Part shown: positions 1-64,000 of the stretch, piece by piece
How positions within the stretch are numbered: the first letter of the stretch is position 1
Layout of the letters: each line of letters begins with the position of its first letter
Assembly: GCA_964016985.1 (NCBI GenBank)
Contig: OZ024830.1
Coordinates: forward strand, 75,361,763-75,425,762
Direction: 5' to 3'
Source: Anodontia alba
Lineage: Eukaryota; Mollusca; Bivalvia; Lucinida; Lucinidae
DNA: 64,000 nucleotides
Notes under the pieces: generated by a model
Databases searched by the model: none
What the model saw: the letters and a program-made list of their open reading frames with translations, nothing else
What the model was told of the DNA's origin: nothing
Made by a program: the position numbers and the translations under genes

Positions 1-1
1 A

Positions 2-376
2 GACACTGTCACCACCAGGTCCAATGAGCTACTTGTGCGGCTTGGCATTGAGGACCTGGACCTCATTCTGAAGGAGAGAAGACTCCGATGGTATGGACAT
101 GTGGAACGCTCCAATGGTGCAGTCAAGACAGCCTTTGACATACAGGCTGATGGAAAGTGTGGGTCTGCAGGGAGGCCCCAGATGACATGGAAACAGCTGA
201 CAGAGAGGGATTCCAGAAAGTGGAAGCTCTCGGCCATTAACCCTCATGATAGACATACCTGGAGATCTGGTGTGAGATCTGCCATGCGTGCAGCAAGCCA
301 GCTATCTGGAAGGGAGCCCACTGGTGTGGATGTTGCCCCTGACCTGCATGTTAATCAAAATCCGATTATGATATGA
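2..376 (+). pseudogene. LINE (non-LTR retrotransposon) ORF2, C-terminal end
   Basis: This frame is open from the left edge of the window to a TGA at 374-376, so it is the tail of a longer ORF. The protein carries RRLRWYGHVER, a GRPQMTWKQL block and a WRSGVRSAMRAASQL block. These are typical of the region after the reverse transcriptase domain in invertebrate non-LTR retrotransposons. It is followed by a short tail of repeated atgat units, as expected at a LINE 3' end. The polymerase itself would lie left of the window. No in-frame stop is seen in this part, so the copy may be fairly young. Assignment to LINE is firm; the exact clade is not resolved. Confidence 0.8.
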
Positions 377-1390
377 TATGAGTTTTGTAAAATTAATGTT
401 CGCTTTTTATGTCTTTGTTGATCAATATCAGTGTAGTGACTTTCCATATACCACGCATTTGCACAGTCTGATCAGTTTCAGAGGATTTTATTTATGAGTC
501 ACTACACTGATATTAGCCTTTAGCATTCTGGGTAAAGAGTTCAGCAGATGACATTCTGAAATATTTTTCCCCAGATAACAGTTTTGACATTTCATTTTTA
601 TGGTCTCCAATGGAGACAATTTGCATGGAAAATGTCAAATCTGTTTTTTTGTTTTTGTTTTTTAAAAATATAGAGTTAATAACAATTTCAATCTTAGTAT
701 ATTATTTTGTCATCAGTCGAATTATATCAGAGGGTGGTAAAGGTAAAATTGTATAGTAGAATCATATTTGTTATCAAAACCATTCTAAACACAAACAGCA
801 ATTAGTCATAAAAGCAAACAGTATTATGTTAAATTATAAATAAAATAAAAAATGAAAGTGTTTTCCAGTACTAGTGTGTTCCCGTGTTTCTGTGTGTTCC
901 GGTAATTCTATGTATCCCCCATTCCCCGATTATTATGTACTAAATTACTAATCAATCCATAATGCAACTGTTTTAGTCAATAATATCCCCTCATTTTCGA
1001 TCTAGATTTTAACCTATCATCTTGCGATCTTGTAAGACTCACTGTCATCCTTTTAGCTTTGTTTCTCATTTCAAAGCCTGACGTCCAGTCATCCTGCAAA
1101 CAATGCCTACGAGGGCGTAGGCAGTACCCGAAATAGATAGAATACAATGGAATTGTCGCATTTAAGTTTCCGAATAATAGTGCTGGATGACTACTAGAGC
1201 CCCAAACATTAATTTAGCTGTTTGTTACTATCAGTATTAACACTATAATAAATTACCATTCTGTAACTCTTCCAGTTGTGGTGTATGCGTTTCTATTTTA
1301 ATAACAGGCAATTTTAATGACATTTTGCCTTGGCCGATTGAATAGCACCTTGCTGAGCACTGTGAGAACTTTGGACTAGAACTTTGGACT
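377..1390. other. gene-free AT-rich stretch with a stem-loop
   Basis: No coding potential is seen. The one clear structure is a perfect 18-bp inverted repeat, 424-441 against 497-514 (core ATCAGTGTAGTGACT), around a 55-base loop. A weaker hairpin lies at about 584-640 (TGACATTT and AAATGTCA arms around GTCTCCAATGGAGAC). Confidence 0.6.
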
Positions 1391-1545
1391 ATCGAAAAAT
1401 GGGTCGGTTATGAAACCCACAGACCGGAATCCCGTGACCGAGACCCGGCACCGTGACCAAAATTTCTATCCTGGATTGCAAGACTACTACTTTCTTCATT
1501 TTGGGTTTATATTATGAGGTATTAAATATACATTATCCAACAAAT
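1391..1545. repeat. left arm of a ~150-bp inverted repeat pair
   Basis: This segment (GGGTCGG, GACCGAGACCCGGCACCGTGAC, TTTATATTATGAGGTATT) recurs in reverse complement at 2991-3150. The arms are 1.4 kb apart with two MITEs between them. They could be terminal inverted repeats of a ~1.75-kb element or two opposed copies of one dispersed repeat. No transposase frame lies between them. Confidence 0.6.
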
Positions 1546-1651
1546 CTTTAGTCTTTAATATTATTTCTATTATTAATATTATTCAACCTAGTTTGTATTT
1601 TCTAACATTATAGTTGTGTTATATACAGAATATAATGTTGGAAAATACGAA

Positions 1652-1758
1652 CCCAGTCAGCATTCTACGTAAATCTATATCGGGCCGTCATCGGCCCGTC
1701 AGGGTAGCTGACGGGCCGATGACGGCCCGATGTAGATTTACGTAGAATGCTAGCTGGG
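1652..1758. mobile_element. 107-bp palindromic MITE, family A, copy 1
   Basis: A near-perfect palindrome runs from CCCAGTCAGCATTCT to AGAATGCTAGCTGGG, with a GC-rich centre (CGGGCCGTCATCGGCCCG and its complement). It is flanked by the dinucleotide AA on both sides. Three more copies of exactly the same length are at 4670, 17030 and 35415, each flanked by a different repeated dinucleotide. It is non-coding and must be mobilised in trans. Confidence 0.85.
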
Positions 1759-2040
1759 AACTAGGTTTAATTGAATAATATTGATAATAATAAAACTAAT
1801 ATTAAAAATATCATCATCATCATCATCAATAATGTTACGTTTAGCATGTAATAAGAACAAAGAAATAGAAAAGCCTGCGCATGTATGGGGTTTGGCTGAT
1901 AACAAATATACGAATCATCATGCGCATTCGCGCACTATGATATGGACAAGCCTGTGCTTCAACTAGCCATATATAATTTATTTCTGTATTTGAAAGACCT
2001 GTGCAACAAAGAAATTGACTGCTTATCGAAGATTATAGAA

Positions 2041-2186
2041 AAAAAAAAAAACACAAAAAAAAACAAAACAAAAACAAAAAGACTTAAAAAAAAAAACAAA
2101 AAAAACCCCCGAAGAATGGATGGTCTGTGGGCTCGGGGGTGGGGGCTGGGTGTGTGTGTGTGTGTGTGTGGGGGGGGGGGGGGGCG
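2041..2186 (+). repeat. A-rich tract and GT/G-rich microsatellite
   Basis: An A-rich tract (about 2038-2107) is followed by (TG)n and a run of G at 2151-2183. Open frames across it are low-complexity artefacts. Confidence 0.85.
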
Positions 2187-2255
2187 GGAGGTGAAACTTG
2201 GGGTAAAAGTGGTACGGGTGTGCGAGTCAGTATTTCGAAACCTAGCCCATTCATA

Positions 2256-2534
2256 CATCACGAAAACATGCCTATATAATGTTTACCCCCTTAAACCCCA
2301 CTTTTATATAGTAAAACTGGGGTTTACAGGGGTATACATTATTTTTCTTGTTTCTGCTCAAAAACATGGATTGTGGGTACTCGTTAGAACCGCCTCGTCG
2401 AGGCGGTTCTAACGAGTACCCACAATCTATGTTTAGAGCAGAAATATGAAGAATATCAGAGTTTTTTATCCGAAAATTTCCAGTTTTAAGAGGTGAAATT
2501 TTCTATATATTTGCATAGGCGTGTTTTCGTAATG
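2256..2534. mobile_element. ~280-bp MITE, family B, copy 1
   Basis: Terminal inverted repeats are CATCACGAAAACATGCC on the left and the complement of CATTACGAAAACACGCC on the right, flanked by TA on each side. The centre is a long perfect palindrome built on GGTACTCGTTAGAACCGCC. The arms carry ACCCCCTTAAACCCCACTTTT and TTTCTGCTC. Further copies are at 5397, 28290 and 61521, with remnants near 3640, 18790, 34150 and 49470. Confidence 0.85.
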
Positions 2535-2990
2535 TATACCTGGCCTTTGAAAAACAGACCCATTCATATACTTGATCGTCCAAAATGTTGACCCATTCAT
2601 ATACTGCCCTTTGACTTTTATACCCATTTATTGCTGGTAGTTAGACAAATATAGCAGTCAACTCATTGAATACCAAGAGAACAAACAGCCTCGACAAATC
2701 TCTGAGCGAAAAAATATACGCATTTACCAGGATGTCAGAAAAGTGGGGACTTTCACATACGAATCAAGAAAAATAGGGTCAGTCATATACTTTGTTGAAA
2801 AAAGGGGGCCAATCATATACCTGGCAGCGCTGAAAAAAGGGGGCCATTAGGCGTACTATGTCATATATAGGAAGTTACCCTCACCCCCACCCCGTTCCCC
2901 CCTCCCCCGAGTCTGTGGCCGGATTTCATACCCCTTGAAATGGTAAATCTAAGTTTAAAAAATAACTACAGATCCGATCTAAAATTCCTT
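2535..2990. repeat. degenerate short tandem repeat region
   Basis: The motif CC(A/C)ATTCATATAC or its variant TCATATAC recurs every 30-60 bases, with repeated AAAAAAGGGGGCCA segments around 2790-2850. No gene is seen. Confidence 0.5.
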
Positions 2991-3150
2991 TTTGTTGGAT
3001 AATGTATATTTAATACCTCATAATATAAACCCAAAATGAACAAAGTTAAAAACATATTAGTCTTGCAATCCAGGATGGAAGTTTTTGTCACGGTGCCGGG
3101 TCTCGGTCACGGAGTTCAGGTCTGTGGATTTCATACCCGACCCGAAAAAT
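2991..3150. repeat. right arm of the ~150-bp inverted repeat pair
   Basis: Reverse complement of 1391-1545 (starts at TTTGTTGGATAATG and ends at CCCGACCCGAAAAAT). Confidence 0.6.
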
Positions 3151-3195
3151 GTTGGGCTGAATTTCGGCCTCTCTCATTACAAGTACTAGCTTATG

Positions 3196-3282
3196 AAAAA
3201 ACAAAACAAAAAAAAAAAAAACAAAAAAAAAAAACAAAAAAAAAAACAAAAAAAAAAACAATAAACAAAAAAAAAAAAAAAC
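3196..3282 (+). repeat. A-rich low-complexity tract
   Basis: About 85 bases of A with scattered C. It may be a decayed retroposon tail. Frames here encode only Lys or Phe runs. Confidence 0.85.
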
Positions 3283-3641
3283 GTTCATAATGGTGATTGG
3301 CAGGACTGTTGGCCTGGTCATGCAGTTGGCGCACCTGACTTGCATGCAAAGGGCCGTATGCCGTACCGAAAGGGTCGAAGTCACTAATTTTAGTGGGACT
3401 CAAATAATATAAGTCAGACTAAAATAACATTAGTCGGACTAGTTAATATTATTTCAGTCCCACTATAATTATTATAAGTTCCCCTAAAATGATAAAGAAA
3501 AGTTTTAAATAGAATATAGAATAGACTCCTACAAACGTTAGATACTCTAAGATAAATTAGTAGATAATCTTCCTTTTGAAAAAATACATAATAGATTTTG
3601 TTTTGCTTTCAGACTTGCGTAAGGAAGAAAAAAATACTTAA

Positions 3642-3808
3642 GATTGTGGGTACTCATTAGAACTGCCTCGGCGAGGCGCTTCTAACAAGTACCCACAATC
3701 TATGTTTTGAGCAGAAATATGAAAAAATATCAGAAGTTTTATCTGAAAATCTTCATTTTTTAGTGGTAACATTTCTAGTCTATTTGAGTAGGCTTGTTTT
3801 CGTAATGG
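3642..3808. mobile_element. family B MITE, truncated copy
   Basis: Contains the central palindrome (GATTGTGGGTACTCATTAG and its complement) and the right arm ending AGGCTTGTTTTCGTAATG. The left arm is missing. Confidence 0.7.
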
Positions 3809-3911
3809 AAGACTCAAATCAATCTGCACATCCACGTAGTCGGCTCAGTCTTCGTTGTCGGCATGAAGAAACTTTGCATCCTCGTCTATCGAAACAAATG
3901 CGTCCGATGAA

Positions 3912-3972
3912 GATTCTGATCAGACTGCGCGGATGCGCAGGCTGATCTAACTCTTCGCTGGGCGCACACATG
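3912..3972. mobile_element. family E palindromic MITE, diverged copy
   Basis: Imperfect palindrome around GATCAGACTGCGCGGATGCGCAGGCTGATC, related to the elements at 6854, 38952, 39718, 58814 and 62218. Confidence 0.5.
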
Positions 3973-4669
3973 TCCGCAGATACTTTTCATGTCGTTGCGG
4001 GCTTATTTAATTATTGTCTGCATGTGCCTAATCCAAGGAATCGATTTTCTCTCAAGGTGTTCTGGATACAATACTTGACAATTATTCTGCATTTGTTATT
4101 ATGACATATTTTAATAATTATTATTGTGGCTATAAGGACAGCAAGTGCGTAGAAATTGAGGTAAAAAGCTTTGAAATGAAGCATATGGTTTCATCAGGTA
4201 ATTACGCAGTGTTATAATTCAACCATGATCAAGTTGCGAATTGTGTTCCATAAAGCGTCTGGAAGGATGCGTCTTCTGTATAATTAGTATTAAGTACTCT
4301 TTTCACAAAAATAAGCAGACGACAAACGATTGATACCGTAATTTCCCTAGATATTCCGACATCTTAAGTGGAAATGATTTACTTTCAGGGGAGACAACTC
4401 TATCAAGTTATTTTTGTATCCCTTCTGAAGAGTGTTCTACTCTAAAAGGAAATACTTTGCTCCTTTTGGTAGCAAATTCTTTCCTTTTAGAGCAGACCAC
4501 TCCTCAAAAAGGTCTTTTTGTGCAAGAAAGCAACAGGAATTTAAAGAAGTTGCCCCCCTTGTAGAAATGGTGAAAACTCTTTCAAGTGTTTCAAGTCCCC
4601 TTTATTCCTTATCATAATTGCCCTAAAACTTAAACTACTCCATTTTACAACTTGTTGGTGTGTCAAATG
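3973..4669. other. gene-free stretch with a hairpin
   Basis: No coding gene is recognised. An imperfect hairpin lies at 4436-4498 (CTCTAAAAGGAAA against TTTCCTTTTAGAG). Similar sequence (GCTACTCTAAAAGGAAAGAATTTG) occurs near 62766, so this is probably a dispersed element. Confidence 0.45.
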
Positions 4670-4776
4670 CCCAGTCAGCATTCTACATAAATCTATAGCG
4701 GGCCGTTATCGGCCCGTCAGGGTAGCTGACGGGCCGATAACGGCCCGCTGTAGATTTATGCAGAATGCTAGCTGGG
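4670..4776. mobile_element. 107-bp palindromic MITE, family A, copy 2
   Basis: Same length and ends as the copy at 1652 (CCCAGTCAGCATTCT to AGAATGCTAGCTGGG), with CGTTATCGGCCCG in the arms. Flanked by TG on both sides. Confidence 0.85.
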
Positions 4777-5128
4777 TGACTTGTGTGAGCGTCAAATAGT
4801 GCTCTATCCAAATACATATACAAGTTGTTATTTCTTTCCTCTAGATTCAAAAATTAAGAATGTACGCTGTCAAAATGTATTTAACCTTGACATTGGGACA
4901 TCTTAACTCCTTACCATATTTGTCCTAATATTCGAACTAGTCCATTTTACTAGCTGTTGATGTGTATCAAAATTGCTGCATGTGCAGAGCCCTGATAGAA
5001 CGCTCCGTTCTCTGTACTGTATTACCGTACTTACCCTTAATAGTGTGACACCTTTACTATACTCATCTTAAAATTAGAACCAATTCATTTGACTACCTGT
5101 CGATGTGTGAAAAGTGGTATACAGTGTA

Positions 5129-5192
5129 GCTCCAGATCAGTAGCTGCGTTCTGCGGCGTCTGGTTAGAGTCTGCACGGTTTGCTCAGGCCTG
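5129..5192. mobile_element. family E MITE remnant
   Basis: ACAGTGTAGCTCCAGATCAG and GCGGCGTCTGGTTAGAGTCTG form a diverged version of the GCAAACAGTGTAGATCCAGATCAG family. Confidence 0.45.
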
Positions 5193-5396
5193 AAGTCTGA
5201 ATATTTAGGGCTTATATAATATTTTCTTAAAATAAAAAAAAAAAAAAAAAAAACAAAAAAACATCAAGACTAGAGATGATTCGCGTGAAATGTCAAGCCC
5301 TGATTTCGATGAAAATATGAAACATAACGTTTGTACAGAAATTCAAAGCATACACTTTATAGGCATATCTCTAGACAAGGCATTTTGTAACCAATA

Positions 5397-5672
5397 CATC
5401 ACGAAAACATACCTATATAATTTTGACCCCCTTAAACCCCACTTTTATGTAGTAAAACTGGGGTTTACAGGAGTATACATTATTTTTCTTATTTCTGCTC
5501 CAAACATAGATTGTGGGTAACGTTAGAACCGCCTCGTCGAGGCGGTTCTAACGACTACCCACAATCTATGTTTTGAGCAGAAATATGAAAAATATCAGAA
5601 TTTTTATCTGAAAACTTTCAGTTTTTGGTGGTGAAATTTTCAATATATCTGAATAGGCGTGTTTCCATAATG
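5397..5672. mobile_element. family B MITE, copy 2
   Basis: Full-length copy from CATCACGAAAACATACC to GGCGTGTTTCCATAATG. The central palindrome (TTAGAACCGCCTCG and complement) is intact. A poly-A tract (5229-5262) lies just upstream. Confidence 0.8.
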
Positions 5673-5689
5673 ATGTTGACATTTTTCTG

Positions 5690-5880
5690 ATTTCTCATCA
5701 AACAAAAATGCTTTGGGTACTCATTAGAAGCGCATCTGCTTATGAGTACTCATAATACATGGGTTTTCTGAAAACAAAATCGAAAAAAAAAAAAAAAACC
5801 ATCAGTTTTTGGTTAAAAAGTCAATAAAACCGAGACTTCCAATTTCTAATCTGTAGTGTGTTCTTTGTTTCCAAAGGCAA
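5690..5880. repeat. family B-like palindrome plus dispersed repeat
   Basis: A diverged palindrome (GGGTACTCATTAGAAGCGC / TATGAGTACTCAT) is at 5718-5752. Bases 5822-5880 (AACCGAGACTTCC, GTGTGTTCTTTGTTTCC) recur in reverse complement at about 56525-56585. Confidence 0.5.
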
Positions 5881-6386
5881 TTGTTTCGCCGTTTATTGTC
5901 TGAAGATATGGCTATAATGCGCCAGTCATTTGTCTCCACCCACGCATCCATTGAGAATAGCGGAGACAACGACTTTCAACCCATAGCAACCCTTCTAATA
6001 CACCGCGCTGCTTGGACAATTAACTGGATAGTAAAAACCCAGCTCTTTTCCCCCACCCAGCGGGGACAATGGAAAATAAGACTTGGGTAAATATAAAATC
6101 TTCAAGTTAGTAGTCCCGCTATTTTGGCGTGAAATCACAACCCCGGTACTTTCCCGGCACTGCGGGGTCATTCAAAAGACCATTGTCCCGTACATTAGCC
6201 CAGCCATCCCCACTCTTCCCCGTGGGTGAGGGTCGGGGGCAGTGGATATAAAATACTGGTGCATGAAGTGTAGGCTTCACACTGGTGTGTTGATATACCT
6301 CTTATCCAGAGTTGTGTAAGGCATTGCATTTTTGCTATATAATATGGAAAATAAAGATTATGTTGGAAATATCCATAAAGTTCTGG
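5881..6386. other. gene-free stretch
   Basis: No gene recognised. A 69-codon open frame at 5881-6090 has no ATG at its start and no recognisable domain. Repeated CCCCACCC/GCGGGGACAATGG motifs at 6045-6215 suggest an old element. Confidence 0.4.
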
Positions 6387-6669
6387 GCCGGCCCTGGCGG
6401 CTCAGAGGATCGAATGTGCGTCCGACTAGTGATCAGGTGGTCGCTTGTTCGATCCCCTCTGGGTCCGTCTGCAATCGTTCTTGGAGATTGATCATACATA
6501 GAAATGTGTCCAAAGGACACGGACGCCCCCGCCTGAAAAACTTAAATGCAAATTGATAACGCCTGAAAACTTAAACGCAAATTGCTAACGCCATCTCGGA
6601 CGCGGACGCAGACGGACGGACGGAGAGGACACAATATGCCCTTTCCACCATTCGAATGGCGGGAACATA
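6387..6669 (+). mobile_element. tRNA-derived SINE, type 2
   Basis: The head CCGGCCCTGGCGGCTCAGAGG resembles a pol III A box, and GTTCGATCCC at 6447-6456 is a good B box. The body ends with CCACCATTCGAATGGCGGGAAC. Only one copy of this type is seen here. Confidence 0.55.
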
Positions 6670-6853
6670 AAAAATGTGCGCAAGTGCAAGTTAACCTCTT
6701 ACAGGACTAATCTACCCATGGAAAGTGTTGTTACGTAAACTGATCGACATCATACAGTAATGTTGAAGGGGCCGTTTAACGCCAACCTAACCAACAAATT
6801 TCAAGTTCTGTTGTAATAGCCGATTGTTATCGGGAGCCCCTAAAAGGGTAATT

Positions 6854-6923
6854 GGCAAACAGTGCTGGTTCAGATCAGACGCCACACAACGCGGCGTCTG
6901 ATCAGGATCTCCACTGTTTGCAA
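6854..6923. mobile_element. family E palindromic MITE
   Basis: GGCAAACAGTGCTGGTTCAG to CTCCACTGTTTGC, with the central palindrome GATCAGACGCC / GGCGTCTGATC. Non-coding. Confidence 0.65.
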
Positions 6924-7139
6924 ATTGTTCAGCCATTTTTCTCTTGGAAAATTATTTGAGGTTAAAGTATTATCCCTTTTCCATTAGTTTAACATAATAT
7001 TACTTATTAAATTAATTAAAGCCAATATTGGTGTCTTTAACAGGTGTCTTTCGCAGGTTTAACTATATTTTTCTGGGGTATTCCAGTATTTCGGTAGCAT
7101 TCGGTATTTCGTGTGACCCCAGCATTATGAATAACTCAC

Positions 7140-7340
7140 TTGGTGGTGGCGGGGTGGGGGTGGGGGTGGGGGTGGGGGCGGGGACATAAAGAAAAGACAA
7201 ATAATGACAATTTTTGTTCAATATATCATCCATTCTGTTCGACTACTAGACAAAGTGCCCAGTAGGGATACAAATACCCCTAACCACTGTTACCGCCTCT
7301 TGAAAAAAAAAAAAAAAAAAAAAAAAAGAAAAAAAAAGCA
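7140..7340 (+). repeat. GGGGGT-rich tract and poly-A tract
   Basis: (GGTGGG)n at 7143-7185 and a long A run at 7304-7336. Confidence 0.8.
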
Positions 7341-7419
7341 AAATATATAGTTTTGAAATGGAAGTTACATGTACATGCACTATTAAGACAACATTGAAAG
7401 AATTTAGTTATACATTTTG

Positions 7420-8745
7420 TGAAGCCCATGACCTTGACCTCAAAGGTAAGGCACGGGTGCCGGGATCATGCTGAATAAAACTTTAGACCTTAACTATCAC
7501 CATAACAAATACCAGTGAAATCAATCAGCGTCTTTATAATTTAAGCAAAAACTTTGACATTTGTATGAAAACTCTAAATCTGTGACCTTGACCTCAAAGC
7601 CATGGCCCAGCCTGGGGGTGAAGCTAAAAAAACAACTTTAGACCTATATATACTATTGTGCCAGATATTAATGAATTCAGTCAAAGGGTCCTAATTATAT
7701 AGCTATATAAACTTAATGCAAAAAGTTTGACTTTTATTTAAAATTCTAAGTCTTTGACCTAGACCACAAGGTTTCACCTGTCATTTCTCTGAGTAAAACT
7801 TTCAATCTATATCTAACAACATGCTAAATATTTAAATGAAATTCATTGAAAGGTCTTGATGATGTAGCTATATAAATGAAATGCAAACATTTTGACTTTT
7901 ATATGAAAATTCTAAGTCTATGACCTTAACCTCAAGGTCACACACAGAATTGGGGATCGTGCTAAGTATTTTAAAACTCTGGATCTATATCTGCCATCAG
8001 GCCAAATGTACATGAAATTCATAAAAGGTCTTTATAATATAGCTAGATAAACTTAAATGCAAAAATTTCGACTTATATATGAAAATTCTAAGTCTGTGAC
8101 CTCCTCAAGGTCAGGCCACAGGGTATGGCACTGAGTAAAACTTTAGACCTATATCTACCATCACATCAAATAAAAAAAAATCCATCAAAAGGTCTTTATA
8201 ATATAAGGTCCTATAAACTTTGACACAAAAGTTTGACCCTTGATCCATGAACGTGACCGAAAGATCAACGAATGAATGAACATACATACAAACAAACAAA
8301 CAGAAAGGCAAAACTATATGACCCTCAACATACTTTGTTTGGTGGGGTATACAGTCATATGGCTATGTAAACTTTAAAATTCTAAGTCTGTGACCTTAAC
8401 CTCAAGGTCACACCAGGGACAGAAATTTCTCTGAGTAAAACTTTCAACCTATATCTACCATCATGCCAAATATAATAAAATTCATCAAAAGGTCTTGATG
8501 ATATAGCTATATAAACTTAAATGCAAACATTTTGACTTATATGAAAAGTCTGTCTGTGACCTTGACCTCAACAACATGAAGGGCATACCAGGGGGATGAG
8601 ATCCAGCCGAGTTAACCTCTACAGACCTATATTTTCCATCATGCCAAATATACACGCAATTCATTAAAGGGTCTTGATAATATACAGTTGTACATGTAGC
8701 TGTATAAACTTCAGTGCAAACACTCATGTGTCTGAACACAAGGTC
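7420..8745. repeat. degenerate satellite array, ~165-bp period, about 8 units
   Basis: Each unit carries TCTAAGTCTGTGACC, a TGACCTTGACCTCAAGGTCA-type block, GAGTAAAACTTTAGACC, CATCATGCCAAATAT, and TATAGCTATATAAACTTAA. Blocks of the TGACCT type fall near 7429, 7580, 7922, 8097, 8391 and 8557. The region 8220-8345 is rearranged and includes an (AAAC)n stretch. No protein is encoded. The recurring TCAAGGTCA matches the extended half-site of NR5A/ERR nuclear receptors. Confidence 0.75.
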
Positions 8746-8871
8746 TCAGTTATGCCAATTTGTAGATGCAGGTGTTTTTTGACAAACAAACCGTAATGTT
8801 AGAAAAGAACAAGCATTAAACAAATACAAAATAAATAAGTGATAGAAAGACAAAAAAAGAAAAATAAATAC

Positions 8872-8971
<100 letters not shown>

Positions 8972-9191
8972 GATATGAGCAAAGATATAATTCAGTAATT
9001 ATAAATAACCATGATGTTCATGTATATTAATGCCTATAATACTAATACAATGTTTTAAAATGATAAATTAGTTTTGATAACCCCAATATATTCTAAATTA
9101 AGATATAGATAAAGGTATATAAATAAAAGAAAAGTCAATAAATGATTTTATTATTTGTTGCTGATCAATAAACAATCTATATAGTTTTGCT

Positions 9192-9225
9192 GGCTGTCTC
9201 CAGCGAACTTTAGCTGGTGACAGCC
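9192..9225. repeat. 13-bp-arm hairpin
   Basis: GGCTGTCTCCAGC pairs with GCTGGTGACAGCC with one mismatch around an 8-base loop. Confidence 0.55.
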
Positions 9226-9371
9226 GGCTATCAATAGCCACTTCCTTTTTTTTTCATTAAAAATGAATGTTGTTGAAAAGACATGCATTTCAGCCAAGGA
9301 AACATAAAAAATATGTCACATACACAATCCTTGCATACTTTGCTTCAAAAGAAACTATTAAATAAACGTGA

Positions 9372-10985
9372 ATTTTCTCCGATCTCAAATCAGACGTTAG
9401 TAATTATAGACCAATTTCATTAATAAGCTGTGTAGGAAAATCTTTTTAAAGAATTGTATATAAACATATCTATAACCACATTACAGCTAATTCTCTTTTA
9501 TATAAATATCAGTCAGGGTTCCTACCTGGGCACTCAACCGTACATCACCTTATTGAATTAATACATAATACATGTCTTGCCCTAGAAAAATATGAAACAA
9601 TTTGTCATGTATTTTGTCATATTTTGAAAGCATTTGATAGAGTTTGGTACAGAGGTCTGATACAAAAACTTAAAAAATATGGAATCTTAGGAGATCTTTT
9701 AGACTGGATTCAAAACTATTTGTACATGCGGAATCAAAAAGTATTCGTCAACGGGACTTTCTCATCACTAAAGTTTATTCTTGCCGGAGTTCCTCAAGGC
9801 TCAGTCCTGGGTCCTCTTTTCTTCTTGATTTATATAAATGACCTAGCTGATTATTTAACGGTATGACCAGACTGTTTGCAGATGACACATCTCTAAGCTT
9901 TTCATCAAATAATTTGGCATTTATTGAACATATTTTAAATTCTGCTCCAGTAAAACTAAAGGAATGGGCAAAGAAATGGCTAATCAAATCCAATCCTCTG
10001 AAAACAGAAGTGATGGTGATTTCAAAGATATTCATAATGATTATGACATAAAATTAAGCTACGATGAAAATATTCTGAAAATTGTAGAAAACCACAAACA
10101 CCTCGGAGTTACCATTTCCTCTAAAAATAAATGGTCAAACCATATAGACTCTATAATAAATTCAGCGTCAAAGCAAATCTCGTATCTTCAAAAACTAAAG
10201 TTTCAACTACCAAAACATACCTTTAATAAGCTGTATTGTACATATATCCGTCCGTTATTAGAATATGCATCCGAAGTATGTGATGGTAGTAATCTGTCAG
10301 ATACAAACAGGTTAGAGCAAGTGCAATTGAATGCGGCACGTATAGTTACCGGACTCCCGGTATTCTCTTCACTTAGATCACTATATTTAGAAACCGGTTG
10401 GGAAACGCTAGCTGAAAGAAGGAAAACAAAAAAAAAGTTAATTCTTATGTACAAAATAATCAGAAACGAAACTCCCAGTTATTTGTTTGACCTGCTTCCA
10501 AGTTGGTAAATGAAGTACTAAGTAATTACAACTGTAGAAACAATACCAATTACGATTTACCTTTCTGTAGGTTATGTTCGTACGAAACGTCTTATTTTCC
10601 TTCCACCCTGAAACTATATGGAATGATCTTAACACCGAAACTCGTAATATCCCCACATTATTACAATTCAAATCATCCATCCGACATCAGCCACCGAGAA
10701 TAGGCGACACATCAGTCGGCGAAAGAAAAAGCAGATCTTTTCCACGTTAACATAGTTCCTTATTCAAATTGTAGTTGTGGTGTATTAGTCGAAACCGCCG
10801 AACACTTTCTATTTGAATGCACCCTTTACAACACCCAAAGACAAAGATTATTGCAAACAATACGCCAAATTCAAACTATTCCTACTGTAAACTTTGATCT
10901 CTTAACAAACGGTAGTACCTAACACGACTGTGAAACAAATAAACAAATTATACTAGCAGTTTTAAAATTTATAAAATACACTTAA
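9372..10985 (+). pseudogene. decayed LINE reverse transcriptase (Jockey/CR1-like)
   Basis: In order, the broken frames give an SNYRPISL block (about 9390), KAFDRVWYRGL, GVPQGSVLGPLFF and INDL (9624-9866), then after a frameshift the catalytic FADDTSL (about 9877). After another shift come HLGVTIS, YIRPLLEYASEVCD and an AARIVTGLP block (9964-10509). A final CxC...HFLFEC cysteine/histidine motif is near 10780-10830. This is the order of a non-LTR RT plus its C-terminal domain. Endonuclease and ORF1 are absent, at least one stop occurs near 9446, and three or more frameshifts break the frame. It is a 5'-truncated dead copy. Confidence 0.9.
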
Positions 10986-11412
10986 AAATTTGACTAATTA
11001 TCCAATCGTGATTACTGGATTTCCATACAGCTTAAAGCTAATATCAGCATATCGAAAAGATTGCACTGTCAAAGACCACAACCTCTTTACTAAATATGTT
11101 CCTTTTCTAACTTGTTATGTAAAATGTTTGTTCTGCACCATTGTAACTTTAAATGAATGCATTTCATGCTGCAGGGAGAGGACCATCTAATGTTGTTGTA
11201 ACTTGTGTCCAATCCATTTGTTTAAAAATGCAATAAAATATGATTGATCTAAATCCGATCTCCTTTTATGACCGCCGCCGTTTTGTTGACCGCCAGCATT
11301 TGATTGGTTGATAATTTTATAACATTATAAGCTCCGGAATATGGTCGTCCATATTCGTAGCGACTCGGATATTTTCGTAATGAAATTGACTATATATAGT
11401 TTGAGGGAGTCT
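10986..11412. other. gene-free stretch
   Basis: AT-rich with no recognised gene. A GC-richer patch (11265-11300, GACCGCCGCCGTTTTGTTGACCG) has no open frame of note. Confidence 0.5.
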
Positions 11413-11730
11413 ATCAGTCTGCTGGGCTGGTGGCCTAGTGGTTAGCGCACTCGACTTTCAAGCGGGATATCGTGGGTTCGAATACCGCTCGGGTCGAGAT
11501 AATTTTCAGACCATTATTACGCCTAGCTCAAACTCGACGTGCCCTGGATTGAGTATAAAGTGGACAGGGCGGCGCTTGGTGACAGACAGCGGCGGCACCA
11601 AGTGTGCATGGATGACCCATGAAAGCAAGGCTGTACAAATACATGTACATAACAATCGCCGTTGCCTCTATGTGCCTTGGGTGCCTGGTAGCGTTAAAAA
11701 TCCGCACAACAACAACAACAATCAGTCTGC
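11413..11730 (+). mobile_element. tRNA-derived SINE, type 3, with 10-bp target duplication
   Basis: The element (11423-11720) has an A box within TGGCCTAGTGGTTAGCGC and a B box within GGGTTCGAATACC. The body ends in TGGTAGCGTTAAAAATCC and a (CAA)n tail. ATCAGTCTGC is repeated exactly at 11413-11422 and 11721-11730, a clear target-site duplication. Transcription would be by pol III; retroposition relies on a partner LINE. Confidence 0.85.
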
Positions 11731-11785
11731 AAGGCGCTGCCTCTACGTGACTCAGTTGCCTGGTAGCGTTAAACATCTGAATAGA
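11731..11785 (+). repeat. dispersed repeat also found downstream of the cGLR-like duplicates
   Basis: GGCGCTGCCTCTACGTGACT and TTGCCTGGTAGCGTT occur here. The reverse complement is just downstream of both duplicated cGLR-like frames (about 43968-44015 and 52383-52430). Confidence 0.5.
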
Positions 11786-12036
11786 TAGACAGAGAAGTCT
11801 GCAATGGGTAATTAGAATAGTATTTAGCTGTAGACCCAATGTGAGGAATGTACGTCAGCATCTAAGTCTATGTTGTCAGAGCAACCATCCGTAGAAGGAA
11901 AAGATCCCTTGGTTACAGAGCATCTAATGAAGACTGATCAGACTGTTTATTTTCTCGTAGGTGCAAGAATTTCAAGAATACAACCCAGTGCGTTTAATAT
12001 ATCACGTTTTAGTTACTAATTAACCTTGCCAAAAGG

Positions 12037-12038
<2 letters not shown>

Positions 12039-12118
<80 letters not shown>
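12039..12118. repeat. (TA)n microsatellite
   Basis: About 78 bases of TA repeats. Confidence 0.97.
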
Positions 12119-12119
<1 letters not shown>

Positions 12120-12182
12120 AGCTCTGTGTCTAGTCTATATATAGATATGGCGGTCTGGATTTCCGGATTGCCAATATATTTC

Positions 12183-12183
<1 letters not shown>

Positions 12184-12223
<40 letters not shown>
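12184..12223 (+). repeat. (GATA)n microsatellite
   Basis: Ten GATA units. Confidence 0.95.
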
Positions 12224-12225
<2 letters not shown>

Positions 12226-12450
12226 TTTATTTCAAATGCAATAGGCCAACTGGCCCTTGAGCACATAAAATTCATAACATGTTTACAAACATGTGTGCTA
12301 TATGATGGCAAACAAATGTTATAAGTACATGTTATACAATTTCATATACAAGTTAATATTTCCTTCAGACAAGAAAGTTTTTTTCAGTCCGACAGTTAAG
12401 ATATATATAACGGAGAAGTGTGTATATATGTGGTAAGTATCTCAGAATTT

Positions 12451-12559
<109 letters not shown>

Positions 12560-12799
12560 ATTTACATACATATAGAGTTACATACAAACCATACAGATGT
12601 ATATATGCTCATACTCATACATTCAGAGACAACCACAGAAGAAAAGCTCACCCATAGACTAGATAAACATTGAATCACAAAGTAGAATATATATGAAACA
12701 AAAATAATAATAATAATAATAAATAAGTAAACAAAAAGTGACAAACATACGAGCGTACTTATATATTAGCCTAGTAGCTAGGCTATATACTAATATAAG

Positions 12800-13320
12800 T
12801 TCACAAGAAACCTGAATAAAATGTCAAGTCGCTTTATTTTCGAAGAAAAAAGTTTGTGTGTGTGTGTATGTATGTGTGCGCGCATTTTATCTGAGTCTAT
12901 CTTAAAAGTTTGATCACTGTATCTTAAAATAGATTCATCGATGATGTACACATTCTCTAATAATCCAATATTTTAGAGACAGTTCATCCGATAACACGGT
13001 AACAGATATACTGGAAAAAGTAGATTTTCTTATGCACTAAGATGCTATTTTGTATTGGACATGACTCACACATGGCTAACTACACTCTGTGTTAAAAAGC
13101 GCTCACATAATTGTGCGTGTAATATGTTTACATTGTTGCAAGAGTTTGTGTGTAAAATGTATGCTTCACATACCTCTCTTTGCGACGTGAATGACTTGAG
13201 TCAGTCAGCGCCTTTAGTGGTCGCGGAAAATAAATACAATGAAACGGATTTAAGTAAAATATAAGATCATTGCTATTGTAAGTAAAATAATGTTGTAGAA
13301 TTTTAACACTTTGCAACTTA
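12800..13320. other. gene-free stretch
   Basis: No gene recognised. A 69-codon open frame at 13055-13264 (begins MDMTHTWL) shows no known domain and is probably chance. Confidence 0.4.
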
Positions 13321-13815
13321 AGGGAGCGGCCATTTAATTTTTATGGGGGTGGCGGGAAGATTATAATGGCCCTGGATCTTTTTTCTTCAATAAATGGGTC
13401 TACCATTTTTTTTCATTATTTTTGAGTCCCTCGTCCTGTTTTTTTTCCCAATACAACGTCTTTCAAATTGAAATGATACAGAAACAAGAATAAGCCATGT
13501 ATTAGTAGAAAGGATAGCAAAAATATGACTAGCAATATATAAACAAAAGAACTTATTTGGACCTTTATTCTAAACATATTGTTTGCCATTAGATCCTTCC
13601 ATCAATATCATTTGGCCACATATGAATATGTAGATAACTGTGTTTTGGTCAGTCTGATCCTGGCTATTTTTTCAGATGCATGGTCATCCTAGCTATTTGT
13701 TTTCTTGCTTTACTGTGTCCTGGCTTTTTTTTTTAAAATAAAATCTTCCCGTTACCCACCTACCCACCCCCACCCCCGCCTCCCACCTCTCATAAAAATC
13801 AGTTGGTCGCTCTGT
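13320..13815. repeat. inverted repeat pair with G/C-rich arms
   Basis: TTTTATGGGGGTGGCGGGAAGATT (13336-13361) is complementary in part to the AATCTTCCCG...CCACCCCC...CATAAAAAT segment at 13741-13799. The intervening sequence is AT-rich and non-coding. Confidence 0.5.
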
Positions 13816-13964
13816 AAAGTAAAACGAAACCAAAGCATCTTTTTCGGATTCTCTCGTCTCCCTATTTTTCTCCATTATCAGCTCACAAGCTTATGCCATA
13901 GTCTGTTGTCCGTCATTAGCTTTCTTTTCGACATCTCCTCGAGAGCCGTAAGTTGGAGTTAGCT

Positions 13965-14130
13965 AATACTCCTGGTGAGAGGCATCGGGGCGACATGCAG
14001 ATTCGGAATTGCTAAATCCAAAAATTCCAATATCCAAGATGGCGGTCATCTTGAAATTCTTTTAACGACATCTCTCCCCGAACCGAGAGTGGCCATTTTG
14101 AAATTCTTCAAACAACATCTGCTTACGGTA
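13965..14130. repeat. dispersed repeat (CCAAGATGGC type)
   Basis: GGCATCGGGGCGACATGCAGATTCGGAATTGC-like words and ATCCAAGATGGCGGTCATCTT repeat within the segment and again, diverged, at 15215-15560. Confidence 0.55.
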
Positions 14131-14289
14131 AGAGTGCGTGTATGGGTAATCTGTAAGAGTGCAACGTCATTTCTGTTTTTAAATAAACCAGCCTGCGTCA
14201 GAAGAGGTTCGGTGCCTTGGATAATCAGCGTATTTTCCGTAAATACCCAAATATATTTAATGAAGAATACACTTAAAATCAGTTTGTAG

Positions 14290-15210
14290 CATATCAATCT
14301 TGTTGTACGCAAAACTATAATTCCCGACCGCAAAAATTTCACCCAGATAGGATAATTTCCGCACATAAGAGCGACTGGTTCTCTGCGTCATTGTCTAGTT
14401 AAGTGTTAATGACAAAGAATCGCAGATAAATGTTACACTATGGGGTTTTCCAAGATCGCAGAAACATGGCTTCCAGAAAACGAGGAATGAGGAAAAAGAT
14501 TGCAGAACTGCGTCAAATAATATCATGGGGTATTTTAGCCAGTCATCGTCTTTATTTAGTGTGTTACATAAATGATAAGGTCATCGATGCATGCGTTGAC
14601 TGCATACATACTGTGCAAACAGCGTCGGAAGTGAAAGTAGCTCGCAAAACGAGGCAAAACACGGGTTTAAAAGTCAGTAATAAGACTTCAGTACTGGAAA
14701 GCTAAGTACCTTTGATTGGTCATTGCTAGAGCAGATGAACAAAGAAAAAGAAGATCACACAAATATTATGTAAGGTGTTTGGTCATTAAAGAGTTCCCTG
14801 AACACTGTAAAGGACCGTATAGTATGATGACCTTTTTGTCACTTATCTGTATAGTGGATAAATCCTTGTCGTTTGTTGTAATATACATAATATGTTGGCG
14901 ACAGATCTACTCTCTTTTATTGATTTTTGACATTTTTGGATTTAAATCACTCAGTAAGTGCGTTTCTTAGTATTTTAATCATAATCGGTAGTTATTTGGA
15001 CGGTTACATCCGTTTTCTTTTCTTTTTTTTTTTCTTTGTTTGCAAAAATATCAGGGAAATGTCAGGGAATACATTACAGCATGATGAAGCTGGGATACTT
15101 GGTCCCGATGTATCTTTCTTGCTAAATTCATAAAATTTTCGGCTCCAATATTGTCAGGGAAATTTGAATTTATGTCAGGGAAAGGTCAGGGAATTTTGGT
15201 CAGTCCTAAA
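14290..15210. other. gene-free stretch with weak open frames
   Basis: An ATG-initiated frame (the ATG at 14430; a second ATG gives MASRKRGMRKKIAEL) runs to 14705 without recognisable domain. It could be an exon but has no supporting signal. GTCAGGGAA is repeated four times at 15050-15200. Confidence 0.35.
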
Positions 15211-15214
15211 TGTA

Positions 15215-15620
15215 TGAACCCTGATCTGGAGCACTGAGCTCCGTTTCGGTATCCATCAAGACATTTCCTCCCGAACCGAAAGTCAGACTGAGCTGAAACT
15301 TGTTGGGAGGCATCAGGGCAACACTGTGATTGGGAATTGCTTATATTGTTCCGTTTGAATATCCAAGATGGCTTCCATGGTGGCCATCTTGAAATATTTC
15401 AAACGATATATCCTCCTGAATCAAATGTGGCTTTTATCTGAAACTTGATTGGAGACATCAAGTCTGTTTAAGCTGTTAGAAACTTATCAGGGGCATCAAG
15501 GCAACAAGCAGATTCAGAAGTGTTGTAGGCAATCTGTTCTGATAGCCAAATTGGCCAACGTGGCACAATGGAACATATCATGATCAGCCTCTCCCGGGCG
15601 AGCGATTTCTTGCCCACCTG
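15215..15620. repeat. dispersed repeat (CCAAGATGGC type), second copy
   Basis: Repeats CTGAAACTTGTTGGGAGGCATC, GGGCAACA and ATCCAAGATGGCTTCC, related to 13965-14130. Confidence 0.55.
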
Positions 15621-15732
15621 GACCTCTTGTTTATTTTTTTAAACAGTTTTTTGCAAAACAAGTAGATATAATAATGTTTAAGTGCTTGTAGCATGCTGAC
15701 ATGTCTTTATTTCCAATACGATGAATACCTAG

Positions 15733-15869
15733 TGAACCCCATCCTCGGTAACCCAGGTGAGACCCTTGCGTTACACGTCATTCATCACCCCTGGGGCAAG
15801 TTGCTTACGTAATGAATGAAGTATAACGTAATAGGGTCACATCTGGGTTACCGCGGATGATTGAACCCC
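15733..15869. mobile_element. palindromic MITE, family F
   Basis: The outer arms are GAACCCCATCCTCGGTAACCCAG and the matching CTGGGTTACCGCGGATGATTGAACCCC. Inner arms include GTGAGACCCTTGCGTTA against TAACGTAATAGGGTCAC, and ATTCAT against ATGAAT. One copy in the window. Confidence 0.65.
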
Positions 15870-16250
15870 ACTATTGGTTAAAGCTTAGATTACTTATTTT
15901 TGTCTTGACCTTTACCCCAAAACAACGACTGTGATGTGGATTCCCATGTAATGGTTATTTACAGAAATAAGCCCCGTTATTCTCGCTGTGAGGTCAGAGT
16001 GTTGCGTAGGAGTCTGGACTGGAATCCCCGGCCGGGGTCGGGGTGGGGATACTCAGTCAAAGTGAAGCACAACATGATCCCATAGTATCAATTAAGTTTG
16101 TAAACACATGAATTACATGTTATTTATTTTTAGTACATCTCTAATTCATCAAGCATTTTTTGATAATAATCAAGTGTAGCTAATGTGCTACTGAATGGCC
16201 TTGATGGAACTCATGAAGCATCTTTATTGTTAAGAAGTGCCTTATTATCA

Positions 16251-16571
16251 ATGAATCATAGCCGGCCTCGGTGGCTCAGTTGGATGCGCTGTCCGACTGG
16301 AGACCAGGAGGTCGCGGGTTCAACCCCCGCCGAGGTCGGCAACATTCTTTCGTGTAGATTGATCATGAAATATTTTCTACAATCATTCTCTCCTTCCTCA
16401 GATTCAAGAAGGGCAGTTGTCAGTTTCTGGCGAAAGAATGTGCACAATACCGCTTAGAGGACTAAGCCTGCCCCGTAAGCACGTGGTTAGGTAAACTGAC
16501 CGCGCTCGACATGACCCCATTGGGTTGACTGGGCCTTAAAACCCCAACACAAACAAACAATGGATCATACT
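16251..16571 (+). mobile_element. tRNA-derived SINE, type 1, full length
   Basis: The A box TGGCTCAGTTGG lies at 16272-16283 and the B box GGTTCAACCCC at 16317-16327. The conserved body ends TGGGTTGACTGGGCC and an (AAAC)n tail near 16560. Target duplication is ATGAATCATA before and ATGGATCATA after (one mismatch). Other copies: 23943-24253 (+), 33598-33895, 38250-38549 and 57948-58242 (all minus). Confidence 0.9.
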
Positions 16572-17029
16572 GTTTTGTAAATACCTGTACACTCATTACC
16601 ACTGCAGAGCAGACATCATTCAGGTTAAACTTCATTCACCTCTGAAGCTACATATCATTAGCAACCATCCATTTATGATATCCCCGTAGCAGGCTTAGGT
16701 AGTTTATCGTCCCATTTCCAGGTAGGCATGAACCCCTTTCTAGACAGGAATATCTAAACCCCTTCCCAGATTTTTTACTATGAAACACACCCCCGTTCCA
16801 GAAAGACTGAAAATAGAACCCCTTTTGTCAGCGCATCCCTACCCACACGTACACAGTGAGTGCACCCACCTCACCCCCACCCCCACCTCCGGGACTGGAA
16901 TCATGAGATGAGTTTTTAGATATAATAATATATAGTAATCGCAGATAAAATTGGCAGGGCGGAGCTATCGTTTGCGTCTGCTTTTCGAATATTCTATTAA
17001 CAAAACGGAAAACCAAGTCGCCCGATTAT
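16572..17029. other. gene-free stretch
   Basis: AT-rich with a CCCCACC-rich patch at 16860-16890; no gene seen. Confidence 0.5.
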
Positions 17030-17136
17030 CCCAGCTAGCATTCTTTATAAATCTATAGCGAGCAGTTATCGGTCCGTCAGCTACCCTGATAGGCCGATAG
17101 CGGCCCGCTATAGATTTATAAAGAATGCTTACTGGG
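17030..17136. mobile_element. 107-bp palindromic MITE, family A, copy 3
   Basis: CCCAGCTAGCATTCT to AGAATGCTTACTGGG, more diverged than the other copies (mismatches in the GC core) but the same length. Flanked by AT on both sides. Confidence 0.85.
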
Positions 17137-18110
17137 ATGTGAACTCATCAGCTGTGGTGTATATGGCCATTTTTCCGCTTGCAAACATGCGAAAGAGATA
17201 TCGAATCGTCTTTAATATATACTGACAACACCTTAACTGCCCTGCCCTGCCAGTGTATCTGCGGCTACTATACAATGGCCTAGGAACAGTACTCGTATTT
17301 CCGGCAAAACATTAAACATACTGCACTGCTGTGGGATTTATAATGTTGGTATACATTATTTGGAATTGTTAACATGACTAAGTAATACATTTTGACAGTC
17401 TGTTACAAATTTTAAACTAGCATGGGTGGACTTTATTGTTTTGATAATTTATGTGACCTTGGCCATGTTTCAGTATCATTATTCTACAAAATGCGTCAAA
17501 TTTTAGACAAATTAAGCAAATGTGCGAAATGAATATGGAGTTTCGTTGCACTGACTTGCAGGATATTAGGTTAGGGTATATCTCAAGTAGATTATTTGGA
17601 TGATCTTGAAACTATTTTTGAAATAAGCACCCGACAAAATAGTCAAAAGTAAGTCACATTAAGTTTTTTTGGGAGAATTCCTATTATTTTTTATTTGGAT
17701 TGGCATGTGTATGCTTCATATGAAGGGGTGTGTTTATTTATCTGTTTTTCTAAGTTTTTTTTTTCTTTTTTTTTTGTGAAATCATATTATGTTTTATTGG
17801 ATTCGCATGGGTATGCTGTCATATTTTATATTAAGTGAAATTACCCTAGGTAAAACTCCCAGGGTGTATTGGGCCCCAGCATCCTGTGATCATCCCCAAA
17901 AGTATTAAAATTGAAACTGTACCCCAAACTTATCCACGAAAAATGTCTGCAAATTTTAGCATACTCTCAACAACCACCCCCCCCCCTGCCCCAACGAAAC
18001 CCCTCCCCAAAATATTCCCAAATCATACTTGTTTTTGTTTATAAAAGTGTGTTTTACTTATTTCTTCCATAAAAATGGCAAAGATTTTGAATAGTCCTTA
18101 AAATAATCAG
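17137..18110. other. gene-free AT-rich stretch
   Basis: No coding gene. A G(T/C)ATGGGTATGCTTCATAT-like phrase is repeated at about 17700 and 17800. C-rich and T-rich runs occur around 17760 and 17976. Confidence 0.5.
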
Positions 18111-18121
18111 TTTAAGAAGTG

Positions 18122-18200
18122 ATAAAAAAAAAAAAAAAAAAACAACAAAAAAAAACAAAAAAAAAACAAAAAACAAAAAAAAAAAAAAAAAAAAAAACAG
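18122..18200 (+). repeat. A-rich low-complexity tract
   Basis: Nearly 80 bases of A with a few C; no coding value. Confidence 0.9.
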
Positions 18201-18597
18201 AAAAAAACACCTCTGCAAAATCGTCTATATCCCCAAAATAGCATGTTTTTCCTATATATCCTAAATAGTATTTTTTTTTAAATTCTACCCCGCCCCGCCA
18301 CAAAAAACAAAATGTCCCAGCCTTTGTGGTAGGCAAATACATGAATACATTGTAATTACCTGTGTGGAATTATTTGATTACATCTGATTTCGATAACCAT
18401 GACCTCATTTTCAAAGTCAGGACTAGATGAAATAATAAAGAAAAGTCATGAAATTAAGGACTCCATCTGTTATCCTGGAAATCTCAACTGACAGGTATAT
18501 CATTAATATAAGATAAGGCTATGGCAGTTAACTGTGACATTAGACGGGGTGTGTTTATTTATCTATGTTTCTAAATGCACATTGTAACAGTAGTTGT

Positions 18598-18599
<2 letters not shown>

Positions 18600-18645
<46 letters not shown>
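18600..18645 (+). repeat. (GA)n microsatellite
   Basis: About 22 GA units. Confidence 0.95.
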
Positions 18646-18646
<1 letters not shown>

Positions 18647-18789
18647 ACTGATCATGCTTTCTGTGAGTGTGTACGCTGGCGTCTGACTGGTATTCTTCTT
18701 GGCTCCGTTGGCGTCGCGTTAACATGTCCGTGTTCTCTTGTTATTCACACTTTATGTAGGGGAAAGTAGGGTCATGTAGAGGAAAGTGG

Positions 18790-18892
18790 GGGTTTACATG
18801 GGTATGCATTATTTGCGTTATTTTTGCTCAAAGCATAGATTGTGGGTACTCGTTAGAACCGCCTTAATTAGGCGGTTCTAACGAATACTTTC
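18790..18892. mobile_element. family B MITE remnant in the cGLR-like upstream region
   Basis: Retains GGGGTTTACATGGGTATGCATT, GCTCAAAGCATAGATTGTGG and the palindrome TAGAACCGCCTTAATTAGGCGGTTCTA. A more decayed version is in the equivalent place at 49470-49560, so the insertion predates the gene duplication. Confidence 0.65.
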
Positions 18893-19180
18893 AGTTAATG
18901 TAACTGTTTGAAGATGAAATAAGAAACATAATACCAACAATTATCATCCGAAATGTCTCTTGAAGGCACAAAAGAATTCACTATGTCACACGGGTGTGCT
19001 ATCGAACGGGTAGCTTATGGTTTTCTGGTGTAGGGTTCCTGGGCAGTTTCTGTATCTTTGAATGGTACCCGAATCAGTTCAATTTGTATTTGTACAATAA
19101 TTTCAGGACAGCTCGGCCTCAGCGAGGACGTGGACTCCTGGTCAAAATGTTCATTCAGCCAGTATCACAGCAATGAAAAG

Positions 19181-19295
19181 GTTTGGCAGTGACTTACCAT
19201 TCATGTAGCCACTAATATTTTGTAATAAAATGTTTGACAATGACTTACCATTCCTGTAGCCATTAATACTGCAATAAAAAGTTTGGCAATTTTTT
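19181..19295 (+). repeat. ~50-bp leader minisatellite with an 8-codon uORF
   Basis: About 2.3 units of GTTTGGCAATGACTTACC..TGTAGCCA(C/T)TAAT with an AATAAAA word between units. The second unit holds ATG..TAA at 19240-19266, encoding MTYHSCSH. The same octapeptide is encoded at 49822-49848 in the paralogue leader. Confidence 0.65.
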
Positions 19296-19384
19296 TCACT
19301 TAGTGGTATATCATTGAAATGCACTTAAAAATTATAGAAATCGAATAATACACTGGAAATACATTTTAAGAAAGAAATACAAAT

Positions 19385-21541
19385 ATGACGGCAAAATTAG
19401 TTACAAAAGATTCATGCAGTGAAAGTCTTGCCAGACTGCCGTTGGAAGTAAATGTTATAGTATTGGGAAACGATCGTCAAAACAATGACCTGTCCTTAGT
19501 AAAAGATCTGCCGGCAGGCATCAACACAGAGAAGGATACCATAACTGCCTCCAAAACAGCTCTTAGTAATGATTATTTGCTGCATGATTCAGAGAATGTC
19601 GACATAAAGGTAGATTCACTTATAATGAGCGTTGAAGATAATGAATCGTGTGAAACAAAAGACAATAGTACACAGGATCAGTCCGAAGAAACACGAATGG
19701 TATTGCATGAACAGAAAACGCCTGAAGAGCATGAGATACATACAGAAAAACGAACACCGAACAATACACATACACAAACAAAAAGAAAAACAAAGAAAAA
19801 ACGAAAACACCGAACACTAAACAAATTTCTGAATGACTTATACAGTAAAAAACTGGACCTTAATATTAAGTTTAGCAGTCAGGAAATCATCGACATTTAT
19901 AATGCAGTGAAGAAGATGATAAACAATTTAGCTGAAACTATTGGTGAGATAGACGCACGCCTTAGCATAGGTGAAGTAATTTCAGTGGGAAGTGCAAGGG
20001 AAGGAACACAAATCATCAGACCATGTGAATATGACTTTATCTTAACTTTAGATGTTCTCTCTAAACCAGGGACTGTATCTATAACACAAGCGAATTCAGA
20101 TGATGCCAACAGAGAATATATGCGTGTCAAAGTCGAAGACAGTGAGATCAGAACTTTATTGCATGATATTATTGACGATTATTATATCAGAGGATCTCGT
20201 TCATTACCGTCGTTTCGAAAGGGACTCAGACAGTTACTTTCATCAGCGATTCACCAGGCTGTGCTTTTGCGTTCGGAGTCTTCAGTCATTGAGTCGACTG
20301 GTACTCTTACATTCAAACACACAAAGGTTGAAACACATGGCCCTGCTTGGACAACGAGACTGATATGGGAAAGCTATGCAGCCAAAGCAAATATGGACAT
20401 ATCTGTTGATCTTGTTCCTGCTTTGAAGCTAAATGATATTCTAAACCATGTATTGCCATCGGTTCAAAACATATGTTCTTCTTACATTGCCAGTGTCCAA
20501 AATTTTGGCTCGGCGTTACTGATGCCTCGCGAAGGTCAACGTTTTAGAGTAACATTCACTGAGGTGGAATTATTGTTAACGTCACATATGTCTGACCATC
20601 ACAGAAAATGTTACAAACTTTTAAAATATCTCGTAAATGGAGAACCATATCCAGTTGAAAGAAGTGAAACAGGGTTTTTGAAGTATTTACCTTATTTACG
20701 CGATTCTCGTACTGGCGTCCATTCATATTCCATGAAAATAGCAGTCTGGGACCATCATTATAAACATGGATGTTTAGAGGAAAATGATTTGGGTTTGTGC
20801 ATATTGAACATAGGAAGACATTTATCGATTTCTTCTTTCAAAGGCGGTATAAGACAGCCTTTCAATAAAAGTGTAGTGATGAATCCGAATGTGTTCGGTT
20901 ATCCGACAGTTTCTGATGGAAATCAGAAATCCTATATGAATCAAATAAGATTAAGACAGTTGAAAAGCAGTCTTGAAAAGGTAGGCAAAATGCCTACCAA
21001 AGAGTACAATTATGAAACATGTCGGCGAGCTTTTAAATTTACAAACCGCATTACATTGCCATTTTTGTACTTGTACATAGCGTTTACTGTGATTTGTGCT
21101 GTTTCTATGGTTTTACTAAACGGTAAAAGCATCCTGTTTACTTCTCTAGGTTTACTTTTTGGTACTTTTAGCTTGATATACATGTTTTCTGTTCCAAGCT
21201 TTTTTAGGCGACATTTATTAACTCTTGAATCACGCAGACTAACGAAGTTTCGTATCGATACATTGATTTTATTTGTTTATTTTTCAGTATGTTTAATTGG
21301 ATGGAGTTTTTTCTTTCTTTCAGTAGCAGGAAACAATTATGATGACGGAAGAGAAATAAATATCTTTCTTTTTTTATCATATGCCCTTGGCATAGTTTTT
21401 ATGTGCGTTAATCTCCCTACCTTCTCAAAATATTTCAGACTGCACCTGAGTTTTCTAGCTTCATGTGTCATAAGCATACTATTTTTGCAGCTGGGAAGTA
21501 TAAGTATTTATATTTTAACAAAGTTTGAAATAATTGTCTGA
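19385..21541 (+). CDS. cGAS-like (Mab-21 domain) nucleotidyltransferase with C-terminal membrane anchor, 718 aa
   Basis: Single-exon frame from ATG 19385 to TGA 21539-21541. Residues 1-130 are acidic and probably disordered. Residues 133-143 form a Lys/Arg-rich linker (KRKTKKKRKHR). Residues ~160-545 are a Mab-21/cGAS-like domain with the GS motif at 202-203, first acids E215 and D217 in CEYDF, third acid D342 in ISVDLVPAL, and the helical C-lobe words RKCYKLLKYLV and HSYSMKIAVWD. Residues ~554-711 hold about five hydrophobic segments (554-578, 582-606, 622-648, 656-680, 686-711) with a basic loop FRRHLLTLESRR. Family members with these acids make cyclic dinucleotides or similar signals on sensing a ligand, mostly double-stranded RNA or DNA. 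Catalysis is predicted; ligand and product are unknown. The cGAS zinc thumb is not seen. It is paralogous to the frames at 42009 and 50073. Vertebrate cGAS has no such anchor. Confidence 0.88.
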   Translation: MTAKLVTKDSCSESLARLPLEVNVIVLGNDRQNNDLSLVKDLPAGINTEKDTITASKTALSNDYLLHDSENVDIKVDSLIMSVEDNESCETKDNSTQDQSEETRMVLHEQKTPEEHEIHTEKRTPNNTHTQTKRKTKKKRKHRTLNKFLNDLYSKKLDLNIKFSSQEIIDIYNAVKKMINNLAETIGEIDARLSIGEVISVGSAREGTQIIRPCEYDFILTLDVLSKPGTVSITQANSDDANREYMRVKVEDSEIRTLLHDIIDDYYIRGSRSLPSFRKGLRQLLSSAIHQAVLLRSESSVIESTGTLTFKHTKVETHGPAWTTRLIWESYAAKANMDISVDLVPALKLNDILNHVLPSVQNICSSYIASVQNFGSALLMPREGQRFRVTFTEVELLLTSHMSDHHRKCYKLLKYLVNGEPYPVERSETGFLKYLPYLRDSRTGVHSYSMKIAVWDHHYKHGCLEENDLGLCILNIGRHLSISSFKGGIRQPFNKSVVMNPNVFGYPTVSDGNQKSYMNQIRLRQLKSSLEKVGKMPTKEYNYETCRRAFKFTNRITLPFLYLYIAFTVICAVSMVLLNGKSILFTSLGLLFGTFSLIYMFSVPSFFRRHLLTLESRRLTKFRIDTLILFVYFSVCLIGWSFFFLSVAGNNYDDGREINIFLFLSYALGIVFMCVNLPTFSKYFRLHLSFLASCVISILFLQLGSISIYILTKFEIIV

Positions 21542-21729
21542 CTCACTTTCCAGACTGTTTAGGATATTAACTTAATTTCTATTTTTGGAAAGAAGGATCT
21601 GGAATATGATAGATATTTCAACAGTAACTGGTAAATAGTTTGCAAACAGGAACAGTATAATACATTTCTAGACTATTCTCTACTTTTTTGTATCAGAGAA
21701 CTTTTTGTGATTATGAGCAAATTCTTTAT
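21542..21729. other. 3' flank of the 718-aa gene
   Basis: AT-rich; carries no clear AATAAA. A family B-type element is absent here. It leads directly into the promoter-like block at 21730. Confidence 0.4.
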
Positions 21730-21860
21730 TTAGAAAGTTCTCGCAAATCTTTTATCTGGAAAGTTCTAGCAAATATTTCATCTGGAAAGTTCTCTGGATG
21801 GTTCGAGCAGAATCCGTGATGCTATATAAAAGAAGAAAGATTTTTCTATAGTTTCAGTTT
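21730..21860 (+). promoter_or_regulatory. heat-shock-type promoter: three HSE-like sites and a TATA box
   Basis: GAAAGTTC, which fits the GAA-nn-TTC core of a heat-shock element, occurs at 21733-21740, 21759-21766 and 21785-21792, on a 26-bp spacing (repeat word ATCTGGAAAGTTCTAGCAAA). A TATATAAA box is at 21823-21830, about 30 bases after the last site, so a start near 21853-21860 is expected. The layout matches animal hsp promoters. No hsp coding frame follows within the next kilobase. GAGGTAACA at about 21997 could be a splice donor for a non-coding first exon. Function is inferred from motif spacing only. Confidence 0.5.
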
Positions 21861-22480
21861 GGGAGTTTTGAGAAAGTTTTACCAGAAATTGATTTTAAAT
21901 TCTGTGTTGGATCACACTAAGTATTATTATTATTTCGGACTTTATGCTCTTTATTACCTTTGGGGTCGGATAAGAGAACTTTTAAACGGGCATAAGGAGG
22001 TAACAGGACACTTCGTCCCCAAACCACCTCGTCTCCTGGACACATAGGCCTCCGGACACCTCGGCCAAAGTACCACCTCGGCCCCACTGAGAAAACATAT
22101 CTGAACAGGTCATCCCCTAGACATCTCGTCCCCAAGTCATCTCGGCCACATTTACCTAGTCATCTCTTCCCCACTGCATCTCGACCCCGCTTAGAACAAG
22201 AGTGAGAGAGAGTGAGAGAGAGAAAGAGAGAGTTAATTCAGGGAGAGGCCAGCGGAGGCTAGAAAACTTCGATACAAATTAGTTAGCAATTTCCAGTTAG
22301 CAGTTTGCAACATGGATATAAATATATATTACATATATTCTTATTTTTGCAAGTAATGGATATAGGCGCGAACCACCTCTTTTGAGCTTTGTCTTAGAGC
22401 AGAAAAATAAAAATAGTTCATTCCCCTGTAAATTTCAGATTTCCCAATATAAAGTTAGGTTTACATGTTTGCGATATAGC
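21861..22480. other. non-coding stretch with a CTCGTCCCC / CTCGGCC repeat
   Basis: Between 22010 and 22195 words such as CACCTCGTCTCC, CACCTCGGCC, CATCTCGTCCCC and CATCTCGGCC repeat about every 20 bases. A GAGA-rich patch is at 22198-22235. No ATG-initiated coding frame of note. Confidence 0.5.
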
Positions 22481-22483
22481 AGC

Positions 22484-22841
22484 AGCAGCAGTAACAACAA
22501 CAACAACAATAATAATAATAATATACAATAATAATAATATAAGTTATTATAGAAAATATGAGAACTCATCCATGTGATATATTGGTATCTGTTTTATCTT
22601 CAGAAATGTTCTTTTATATTTAGAAAGGAGGCAGTTTTATTACTTTTGTTCAAACATATTTTGTCGGCACTCTTTGGAACGCAAAGTAAGAGAAATAACA
22701 CATGCCCATGTGACCTATTTACCACTAAATAACGTGGGGTTTTCGAGGGTTTACAAGGTGTCTATTAAACGTACTTCTTAACTTGTCATGTCATAATAAT
22801 AATAAAAAATAAATTATTACGAGTAGTATTACTATTGTTGT

Positions 22842-22879
<38 letters not shown>

Positions 22880-22945
22880 TAATAATAATAATAACGATAA
22901 TCATAATAATTCTTCCTCCTCTTCTTCTTCTTCTTTTTCTTCTTT
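22484..22945 (+). repeat. CAG/CAA/AAT trinucleotide-rich region
   Basis: (AGC)n, (AAC)n and (AAT)n at 22481-22545, (AAT)n at 22842-22908, and (CTT)n at 22915-22955. Confidence 0.85.
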
Positions 22946-23560
22946 CTCTTCTCCTTATTAGTATTATTAAAATTAACTCGTCGGATAAATTGTACCTAAA
23001 TGATGATACATGTAGGAAGCTGAAGACGCTCTCGAGATTAACAGTCGCATCTTACAGAGGTGCGTAACGTAAGATATGGGCAGTAAAGGGAAAACACCTA
23101 AATACCTCATATCATTACATATTATAGGGACTGCCAGTGATAGAATGAATTTGCATCTCGGGAGCAAATCCATTCTTTAAGACGGGTCCCAATCTCGGAG
23201 AAAATGTTTTTGCAGCTTTCTTTGTTGTGGGTTAACTTTGAAATGATTTTGTTCTACAGTAACTAGTTGACAGTGTTGTCCGCCAAGAACCTTTAATCAT
23301 TTTTATTGGGGGCGATAACGGAGGTGTCGTCGCCAGGTGTCTTTAATCTTGTTTATTTGGTACATGTAGTTAACGGAGGTGTGAGCGCGTGCCAGATAAT
23401 TGTGCAAGGTGTCAGTGGCAAAACAGAGATAAGTACTTGATTTGAGGTGTATTAAAGAGCAATTATAAAGACATTATAAAGAAATTTGAAATATTCTTAA
23501 TATTAAGCAGGATGAAAAAAGACTCAAAGAGGGTAACGTCTTGAAAAAGTTCTCATTTTC
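22946..23560. other. gene-free stretch
   Basis: No gene recognised. GGTGTCGTCGCCAGGTGTCTTTAATC and TTTAATC(A/T)T words are repeated around 23290-23400. Confidence 0.45.
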
Positions 23561-23579
23561 AAAGTTATACTGGTTGCAA

Positions 23580-24770
23580 TTGATAAACTTTATTCAGAAT
23601 GCGGGTGGCTAAAACTCTCTGAAAGAAGGAAACTTCACCAGTCATTCTTGTTTTACAAAATGCAGAACGGTTTGGCTACAGATTATTTGGTAGATCTTGT
23701 TCCACCTCGCATTGGGAATGAGACCCCCTACAGCCTTCCTAATGCTGATAATTATCAGCAGGTTCATGCAATCTCTAGACTGTATTTTGACTCGTGTTTA
23801 CCTTCTACGATTCGAGAGTGGAACAGTCTTCCCGTGGATGTAAAATCAGCACAAACTCTGACGTCTTTTAAATATAAAGAGAGCGGTACACCGAAATTTC
23901 CTAAATATTACATCTTTTGCGACAGACAATCAGATACTTCATTTAAAAGCAGTCTTCGGTGGCTCAGTTGGATGCGCCGTCCGACTGGAGACCAGGACGT
24001 CGCGGGTTCAACCCCCGCCGAGGTCGGCAGCATTCTTTCGTGGAGATTGATCATGAAATATTTTCTAAGGTCATTCTCTCCCTTCCGCGGATTCCAGAAG
24101 GGCAGTTGTCAGTTTCTGGCGAAAGAATGCGCACAATACTGGTTAACCGCTTAGAGGACTAAACCTGCCCAGTAAACGTGTGGTTAGGTAAACTGACCGC
24201 GCTCGACACGACTCCTTTGGGTTGACTGGGCCGTAAAACTTCAACACAAACAAACTTCATACAAGACTAAAGACTGGATGCAGTACATAAAAAATTCACT
24301 TGTATTGATCCCCGAACCATATTGTACCTGCAGAGCCGTGGAAAATACTTCTCATTTCCTTTTTATGTGTCCAAAGTTTAATGTCATTCGTAGAGAATTG
24401 TTATACACAGTTCGCAATTATATTGAGCCATCGGAAGCTATTCTTTTGTTCAGGGATGATACATTATCAGATGAAAGCAATGAAGTCATTTTCAGGGCAG
24501 TTCATAAATATATACAACAAACCAAACGATTTTCATCAAATGATTTGGATTTTTTTTATTTTAACCTGGAAACGGCATATTACAGTAATCAACAACTGCA
24601 CCTTCTGCTGTTCCACTACACTGATCCAGATTGTTACCATTATCTTTACTTATCGATGTGCAGACTTCTTTTTCTTTTTTTTTCTTCTTCTTTCTTTTCT
24701 TTGTTCCTTTTTCTTTTCTTTGTCTTTCATTCTGTCTTGCTTTCATTATTATTTAACTGAACAATGAATT
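23580..24770 (+). pseudogene. LINE ORF2 C-terminal part, interrupted by a SINE
   Basis: The 5' part (about 23595-23942) encodes GWLKLSERRKLHQSF, FYKMQNGL, YLVDLVPPRIG and REWNSLPVDVK, the conserved block after the RT domain of Jockey/CR1-type LINEs. A type 1 SINE sits at 23943-24253. The frame then continues from 24254 with TKDWMQYIK, the Cys/His motif CTCRAVENTSHFLFMC and a C-terminal tail to about 24560. Deleting the SINE plus one copy of ACTTCAT restores an uninterrupted frame across the junction, as 318 bases are a multiple of three. The RT catalytic region is absent (5' truncation). Confidence 0.85.
23943..24253 (+). mobile_element. tRNA-derived SINE, type 1, nested in LINE
   Basis: The A box TGGCTCAGTTGG and B box GGTTCAACCCC are intact. 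The body ends in ACACAAACAAAC. ACTTCAT at 23936-23942 and 24254-24260 is the likely target duplication. Confidence 0.88.
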
Positions 24771-25290
24771 ATTTATGAAAAAAAATGTTACATATGTAGT
24801 ATAAGTTAGACACACTCCATTCAAAGTGTAACCGTATTGCAGGAGATGATTCAAAGAAGCACACTGTGCTTGTTTTCAAATCCTGTATGATTGTGCTATT
24901 GTGTTCTGCCGATGTACTTTCGTTAATGTAAATGTTTCAAACATTGAAATAAAATATTGCTTAACCAAACTTATGCTCATTTTTATCTGATCCGTAGATA
25001 TTTTCCTCTAAGAGTAGGTTCCCCTGTTTTTTATTTGATTCAGATCCACAATCCAATATGCTGTGATTTTATAGTGGTTTAGAACTTTTTTTTAAATAGT
25101 TTTAAGTACTATATTTTCAATTTCGTAGTTGCCTAATATAGTTTGTGGGCTAGGTGGCCTTGTGGTTAGTGCACTCGATATGTCTCATCCTATGAGAAGC
25201 TACAATATGTATATATGGTTCAAGGGTGGGATTCGGAGCAATTTGTAAGATATTAAGCCTTATATGAACTGTAGGGGGTTGGGTAATGGC
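24771..25290. other. gene-free stretch with a degraded SINE head
   Basis: At 25146-25180, GGCTAGGTGGCCTTGTGGTTAGTGCACTCGA resembles the type 3 SINE head, followed by a poor B box (GGTTCAAGGG). The rest is AT-rich with no gene. Confidence 0.45.
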
Positions 25291-25293
25291 CCC

Positions 25294-25460
<167 letters not shown>

Positions 25461-25469
25461 TTTAGGGAT

Positions 25470-25990
25470 AGATCATAACAGTGACTGAGATATTAGCTAT
25501 TTGTTAAATAAAGGGGTAAGGCATGCCCCCAGGGACCCCCAGTCGGTGTCACTGGATGTGTCTAAAGAATCTATATGATTTGGGAGTAGTGATCTGAAAG
25601 TTTTCTGAGATATTAAGCCTTCTGTGAATAAAAGGGTGCGGAGCACGCCCCTAGCGGATCCTTTGACATCCTCGGGGAACCCTTTAATACCCTCTTGCAA
25701 AACTTCATATCCATATCTATCATGTCCTCATATTTAATAACAATATGTCCAATGGTAACTGAGAACATGTCCAAACAAAATTAGAGTGGATTTCAGCATG
25801 CCCTCTAGGGGACCTTTTGAGTAACATTTTGAGTTTTGATACCCTCTTGTAAACATTTATATTCATATCTATCATGTCCTCAAATTTCAGAACAATCACT
25901 CCAGTGGTTACTGAGAATCTGTCCAAACAAACATTGGACAGAAAGAAGAAGAAGAATAAGAAAAAGAAAGAGATAGACCGAAAACAATAA
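25470..25990. repeat. degenerate repeat, ~140-bp period
   Basis: Words GAGATATTA(A)GC, ATAAA(A)GGG, GCACGCCCC/GCATGCCC, ATACCCTCTTG and CATATCTATCATGTCCTCA recur. It ends in an AAG-rich tract. Confidence 0.6.
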
Positions 25991-26039
25991 GTCGCACCAC
26001 TTCATTTGGAAAAGTTGTCATGAATTCTTTTACAAACAC

Positions 26040-27880
26040 TTTCAATAATACACATTCTTTCAGCAATACTGAATTTATTTTTCAACAAATCTTCAGCCAG
26101 TCCTCGTTATCTGCAAGATTGATGAAGATTCCACTAAAAATGAAGCGCTATGAGCCAAAACATGTTTCCTATTATATGTCTACGGGAGACTAAAGGGCAA
26201 ATAACTCTCATGTGGGTAGTCTAATCTGACCCAAAATCAAACTTGTCCAAGATGTTATGGCTGTCTTTATTACCTGCAGGTCTGATGAACATTTGCTTAA
26301 AAATGAAATCGCTGTCATCCGGACAACGTTTTCTGAAGTCTACGAGGCCCGCAAGGACAGGTAACTCTCATGCAAATAGTCCAAGCTGGGAAAATTGATC
26401 TTTTGTGAGATTTTTTGCCTGTTCTGGTTATCTGAAAGTTTGATGAATGTTGAAATTAAAATGAAGTGGTATCGTCCACACAGCATTTTCCCATTATATG
26501 TCTGTGGGAGACAAAAGGGCAAGTAATTCGCATGTGGTCCTCTCTGACCCAAAATCAATCTCGTACAAGATTTTATTGCTGTCCTCATTACCCGCAAATC
26601 TGATGAGGATTTGATCGGACATGAAATTCGTATCCTCTGGACAACATTTTGCTACGTCTGTAGGGCCCTCAAGAGCAGATTACTCTCATGCAAATGGTCC
26701 AAACTGGTCCAAACTTTAACAAACTGGTCCAAACTTGAACTTATGTGAGATTTCATGCCTGTCCTTGTCATCTGCAAGTTTGACGAAGATTGGATTTAAA
26801 TGAAGTCCCTATGGTCATAACAACATTTTCCCCATTATATGTCTACGGAAGACTAAAGGGCAAGTAACTATCATATGAACAGCACAATCTGCCCCAAAAT
26901 CGAACTCGTCAAAGATTTTATGGCTGTCCTCATTACCTGCAAGTCTGATGAGGATTTAATCAAAAATGAAATCGTTTTCAATTGGACAACATTTTCCTTA
27001 GTCTATGGGCCCTCAAGGGCGGGTAACTCTCATACAAATACTCCAATCAGGGCTAAGATTGAAAATTATGTGTGAATTTATTCCTGTACTTGTTATCCAA
27101 AAGTGATGAAAATTGGGTCAAAAATGACCTCCCTATGGTCCACATAACATTTCCTCCAGTATATCTCTATGGAAGACGAAGGAGCAAATAACTCTCATGC
27201 GAATAGTCCGATCTGCCGCAAAATCGAACTCATCCAAGATTTTATGGTTGTCGTCATTACCTGCAAGACTGATGAAGATTCCATAAAAAATGAGATCGCT
27301 ACCCTCCGAACAACATTTCCCTAAGTCTTATAAGGCACTCAAGGGCGGATAACGCTCATGCCAATAGTCAGAACTAAGCAAAATCGAACTTGTCTGAGAT
27401 TTTATGCGTGTCCTTGTTGACTATAAGTTTGAAGGATGATTCTGTCAAAAATGAAATCACTGTCGACCGGAAAACATTTCCTTATTATAAGTCTATGGGA
27501 GACTAAAGGGCAAGTAACCTTCATGTGCATAATCCGATCTGACCCAAATTTGAACTTTTTCAAGATTTTATGGTTGTCCTCATTACCTACAAGTTTGATG
27601 AGGATCCGATCAAACATAAAGTCGCTATCGCCCGGACAACATTTTCACCATTATATGTCTAGGGGACATTTTGGTTGCCGTGGAAACCAAAGTTCTGACC
27701 GGAATGTTCCAAAACCTAAAACAGTCAATCCCCCACACCACTGATGATGTCTGTGAAATTTGATCAAGATTGGCTTACTGGCCTCAGAGATATTCTTGCT
27801 AGAAAGTGTGGACGCACGGACGGACGACGGATCCTTGCTATACTTTTGGCTCACCTTTGAGCCTTCGACTCAGGTGAACT
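26040..27880. repeat. satellite array with dimeric ~330-bp higher-order period
   Basis: Two related ~160-bp halves alternate. One has CATTATATGTCTACGGGAGACTAAAGGGCAAGTAA, here split as ATTATATGTCT and GACTAAAGGGCAA. The other has CGGACAACATTTTC, GGCCCTCAAG and AACTCTCATGCAAATAGTCC. Both share TGATGAAGATT and TTTATGGCTGTCCTCATTACC-type words. Markers ATTATATGTCT/TATAAGTCT fall near 26171, 26498, 26834, 27165, 27487 and 27651. The array ends with a GACGGACGACGG run and a GGCTCACC...CTCAGGTGAA hairpin, like the array at 35905-37973. Confidence 0.75.
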
Positions 27881-28289
27881 TATTTATTAATAATTCAATT
27901 CAATTTTATTTTCGTTTTTTTTTTTTTGTATAAAAATGTGATACAAATATTACAGTATAATTATCCTGTATCTGTTTAGAAACAAAATATATCTTTATCT
28001 TTTATTTTAAAAGTAAATAATAAAACACTGCAATTAATTTTCCTTTTTCCAGCCCAACCTGTAATGTCTATCCAGACTGATAATCCTCTCATAATCACTT
28101 AGATAAGACTGACCTTTGATGTGACATAGTGCTATCAGCAGTGTATATTATGGCTCATTAGTTAGGCCCCTCCAAAAAACCCTCAAAATATATGCCTTTA
28201 AGGGTTAAACGAAAGAGACTAAGTCTCGGTTCAGGAATATAGTTTCCTAGCTTACGCTCAGAGACAATCGACCCACCAGCGCTGTCAGT
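27881..28289. other. gene-free AT-rich stretch
   Basis: No coding gene or clear repeat. Confidence 0.5.
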
Positions 28290-28566
28290 CATTACGAAAA
28301 CACGCTTATTCAAATATATAGCAAATTTTACCTCCAAAAACTGAAAAATTTTAGATAAAAACTCTGATATTTTTCATATTTCTGCTCAAAACATAGATTG
28401 TGGGTACTCGTTAGAACCGCCTCGGCGAGGCGGTTCTAACGGGTACCCACAATCTATGTTTTTGAGCAGAAATAAGAAAAATAATGTATACCCCTGTAAA
28501 CTCCAGTTTTACTATATAAAAGTGGGGTTTAAGGGGGTCAAAACTATATAGGCGTGTTTCCCTGAT
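28290..28566. mobile_element. family B MITE, copy 3
   Basis: CATTACGAAAACACGC to GGCGTGTTTCCCTGATG, with the central TTAGAACCGCCTCGGCGAGG palindrome and the AAACCCCACTTTTATATAG arm, inverted relative to copy 1. Confidence 0.85.
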
Positions 28567-29310
28567 GGCTTTGCCTGACTCTGGCAATTAATTTGATGTT
28601 ATAAAGCATATTAGTTCCTCTATTTTAGGGAAAAGAGGTCTCTCCGTACGTTTTGCAATTTTAAGAAAATTGCAGTTATAGCAAATTTGAAATTGCAAAT
28701 AGAGCATTGGACCTAGCTGCTGCAAAGCGATGTGGTTGGGAAAGGTCATGAAATTTACACCCACCTGAATGTAGAACAAAGTTCTAACTATAATTTGGTG
28801 CAAGAACAACTCATTCTTAAGGCAAACGAGTTGGTCACTGAGACATACAGGCACAATTGTAGGAACTGTAGAAAATAAATTGCCTAGAATCATGTAGACT
28901 TTGCTCGAATCAAAGAACTTTTATTTGATAGGTGATGTTCTTCAAAGAAAGTATACTAATATCTTGATTATTATAATTCTGCTCATGAAAAACGTAGATA
29001 GCTTGACCTTTTTGAAACATTCAACAGCATTATGTCTTTTCTTGACGAAAAAGAAAATGAAGCTTTGGAAGAAACTTTTCGTTCGGTAGATGATTATACT
29101 TTGGCCTTTTAGGTTTCATTTTTGAACAGACTTTATCCTAGAAAGCCCTCGCTTGTCGCTTATGAATTTATTGTTTGTTAAAATTTGTTTATTCGTCTTT
29201 CCCTTTGATGTTTGGGATAGGCTTTGGGTTCTGACTAGATCAGTTCCTGAAGTATCTTTACTCATTAGTTTTTAAATTTTGCTTTTCTTTGAAGGGGCGT
29301 TAGATGAACA
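28567..29310. other. gene-free stretch
   Basis: Short frames around 28588-29090 have no recognised domain. The segment could include decayed Gypsy sequence upstream of the integrase, but this cannot be shown. Confidence 0.4.
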
Positions 29311-29757
29311 GGAAGTATCTCAAGTCCCGCTGTTTTATGTCAACAGTGGCAGTTTAATGAGAAAATGGCACCCACCAGATATCTCAGCAGAAGACAAATG
29401 TTTTTTAACCACCAGATAATAGTTCCGCGGGTTTATCTTCTTGAAATATTTAACTTGGCTCACGAAACCTATGTCACGTCACTTAGGTGTAAAACTTGTA
29501 ACAAGATTCTTAACCATTTTTATTGGCCTGGGTAAAAATCTGATGTTTCCATATAATGTAAGACCTGTCATACACGTTAAATGGTAGAGAACAAAAAAAC
29601 TATATCTAAGGCTTATTTGCAGCTAAAACTGCATTTGATGACCATTTTTGCAGGATAAATGTAGATTGTGTAGGTCCCATGCCCAGAATTAAGTCTGGCT
29701 GTAAATATCATCTGGCTATTATGTGTGCTTTCACAAATTTCACTGAAGCCATTTCAC

Positions 29758-29787
29758 TTAAAAAAAAAAAAAAAAAAAAAAAAAAAC
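29758..29787 (+). repeat. poly-A tract in Gypsy relic
   Basis: About 28 A, replacing part of the integrase core. Confidence 0.9.
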
Positions 29788-30001
29788 ATCGACTATAAGA
29801 CTATTATTGTTAAGCCTCAAATGAAGTTTTTTTGTTTTGTTAGACTTAACAAAACAGATTTTGTTAGACTTAACAAAACAGAAATGAAGCCATGAGCCAA
29901 TTCAGTCCAACAAAGGTTCAAATTTTATATATTTGATTTTTTCAGCAAGTTATGCATGAACTAGGTATTGTTCAATAAAAGCATACCATCCTGAACGACA
30001 A

Positions 30002-30299
30002 CCCAGCAGGCACACAACGTCAAAATGACGTCGTATCAACGTCGATGCGACGTGAAGCATCGACGTTGATACGACGTCATTTTGACGTGTAGGCACACAA
30101 CGTCAAAATGACGACGTATCAACGTCGATGCGACGTGATCAAATGATGTCGTATCAACGTCGATGCGACGTGATATGATCACGTCGCAGCACACAACGTC
30201 AAAATGACGTCGTATCAACGTCGATGCGACGTGATATAATATGATCACGTCGCATCGACGTTGATACGACGTCATTTTGACGTTGTCTGCCCACTGGGA
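30002..30299. mobile_element. family C palindromic MITE, expanded copy
   Basis: Termini are CCCAGCAGGCACACAACG and its near complement CGTTGTCTGCCCACTGGG, flanked by AA on both sides. The interior is several copies of the hairpin arm CAAAATGACGTCGTATCAAC / GTCGATGCGACGTGAT in both orientations, so the element has grown by internal duplication. Confidence 0.85.
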
Positions 30300-30340
30300 A
30301 AGTGCCTAGAACAAAATCATCTATTCTAATGCACTCACGT

Positions 30341-30946
30341 ATGTAACGCGACGTATGAATGGATAACGTCAAACATTTGTGACTAAACGGATAACCCATG
30401 GTTTTTCATGCATTAACATTAGCCGGGTCCAGAGGAAGCTGTTTGAACACGAGGCTGATAGGCCGAGTGTTCAAGTATCTTCTGAGGGACCCGGCACATG
30501 TTATTGCAATGAAATAACCATGGATGATCGTTGTTCTTGCATAACTTACGATTCCAACGATAAATTGTGACGAAAACGCCTCAAAGCTCCATGCGACGGC
30601 AAACCAACATGTCGGCTAGTTCAGAATGTTGTTTACAATGACGCCAGTTGCGCAATGACCCTCTGACATCATCATAAAATTCTAATATGCTACGTTCAGG
30701 GATATAACGTTACGTCGCTCAACGTAACGTTAACAAAGCAAGGCCCATCTTGTGTGAACTGAACAGATTGTCACCCTTTCAATTAAAACTATAGCTTTCA
30801 ACTGAAAATCGCAATCGGTAGACGAGGTGTATCATACTTTATGAATTTTCTGCACTATCTTCCGTCATGGTTAACTGCAGTGGTGGTAAAATAGCGTTTT
30901 TGTTGTTGTTTTTTTTTTCCAGAAATTTAAAAAATTGAATGACAGA

Positions 30947-30982
<36 letters not shown>

Positions 30983-31428
30983 ACTTCGAAATTTGCTAAA
31001 GTTGCATCATTCCACTTCATCCACCGACAACATAAGCTTTCAAGTGTAACAGGAAATGTATGACTAGAAGCTAATCTATTGTTTGATTTTTCTTCCTTTT
31101 TCAGAGAATAAAGTGGGCAAACACTTCGTATGTTGTGTGATATATGAAAGGAAATACTTGTACTTATATACTTGTAAGTCTTATACATGCATAAGTCAAT
31201 CTAACTGCCGACTCTACATATATTCTTGTAATTCTGAGTCAGTGGATAACAGTCTATTGTTTTGTTTCTTCATTTTCAGAGATTAAAAAACTTAAAGACA
31301 CTGATTTACAAGTATTTATTTTTGAAATATAAAAATAAACACTTTGAAATTGCCGTCTGCTAGTCCCGATAAGTACAACATCTTCAAAACAGTGTGTGTG
31401 ACATTTTAGGTGACAGTTCTAGGTCTAA
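30341..31428. other. gene-free stretch
   Basis: No gene recognised. A palindrome AACGTTACG...CGTAACGTT is at 30706-30733 and a poly-A tract at 30950-30980. A frame at 30379-30570 has no known domain. Confidence 0.45.
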
Positions 31429-31536
31429 CCCAGCGGGCACTTGACGTTTATGCAACGTCGCCTCAACGTCGATGCAACGTAACGACGTTGCATCGACGCT
31501 GAGGCGACGTTGTATAAACATCATGTGCCCGCTGGG
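31429..31536. mobile_element. family C palindromic MITE
   Basis: CCCAGCGGGCACTTGACG to TGTGCCCGCTGGG with inner arms GCAACGTCGCCTCAACGTCG / CGACGCTGAGGCGACG. Flanked by AA on both sides. Confidence 0.85.
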
Positions 31537-31548
31537 AACACAAAAGAA

Positions 31549-31645
31549 CCCAGCAGGCACATAACGTTGAAACAACATCGAGTCAACGTTGATTCAACGT
31601 CAAGACGTTGAATCGACGTTGTTTCAACGTTATGTGCCCGCTGCG
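31549..31645. mobile_element. family C palindromic MITE
   Basis: CCCAGCAGGCACATAACG to TATGTGCCCGCTGCG, with GTTGAAACAACATCGAGTCA arms; 12 bp from the previous copy and also flanked by AA. Confidence 0.85.
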
Positions 31646-31659
31646 AATGTGTCAACTCA

Positions 31660-31940
31660 AAACACTGATTGCACTGGTTGGTCGATTATCTCTGAGTGTA
31701 GGCCAGTCACCAGTTTAACCGTTTAGCTCTAAAATTCCTATCTTTTAATAAACCGATTTGACCTTGACCAGAAGCTGTTTTCTATGGCGTCTGATTATGG
31801 TCTACACTATTTGCCATCTTAACACAACACCTTGACCTCACAATGGTAAGAATAGCACGGATATAAATAACCGTTACCTTGTTTTCGTACAAATCAGTGA
31901 TAGCCATATGGCCATCAACAACGTAATCTACTGGGCTTGG
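31660..31940. repeat. dispersed repeat, copy 1 (second at 60460-61085)
   Basis: Shares GGTCGATTATCTCTGAGTG, GTCTGATT(T)ATG(G)TCTACACT, AAGAATAGC and AATAACCGTTACC with 60460-61085, where a Tigger-like MITE is inserted. Confidence 0.6.
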
Positions 31941-32024
31941 AATCGACAAAAAAAGGGATAGATGTTCAGAGTGCAATTATCTGTCAGACCAGCTGGCTAG
32001 CTTCCAAAAAGATTATTTCACGCT

Positions 32025-32166
32025 TTTCGAGCCGATCGTTAATCAAGACCTTCTGTTGCAGAACTTGGTGCCTCACATGTGACCCATGCGAAGCTCGAAC
32101 CTACAGTGTTGACAGACTTAATCGTTAAATGACGGCGCTCTCACCCACTAGGCCACAGGGGCCTTT
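32025..32166 (-). mobile_element. tRNA-derived SINE, type 4, head region
   Basis: On the minus strand the A box is TGGCCTAGTGGGTGAGAGCGC and the B box is AGGTTCGAGCTTCGC. Related to 56666-56840. CGAGCCGATCGTTAATCA is shared by both. Confidence 0.6.
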
Positions 32167-32836
32167 TTTTAAGAGAAAGTAACCGATGTCTGGCTGCTTA
32201 CCCCCACTGCGTTGGAGGTCAGATGTATTCATCCAAAACCATTGTAGTATATGAAATGAAGATAGGTATGAACCTCTATGAATGTCAGAGGTCGTTCATT
32301 CAGTGACCTTGGTCAAAGGTCTCTAGGATTGTATGTCCGTCAAAATTTTAAAGAAATTCATCCCTGAAAATGCTGGACCAATTTCTATTAAATTTCATAC
32401 GCAGCTTCAAGGCAAGAGTGGGGGTGGGGGAGGGGGTGGGATTTTGTTTAAATGTCCAGGTCACATGACCAAGAGGATGCCAAGTCTATATATGGAATGA
32501 GCCTGACAAGATCTCTAGTACTGCTGAACTGATTACCATGAAACTTGGCATGTAGTGTCAGGTGACTAAGAACTACCATATTTGTTCAGATGATGACGAA
32601 ATGTTGACCATGCTATTTTATTGCAAATTTGGTCCCTTTGGCTTTTGAATGGGAAAAATGTAAAATAATGCATTTTCTAGAAGAACTGTTGTTTTCAATA
32701 AGAATGTAGGTGTCAGTGACTTAGCTGAGCGATTGTTGCCTTTTGGCAACTTGTTTCATCTGTTCTTTCATTCATTTTTCTCCACAAAGTTCATTGTTAA
32801 TTTTGTGTCAAAGAAGTCTAGGGTGCTATAAAACTA
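32167..32836. other. gene-free stretch of old repeats
   Basis: Degenerate phrases (AGTGACCTTGGTCAAAGGTC, ATTAAATTTCATAC, ATGAAACTTGGCATG) resemble the satellites elsewhere in the window. No gene. Confidence 0.4.
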
Positions 32837-33465
32837 GGTAATTAATGTGTAAAGATACTTCAAGATCGAATCAGAAACGAAAGCCTATCGCAAACATCAA
32901 AAGGAAAGACGGACAAATATATTTTAACAAACAATAAAATCACAGGCGACAAGCCGAGTTAGCAGCTCTTTCCCAGAAAGGTGGTAACTCAGTTACCTTT
33001 ACTGAACTAAATGATGTGGACACACAAAAGTGTCAAAACGTAAACGTATAAAAATTGAACAGCACCGAACATAAAACAAATGAAACCGCAACGAAAGTAC
33101 CGTCTTGGAACGGCAAGTAATAATTACAGGGGGTTTAACCGGTTTTGCGTGGCCCCATCCTTCACCCTCATTTTCCGCCGCGGTTTACACAATTAAGTTG
33201 GCTGTTTGGCTCGCATTGAGGTCTCCTAGCGCATCCATGTGTCATTACGGGCAACGATTAAAATCAACGGAAAGGCTGTGATTAAGCAAGGATGAGGAAT
33301 CAGCAGTTACAATGCATTGAGACACCCAGAGATCCCTGGGGTGTCAGCAACACCACTGGACACTGGAGCAAAAGAAGACCACTAGTTGAACCCCGATGGG
33401 CCAAGAAATAGACGCTGAGTGTCTAGACGCTGAGTGTCTAACCCCAACCAACCAGATATTTAGCT
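32837..33465. repeat. ~600-bp dispersed repeat, copy 1
   Basis: Starts ATGTGTAAAGATACTTCA and includes GGGAAAGACGGACAAA-like, AAAATCACAGGCGACAAGC, GGTGGTAACTCAGTTACC and GAGATCCCTGGGGTGTCAGC. Ends near CCCCAACCAACCAGATA. Other copies: 34432-35056, 40683-41263 and 48100-48690. Non-coding here. Confidence 0.7.
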
Positions 33466-33597
33466 TCATGTTAGGTTATCACAGTCTTAACCCTACCCAC
33501 TGGCGTGCAATTAAAGATGACAGCAAAGTTGTTAACCGCGATTGGGTTAACCACCAAGCATGCTGACTGACGCATTACGCCTACATGTACAGTAAAA

Positions 33598-33895
33598 TTT
33601 GTTTGTGTTGAGGTTTTACGGCCCAGTCAACCTAGTGGGGTCATGTCGAGCGCGGTCAGTTTACCTAACCATACTTTTACTGGGAAGGCTTAGTGTGCAC
33701 CAGTACTGTGCACATTCTTTCATCAGAAACTGAAAACTGAAATTTTTTGAATCAGCGGAAGGGAGAGAATGACCATAGAAAATATTTCATGATCAAATCT
33801 CCACGAAAGAATTTTGCCGACTTCGGCGGGGGTCGATCCCGCGACCTCCTAGTCTCCAGTCGGACGCGCATCCAACTGAGCCACCGAGGCCGGCC
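33598..33895 (-). mobile_element. tRNA-derived SINE, type 1
   Basis: Minus-strand copy: the head (CCGGCCTCGGTGGCTCAGTT) is at the right end and the tail (complement of TTTGTTTGTGTTGAGG) at the left. The B box is slightly altered (GGATCGACCCC). Confidence 0.88.
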
Positions 33896-34149
33896 TACCT
33901 AAAGTCGATGCGTATTATCGCATGGTAATTTTCTTAAATTTACCAGAGAATTCTGGTTTCCCTATGATTTTTCGAAATTTATATACGAAGTCACCATCAA
34001 ATTCAGGTTCCGACATGCCTTGTTGTAAAAGAGGCCTTAATCTAGTATTGTATTTAGAAATCAATTCAATGTGTCTACGATAAAATTTACAAAAAACTTT
34101 CGCAGTATATGATGCCGATACGTTTCTTGTAAAAAATTGGCCTTAAACT
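33896..34149. other. gene-free stretch
   Basis: AT-rich; nothing recognised. Confidence 0.5.
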
Positions 34150-34300
34150 TTTGTTACATCACGTTATATAGTAAAACTGGGGTTTACAGGAGTCTACATT
34201 ATTTTTCTTATTTCTGCTAATAACATAGATTGTGGGTACTTCTGAAGAAGCCAACTGATCTGGATCTGCACTGTTTGCCATTAAGTACTTGAATTTATAG
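34150..34300. mobile_element. chimera of half family B MITE and half family E MITE
   Basis: 34163-34240 is the left arm of a family B MITE, up to ACATAGATTGTGGGTACTTC. It switches to the right half of a family E MITE (GAAGAAGCCAACTGATCTGG, CACTGTTTG) at about 34240-34285. The full family E relative is at 39718-39788. Confidence 0.6.
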
Positions 34301-34431
34301 CAACAATCCAGATCAAGTAATCTGATTGGCTGAAAATTAGAAGGGGCGTGGCATCTTAATTTATTCAGCAGGACAAGGTTAGATGTATCAAAATGACATC
34401 AGACTGAGTAGCATCAGAAAGAGACATGGTG

Positions 34432-35056
34432 AAACCAAATGTGTAAAGATACTTCAGGAACTGATCGAATCAGAATTCAAAGCCTATCACAAACATCAAA
34501 GGGAAAGACGGACAAACACATCATAACAAACAACAAAATCACAGGCGACAAGCCGAGTTAGCAGCTTTTTCCAAAACAGTGGTAACTCAGTTACCTTAAC
34601 TAAGTAAAATAAATTGGACATACATAAGTGTTGGAATAAAAACATTATAAAATTTGAACAGCACCGAACTAAAAACAAATGCAATCGCAACGAAAATACC
34701 GCCTCGGGACGGCCAGTAATAATTAATGATGGGGGTTGGGGGAGGGGGTGGGGGAGGTTATACCGGTTTTACGGGGTCCCAACCTTCACCCTCATGTTCC
34801 TCCGCGGTTTACGTAATTTAGTTGGCTGTTCGGCTCGCACAAAGGTCTCTTTACTCATCAAAGTGTCATCACGGATAACAATTTGAATCAATGAAAAAGC
34901 TGTGATGAAGCAAGGATAAGCACTCGGTAGTTACAACGCGTTGAGACACTGGAGATCCCCTTAGGAACTGGAGCAAAAGAAGACCGCCAGTTGAACCCCG
35001 ATGGGCCAAGAAACAGACACGTGTCCAGCCCCAACCAACCAAATACTTAGCTTTAT
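34432..35056. repeat. ~600-bp dispersed repeat, copy 2
   Basis: Same order of blocks as 32837-33465, plus a GGGGGTTGGGGGAGGGGG patch at 34732-34757. Direct orientation to copy 1. Confidence 0.7.
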
Positions 35057-35164
35057 GGATGGCTATCATAGAATCTCTCCCTTTCATAGCAAAATAAAAT
35101 CAAATCAGCTACAAGAGGAGCGCAATTAGTACCCAAAGGAATTACTATAATTTGATGAGGCCTA

Positions 35165-35645
35165 ATTAGCTGAGAATGGCTGGTTTGACCCAGAAAAGGC
35201 TTGCACACTCCTTGGTTTTCGGTTCTGTGTTGGTCCTTGCTTCCAGGGGATTACCCTTTATAGATCATTTACTTTCACCACAGCTGGTGTTAAAGGAATG
35301 TGTGGCGGCCGTAAAAAGTATCCCTGCCTTTGTCATAGTGAACGGTTATAGTTTCTAATCCTTTAGGATCATTGATTTCACTACGGAATTTGGAAAAAAA
35401 TTAGAGTCACTGACCCCAGTCAGCATTCTACGTAAATCTATATCGGGCCGTCATCGGCCCGTCAGGGTAGCTGACGGGCCGATGACGGCCCGATGTAGAT
35501 TTACGTAGAATGCTAGCTGGGACGTGGCATAACTGACCGAAACTGGCTGGTCTAGCTTAAGGCTTGTACACTTTATGGTTTTAGGATCCGTGTTGGGATC
35601 CTTGCTTCCAGGGGATTTCACTTTTATAGAACAATTAAGATTTTA
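35165..35645. repeat. local ~100-bp direct duplication flanking a MITE
   Basis: TGGCTGGTTTGACC...GGCTTGCACACT...CCTTGCTTCCAGGGGATT (35175-35260) recurs diverged at 35545-35630. A family A MITE (35415-35521) lies between. Confidence 0.6.
35415..35521. mobile_element. 107-bp palindromic MITE, family A, copy 4
   Basis: Almost identical to the copy at 1652; flanked by AC on both sides. Confidence 0.87.
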
Positions 35646-35904
35646 TGAACCGTTTAACCTTTTACTAAGCAATACATTCTTCCACACAATAGCTTAGGAT
35701 AATAATAGTCCTTTCCTAATATTTTCCACACGATTATCACCGACCAATAAACTTAAACAAGAGGACCATGATGGTCCTATATCGCCCACCTGACCAAACA
35801 GATTTGCATATTTACTGTTGAAGTTTCAGCCAAGTTCACTGCTCTAGGATTTTTATATAAAAATTTTATAGCACTAACCACCCCCACCCCCCTCCACCAC
35901 ACCC

Positions 35905-37715
35905 CCGGCCATGTTTTTTTACAAATCTTGACAACTTGAACTGAATCTTAAAAGAGGGTCACCAAAGGAACATTTCTGCCAAGTTATATTGAAATTGGTC
36001 CAGTGGTTTAAAAGTTTTATATAGCTATAAAGCCCTAGGCCCTAACGGCCATGTTTTTTGACGAATCATGACAGCTTGAACCAACTTGGTAGAGGGTCAC
36101 CAAAGAAACATTCCGGCCAAGTTATATTGAAATCTGTTCAGTGGTTTCTGACAAGAAGAATTTAAAAGTTATCTATTTAGATATACAGGGAAAACAAGAA
36201 GATTTTTTTTTCAAGTTTTCTGTATAGATATATAGGGAAAATAAGCCCCACCCCCTTGCAGCCATATTTTTTGACGAATCATGATGGCTTGAACAACCTT
36301 GGAAGAGGGTGACCAAAGACACATTCCTTCCAAGTTATATTGAAATCGGTCCATTGGTTTCTGCCAAGAAGATTTTTAATGTTTTCTATATAGATACATA
36401 TATAGGGAAAATAAGCCCTGCCCCCTGGCGGCCATGTTTTTTGACAAATCCAAACGGCTTGAACAATCTTGGTAGAGGATCACCAAAAGAACATTTCTGC
36501 AAAATTATATGGAAATCGGTCCAGTGGTTTGGGACAAGATGATTTTTACATTTTTCTATATATAGGGAAAATAAGCCCTGCCCCCTGGCGGCCATGTTTT
36601 TTGACAAATCCAAATGACTCGAACAATCTTGGTAGAGGATCACTAAAGGAACATTTCTACAAAATTATATGGAAATCGGTCCAGTGGTTCTGACAAGAAG
36701 ATTTTTAAAGTTGTCTATATAGATATATAGGGAAAATAAGCCCCACCCCCTGGCAGCCATGTTTTTTGACGAATCCAAATGGCTTGAACAATCTTGGTAG
36801 AGGATCACCAAAGGAACATTTTTGCAAAATTATATTGAAGTCGGTCCAGTGGTTTCGGACAAGAAAAGTTTTAAAGTTTTCTATATAGATATATAGGGAA
36901 AATAAGCCCTGCCCTCTGGTGGCCATGTTTTTTGACAAATCCAAATGGCTTGTACAATCTTGGTAGAGGATCACCAAAGGAACATTTCTGCAAAATTATA
37001 TGGAAATCGGTCCAGTGGTTTCTGACAAGAAGATTTTTAAAGATTTCTATATAGATATATAGGGAAATTAAGCCCCGCCCCCTGGCGGCCATGTTTTTTG
37101 ACGAATCCAAAAGGCTTGAACAATCTTGGTAGAGGATCACCAAAGGAACATTTTTGCAAAATTATATTGAAATCGGTCCAGTGGTTTCGGACAAGAAGAT
37201 TTTTAAAATTTTCTATATAGATATATAGGGAAAATAAGCCCCGCCCCCAGAGCGGCCATGTTTTTTCACGAATCCAAATGGCCTGAACAATCTTGGTAGA
37301 AGATCACCAAAGGAACATTTCTGCAAAATTACATTGAAATCGGTCCAGTGGTTTCTAACAAGAAGATTTTTAAAGTTTTCTATATAGATACATAGGGAAA
37401 ATAAGCCCCGCCCCCCTGGCGGCCATGTTTTTTGACAAATCCAAATGGCTTGAACAATTTTGGTAGAGGATCACCAAAGGAACATTTCTGCAAAATTACA
37501 TTGAAATCGGTCCAGTGGTTTCTGACAAGAAGATTTTTAAAGTTTTCTATATAGATACATAGGGAAAATAAGCCCCGCCCCCTGGCGGCCATGTTTTTTG
37601 ACGAATCCGAATGGCTTGAACAATCTTGGTAGAGGATCACCAAAGGAACATTTCTGCAAAATTATATTGAAATCGGTCCAGTGGTTTCTGACAAGAAGAT
37701 TTTTTAAGTTTTTAG
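35905..37715. repeat. ~167-bp satellite array, about 11 units
   Basis: Each unit reads GGCGGCCATGTTTTTTGAC, GAATCCAAATGGCTTGAACA, TTGGTAGAGGATCACCAAAG, ATTGAAATCGGTCCAGTGG, AAGAAGATTTTTAAAG and TATATAGGGAAAATAAGCCC. The GCCATGTTTTTT word falls at about 35908, 36047, 36262 (variant), 36432, 36593, 36757, 36922, 37090, 37257, 37424 and 37589. Units become more alike toward the right. Minus-strand frames across it repeat with the array and are not credible genes. Confidence 0.88.
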
Positions 37716-37976
37716 TTAAAAAATCTATTTTTAGCTCCTGTGACCTAGATATGCAATGGACCGGAACCATTTGAACAACTTTGAAAGAGGACCAACCAAG
37801 GATCATTCCTGTGAAGTTTGGTCAAAATCCAACAGGTGGTTTAGGAGGAGATGTTGTTTAAAGATTGTGGACGGACGGACGGACGGACATACGGACGACG
37901 ACGACGACGACGACGACGACGGACGGTGAGTGATCACAAAAGCTCACCTTGAGCTTTCAGCTCAGGTGAGCTAAAA
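37716..37976. repeat. terminal module of the satellite-bearing element
   Basis: GGACGGACGGACGG and (ACG)n at 37870-37925 precede a hairpin AGCTCACCTTGAGC...GCTCAGGTGAGCTAAAA (37945-37975). The same order (GACGG run, then hairpin) ends the array at 27800-27875. A 3' hairpin with CTAA at the end could be a Helitron-type terminus; this is inference. Confidence 0.5.
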
Positions 37977-38046
37977 ATAGGCTTAAGTTTTGGTGTACTG
38001 TTTAAAGCAGGAGCTGACATCTCATGCAAATCGTAATTTGTATGAA

Positions 38047-38833
38047 ATGTCAAATCCTAATTTCTCGGAAAATAAAAAAAAAAACATTTTAAAATGTCGT
38101 CTACTGAAAAAAGTACCCACTATGCGGAGCGAAAAAAGTCAAATTCTGTTTTCTGGGAAAAAAATTAAGAAAAATATTTCAAAATGTCGTCTGCTGAAAA
38201 AGTACCCAGCATACAGAGCGCCAATATTAAATCATGTTTTCTGGAAAATTTGTGTTGAGGTTTTTACGGCCCAGTCAATCCAATGGGGTCATGTCGAGCG
38301 CGGTCAGTTTACCTAACCACACGTTTACTGGGCAGGCTTTGTCCTCTAAGCGGTTAACCAGTATTGTGCACATTCTTTCGCCAGAAACTGACAACTGCCC
38401 TTCTTGAATCAGCGGAAGGGAGAGAATGACCGTAGAAAATATTACATGATCAATCTCCACGAAAGAATGTTGCCGACCTCGGCGGGGGTCGAACCCGCGA
38501 CCTCCTGGTCTCCAGTCGGACGCGCATGCAACTGAGCCACCGAGGCTGGAAAAATAAGAAAGTATATTTCAAAATGTCGTCTGCTGAAAAAATACCCAGC
38601 ATTCAGAGCGTCAATGTCAAATCCTGTTTTTTTTTTTTTTTTTGAAAAAATAAGAAAAATATTTCAAAATGTCGTCTACTGAAAACAAAACAAAACAAAA
38701 CAAAAAACAAAAAAAAAAAAAAAAATACCCAGCATGTAGGCCGTCAATGCAAATCCTGTTTTCTGGGGAAAATAAGAAAATAATATTTCAAAATGTCGTC
38801 TGCTGAAAAAGTACCCACCAAGCAGCGCGTTAA
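38047..38833. repeat. ~85-bp satellite, 5 units, split by a SINE
   Basis: Unit words: CAAATCCTGTTTTCTGG, AATATTTCAAAATGTCGTCT, GCTGAAAAAGTACCCA. Units start near 38048, 38138, 38227, 38613 and 38749. The third is cut by the SINE at 38250-38549; the fourth has (T)n and (A)n expansions. Confidence 0.8.
38250..38549 (-). mobile_element. tRNA-derived SINE, type 1, nested in the 85-bp satellite
   Basis: Minus-strand copy with intact B box (complement of GGGGGTCGAACCCGCGACC) and A box (complement of CAACTGAGCCACCGAGGC). CTGGAAAA on both sides is the likely target duplication. Confidence 0.88.
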
Positions 38834-38951
38834 CATTTTACTGATCAATAGCTCCTTCCACACGACAGCTTAGGACAGATCCCGTTAGAATATATGGGGT
38901 GCCACGTTTACTTAATTCGTTATGAGGTTAACATCCGTCTCCGTAATTTAA

Positions 38952-39017
38952 GCAAATAGTGAAGATCCTGATCAGACGCCGCGTCGGCGTCGTCTGAGCA
39001 GGGTCTTCATTGTTTGT
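38952..39017. mobile_element. family E palindromic MITE
   Basis: GCAAATAGTGAAGATCCTGATCAGACGCC to GTCTTCATTGTTTG palindrome (arms only partly perfect). Confidence 0.65.
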
Positions 39018-39717
39018 CAGTATCCCCCTTTAAAGATGCCAGGCATATATGGGTTAATAAGCTGTGCGATGAAAATAAAGGACCCTCAAGTACCAAAAAG
39101 AATGTTTCAAAATGGTTAGACGAATCAAAAAAACAAAAAATAGCGGTGATTGCAATCCAAATTCAGGTTAGTTTCTTTGTACACAGACTGTGGACCCACC
39201 AGTGCTGTCAGTGCTTTAATTAACTACATTTTGTCTTCCATGTTCAACGGATCTGCAAAATAAAAACTCTAGAAGATCAAGGCCCACAATCCGCCTCCAT
39301 CTTTCTATTTATAATATTGTTATTTTGTTTTATTGTTTGTAATTCTTGCTTTCCTGGAACGCCTATTGCTGTATTTTAACAAATGAATTAGTTTTACTGA
39401 TAACAGATGTGATAGTCAAGTGAGAGATTTAAGACTACAGCATCGGAGCATCTGTGGTAAAGAGATATAAATATAAATATGACATCACTAATCATATGGA
39501 AGAATATTCATACTTTCATTACGAACAGGTGTGAATCAGTTGATAGGATATATCTCGTATATTATCAATCCATATCGTTTATAATATCAAAGATATTTTT
39601 ACGAACCAAAATGTTCCTTGAAATACAGATATTTAGTTAAGTGATGACAGAATTTTCATTAAGTTAACATTATTTTTTTTAACCCTTCTCTTGCTTAACA
39701 CGTCGTGCCCTGTCTTA
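39018..39717. other. gene-free stretch
   Basis: An open frame at 39014-39223 begins inside the MITE and encodes a Lys-rich stretch without known domain. The rest is AT-rich and non-coding. Confidence 0.4.
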
Positions 39718-39788
39718 GCAAACAGTGTAGATCCAGATCAGTTGGCCTCTTCTGAAGATGCCAACTGATCTGGATCTACACTGTTTGT
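39718..39788. mobile_element. family E palindromic MITE, best-preserved copy
   Basis: CAAACAGTGTAGATCCAGAT and its perfect complement flank a short centre (TTGGCCTCTTCTGAAGATGCCAA). Confidence 0.75.
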
Positions 39789-40652
39789 CATTAAATATGT
39801 GAATTTCTATCAAAAACCTGGATCAAGTAATCTGATTGGCTGGAAATTAGAAGTCGCATAGGGAAATAAATCCTTCATTATCACGCAATTTTCCGATACT
39901 AACTTACGGATTTACCCGAACAGATACCTGTACAAATTCGACTCAGTGATACATAGAGTTAAATAGGAAAATAAAATAAAAACAGATAATACATGTATTT
40001 CTGATTTAACGATAATTTTTTATGTTATTTTCAAAATCTACTTTTATTGCACTTTCACAAGTTATGAAAATTTTCAAAATAACTTCATATCTTAGTTCTT
40101 CCCTATGCGTTTGAAATTCAGACTATTTGTGCCTATATATTACCATTATATTTTGTCAAAAATGATCAAAACGCTAATTTTAGCCTCTATTTTAAAATGA
40201 TTGCCTTTTCAAAAATGTTTTATAAGTTATCACCACAAAGAGATTTTTCTATAGTTTGTACTGGTATATAACACTGTAGAATTAGTATTTTTCTGCATTC
40301 TTTCATGTCGCTGTAAACTTGTGAAATTAAGCTTTCCCGAACTATCGTAAAGATGTTTGAAATAGTCAAAGTCCAATAATAGCGACCTAGGGGAAATAAC
40401 TGTCTTCAGTCAACTGCCGCTTCTCATAGGTAACTTTCCAAGTAACGCCCCTTAGCGGATTGAAGCATATTTTTCGAGATGGCGAGGCATCTTAATTTAT
40501 TCAGCATGAGAAGGAGTAAGATTTTCACTAGACATTAAACTTTACAGTTAAACGACCCTAAAACATGTTGGGCCCATCATTTTACCTGCTTTATTTGAAA
40601 CTATATTATTATGACATTTTTTGTTTTTTAATATTTTTTTTTTAATTTCAAA
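39789..40652. other. gene-free AT-rich stretch left of the tandem duplication
   Basis: GATCAAGTAATCTGATTGGCTG (39822) and GGCATCTTAATTTATTCAGCA (40488) also occur next to each other at 34310-34380, so this is old duplicated sequence. No gene. Confidence 0.45.
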
Positions 40653-40682
40653 CAAACAAAAATGTTGTCGGATGTTTTTGTA

Positions 40683-41263
40683 AATTAATGAATAAAGATA
40701 CATCAGGAACTGATCGAATCAGAACCCACTGCCTGTCGCAAACATCAAAGGGAAAGACGGACAAAAATATTTTAACAAACAATAAAATCACAGGCGACAA
40801 GCAGAGTTAGCAGCTCTTTTTCAAACAGGTGGTAACTCAACTAGTTACCTTTACTGAACTAAATAATTTTGACATACATAGGTCTTAAAATAAAAACATA
40901 TAAGAATTGAACAGCAGCGACCATAAAACAAATGAAACCGCAACGAAAGTACCACCTTGAGTCGGCCAGTAATAATCACTGGGGAAGCGGGGGCGCGGGG
41001 GTGGGGGGGGGTGGAGGGGGGGGGGGGTAAACGGGTTTTGCGGGGCCCCAGTCTTCACCCTCATGTTCCGTCGCGGCTTACACAATTTTACTTGTTTTTT
41101 GGCTTGTATAGAGGTCTCCTAGCTCGTCATTGTGTCATCAAGGATAACAGTCAAATTCAAAGAAAAGGCTGTGATGAAGCAAGAATGAGGACTCGACAGT
41201 TACGTGTTGAGACATCCAGAGATCCCTGGGGTGTCAGCAACACCACTGAACACTGGAGCAAAA
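40683..41263. repeat. ~600-bp dispersed repeat, copy 3
   Basis: Same blocks as 32837-33465 up to CACTGGAGCAAAAG; a poly-G tract is at 40981-41028. Confidence 0.7.
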
Positions 41264-41723
41264 GCTTCTGTCGATATAACGATAAGTACCAGTCATGGCC
41301 TTTGGCGAAGACCAAAAAAAACGAAAACGCAAAAAAGGCTAAGAGAACAGCATATTGTAGAGTCATATATATGAACCTTTCAGAACATTTATTTTTATGT
41401 AGTAAAAAGTTAGATAATGTAATAGAAAAGTCCATTACGAGGTTGTCGTTGTATTTGTGAGTGATACATCAGCTTCATTTATTATTTACTTACTTATATC
41501 ACACTCGCAAAGTATCGATATAATAATTTTTGTGTGCAGCCTGCTAACACGTGCAAAGTTCATTTATATTTAAATTGTTTCTTTCTGTCTCTCGCTGTCT
41601 CTTCTTTCTTTTCCCCTTGTGTTATTTATTTGTTTAATATTTATCACGCCCTTTTGGTAAATTCGATTACATTTTCCTTGCAGTACGCTAATTTTATAAC
41701 GAAGTTTTATTTCTATTTAGATT

Positions 41724-41724
41724 T

Positions 41725-41767
<43 letters not shown>

Positions 41768-41768
41768 G
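41724..41768 (+). repeat. (CTTT)n microsatellite, unit 1
   Basis: About 11 units; the unit 2 counterpart (49147-49176) is shorter. Confidence 0.9.
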
Positions 41769-42033
41769 TTCCTCTCTCTCTCTTACTCTCTTTTTTCTTT
41801 ATCTATATTTAATTACATTCTATTTACGCTGCATATTATTTATTTATTTATGTATAATTTATTTATTTATTTTTATTAATGAATATGGAACAGCAGTAAC
41901 CAGCTCCCGGGAGAAAGCTAATAGCCATGCTTTCTGTGATTATGTTTTCTGTGATGCGTCTGACTGGTCTTCTTCTTGGAGTCGTTGGCTTCACGTTAAA
42001 AAATTATTGTGCTTTTGCAAATCACACTTTATA

Positions 42034-43877
42034 TACATGGTATACTTACAGAGAAAAATAGCACCAAACAAGACGTACACACACAAACAAAGAAAAAGAA
42101 AAAGAGAAAAAGAAAAGACCGAACACTAAACATATTTCTAAATGACCTAAACAGTAAAAAACTGGATCTCAATATTAAGTTTAGCAATCAGGAAATCACC
42201 GACATTTATAATGCTGTGAAAAAGATGGTAAACAATTTAACAGAAACTATTGGTGAGATAGACCCACGACTTGGTATTGGCGAAATCATTTCAGTGGGAA
42301 GTGCAAGAGAAAGAACCCAAATCATCAGACCGTGTGAATATGACTTTATCTTAACTTTAGATGTTCTCTCCAAACCAGTGACTGTGTCCATAACACCAGC
42401 AAACCAAAATGATGCCAGCAGAGAATATATGCGTGTCAAACTTGAAGACAGTGAGATCACAACATTATTGCATGATATTACTGACTATAATTATATCAGA
42501 GGTTCTCGTTCTTTACCATTGTTTCGGAAGGGACTCAGACAGTTACTTTTATCAGGGATTCACCAGGCAGTGCTTTTGCGTTCGGAGTCTTCAGTCACTG
42601 AATCGACTGGTACTTTAACATTCAAGCATACCAAGGTTGAAATGCATGGCCCTGCTTTTACGACCAGGCTGGTATGGGAAAGTTATGAAGACAGATCAAC
42701 TATGGACATATCTGTTGATCTTGTTCCTGCTTTGAAGCTGTATGGTATTCTAAATCATGTATTGCCATCAGTAGACAACATATATGCTCCTTACATTACA
42801 AGTGCTAAAAATGTGGGCTCGGTGTTGCTTATGCCTCGCGAAGGTCAACGTTTTAAGGTTACGTTCACTGAGGCGGAATTATTGCTAACATCGCGTATGT
42901 CTGGACACCATAGAAAATGCTACAAAATTTTAAAATACCTCGTAAATGGAGAACCATTTCCAACTGAAACAAGAGAAACAGGGCTTTTGAAGTATTTACG
43001 TTATTTGCGTGATTCTCGTACCGGCATTCATTCATATTCCATAAAAATAACAGTCTGGGATCATCATTACAAACAAAAATGTTTAGAGAAAAAGGACTTG
43101 GGTTCTTGCATATGTGACATTGTCAGAAGATTACATTCTTCAATTTACAACAGAGGTATAACACATCCGTTCAATAAAAGTAGAGTAATTGATCCGAGAT
43201 ATCTACCCAGTCCTGATGGAAAGCGGAAAAGCGGTGTGACTGACAGAAGATTAAGAAAATTGTACCAGAGTCTTGAAATTGTCAGCAAATTACACATTCA
43301 AGAATACAACTATGAAACATGTCACCGCGCTATTAAAAGTCCTAATTCTATTCTAGATCAATATGCATCATTTTTTTATGCCTTCGTCGTAGTGGTAACT
43401 GGGATAATATTAACCTTTGCTATAAGTTTTGGTGTGGGTCAACTCACCAAATTTGATATTATAGGTTTAATTTTGAATATTTTCAGTGTGTTCTACGTGT
43501 TTACTATTCCCAGATATTTCAGACGACATTTAGTAATTCTTGAATCACGGAGAATTAAGAAAACTTATATCGATATATTGATTGTGCTTGTGTACAGTTT
43601 TATGTGTATACCTGACTGGATATTATATTTTCTTTCAACAGAAAAAATGCATACTCGCATAATATCATCTTTATTAGTGTCTCTCTTCGGAACTTGTTTT
43701 TTGAGTTTTAAGCTCCCTGCCTTCTATGAATGTATTGATCAGCATATGAATCTTGTGTTGGTCATTCTATTTCTACTTTCATTTACTCTTGGTCTAATTT
43801 ATTATAGTCTTTCAATCTCCATGGCGTCTACCAATATTTTAAATAGTAACGATTTGTTTCGTTTACCGTTCAACTAA
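42034..43877 (+). pseudogene. 5'-truncated cGAS-like (Mab-21) gene copy
   Basis: From HGILTEK onward the protein is identical to residues 127-739 of the gene at 50073, but a 1,007-bp deletion removed the leader, the start codon and the first 126 codons. The frame is open upstream to a GTG at 42009, which is not a credible start. The first in-frame ATG is at 42225 and would give 550 aa, starting at the spine helix (MVNNLTETIGE). It would retain the GS motif, both metal-binding acids in CEYDF, the third acid in ISVDLVPAL and all five membrane segments. The stop is at 43875-43877. No point mutation breaks the frame, so it may be a very recent pseudogene or an expressed short isoform lacking the acidic tail and Lys-rich linker. 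Confidence 0.8.
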
Positions 43878-44210
43878 ATCTTCCATTTACTCTTGTCCTA
43901 GCCGGAGCAGTCTATCGCCATAGCTTATGAATTGGACTGTCTGACTGACTGACTGTTCAGATTTTTTAAAGCTACCAGGCAACTGAGTCACCTAGAGGCA
44001 GCGCCAGATAAATCTGCATTAGTTTTACTGGACTACTGGGTTGGCTTGAAACGGTGCCTATTTATAATTCATACCTAGTCACCTCGCCCAGACACGGACC
44101 GTGTGCATGTCCAGCCACGCTGCAGGCGTGTCCAGAACTCGTTCGTAAATAGTAGTCCAGCCTGCAGAATTTAGACTATCGGCCGAAAAGTTTTGAGTTT
44201 TCAATCTCGT

Positions 44211-44254
44211 ACCTAATGCGTGTCAATTCCGACTGCATAATGCATTAGGTACTC
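44211..44254. repeat. hairpin with GTACCTAATGC arms
   Basis: GTACCTAATGC and GCATTAGGTAC flank a short loop; repeated in unit 2 near 52626-52669. Confidence 0.6.
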
Positions 44255-44383
44255 AGCTCGACTCATGAGTAGATTACTCTCGCTAGCCACGTGTCGGTCG
44301 GACGGGTGTCCTCAGCCGGGAGCGGAGAGGGTGTCCTCACTCTAAGTAGGTCAGCGCCGAAGGATGTCTTCTTAGCGGACGAT

Positions 44384-45058
44384 CTACTTGTTGTTTGCCA
44401 GCAGGTAGAAACGTATCTGTCCTCCAGAGTCGTTGCAGGCTTGCTCAAGATAGTCGTACCATGAGATGATGTTCTCCTGTTCGTCGCCTGTCTCCAGTTC
44501 CTTCTCTATGCGTTCATAGATGTGCTTAACGTAGTACTTGTTGGTGGGTTCCGTTACCATGATCCACTTCTTGTGTCTGGCGTTGAGCTGGTACATGAAG
44601 AAGGCTGGTGGATCTATGTTGATCGTCTCATCTGGGCGTTAGAGGCGCTGTCCTTTGACGATCATGACGTCGGCACCCATCATCTTGACGTTGGTTACTC
44701 TCTGGAGGTCATACTTCTCATGTAGTGGGTATGTGAAGGCGTAGCTGATGTAGCTGGTATGGCACTTCTCCTTGCTGGCCGGCGCTGTTGGTGACTACGT
44801 CCGCGTTTCCATCTTCGGCGGGCTGTCTGGAGTAGGAGGCGGTGTTTGTGGTCGAAAGATGGTTCGTGCTGGCTCTGTGATGGCTGTCTTCTGCGTTCGG
44901 TCGTGTGTGTTTGTAAATAATATTGTGTCTGGTAGAGTCTGTGCTGGTGGTGCTGGCGTCTCCTTCTCCACACAGGGCGTTGGTCGACAAGCTGGTGTCG
45001 GTCGTAGTAGTCGTCGGTCGTTGGGCTGGAGCGGGCTAGCGAGGCCACTCTCCAGCAT
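44384..45058 (-). pseudogene. GC-rich broken coding sequence of unknown origin, unit 1 copy
   Basis: One minus-strand frame runs from ATG 45058 to the stop at 44384 with two internal stops, a TAG just after METRT (44795-44797) and a TAA at 44639-44641. The first ~85 codons are Pro/Thr-rich (RPQTPPPTPDSPPK). The rest looks like a folded domain: CHTSYISYAFTYPLHEKYDL, GADVMIVKGQRL, DPPAFFMYQLNARHKKWIMV, YVKHIYERIEKELETGDEQ, IISWYDYLEQACND and FYLLANNK. I do not recognise the family. Base composition (GC-rich, C-ending codons) contrasts with the AT-rich surroundings, which suggests capture from another source such as a virus or transposable element. This is inference. Confidence 0.5.
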
Positions 45059-45484
45059 GAGGTAAACGCCGCATCCTACTTTCTGCCCCCTTCTTGTCGA
45101 AACTTTGGTTAGTTGCTTTCCGGAACGTCACTTCTATCTTCACGTGATCTTTCCTGCACCGTCTGCTGTTCTCCATAATGGGGACGCGTCGAAACTGTAT
45201 TGTCTCAAGGCGTTAAGTACTGCAGGCAGCAAATGAGACATGATTGTTGGTTGGTTGGTTATTCAATCAAGATGTGATGAATGATGGTGATGATATGATG
45301 TTTTCTTATGAATTTTTGATCGACATAATTTCATATAGGAGCTTTTATTGAGCCGTACTTCCGGTTCTAAAATAGAACGGTAGGCCTAGGCTTCAACGGC
45401 CAGTTATTCAGCCGTATTGTTTCAAGGCAGCCGGACAGATAACGTGTTCATTCCACTGATAAATAGTGACCTTCTTTAAAAGTT

Positions 45485-45520
45485 TGGAGGAATTCTAATG
45501 TATTAGAATGGGGAAACACT
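45485..45520. repeat. short perfect palindrome
   Basis: ATTCTAATGTATTAGAAT within AT-rich sequence; also in unit 2 near 53908-53925. Confidence 0.5.
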
Positions 45521-45634
45521 CATCTGCAGTTCGCCTAATCCCAAGTGGTTACATTTCTAATTTTCTGCTCATGGTGATATTTTGTACGTACTCGTGAAAG
45601 CTACTTCATTTTTTTAAGTGATTCAGATCCAATG

Positions 45635-45639
<5 letters not shown>

Positions 45640-45669
<30 letters not shown>
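45640..45669 (+). repeat. (TC)n microsatellite, unit 1
   Basis: About 14 TC units; the unit 2 counterpart at 54054-54097 has about 21. Confidence 0.93.
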
Positions 45670-45671
<2 letters not shown>

Positions 45672-46814
45672 ATCATCTGACTATTGCTAGTTCTAGAGAC
45701 AAGAAAGACTCCATTTTAGCATTTTTATTGTAATGTGAAGGCTCTAAGGAATCTGAAAGGATGGGAACCTCCGTTGTTACCTGTCATTTGTCATTGCCAA
45801 CACTTTTTAAACGTTCTTTAAATTTAGTAACTCACATAACACATAACATTAATTATTTTCCTTATTTTTACTCCTTAAACATATCTTGTCGGTATTCGTT
45901 AGGTCCGCCTCTTTGATACGTTCTGACAAGCATCCACAATTTATATTTGGGCTTGAAATAAGAAAACTATCAAACGTTTTCATTTGAGTAATGCTAGTTC
46001 TAGTGACAGTTAAGACGCCATTTTAGCACTCGGTTGTGTTATGGTAATGTAAATTTCTCCAAGGGATCTAAAATGATAAGAATCTTCGTGATCTGACGTC
46101 GTTAGTCATTTTCAACACTTTTTTTTATCATACTTTTAAACTCTCATACACTAAGAAAAACAAGATTAAAACCAATTCTGTAACTTTTCTTCCGTGACTT
46201 TTTCCGTGACTTTTTTTTCTATGACATTCTTTCCTACATTCGGCTGCAGTGTAGGCTTTAAATTCCTCCTGCAATTATCGAGTGTACGTAAATGTAAAGG
46301 ACACTGTCTGTGTGAGATAACTCCCAACGTTAAAAAAGGCCGCGTCGACATCTATGGACGTCATGGCGATGAATTAAGGTAGCATTACACTACATACTGG
46401 AAGTGCCGGGTTTTATCACTTTTGGACCGAGGTTTCAGTTGCAGTCTAAATACCAGACATACTTCCATTGGATATATATCTCAGGTTTTATTTCAATGTG
46501 AGAAAAGGACAGTTATAAGGAAATAAAATGATGTGTGTTTTATAATTATATCTGCAAGCTCAAAGAAAGTGTTGCTGATTTTATATGGTCACCCCTCCAT
46601 TAAAAAGTCCGCTTGTTATTCGCTGCGAATCTGCAGGTAAACAATCATAGTGGACCGTAACTTGAAAAGGAGCAGGACAACACGTGGATTTTTTCTCAGA
46701 AACTTGTTGAGCTGGGGTGGCTCTATAAACAAGTAAGGTTTGAAAAGTTTTTGTGGCAGCATGTGAAAGGTTACTATTGTCGCCTATGGAAAAATATTTA
46801 GTGGTTAGCTCCCT

Positions 46815-46882
46815 TAACGTTGAAATATAAACGTCGATGCAACGTCATAACGTTGCATTGACGATGGTGCGATGTTGCTTAA
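46815..46882. mobile_element. family C MITE remnant, unit 1
   Basis: AACGTTGAAATATAAACGTC, GATGCAACGTCATAACGTTGC and GACGATGGTGCGATGTTGC form a decayed family C palindrome. The unit 2 copy is at about 55244-55311. Confidence 0.5.
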
Positions 46883-47117
46883 TGAAACGCCATTTACCCA
46901 GTACTCGGACCCATCATATATATAGTAAGAAAAACGTTTCTGGGTGCTCACAAATAATCATATTTATTATTGGCTAACCGGTTTCATGAATACATCAATA
47001 TTCAGTCCTAAAACAAACAGTAAAATGGCGTCCTGTTGTCAAGGAAGTTAACGTAACGTCGCAATGTTATTGACGTTCTTCCGGTTTACAACATGACGTT
47101 TCCTGTTGGAAAAATCT

Positions 47118-47350
47118 GGGCCCAGTTGTTCAAAACTAACGGTGTCGTTAGTTAACGTATCGTTAAAACTTTGATCATTAAATATGGCATGTACGCTAAT
47201 ATTTTTGCTGAAAAAATGTGATTTGCAAAAGCTACTCACAGTTTTTCAGCAAAAATACCTGTGAATTTGATATTGTACTTACTAGAACAATTAACATTTT
47301 GACCACTAACGAGCTTGTTAAGCTAACGATGCTTTGAACAACCGGGGCCT
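47118..47350. mobile_element. ~230-bp MITE, GGGCCCAGTTGTTCAAA ends, unit 1
   Basis: The left end GGGCCCAGTTGTTCAAAACT pairs with the right end GCTTTGAACAACCGGGGCC. Sub-terminal repeats are built on GTTAGTTAACG and CACTAACGAGC. The unit 2 copy is at 55547-55779. Confidence 0.65.
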
Positions 47351-47840
47351 GATTTGTTTTGAAGCTACATATCTTAAATCAATGTAAAGAATTAAGTTTT
47401 GGTAATAATGTTCCACTAAAGAACCACTTCTTTTCTTTCCGTTTGATTGTGCAATCAGATTTCATTCGGATAAAAGGGGAAATATAATATTTTGGGTCCC
47501 TTTCAGAGCAGTCTGCAAGGTGTCCACTGAGGGGTATTTTTCCTTAATTCAGTGTTTCTAATGAGTTGATTGTGCAATGTACGTAACTCTGTTTCTCAAA
47601 CTGGTTGTTTATCCTATATATTGTTCGTTACACCCCCCCTGCATTCTGTTACATATATGACATTATTTACGTTACATGTCATATTGTCATTGATTTTAAG
47701 GGTTATGTTCCAGTAAGTATTTACAGAGGCCATATCTAGGTTCATTGCATATATAAAAAAATCTAACAAAATAAGACATTGTCTGCAAAAAACCTCTTGT
47801 CAACTTCTATTGAATTTGATGAGAACGTTGTTGGACATTT

Positions 47841-47847
47841 AGATAGA

Positions 47848-47944
<97 letters not shown>

Positions 47945-47945
47945 C
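47841..47945 (+). repeat. (GATA)n(GACA)n(GATA)n microsatellite, unit 1
   Basis: GATA, then about 12 GACA units, then GATA. The unit 2 counterpart (56270-56370) has fewer GACA and more GATA units. Confidence 0.95.
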
Positions 47946-48099
47946 AGGCTCTCTCATCTCTGTCTGTATGTGATATCTAGTCCTATCAACATACTGGGGT
48001 TAGATAGCGAATAAAATGTATAAAAGAAGCTTAAAAGTTATGTGAGATCTCACTTTATAAGCCTCAAGACAAACAAAAATGTTGTCGGATGTTTTTGTA

Positions 48100-48690
48100 A
48101 ATTAATGAATAAAGATACATCAGGAACTGATCGAATCAGAACCCACTGCCTGTCGCAAACATCAAAGGGAAAGACGGACAAAAACATTTTATCAAACAAT
48201 AAAATCACAGGCGACAAGCAGAGTTAGCAGCTCTTTTTCAAACAGGTGGTAACTCAACTAGTTACCTTTACTGAACTAAATAATTTTGACATACATAGGT
48301 CTTAAAATAAAAACATATAAGAATTGAACAGCAGCGACCATAAAACAAATGAAACCGCAACGAAAGTACCACCTTGAGTCGGCCAGTAATAATCACTGGG
48401 GAAGCGGGGGCGCGGGGGTGGGGGGGGGGGGGGAGGGTGGGGGGGGGGGGGGTAAACGGGTTTTGCGGGGCCCCAGTCTTCACCCTCATGTTCCGTCGCG
48501 GCTTACACAATTTTACTTGTTTTTTGGCTTGTATAGAGGTCTCCTAGCTCGTCATTGTGTCATCAAGGATAACAGTCAAATTCAAAGAAAAGGCTGTGAT
48601 GAAGCAAGAATGAGGACTCGACAGTTACGTGTTGAGACATCCAGAGATCCCTGGGGTGTCAGCAACACCACTGAACACTGGAGCAAAAGC
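48100..48690. repeat. ~600-bp dispersed repeat, copy 4
   Basis: Unit 2 counterpart of 40683-41263, with a longer poly-G tract (48415-48452). Confidence 0.7.
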
Positions 48691-49329
48691 TTCTGTCGAT
48701 ATAACGATAAGTACCAGTCATGGCCTTTGGCGAAGACCAAAAAAACGAAAACGCAAAAAAGGCTAAGAGAACAGCATATTGTAGAGTCATATATATGAAC
48801 CTTTCAGAACATTTATTTTTATGTAGTAAAAAGTTAGATAATGTAATAGAAAAGTCCATGACGAGGTTGTCGTTGTATTTGTGAGTGATACATCAGCTTC
48901 ATTTATTATTTACTTACTTATATCACACTCGCAAAGTATCGATATAATAATTTTTGTGTGCAGCCTGCTAACACGTGCAAAGTTCATTTATATTTAAATT
49001 GTTTCTTTCTGTCTCTCGCTGTCTCTTCTTTCTTTTCCCCTTGTGTTATTTATTTGTTAAATATTTATCACGCCCTTTTGGTAAATTCGATTACATTTTC
49101 CTTGCAGTACGCTAATTTTATAACGAAGTTTTATTTCTATTTAGATTTTCTTTCTTTCTTTCTTTCTTTCTTTCTGTTCCTCTCTCTCTCTTACTCTCTT
49201 TTTTCTGTATCTATATTTAATTACATTCTATTTACGCTGCATATTATTTATTTATTTATGTATAATTTATTTATTTATTTTTATTAATGCATATGGAACA
49301 GCAGTAACCAGCTCCCGGGAGAAAGCTAA

Positions 49330-50072
49330 TAGCCATGCTTTCTGTGATTATGTTTTCTGTGATGCGTCTGACTGGTCTTCTTCTTGGAGTCGTTGGCTTC
49401 ACGTTAAAAAATTATTGTGCTTTTGCAAATCACACTTTATATAGAGAAAAGTGAGTATACATTATCTGCGTTATTTTTGCTCAGTACACAGATTGTGGAC
49501 ACTCGTTAGAACCGCATCAAAGAGGCGCTACTAAGAAAGACTCAGAATCTATTTGTGAAGCAGAAATAAAAAGTATCGAAAATTGTCATCCGAATTTTCT
49601 CTTGTGAAGCTATGAAAAATAAACATGGGAGTGTTATCGCACTGGATATATAGTGATCGTTGATTGTGGGACTTATGGCAGTTTCCTTATCTTTGAACGG
49701 TACCCGATTCAGTTCATTTTGTATTTTTACGTTTTTCAGGACAGCTCTGCCTCAACGTGGACGTGGACACCTGGTCAAAATGTTCATTCAGCCTGCATCA
49801 CAGCAATAAAAAGGTTTGGCAATGACTTACCATTCATGTAGCCACTAATATTGCAATAAAAAAAGGCTTGGCAATAACTTACCATTCATGAAGCAACTAA
49901 TATTGCAATAAAAAGGTTTGGAAATGACTTACCATTCATGTACCACTAATATTGCAATAAAAAAGGTTTGGCAATGTTTTATCACACTTAGCGCTATATC
50001 ATTGAAATGCACTTAAGAAGTACAAAAATCGAATGATAAACTGGAAATGCATTTTAAGAAAGAAACACAAAT
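49330..50072 (+). promoter_or_regulatory. upstream region and 5' leader of the 739-aa cGLR-like gene
   Basis: Homologous to 18650-19384. Contains a decayed family B MITE (49470-49560), a putative 3' splice site TTTTTCAG|GACAGC at 49731-49744, and the leader minisatellite. Almost all of it from 49444 onward is missing from unit 1. The transcription start cannot be located. Confidence 0.5.
49805..49978 (+). repeat. ~50-bp leader minisatellite with uORFs
   Basis: Three and a half units of AAGGTTTGGCAATGACTTAC...TAGCCACTAATATTGCAAT. Unit 1 has an intact 8-codon uORF (49822-49848, MTYHSCSH). Unit 2 has lost the ATG (ATA). Unit 3 (ATG 49924) has a 1-base deletion that extends its uORF into the leader. 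Each unit also carries AATAAA. Confidence 0.7.
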
Positions 50073-52292
50073 ATGGCGACAAAATTAGTTGCAAAATATT
50101 CATCTGATGAAAGTCTTGGCAGATTGCCAATTGAAGTAAATGTTATAGTATTAGGAAGCGATCGTCAAAACAGCGTCGTGTCCGAAATTCAAGATGTACC
50201 AACAGAAGCGAATAACATATTAGAAATAGACAGTGCAGGCATCAGCACAGAAAAGGAGACAGTAAAAGCCACTAAACCCTGTCTCGGAAATGACCGTTTG
50301 CTGAATGATTTAGGAAATGTAGGCATAAATGAAGATTCACTTATAATAAGTATTGAAAATAATGCCTCATGTGAAACAAAAGACAATAGTGCAGAGAACC
50401 AGTGTGAAGGAAAAAAGACCTTATTGCCAGAACAGACAATGCCTGAAAAACATGGTATACTTACAGAGAAAAATAGCACCAAACAAGACGTACACACACA
50501 AACAAAGAAAAAGAAAAAGAGAAAAAGAAAAGACCGAACACTAAACATATTTCTAAATGACCTAAACAGTAAAAAACTGGATCTCAATATTAAGTTTAGC
50601 AATCAGGAAATCACCGACATTTATAATGCTGTGAAAAAGATGGTAAACAATTTAACAGAAACTATTGGTGAGATAGACCCACGACTTGGTATTGGCGAAA
50701 TCATTTCAGTGGGAAGTGCAAGAGAAAGAACCCAAATCATCAGACCGTGTGAATATGACTTTATCTTAACTTTAGATGTTCTCTCCAAACCAGTGACTGT
50801 GTCCATAACACCAGCAAACCAAAATGATGCCAGCAGAGAATATATGCGTGTCAAACTTGAAGACAGTGAGATCACAACATTATTGCATGATATTACTGAC
50901 TATAATTATATCAGAGGTTCTCGTTCTTTACCATTGTTTCGGAAGGGACTCAGACAGTTACTTTTATCAGGGATTCACCAGGCAGTGCTTTTGCGTTCGG
51001 AGTCTTCAGTCACTGAATCGACTGGTACTTTAACATTCAAGCATACCAAGGTTGAAATGCATGGCCCTGCTTTTACGACCAGGCTGGTATGGGAAAGTTA
51101 TGAAGACAGATCAACTATGGACATATCTGTTGATCTTGTTCCTGCTTTGAAGCTGTATGGTATTCTAAATCATGTATTGCCATCAGTAGACAACATATAT
51201 GCTCCTTACATTACAAGTGCTAAAAATGTGGGCTCGGTGTTGCTTATGCCTCGCGAAGGTCAACGTTTTAAGGTTACGTTCACTGAGGCGGAATTATTGC
51301 TAACATCGCGTATGTCTGGACACCATAGAAAATGCTACAAAATTTTAAAATACCTCGTAAATGGAGAACCATTTCCAACTGAAACAAGAGAAACAGGGCT
51401 TTTGAAGTATTTACGTTATTTGCGTGATTCTCGTACCGGCATTCATTCATATTCCATAAAAATAACAGTCTGGGATCATCATTACAAACAAAAATGTTTA
51501 GAGAAAAAGGACTTGGGTTCTTGCATATGTGACATTGTCAGAAGATTACATTCTTCAATTTACAACAGAGGTATAACACATCCGTTCAATAAAAGTAGAG
51601 TAATTGATCCGAGATATCTACCCAGTCCTGATGGAAAGCGGAAAAGCGGTGTGACTGACAGAAGATTAAGAAAATTGTACCAGAGTCTTGAAATTGTCAG
51701 CAAATTACACATTCAAGAATACAACTATGAAACATGTCACCGCGCTATTAAAAGTCCTAATTCTATTCTAGATCAATATGCATCATTTTTTTATGCCTTC
51801 GTCGTAGTGGTAACTGGGATAATATTAACCTTTGCTATAAGTTTTGGTGTGGGTCAACTCACCAAATTTGATATTATAGGTTTAATTTTGAATATTTTCA
51901 GTGTGTTCTACGTGTTTACTATTCCCAGATATTTCAGACGACATTTAGTAATTCTTGAATCACGGAGAATTAAGAAAACTTATATCGATATATTGATTGT
52001 GCTTGTGTACAGTTTTATGTGTATACCTGACTGGATATTATATTTTCTTTCAACAGAAAAAATGCATACTCGCATAATATCATCTTTATTAGTGTCTCTC
52101 TTCGGAACTTGTTTTTTGAGTTTTAAGCTCCCTGCCTTCTATGAATGTATTGATCAGCATATGAATCTTGTGTTGGTCATTCTATTTCTACTTTCATTTA
52201 CTCTTGGTCTAATTTATTATAGTCTTTCAATCTCCATGGCGTCTACCAATATTTTAAATAGTAACGATTTGTTTCGTTTACCGTTCAACTAA
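50073..52292 (+). CDS. cGAS-like (Mab-21 domain) nucleotidyltransferase with C-terminal membrane anchor, 739 aa
   Basis: ATG 50073 is chosen because its N terminus (MATKLVAKYS..ESLGRLPIEVNVIVLG) aligns with that of the 718-aa paralogue. Residues 1-140 are an acidic, low-order tail; 145-155 are Lys/Arg-rich (KKKKKRKRKDR). The Mab-21 domain spans ~172-557, with GS at 214-215, E227 and D229 in CEYDF, and D354 in ISVDLVPAL. These are the three acids that bind the two metal ions in cGAS-type enzymes. Five hydrophobic segments follow (about 571-593, 599-618, 637-660, 668-689, 698-721) and a short tail. Five segments would place the two ends on opposite sides; with a cytosolic catalytic domain the tail would be lumenal or extracellular. 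Position 219 is Arg where the paralogue has Gly207, next to the GS motif. Predicted role: membrane-tethered nucleic-acid sensor or signalling enzyme; ligand and product unknown. Confidence 0.88.
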   Translation: MATKLVAKYSSDESLGRLPIEVNVIVLGSDRQNSVVSEIQDVPTEANNILEIDSAGISTEKETVKATKPCLGNDRLLNDLGNVGINEDSLIISIENNASCETKDNSAENQCEGKKTLLPEQTMPEKHGILTEKNSTKQDVHTQTKKKKKRKRKDRTLNIFLNDLNSKKLDLNIKFSNQEITDIYNAVKKMVNNLTETIGEIDPRLGIGEIISVGSARERTQIIRPCEYDFILTLDVLSKPVTVSITPANQNDASREYMRVKLEDSEITTLLHDITDYNYIRGSRSLPLFRKGLRQLLLSGIHQAVLLRSESSVTESTGTLTFKHTKVEMHGPAFTTRLVWESYEDRSTMDISVDLVPALKLYGILNHVLPSVDNIYAPYITSAKNVGSVLLMPREGQRFKVTFTEAELLLTSRMSGHHRKCYKILKYLVNGEPFPTETRETGLLKYLRYLRDSRTGIHSYSIKITVWDHHYKQKCLEKKDLGSCICDIVRRLHSSIYNRGITHPFNKSRVIDPRYLPSPDGKRKSGVTDRRLRKLYQSLEIVSKLHIQEYNYETCHRAIKSPNSILDQYASFFYAFVVVVTGIILTFAISFGVGQLTKFDIIGLILNIFSVFYVFTIPRYFRRHLVILESRRIKKTYIDILIVLVYSFMCIPDWILYFLSTEKMHTRIISSLLVSLFGTCFLSFKLPAFYECIDQHMNLVLVILFLLSFTLGLIYYSLSISMASTNILNSNDLFRLPFN

Positions 52293-52798
52293 ATCTTCCA
52301 TTTACTCTTGTCCTAGCCGGAGCAGTCTATCGCCATAGCTTATGAATTTGACTGTCTGACTGACTGACTGTTCAGATTTTTTAAAGCTACCAGGCAACTG
52401 AGTCACCTAGAGGCAGCGCCAGATAAATCTGCATTAGTTTTACTGGACTACTGGGTTGGCTTGAAACGGTGCCTATTTATAATTCATACCTAGTCACCTC
52501 GCCCAGACACGGACCGTGTGCATGTCCAGCCACGCTGCAGGCGTGTCCAGAACTCGTTCGTAAATAGTAGTCCAGCCTGCAGAATTTAGACTATCGGCCG
52601 AAAAGTTTTGAGTTTTCAATCTCGTACCTAATGCGTGTCAATTCCGACTGCATAATGCATTAGGTACTCAGCTCGACTCATGAGTAGATTACTCTCGCTA
52701 GCCACGTGTCGGTCGGACGGGTGTCCTCAGCCGGGAGCGGAGAGGGTGTCCTCACTCTAAGTAGGTCAGCGCCGAAGGATGTCTTCTTAGCGGACGAT

Positions 52799-53473
52799 CT
52801 ACTTGTTGTTTGCCAGCAGGTAGAAACGTATCTGTCCTCCAGAGTCGTTGCAGGCTTGCTCAAGATAGTCGTACCATGAGATGATGTTCTCCTGTTCGTC
52901 GCCTGTTTCCAGTTCCTTCTCTATGCGTTCATAGATGTGCTTAACGTAGTACTTGTTGGTGGGTTCCGTTACCATGATCCACTTCTTGTGTCTGGCGTTG
53001 AGCTGGTACATGAAGAAGACTGGTGGATCTATGTTGATCGTCTCATCTGGGCGTTAGAGGCGCTGTCCTTTGACGATCTTGACGTCGGCACCCATCATCT
53101 TGACGTTGGTTACTCTCTGGAGGTCATACTTCTCATGTAGTTGGTATGTGAAGGCGTAGCTGATGTAGCTGGTATGGCACTTCTCCTTGCTGGCCGGCGC
53201 TGTTGGTGACTACGTCCGCGTTTCCATCTTCGGCGGGCTGTCTGGAGTAGGAGGCGGTGTTTGTGGTCGAAAGATGGTTCGTGCTGGCTCTGTGATGGCT
53301 GTCTTCTGCGTTCGGTCGTGTGTGTTTGTAAATAATATTGTGTCTGGTAGAGTCTGTGCTGGTGGTGCTGGCGTCTCCTTCTCCACACAGGGCGTTGGTC
53401 GACAAGCTGGTGTCGGTCGTAGTAGTCGTCGGTCGTTGGGCTGGAGCGGGCTAGCGAGGCCACTCTCCTGCAT
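52799..53473 (-). pseudogene. GC-rich broken coding sequence of unknown origin, unit 2 copy
   Basis: Counterpart of 44384-45058 with the same two internal stops. A few substitutions separate the two copies, for example the first residues MQESGL here against MLESGL. The disabling stops therefore predate the segmental duplication. Confidence 0.5.
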
Positions 53474-54049
53474 GAGGTAAACGCCGCATCCTACTTTCTG
53501 CCCCCTTCTTGTCGAAACTTTGGTTAGTTGCTTTCCGGAACGTCACTTCTATCTTCACGTGATCTTTCCTGCACCGTCTGCTGTTCTCCATAATGGGGAC
53601 GCGTCGAAACTGTATTGTCTCAAGGCGTTAAGTACTGCAGGCAGCAAATGAGACATGATTGTTGGTTGGTTGGTTATTCAATCAAGATGTGATGAATGAT
53701 GGTGATGATATGATGTTTTCTTATGAATTTTTGATCGACATAATTTCATATAGGAGCTTTTATTGAGCCGTACTTCCGGTTCTAAAATAGAACGGTAGGC
53801 CTAGGCTTCAACGGCCAGTTATTCAGCCGTATTGTTTCAAGGCAGCCGGACAGATAACGTGTTCATTCCACTGATAAATAGTGACCTTCTTTAAAAGTTT
53901 GGAGGAATTCTAATGTATTAGAATGGGGAAACACTCATCTGCAGTTCGCCTAATCCCAAGTGGTTACATTTCTAATTTTCTGCTCATGGTGATATTTTGT
54001 ACGTACTCGTGAAAGCTACTTCATTTTTTTAAGTGATTCAGATCCAATG

Positions 54050-54053
<4 letters not shown>

Positions 54054-54098
<45 letters not shown>
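54054..54098 (+). repeat. (TC)n microsatellite, unit 2
   Basis: About 21 TC units, longer than in unit 1. Confidence 0.93.
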
Positions 54099-54100
<2 letters not shown>

Positions 54101-55546
54101 ATCATCTGACTATTGCTAGTTCTAGAGACAAGAAAGACTCCATTTTAGCATTTTTATTGTAATGTGAAGGCTCTAAGGAATCTGAAAGGATGGGAACCTC
54201 CGTTGTTACCTGTCATTTGTCATTGCCAACACTTTTTAAACGTTCTTTAAATTTAGTAACTCACATAACACATAACATTAATTATTTTCCTTATTTTTAC
54301 TCCTTAAACATATCTTGTCGGTATTCGTTAGGTCCGCCTCTTTGATACGTTCTGACAAGCATCCACAATTTATATTTGGGCTTGAAATAAGAAAACTATC
54401 AAACGTTTTCATTTGAGTAATGCTAGTTCTAGTGACAGTTAAGACGCCATTTTAGCACTCGGTTGTGTTATGGTAATGTAAATTTCTCCAAGGGATCTAA
54501 AATGATAAGAATCTTCGTGATCTGACGTCGTTAGTCATTTTCAACACTTTTTTTTATCATACTTTTAAACTCTCATACACTAAGAAAAACAAGATTAAAA
54601 CCAATTCTGTAACTTTTCTTCCGTGACTTTTTCCGTGACTTTTTTTTCTATGACATTCTTTCCTACATTCGGCTGCAGTGTAGGCTTTAAATTCCTCCTG
54701 CAATTATCGAGTGTACGTAAATGTAAAGGACACTGTCTGTGTGAGATAACTCCCAACGTTAAAAAAGGCCGCGTCGACATCTATGGACGTCATGGCGATG
54801 AATTAAGGTAGCATTACACTACATACTGGAAGTGCCGGGTTTTATCACTTTTGGACCGAGGTTTCAGTTGCAGTCTAAATACCAGACATACTTCCATTGG
54901 ATATATATCTCAGGTTTTATTTCAATGTGAGAAAAGGACAGTTATAAGGAAATAAAATGATGTGTGTTTTATAATTATATCTGCAAGCTCAAAGAAAGTG
55001 TTGCTGATTTTATATGGTCACCCCTCCATTAAAAAGTCCGCTTGTTATTCGCTGCGAATCTGCAGGTAAACAATCATAGTGGACCGTAACTTGAAAAGGA
55101 GCAGGACAACACGTGGATTTTTTCTCAGAAACTTGTTGAGCTGGGGTGGCTCTATAAACAAGTAAGGTTTGAAAAGTTTTTGTGGCAGCATGTGAAAGGT
55201 TACTATTGTCGCCTATGGAAAAATATTTAGTGGTTAGCTCCCTTAACGTTGAAATATAAACGTCGATGCAACGTCATAACGTTGCATTGACGATGGTGCG
55301 ATGTTGCTTAATGAAACGCCATTTACCCAGTACTCGGACCCATCATATATATAGTAAGAAAAACGTTTCTGGGTGCTCACAAATAATCATATTTATTATT
55401 GGCTAACCGGTTTCATGAATACATCAATATTCAGTCTTAAAACAAACAGTAAAATGGCGTCCTGTTGTCAAGGAAGTTAACGTAACGTCGCAATGTTATT
55501 GACGTTCTTCCGATTTACAACATGACGTTTCCTGTTGGAAAAATCT

Positions 55547-55779
55547 GGGCCCAGTTGTTCAAAACTAACGGTGTCGTTAGTTAACGTATCGTTAAAACTT
55601 TGATCATTAAATATGGCATGTACGCTAATATTTTTGCTGAAAAAATGTGATTTGCAAAAGCTACTCACAGTTTTTCAGCAAAAATACCTGTGAATTTGAT
55701 ATTGTACTTACTAGAACAATTAACATTTTGACCACTAACGAGCTTGTTAAGCTAACGATGCTTTGAACAACCGGGGCCT
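55547..55779. mobile_element. ~230-bp MITE, GGGCCCAGTTGTTCAAA ends, unit 2
   Basis: Counterpart of 47118-47350. Confidence 0.65.
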
Positions 55780-56268
55780 GATTTGTTTTGAAGCTACATA
55801 TCTTAAATCAATGTAAAGAATTAAGTTTTGGTAATAATGTTCCACTAAAGAACCACTTCTTTTCTTTCCGTTTGATTGTGCAATCAGATTTCATTCGGAT
55901 AAAAGGGGAAATATAATATTTTGGGTCCCTTTCAGAGCAGTCTGCAAGGTGTCCACTGAGGGGTATTTTTCCTTAATTCAGTGTTTCTAATGAGTTGATT
56001 GTGCAATGTACGTAACTCTGTTTCTCAAACTGGTTGTTTATCCTATATATTCTTCGTTACACCCCCCCTGCATTCTGTTACATATATGACATTATTTACG
56101 TTACATGTCATATTGTCATTGATTTTAAGGGTTATGTTCCAGTAAGTATTTACAGAGGCCATATCTAGGTTCATTGCATATATAAAAAAATCTAACAAAA
56201 TAAGACATTGTCTGCAAAAAACCTCTTGTCAACTTCTATTGAATTTGATGAGAACGTTGTTGGACATT

Positions 56269-56371
<103 letters not shown>

Positions 56372-56665
56372 GGCTCTCTCATCTCTGTCTGTATGTGATA
56401 TCTAGTCCTATCAACATACTGGGGTTAGATAGCGAATAAAATGTATAAAAGAAGCTTAAAAGTTATGTGAGATCTCACTTTATAAGCCTCAAGACTTGTA
56501 GAATAAGCGTCAAAAAAAAAACAGATTATCTTTGGAAACAAAGAACACACTACATATTAGAAAATGGGAGTCTCGGTTTTACTGAGACTCTTCATAAGCA
56601 GTAATGAAGTTTGCAACAGTGTAAGCCTTCTGTTTTGGTTTGATCCTTTCAATATTATTTCACTT

Positions 56666-56840
56666 ATTTCGAGCCGATCGTTAATCAGAGGTTAACCAGA
56701 ATACCCGGAGAAAAATACCTGAACTCCTGTTGCAGAACTTGGCGCCCCACATGCGGCCCGAGCGAGGTTCAAACCATAGCGGCGAGAGACCTGATGATTC
56801 AGAGTCTGCGCTCTGACCCATTAGGCCATGGATGCCCTTT
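56666..56840 (-). mobile_element. tRNA-derived SINE, type 4
   Basis: On the minus strand the A box is TGGCCTAATGGGTCAGAGCGC and the B box is GGTTTGAACCTCGC. Shares GAGCCGATCGTTAATCA with the copy at 32025. Confidence 0.65.
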
Positions 56841-57760
56841 TTTGTAAGCCTTTAAATAATACTGGCGTCTAGTTGAAGTTGAACTAAATTTGTTCGTTTA
56901 TCTGTCTCAAACGAGAGGCATGGATCATTCACGAATAGTTATTCGTCAAGGATCATGGATTTTTTCAGTCCCATCACTAAATTTCCGTTTGGTGAAATAT
57001 CTTCCTTTCGCTTCTTGAGGAAATTCTTCACAAAAAAATGGATATATTCTCTTGCAAAATGTCTAGACATCATTTACAATTTACGCTTCGCCTATACATT
57101 TGAATAGCTCTGACCGTTTCGAATGATGGCCAGCGCTATGCGCATGCGCATGAATGACGTCATAAATGGAATTCCAAAACAGCTCCTATTTGCTGTCATC
57201 GCATTGCAGTCTCTTAACGTGAGAAAGTTTTATTTCTTTGTTCTTATCGTAATTATCTTTTTTTGTAGATGACAACAATGTACTCAATTTTTTAGTTATT
57301 GTGCACTCTTTGAACTTGCGTGTTTCGCATACTATGGTAGAAAAAAAAGTAATACAGTCTGATTTTCACTATCCGATGGACTAATTTCGCCAGACAGTCA
57401 GTGGTATTTTGCATATTATACATGTAGGTTTAATGGTAACTCTTCAATTTAATATTCCCCACAGCCATTCTCGTGTTGATATAGAAGGTTAGTTGTCAGT
57501 TATTGGCGCAAGATCGTTTGCAGTTTCTATTATGTTCATTTCTGTTTTGTGTTGAAATGTTTCTTATGAATGCACACCCAAAACACACAAACAGAAGACA
57601 TGCAACAACACACACAATAAACACAAAATAGATGGCATACACCAAAATACAGCTCATATGAACATAAATGTATTAGAAACTGCAAACGTTTTTGTCACCT
57701 AGTCTTGCTTTGGCTTTTGATGGCTGAGGCTGTTTCTGAGTAACATTTTCTTTGTATTGT
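56841..57760. other. gene-free stretch
   Basis: No gene recognised; AT-rich with ACACAC-rich sequence at 57570-57630. Confidence 0.5.
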
Positions 57761-57764
57761 AATA

Positions 57765-57930
57765 GAAAAGGAGAAAAAATCCAAAGCATATTTTGCCCCG
57801 ACCGGGGATTGAACCCGGTCCGCCGGACTCAAAGCCCTGCCCTTTACCATGTCGCTACGAGTATAAAAGCCGGCTTCTACCTCAAGGCAGTAGAAGTGTA
57901 TCTTACAATTAAACTGCTACATGTATTTCT
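57765..57930 (-). mobile_element. tRNA-derived SINE, type 5, copy 1
   Basis: The minus strand holds TAGCGACATGGTAAAGGGC (A box region) and CCGGGTTCAATCCCCGGTC (B box region). The 3' end on this strand matches TTTTTCTCCTTTTCTATTACA. Copy 2 is at 58370-58515. Confidence 0.65.
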
Positions 57931-57947
57931 CCTTCCTTTGTTTGTTT

Positions 57948-58242
57948 ATTTGTGTTGAGGTTTTACGGCCCAGTCAACCCAATGGGGTCATGTCGAGCGC
58001 GATCAGTTTACTTAACCACACGTTTACTGGGCAGGCTTAGTCCTCTAAGCGGTTAACCAGTATTGTGCACATTCTTTCGCCAGAAATTGACAACTGCCCT
58101 TCTTGAAACAGCGGAAGGGAGAGAATGACCGTAGAAAATATTTCATGATCAGTCTCCACGACAGAATGTTGCCGACCTCGGCGGGGTTTGAACCCGCAAC
58201 CTCCAGTCGGACGGCGCATCCAACTGAGCCACCGAGGCCGCC
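57948..58242 (-). mobile_element. tRNA-derived SINE, type 1
   Basis: Minus-strand copy with tail TTTGTTTATTTGTGTTGAGG at the left and head CGGCCTCGGTGGCTCAGTTG at the right. It has lost about 12 bases before the B box (only CTCCAGTCGGACGGCG remains). Confidence 0.85.
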
Positions 58243-58369
58243 TCCTTCCTTTAACGAGACTTTTATATGCATTCGTGCCAATACAAATGTCACGCAAGCT
58301 TCGAGTGACAACCCAGCACTTGCTTCGCCCGTCAGGATCCAAGGCTGCCACCCCTACACTGGCCACCAA

Positions 58370-58515
58370 ATGTAATAGGAAAGGAGAAAAATACAAATCA
58401 TATTATCCCCGACCGGGGATCGAATCCGGTCCGCCGGATTCAAAATCCTGCACTCTACCATGTCGCTATAAAAGCCGCCTTCTACCGTAGGCAGTAGACG
58501 TGTATCTTATACCTA
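58370..58515 (-). mobile_element. tRNA-derived SINE, type 5, copy 2
   Basis: Similar to 57765-57930 (GACCGGGGATCGAATCCGGTC, TACCATGTCGCTATAAAAG). Confidence 0.65.
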
Positions 58516-58813
58516 AACTGTTACAGTATGTTGCATTATGTACTTACTGCTAGGTGCCATGAAGGCCTGACTATGTCCAGAAATAGAGTAGATATATTAA
58601 CAAACGATCCAAACATGATCAGTCATTGATCGGGACATAAACAACAAAATAGAAAAAAAGAAGATTACTAAGAAAAAGCCACAAACAACGAAGCCAGTCA
58701 TCTAAGGAAGAAAAAGACATGAAAGCATACATAATGCATAAAACAAGGCATGTACCAACACACAAATCTAAGGAGCATGTGAGCCAGCACACAACAAAAC
58801 TAATAAGACTTGT
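58516..58813. other. gene-free stretch
   Basis: AT-rich; nothing recognised. Confidence 0.5.
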
Positions 58814-58874
58814 GCGAACAGCGAAGACTCAGATCAGCATCCGCGCAGTCTGATCAGAGTCTTCGCTGATCGCA
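58814..58874. mobile_element. family E palindromic MITE
   Basis: GCGAACAGCGAAGACTCAGATCAG and CTGATCAGAGTCTTCGCTGATCGC arms around CATCCGCGCAGT. Confidence 0.65.
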
Positions 58875-59860
58875 TGAACCATATACAGGCTATGTGCTAT
58901 TTAAAGAGAGATAAATACAAGCTCTTGTCATATTGGGTGGATGTGAAACTGCGAAAGCCACCTTGGGATGGTCACCAGAAAAACAAATCGCGGATTCATC
59001 TGACGAGGTCACGAATACTCGACCATCATCCGCAATTCCAATGCAGTTTTATCATATAACGTCTCTGCTAACGTAACGTGGATAACGTAATGTCATAAAA
59101 ATTATATGACCACACTGTAATAACACATGGTTACTGGCGCGTAATGACGCTGTCCGTAACAACCCTATGCTTTCTACTGAACTTGATTCGAACTTCTTCA
59201 GCAATAAAATCTGATTTAAAATCGTTATATGACACATAGAATCTTACACACGTGCTCATTTCATATGAATTTTATTAATTTTTCTCATGTTATGAATTTC
59301 ATATGGAATGACCACTTGTGTAAGCTCCTCTATATTTGCAGAATTAAAAGTTGACAAGGATGAAGGAATCCTAGCTCATGACAGCAAACAAACATCAGTT
59401 TGGAGACAGATAAACGCCTACGGAAATAAAATTATTTCCTTTACAGTCAAGTGGTTGAATTTAATTTGATGGTATTTCCGTCTCAGACCGTTCTAAGGCC
59501 ATGTTTCTGTTGTGTTTTATAACTGTCATTGTTTGTCTTTGCATGTATATGTACTGCTAATATTTTTTTATACCAGCGCTTTTTGAAGAAAACGCGGGCC
59601 TATTGTAATACCCCCATCCGTCCGTCCGTCTGTCTATCTGTTCCCACAGATGTACACTTATTAGGTAGTCAATGTTAAATTTCCATAGACAAAAAATGTA
59701 AAAGTACCCATCAGTAGTTAAAAACATCCAACAAGACCTTCTTGTTTGTTGAGAATCATCGACGGACTAAAGGAAACTCTATGTAAAGTACCCACTAGAT
59801 GCCTACCAATATATGACCAGACAGTCCGTCCGAACGTCCGCTGTATTGTCACACCATTGC
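58875..59860. other. gene-free stretch
   Basis: No credible coding frame. (CCGT)n-like CATCCGTCCGTCCGTCTGTC is at 59625-59645. Confidence 0.5.
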
Positions 59861-59864
59861 TTCT

Positions 59865-60200
59865 AGACCATTTAAGCTAGAATCTCGAAACTTTTACAGG
59901 CGATAGCCCTATGGGTTAGAACTGGAGGAACACATTCGGAATTTTGATGTAATCCCTGGGCGTAGGGCCGGGGGTGGGGTGGCCAAAGGGTCCAAACCCA
60001 AATCCATTGTGTACAATCATAGTCATGTTGCATATCAAAATATCAAACCAAAGTAATGAAGAGTAAAATACAGTGGTGTTTTTTTTTCCTCTCCTCCCTT
60101 TGCCTCATAGGCTTTTTGAGCTAGAACCTTGAAACTGTCACAGGTAATAGCCCTATGGAGGAGAACTGGAGGAACGCATTTGGAATTTTGATGTGCGCGG
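59865..60200. repeat. diverged direct repeat, two units
   Basis: ATAGCCCTATGG, AGAACTGGAGGAAC and GGAATTTTGATGT occur at 59904-59955 and again at 60148-60196. A CGCGGAGATA(C/T)GCGATGG duplication follows at 60197-60235. Confidence 0.65.
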
Positions 60201-60459
60201 AGATATGCGATGGTGCTGGCGCGGAGATACGCGATGGCGCGCCATCGAATTTCTCTAGTTTTCATTTTGGATAGCCATTTGGCCATTTTTGGGAAAGAAA
60301 CTGTCCTTTTGACTCTCTGCTTGTTATGTTTTTATTTTCTATATGTTGGTGCTTCTTTCCCTTTGGTGCCTTGGATGGTGTAAGGTAATTACATCGATTC
60401 TTGATCGTTGCCTTCACTTTTATGTTGAACGGAAGGTAGCGTTGCATTACGTTAATCAA

Positions 60460-61085
60460 AGTACTGCTAACACTAGTGGGTCGATTGTCTCTGAGTGGAC
60501 TGGCAAAATGGTCCATAACGGGGACTTCGTTTAACCATTAAGTTCCTGTAAGTCGACCCTCGTTATCTCGATCTCGCTTATCTCGAATAACCGCTTATTT
60601 CGAAGTGAAATTCTGGTCCCTGTTTTATCATGGAAATCTAAGAACAGGTAACAAAATGTTGTGGAAAAGAGGAGAAATTTTCTCCTCTTTTCCACATTAT
60701 TTTATATATATATATATTTCTAACTTCAGGAGTCAAATTACACATTCATTTGTTAAGTGTGGTTGTTCGATTTATTGTTTTCCTCACTTCCGCAACTCTG
60801 ATATGTCGAGGTACAGATATCCCGAAGTATTTCAGAGAGTCCCTTGGACTCCGAGATAACGAGAGTCAACTGTATTTTAAGCTACCAAACTGTGTTGACA
60901 TTCTGCGACGTCTGATTTATGTCTACACTGTTTGCCTAACCTATTACATGTGTCCAGTGTAGTTTTACAGATAGCACTCTGAAGTAACGACGACAAGAAT
61001 AGCGCGATTTTCAATAACCGTTACCTGGACCTCGTACAAGTCAGTGATATTCCTGTGGACAGCAACACAAAGCTACTGCGTTTAT
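60460..61085. repeat. dispersed repeat, copy 2, split by a Tigger-like MITE
   Basis: Flanking halves match 31660-31940; the insertion occupies 60551-60872. Confidence 0.6.
60551..60872. mobile_element. pogo/Tigger-type MITE (322 bp)
   Basis: Ends are AGTCGACCCTCGTTATCTCG on the left and, on the right, CGAGATAACGAGAGTCAACTG, flanked by TA on both sides (60549-60550, 60873-60874). TA target sites and CAGT(T/C)GACCC-type ends are characteristic of pogo/Tigger elements. No transposase frame. Confidence 0.75.
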
Positions 61086-61520
61086 CAACTTTGGGTCGAC
61101 TGAAAAAGAATAGTCCCAAAAATTAGTAAACTATTGGGACGTCATCATGTTCATACTTCAATAAATTTGGCTCACGCGACGTCACCTGATCATTCACTGA
61201 CGTCTTAATAAGTCATGGTTTCTCAAATACGATTAGACGAGGGCGACATTGTGACGTCTATCCATGGGAAAACTGGATGCAATTTAAGTCTTAAGCAGGA
61301 GTTGTGAAATAATTGATGGAAAATAATATCAATATAAGTCATTAAGATTTATTCAACGTCCAACACTTGTTCACAACGTTTACGTAAACCACCTCTCCGG
61401 GTTCTCTTACTTTCCTCGTGACCCCACGGTGATGTTCATACTTCAATGAAAGTGAGAAGAAATTCCTTCATTTCGTACATGAATACATCGAGTCAGGCGT
61501 TATTGCATTAAGTGGCGTAA
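61086..61520. other. gene-free stretch
   Basis: No gene; ordinary AT-rich sequence with several ACGTC words. Confidence 0.45.
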
Positions 61521-61799
61521 CATTACGAAAACACGCCTATTTAAATATATAGACAATTTTTGCCACCCAAAAAATGAAAATTTTCAGATAAAAAATTTTG
61601 ATATTTTTCTTATTTCTGCTCAAAACATAGATTGTTGGTACTCGTTAGAACCGCCTCATCGAGGCGGTTCTAACGAGTACCCACAATCTATGTTTTGAGC
61701 AGAAATAAGAAAAATAATGTTTATCCCTGTAAACCCCAGTTTTACTATATAAAACTGGGGTTTAAGGGGGTCAAATTATATAGGCGTGTTTTCGTGATG
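61521..61799. mobile_element. family B MITE, copy 4
   Basis: CATTACGAAAACACGCC to GGCGTGTTTTCGTGATG, flanked by AA on both sides; the central TTAGAACCGCCTCATCGAGG palindrome is intact. Confidence 0.85.
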
Positions 61800-62217
61800 A
61801 ATGAACCATGTTTTTCTACTACATGATTGGATATTGGCAATATTATTACGTCAATGACGCTGTTCAACTGTTAACAGAGAAAATGTCCGCAAATGAGTTC
61901 TTGTTTCAATTTTTGGTCTCAATGCAAATTAGTCTTCAAATTGTAGATAGATAAAAATAATGTAAACACATGTATAAGCAATCGATTTTATTTGTTTTAT
62001 GTTTTTTGAAATAGGTCTCATTTTTGGATTGACTGTTTGTCAGTCGACCCAAAGTTTCTAAGCACAGTATATTTGCGTTATTGATGTCCACGTGACTATC
62101 ACCGATTTGCAGAAAATGAAAAAAAAAAAAAAAAAAAAATGGTTTTATAGAACATATCAGTGCGTTGCGTTATAGGATTTTGTATTGAATCCAAACTGGA
62201 ATCATGTGTTGGGTTTA
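61800..62217. other. gene-free stretch with a poly-A tract
   Basis: A run of about 22 A at 62117-62139; no gene. Confidence 0.5.
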
Positions 62218-62284
62218 GCAAACGGTGTAGACCCGGATCAGCGGCCGCAAAACGCGGCGTCTGATCAGGATCTACCCTGTTTGC
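62218..62284. mobile_element. family E palindromic MITE
   Basis: GCAAACGGTGTAGACCCGGATCAG to CTGATCAGGATCTACCCTGTTTGC around a GCGGC-rich centre. Confidence 0.7.
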
Positions 62285-62314
62285 TTACAAAACCAGGAAT
62301 TTAAGGCTTAAACG

Positions 62315-62440
62315 TGTATGTATGTGTGTGAACTATGTGTGTGTGTGTGCACGGTGTGTATGTGCGTGCGTGCGTGCGTGAGTGTGCGTGCGTGCGTGCA
62401 TCTTGCGTGCGTGCGTGTATGGTGAGTGAGTGTGTGTTTA
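62315..62440 (+). repeat. (TG)n / (TGCG)n microsatellite region
   Basis: Interrupted TGTGTG and GTGCGTGCG tracts. Confidence 0.9.
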
Positions 62441-63120
62441 CAAAGCACATATTTTGATTTTTTATTCAAATTGTCTTCCTCTTTATTTCTCGGAATAAAG
62501 CAAGAATGCATTTACACACATGTGAGGAATACAGCTTCTAATATTTGCCATTTTCATGTTTCGAGAGTTGAAAGCGGAGGAAATATGATTATTAGGTCCA
62601 CTGAACCATATATATGGAACCTAAAAGGCTGATGGAAACACAACAGTTAATACTTGATACATTTGTCAGATTAACATCCAACCCCGCTCCCCCCACCCCG
62701 CCCCCTCGCCCCTCCCCTTATGTTTTACCAAGGAGACAACTTTTGTGACTTCCTCGTTTGCTTTTCTGCAAGGGGCTACTCTAAAAGGAAAGAATTTGTT
62801 GCCAAAGAGAGCAAATTCGTTAAGCGTCTCAATGAAACTAAAGTTATGCGTTATGCTCTTTTACGCTCGTAGATCTATATGTTCGTTTTATTTCAAGGCA
62901 GCCTTTATAGATTTTATTTGACTTCACTGCAGCCTGTTCTGATACCTTTGAAAATCAAGTTCTGCTTACGCGGGTGTTAGTTAATATTTTGACCCGTATA
63001 TTGACCCGCGGGTAAGAAAACTGCTATAATATATTGACTCGTACGATAATCTTTCTGAAGGAATGATAAAACACATGCAGAATTGAGTCATATATCAAAA
63101 TAGCATAATAAATAAATGTT
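62441..63120. other. gene-free stretch
   Basis: No gene recognised; a C-rich patch at 62683-62718 and a (G)TTGACCCG(C/T) repeat at 62985-63010. Confidence 0.45.
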
Positions 63121-64000
63121 CTGACACGGTAATCCGTTCACTTTGATTTTTGAGTGGGGTGGATGGGGAGGGGGTGGGGGGTCAAAATATTATACCATAA
63201 TATATTGAAACGTCCCTGGCTTAGACCAGGCAATCATAATACAATGATATAAATAATGTAAAAGGGTTCCAGTTATCATGTAAACCTAAATGCAGTTTCA
63301 TAAAATCATAAAATGACGTCTCCTTTGACTTTTTGAAAGTGTGTGTGGGGGTGGGGAGGGGGGCGGAGGGGGGTAGGGTGTCATAATATTTTACCATAAT
63401 ATATTGACCTGCCCTTGGCTTTGAGCAGGTTATCATTATACAATGATACGAATAATTAGAAAATGTTCACGTATAATATAAACCTGAAAAATACATTTTT
63501 ATCAAATAACGTCCCCTTTGAATGTTTAGTAGAATGGGTGGGGCGTTGAGGGTGGGACAAAATATAATATATTGATCTGCCCTTGGATTTGACCAGGCAA
63601 TCATAATAGATTGCTATTAATAAATGTAAGACGGGTCCTTTTATCATGTAAACCAAAAAAAAATGCATTGTCATAAAATGATGAATTTTTGAGGGGGTGG
63701 GGTGGGGTGGGGTGGGGTGGGGTGGGGTGGGGGGTCAAAATATACCATGACATATTGACCTTCCCCTGGCTTTGAGCAGGCATTCACAGTACAATGATAT
63801 GAATAATTAGAAAGTGTTCCACTTATAATGTAAACCTGAAAAAAATGCAGTTTTGTCAGATGACGTCATCTTTGAATTTTAGTGGGGAGGGGGGAGGGGA
63901 GGGTGTGTGTGTTGTGGGGGGGGGGGGGAGGGGGTCATAATATTTTACCTTAATATATTGACTCGTCCCTGACTTTGACCAGGTAATCATAATGAATTAC
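63121..64000. repeat. ~190-bp G-rich satellite, about 5 units, running off the right edge
   Basis: Unit words: CATAATATATTGA, TTGACCAGGCAATCATAAT, ATGTAAACCTGAAAAA, AAATGACGTC and a variable G-rich segment (GGGGGTGGGGAGG or (GGGGT)n at 63692-63733). ATATATTGA-type markers fall near 63201, 63399, 63570, 63748 and 63953. Confidence 0.8.

Follow-up and report, generated by a model that had tools for sequence, protein, structure and literature searches.

The window analysed here, a stretch of 64,000 nucleotides (C10:75361763-75425762, in a genome of 1.86 Gb and 317 contigs), contains three long open reading frames of one cGAS-like family, all on the plus strand. With an intact catalytic triad, and predicted to have a cytosolic core and a C-terminal multi-pass tail, their products are probably receptor-enzymes anchored in a membrane, which upon arrival of a ligand would make a cyclic nucleotide as alarm signal. 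This receptor-enzyme reading is the best-supported one and is preferred over its main rival, a membrane scaffold.

Two full genes of 718 and 739 codons had been proposed in the original prediction, and both frames were confirmed. P0002 (718 aa; 19385..21541, + strand) is a full-length paralogue identified by frame, Pfam and own-genome search, and P0001 (739 aa; 50073..52292, + strand) is a single open frame that corresponds to the own-genome match C10:75411835-75414051. A truncated third copy, absent from that prediction, was seen at 42009..43877 (P0003, + strand; 622 aa in a mechanical frame starting with GTG). Core and tail of P0003 are identical to those of P0001, and it has no counterpart of the first ~125 codons of P0001 or of the sequence upstream of the gene. 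P0003 derives from a tandem duplication at 40648..56495 (no strand assigned), whose left (40648-48070) and right (48064-56495) units align in two blocks of 97.6 and 99.5% identity. Missing from the left unit is the equivalent of about 49444-50449, ~1 kb in all, which comprises pre-gene sequence and the first ~125 codons. The near-identical units reflect either a recent duplication or a haplotype collapsed or expanded in the assembly. When the own genome was searched with P0001, at least 26 matches were obtained. Intact frames, their lengths counted from the first ATG where read, include the three window copies and others on C10 beyond the window (C10:1786770, 703 aa; C10:49029069, 706 aa; C10:14443463, open frame of 563 aa), on C8 (two close to C8:19.33 Mb, of 552 and 550 aa; C8:67526312, 740 aa), on C12 (C12:29664373, 438 aa; C12:65121436, 451 aa) and on C3 (C3:39879797, 472 aa). 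Broken copies are found at C8:19347139 and, outside the window, at C10:75437079-75439687.

The nucleotidyltransferase (NTase) core of P0001 (residues 155-555; 50535..51737, + strand) was delimited by Pfam, structure model, profile and structure match. As anticipated for a Mab-21 relative, the AlphaFold2 model of P0001 adopts a cGAS fold, with a structural match over residues 157-557, and the family profile aligns to cGAS in two stretches, one N-terminal and one C-terminal. MAB21L1 (5eom) shares the fold (Foldseek E value 3.1e-10, TM-score by target 0.62) but ranks below cGAS, at position 46 of the best 50 matches, and is not among the 14 PDB sequences that match the family profile. The Pfam Mab-21 model PF03281 scores 27.8 bits in P0002, above the cut-off of 24.1, and 22.1 bits in P0001, below it. 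The cGAS-type core of the original prediction is supported. In precomputed annotation, PF03281 is assigned to 5 of 54 relatives, while 49 have no Mab-21 domain. The cGLR superfamily has been defined by this very domain (PMC10732462). Two features by which the excerpted text of PMC9980059 recognizes cGLRs were found, namely homology that covers the C-terminal helix bundle as well as the NTase core, and a predicted structure homologous to those of known cGLR/CD-NTase enzymes.

Both full-length genes encode the three catalytic acids that had been read from the letters of the window. Positioned by alignment, these are E227 and D229 (50751..50759, + strand) and D354 (51132..51134, + strand) in P0001, and E215 and D217 (20027..20035, + strand) and D342 (20408..20410, + strand) in P0002. 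The alignment comprised 80 sequences (two window proteins, 69 database relatives and nine own-genome members), P0003 and P0004 having been removed as duplicates. These 80 are not all independent since some own-genome members repeat database entries: cores are identical in L043 and P0005 and in L046 and P0050, and nearly identical in L044/P0006 and L052/P0055. Letters are present at all three acid columns in 77 of the 80 sequences, and 76 of the 77 are acidic at all three; the sole exception, P0043, has a K at the first column. G214, S215 and D229 are kept in 77/77 and D354 in 80/80. Residues K426, S459 and Y460, whose alignment to cGAS was seen in the profile match and which we take to be counterparts of substrate-contacting cGAS residues, are kept in 75, 74 and 74 of the 80 sequences.

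The cGLR motif given in the excerpts of PMC9980059, h[QT]GS X8-20 [DE]h[DE]h X50-90 h[DE]h, with h coded as A, V, I, L, M, F, Y, W or C, matched literally in none of the 80 family sequences. It fails because the residue preceding GS is V (72 sequences), A (4) or L (1), and because 114-153 residues, not 50-90, lie ahead of the third acid. As coded, the motif was also absent from all 40 control frames, which come from other Mab-21 places in this genome: of 45 such places, sequence was obtained for 42, and a frame of 250 aa or longer for 40. Given the literal failure in 80/80, the proteins are not filed under the strict cGLR definition, though by fold and acids they are built like cGLRs. Surveys based on Pfam or on the motif may have missed the family, as its scores lie near or under the Mab-21 cut-off and the motif fails. 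The zinc thumb of cGAS has the form H-X5-C-C-X6-C. This motif was found in 0/80 relatives and the core is only moderately basic, so that the proteins need not sense dsDNA in the way cGAS does. A different set of residues, H417, H418, C421, H469, C475 and C484 (P0001 numbering), is kept in 73-77 of the 80 relatives and may form a metal site or disulphides distinct from the cGAS zinc thumb.

The conserved residues bear on the main rival explanation, according to which the proteins are membrane scaffolds or nucleotide-binding adaptors like ITPRIP or MiD49/51, with an NTase fold that binds a partner or a nucleotide and produces no second messenger. MiD proteins are adaptors anchored at the N-terminus, where ITPRIP likewise has its membrane segment. 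Membrane-bound Mab-21 relatives provide a precedent: ITPRIP, in the excerpts of PMC6550788, is a protein of the outer nuclear membrane with a Mab-21 fold and a predicted membrane segment, and MIEF1/2 (MiD51/49) and TMEM102 appear in those of PMC7718949 as Mab-21-containing proteins linked to mitochondria or mitochondrial organisation. A crustacean Mab21 study further describes, in its excerpted text, antiviral action apart from nucleic-acid sensing (PMC12928593), and the literal failure of the published cGLR motif also fits a scaffold. However, relatives that have otherwise diverged strongly keep the full triad in 76/77 cases, and K, S and Y at the cGAS-aligned positions persist in 74-75 of 80 sequences; a scaffold would not require all of them, and we consider it unlikely.

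The hydrophobic tail comprises residues 556-739 in P0001 (51738..52289, + strand; hydropathy and model) and five segments in P0002 (21008..21538, + strand; hydropathy and alignment). Helices of the P0001 tail are predicted at 564-592, 598-627, 635-660, 664-685 and 687-729. With a hydrophobic segment defined as a 19-residue window of mean Kyte-Doolittle value of at least 1.6, P0001 and P0002 each showed five C-terminal windows and none upstream of residue 550, in agreement with the expected number of about five. No such window precedes the tail in P0001, P0002 or P0003, which speaks against an N-terminal anchor in these three. The acidic end ascribed to the tail was not borne out: over the final 20 residues P0001 and P0002 both have a net charge of 0, and 1 of 47 relatives reaches -2 or lower.

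Full tails, extending at least 120 residues past Y550, are present in 47 of the 80 sequences. At least three segments were counted in 40 of these 47 and at least four in 30, whereas seven had fewer than three. The remaining 33 sequences have shorter tails; their frames are mechanical, so that truncation, introns or genuinely short tails are alike possible. Some family members have short tails or a single segment. The fifth segment of P0019, a phenylalanine run at the extreme end, may be spurious. Among the 40 control frames, none had two or more windows in the last 200 residues (five with one, 35 with none). The C-terminal multi-segment tail is more than chance. The Wimley-White scale is not used as evidence because it does not separate tails from controls (16/40 controls with at least three segments).

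Each of the 30 tails with at least four segments has more K+R in its even than in its odd loops, a count inflated by the greater length and number of even loops, so that the bias per residue is smaller. For the four-segment tails (n=24), mean K+R was 3.75, 4.04 and 3.29 in even loops against 1.21 and 0.79 in odd loops, and mean net charge was +2.3, +2.9 and +2.5 against -0.3 and -0.2. Even loops face the cytosol if the core is cytosolic. The tail is predicted to cross the membrane four to five times, and it is this loop-charge pattern that points to a core on the cytosolic side; the AlphaFold2 model of the tail is of moderate quality (pLDDT 75.7, pTM 0.59). Searched alone, the tail gave no Pfam family above cut-off and no clear fold match, and a low-sensitivity search found it in no other architecture.

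A clade of 57 rows (support 100/99), in a tree that was built without named reference cGLRs, contains 29 of the 30 tails with at least four segments; the thirtieth, P0068, was left out of the tree. The tail-bearing clade has long branches, and the polytopic tail recurs across this deep clade. Between P0001 and P0002, identity is 79% in the 600 bases upstream, 77% in the N-terminal region, 83% in the core and 56% in the tail, and falls in the 600 bases downstream to 42%, the shuffled level (37-45%). Their homology spans 18638-21322 and 49319-52052, beginning before the coding region and ending inside the tail. In four pairs among P0001, P0002, L043 and L044, the tail has the higher dN/dS (0.52-0.75, against 0.33-0.56 for the core) and also the higher dS. 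The simplest reading of these sequence comparisons is that gene conversion or recombination has kept the 5' part alike, with a breakpoint in the tail, i.e. in the membrane domain; diversifying selection on the tail is a possible alternative.

The higher dN/dS of the tail and the truncated and broken copies nearby would also be expected if the hydrophobic region were spliced out of the mature protein or were a decaying 3' end. Set against this are the three or more in-frame segments in 40/47 full-length tails and the same loop-charge pattern in 30/30, within a clade of long branches, and we regard such loss of the tail as highly improbable. In another explanation a single chain would act as sensor, synthase and effector, the tail being a pore or a membrane-perturbing effector that responds to the ligand or product of the core. 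In bacteria, related synthases are paired with membrane effectors; the tail here is polytopic, matches no recognised domain and has diverged more rapidly than the core; and tethering needs just a single-pass anchor, which is all that some relatives have; even so, a tail of this kind is improbable. Likewise improbable is the broader idea of a whole animal clade that fuses sensor, second-messenger synthase and a fast-evolving polytopic membrane domain, such that the receptor would work at a membrane and itself be the effector, as in bacterial synthase-plus-membrane-effector defence systems but in one protein.

The N-terminal region of P0001 (residues 1-136; 50073..50480, + strand) is mostly unordered in the model, with pLDDT below 50 at residues 1-61 and 66-136. 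The basic linker KKKKKRKRK (residues 145-153; 50505..50531, + strand), to which a role in membrane placement had been ascribed, is present in P0001 but is not conserved as a family trait: a K/R run of at least five before the core occurs in P0001 and P0002 only (n=53). Among motif patterns that were picked after the sequences had been viewed, a P[VIL][DE]xN[VIL]-like motif occurs in the unordered N-terminus of 26/40 relatives, and a SUMO-interaction-like pattern, two aliphatics-x-aliphatic and then acidic residues, in 22/40 (shuffle mean 5.4, maximum 12). Two shorter relatives, L051 (from an internal Met) and P0049, begin with MGNGHS and MGSAGS, which we take to resemble the consensus of N-myristoylation signals; L051 carries a single hydrophobic segment at its C-terminal side as well. 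Membrane targeting may have preceded the polytopic tail in evolution.

Elsewhere in the window, a tRNA-Ser call (16263-16340) marks the beginning of a dispersed repeat of ~300 nt, copies of which lie at 16261-16560, 23956-24255, 33598-33900, 38249-38546 and 57944-58240; the repeat is likely a tRNA-derived SINE. A tandem array with units of about 166 nt occupies 36207-37712, and a 181-aa frame at 9964-10509 resembles, by eye, the end of a LINE reverse transcriptase.

To our knowledge cGAS has no C-terminal polytopic tail, and we know of none in MAB21L1. Compared with cGAS of mouse, human and pig (4o6a, 4k96, 8eae), the family lacks the zinc-thumb motif, has V, A or L preceding GS and a spacing of 114-153 residues to the third acid, and carries the hydrophobic tail. 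It resembles the cGLRs of PMC9980059, as far as excerpted, in the acid triad, in core plus helix bundle and in AlphaFold2 homology, but differs in missing the literal motif. The same excerpts describe large bivalve cGLR expansions and 87% of cGLRs without appended domains, name tetratricopeptide, ankyrin and multi-cGLR fusions, and use 'transmembrane' only of STING. ITPRIP, as excerpted from PMC6550788, has a single predicted segment, in contrast to the four to five C-terminal ones of the family, and unlike MIEF1/2 and TMEM102 the family keeps the acid triad. Literature searches found no C-terminal polytopic cGLR.

In the receptor-enzyme reading, the tail would hold the core at the cytosolic side of the membrane, and the core, judged by its conserved residues, would respond to ligand arrival by making a cyclic (di)nucleotide signal. 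Because five segments are predicted to cross the membrane, this alarm signal would likely be made there and not in the open cytosol. From general pathway biology, anchoring could concentrate the signal around STING or another membrane receptor; alternatively, it could limit sensing to ligands of one compartment. A STING search of this genome gave no match and is uninformative, since the controls were silent as well. The location of a cGAS-like enzyme is thought to decide what is sensed and whether self triggers it. Membrane-bound cGAS is discussed in the excerpts of PMC10855445. The family described here would add a C-terminal, multi-pass route of the Mab-21 superfamily to membranes and, as a natural clade joining an enzyme core to a polytopic domain, would make the effect of location testable by swapping or removing the tail.
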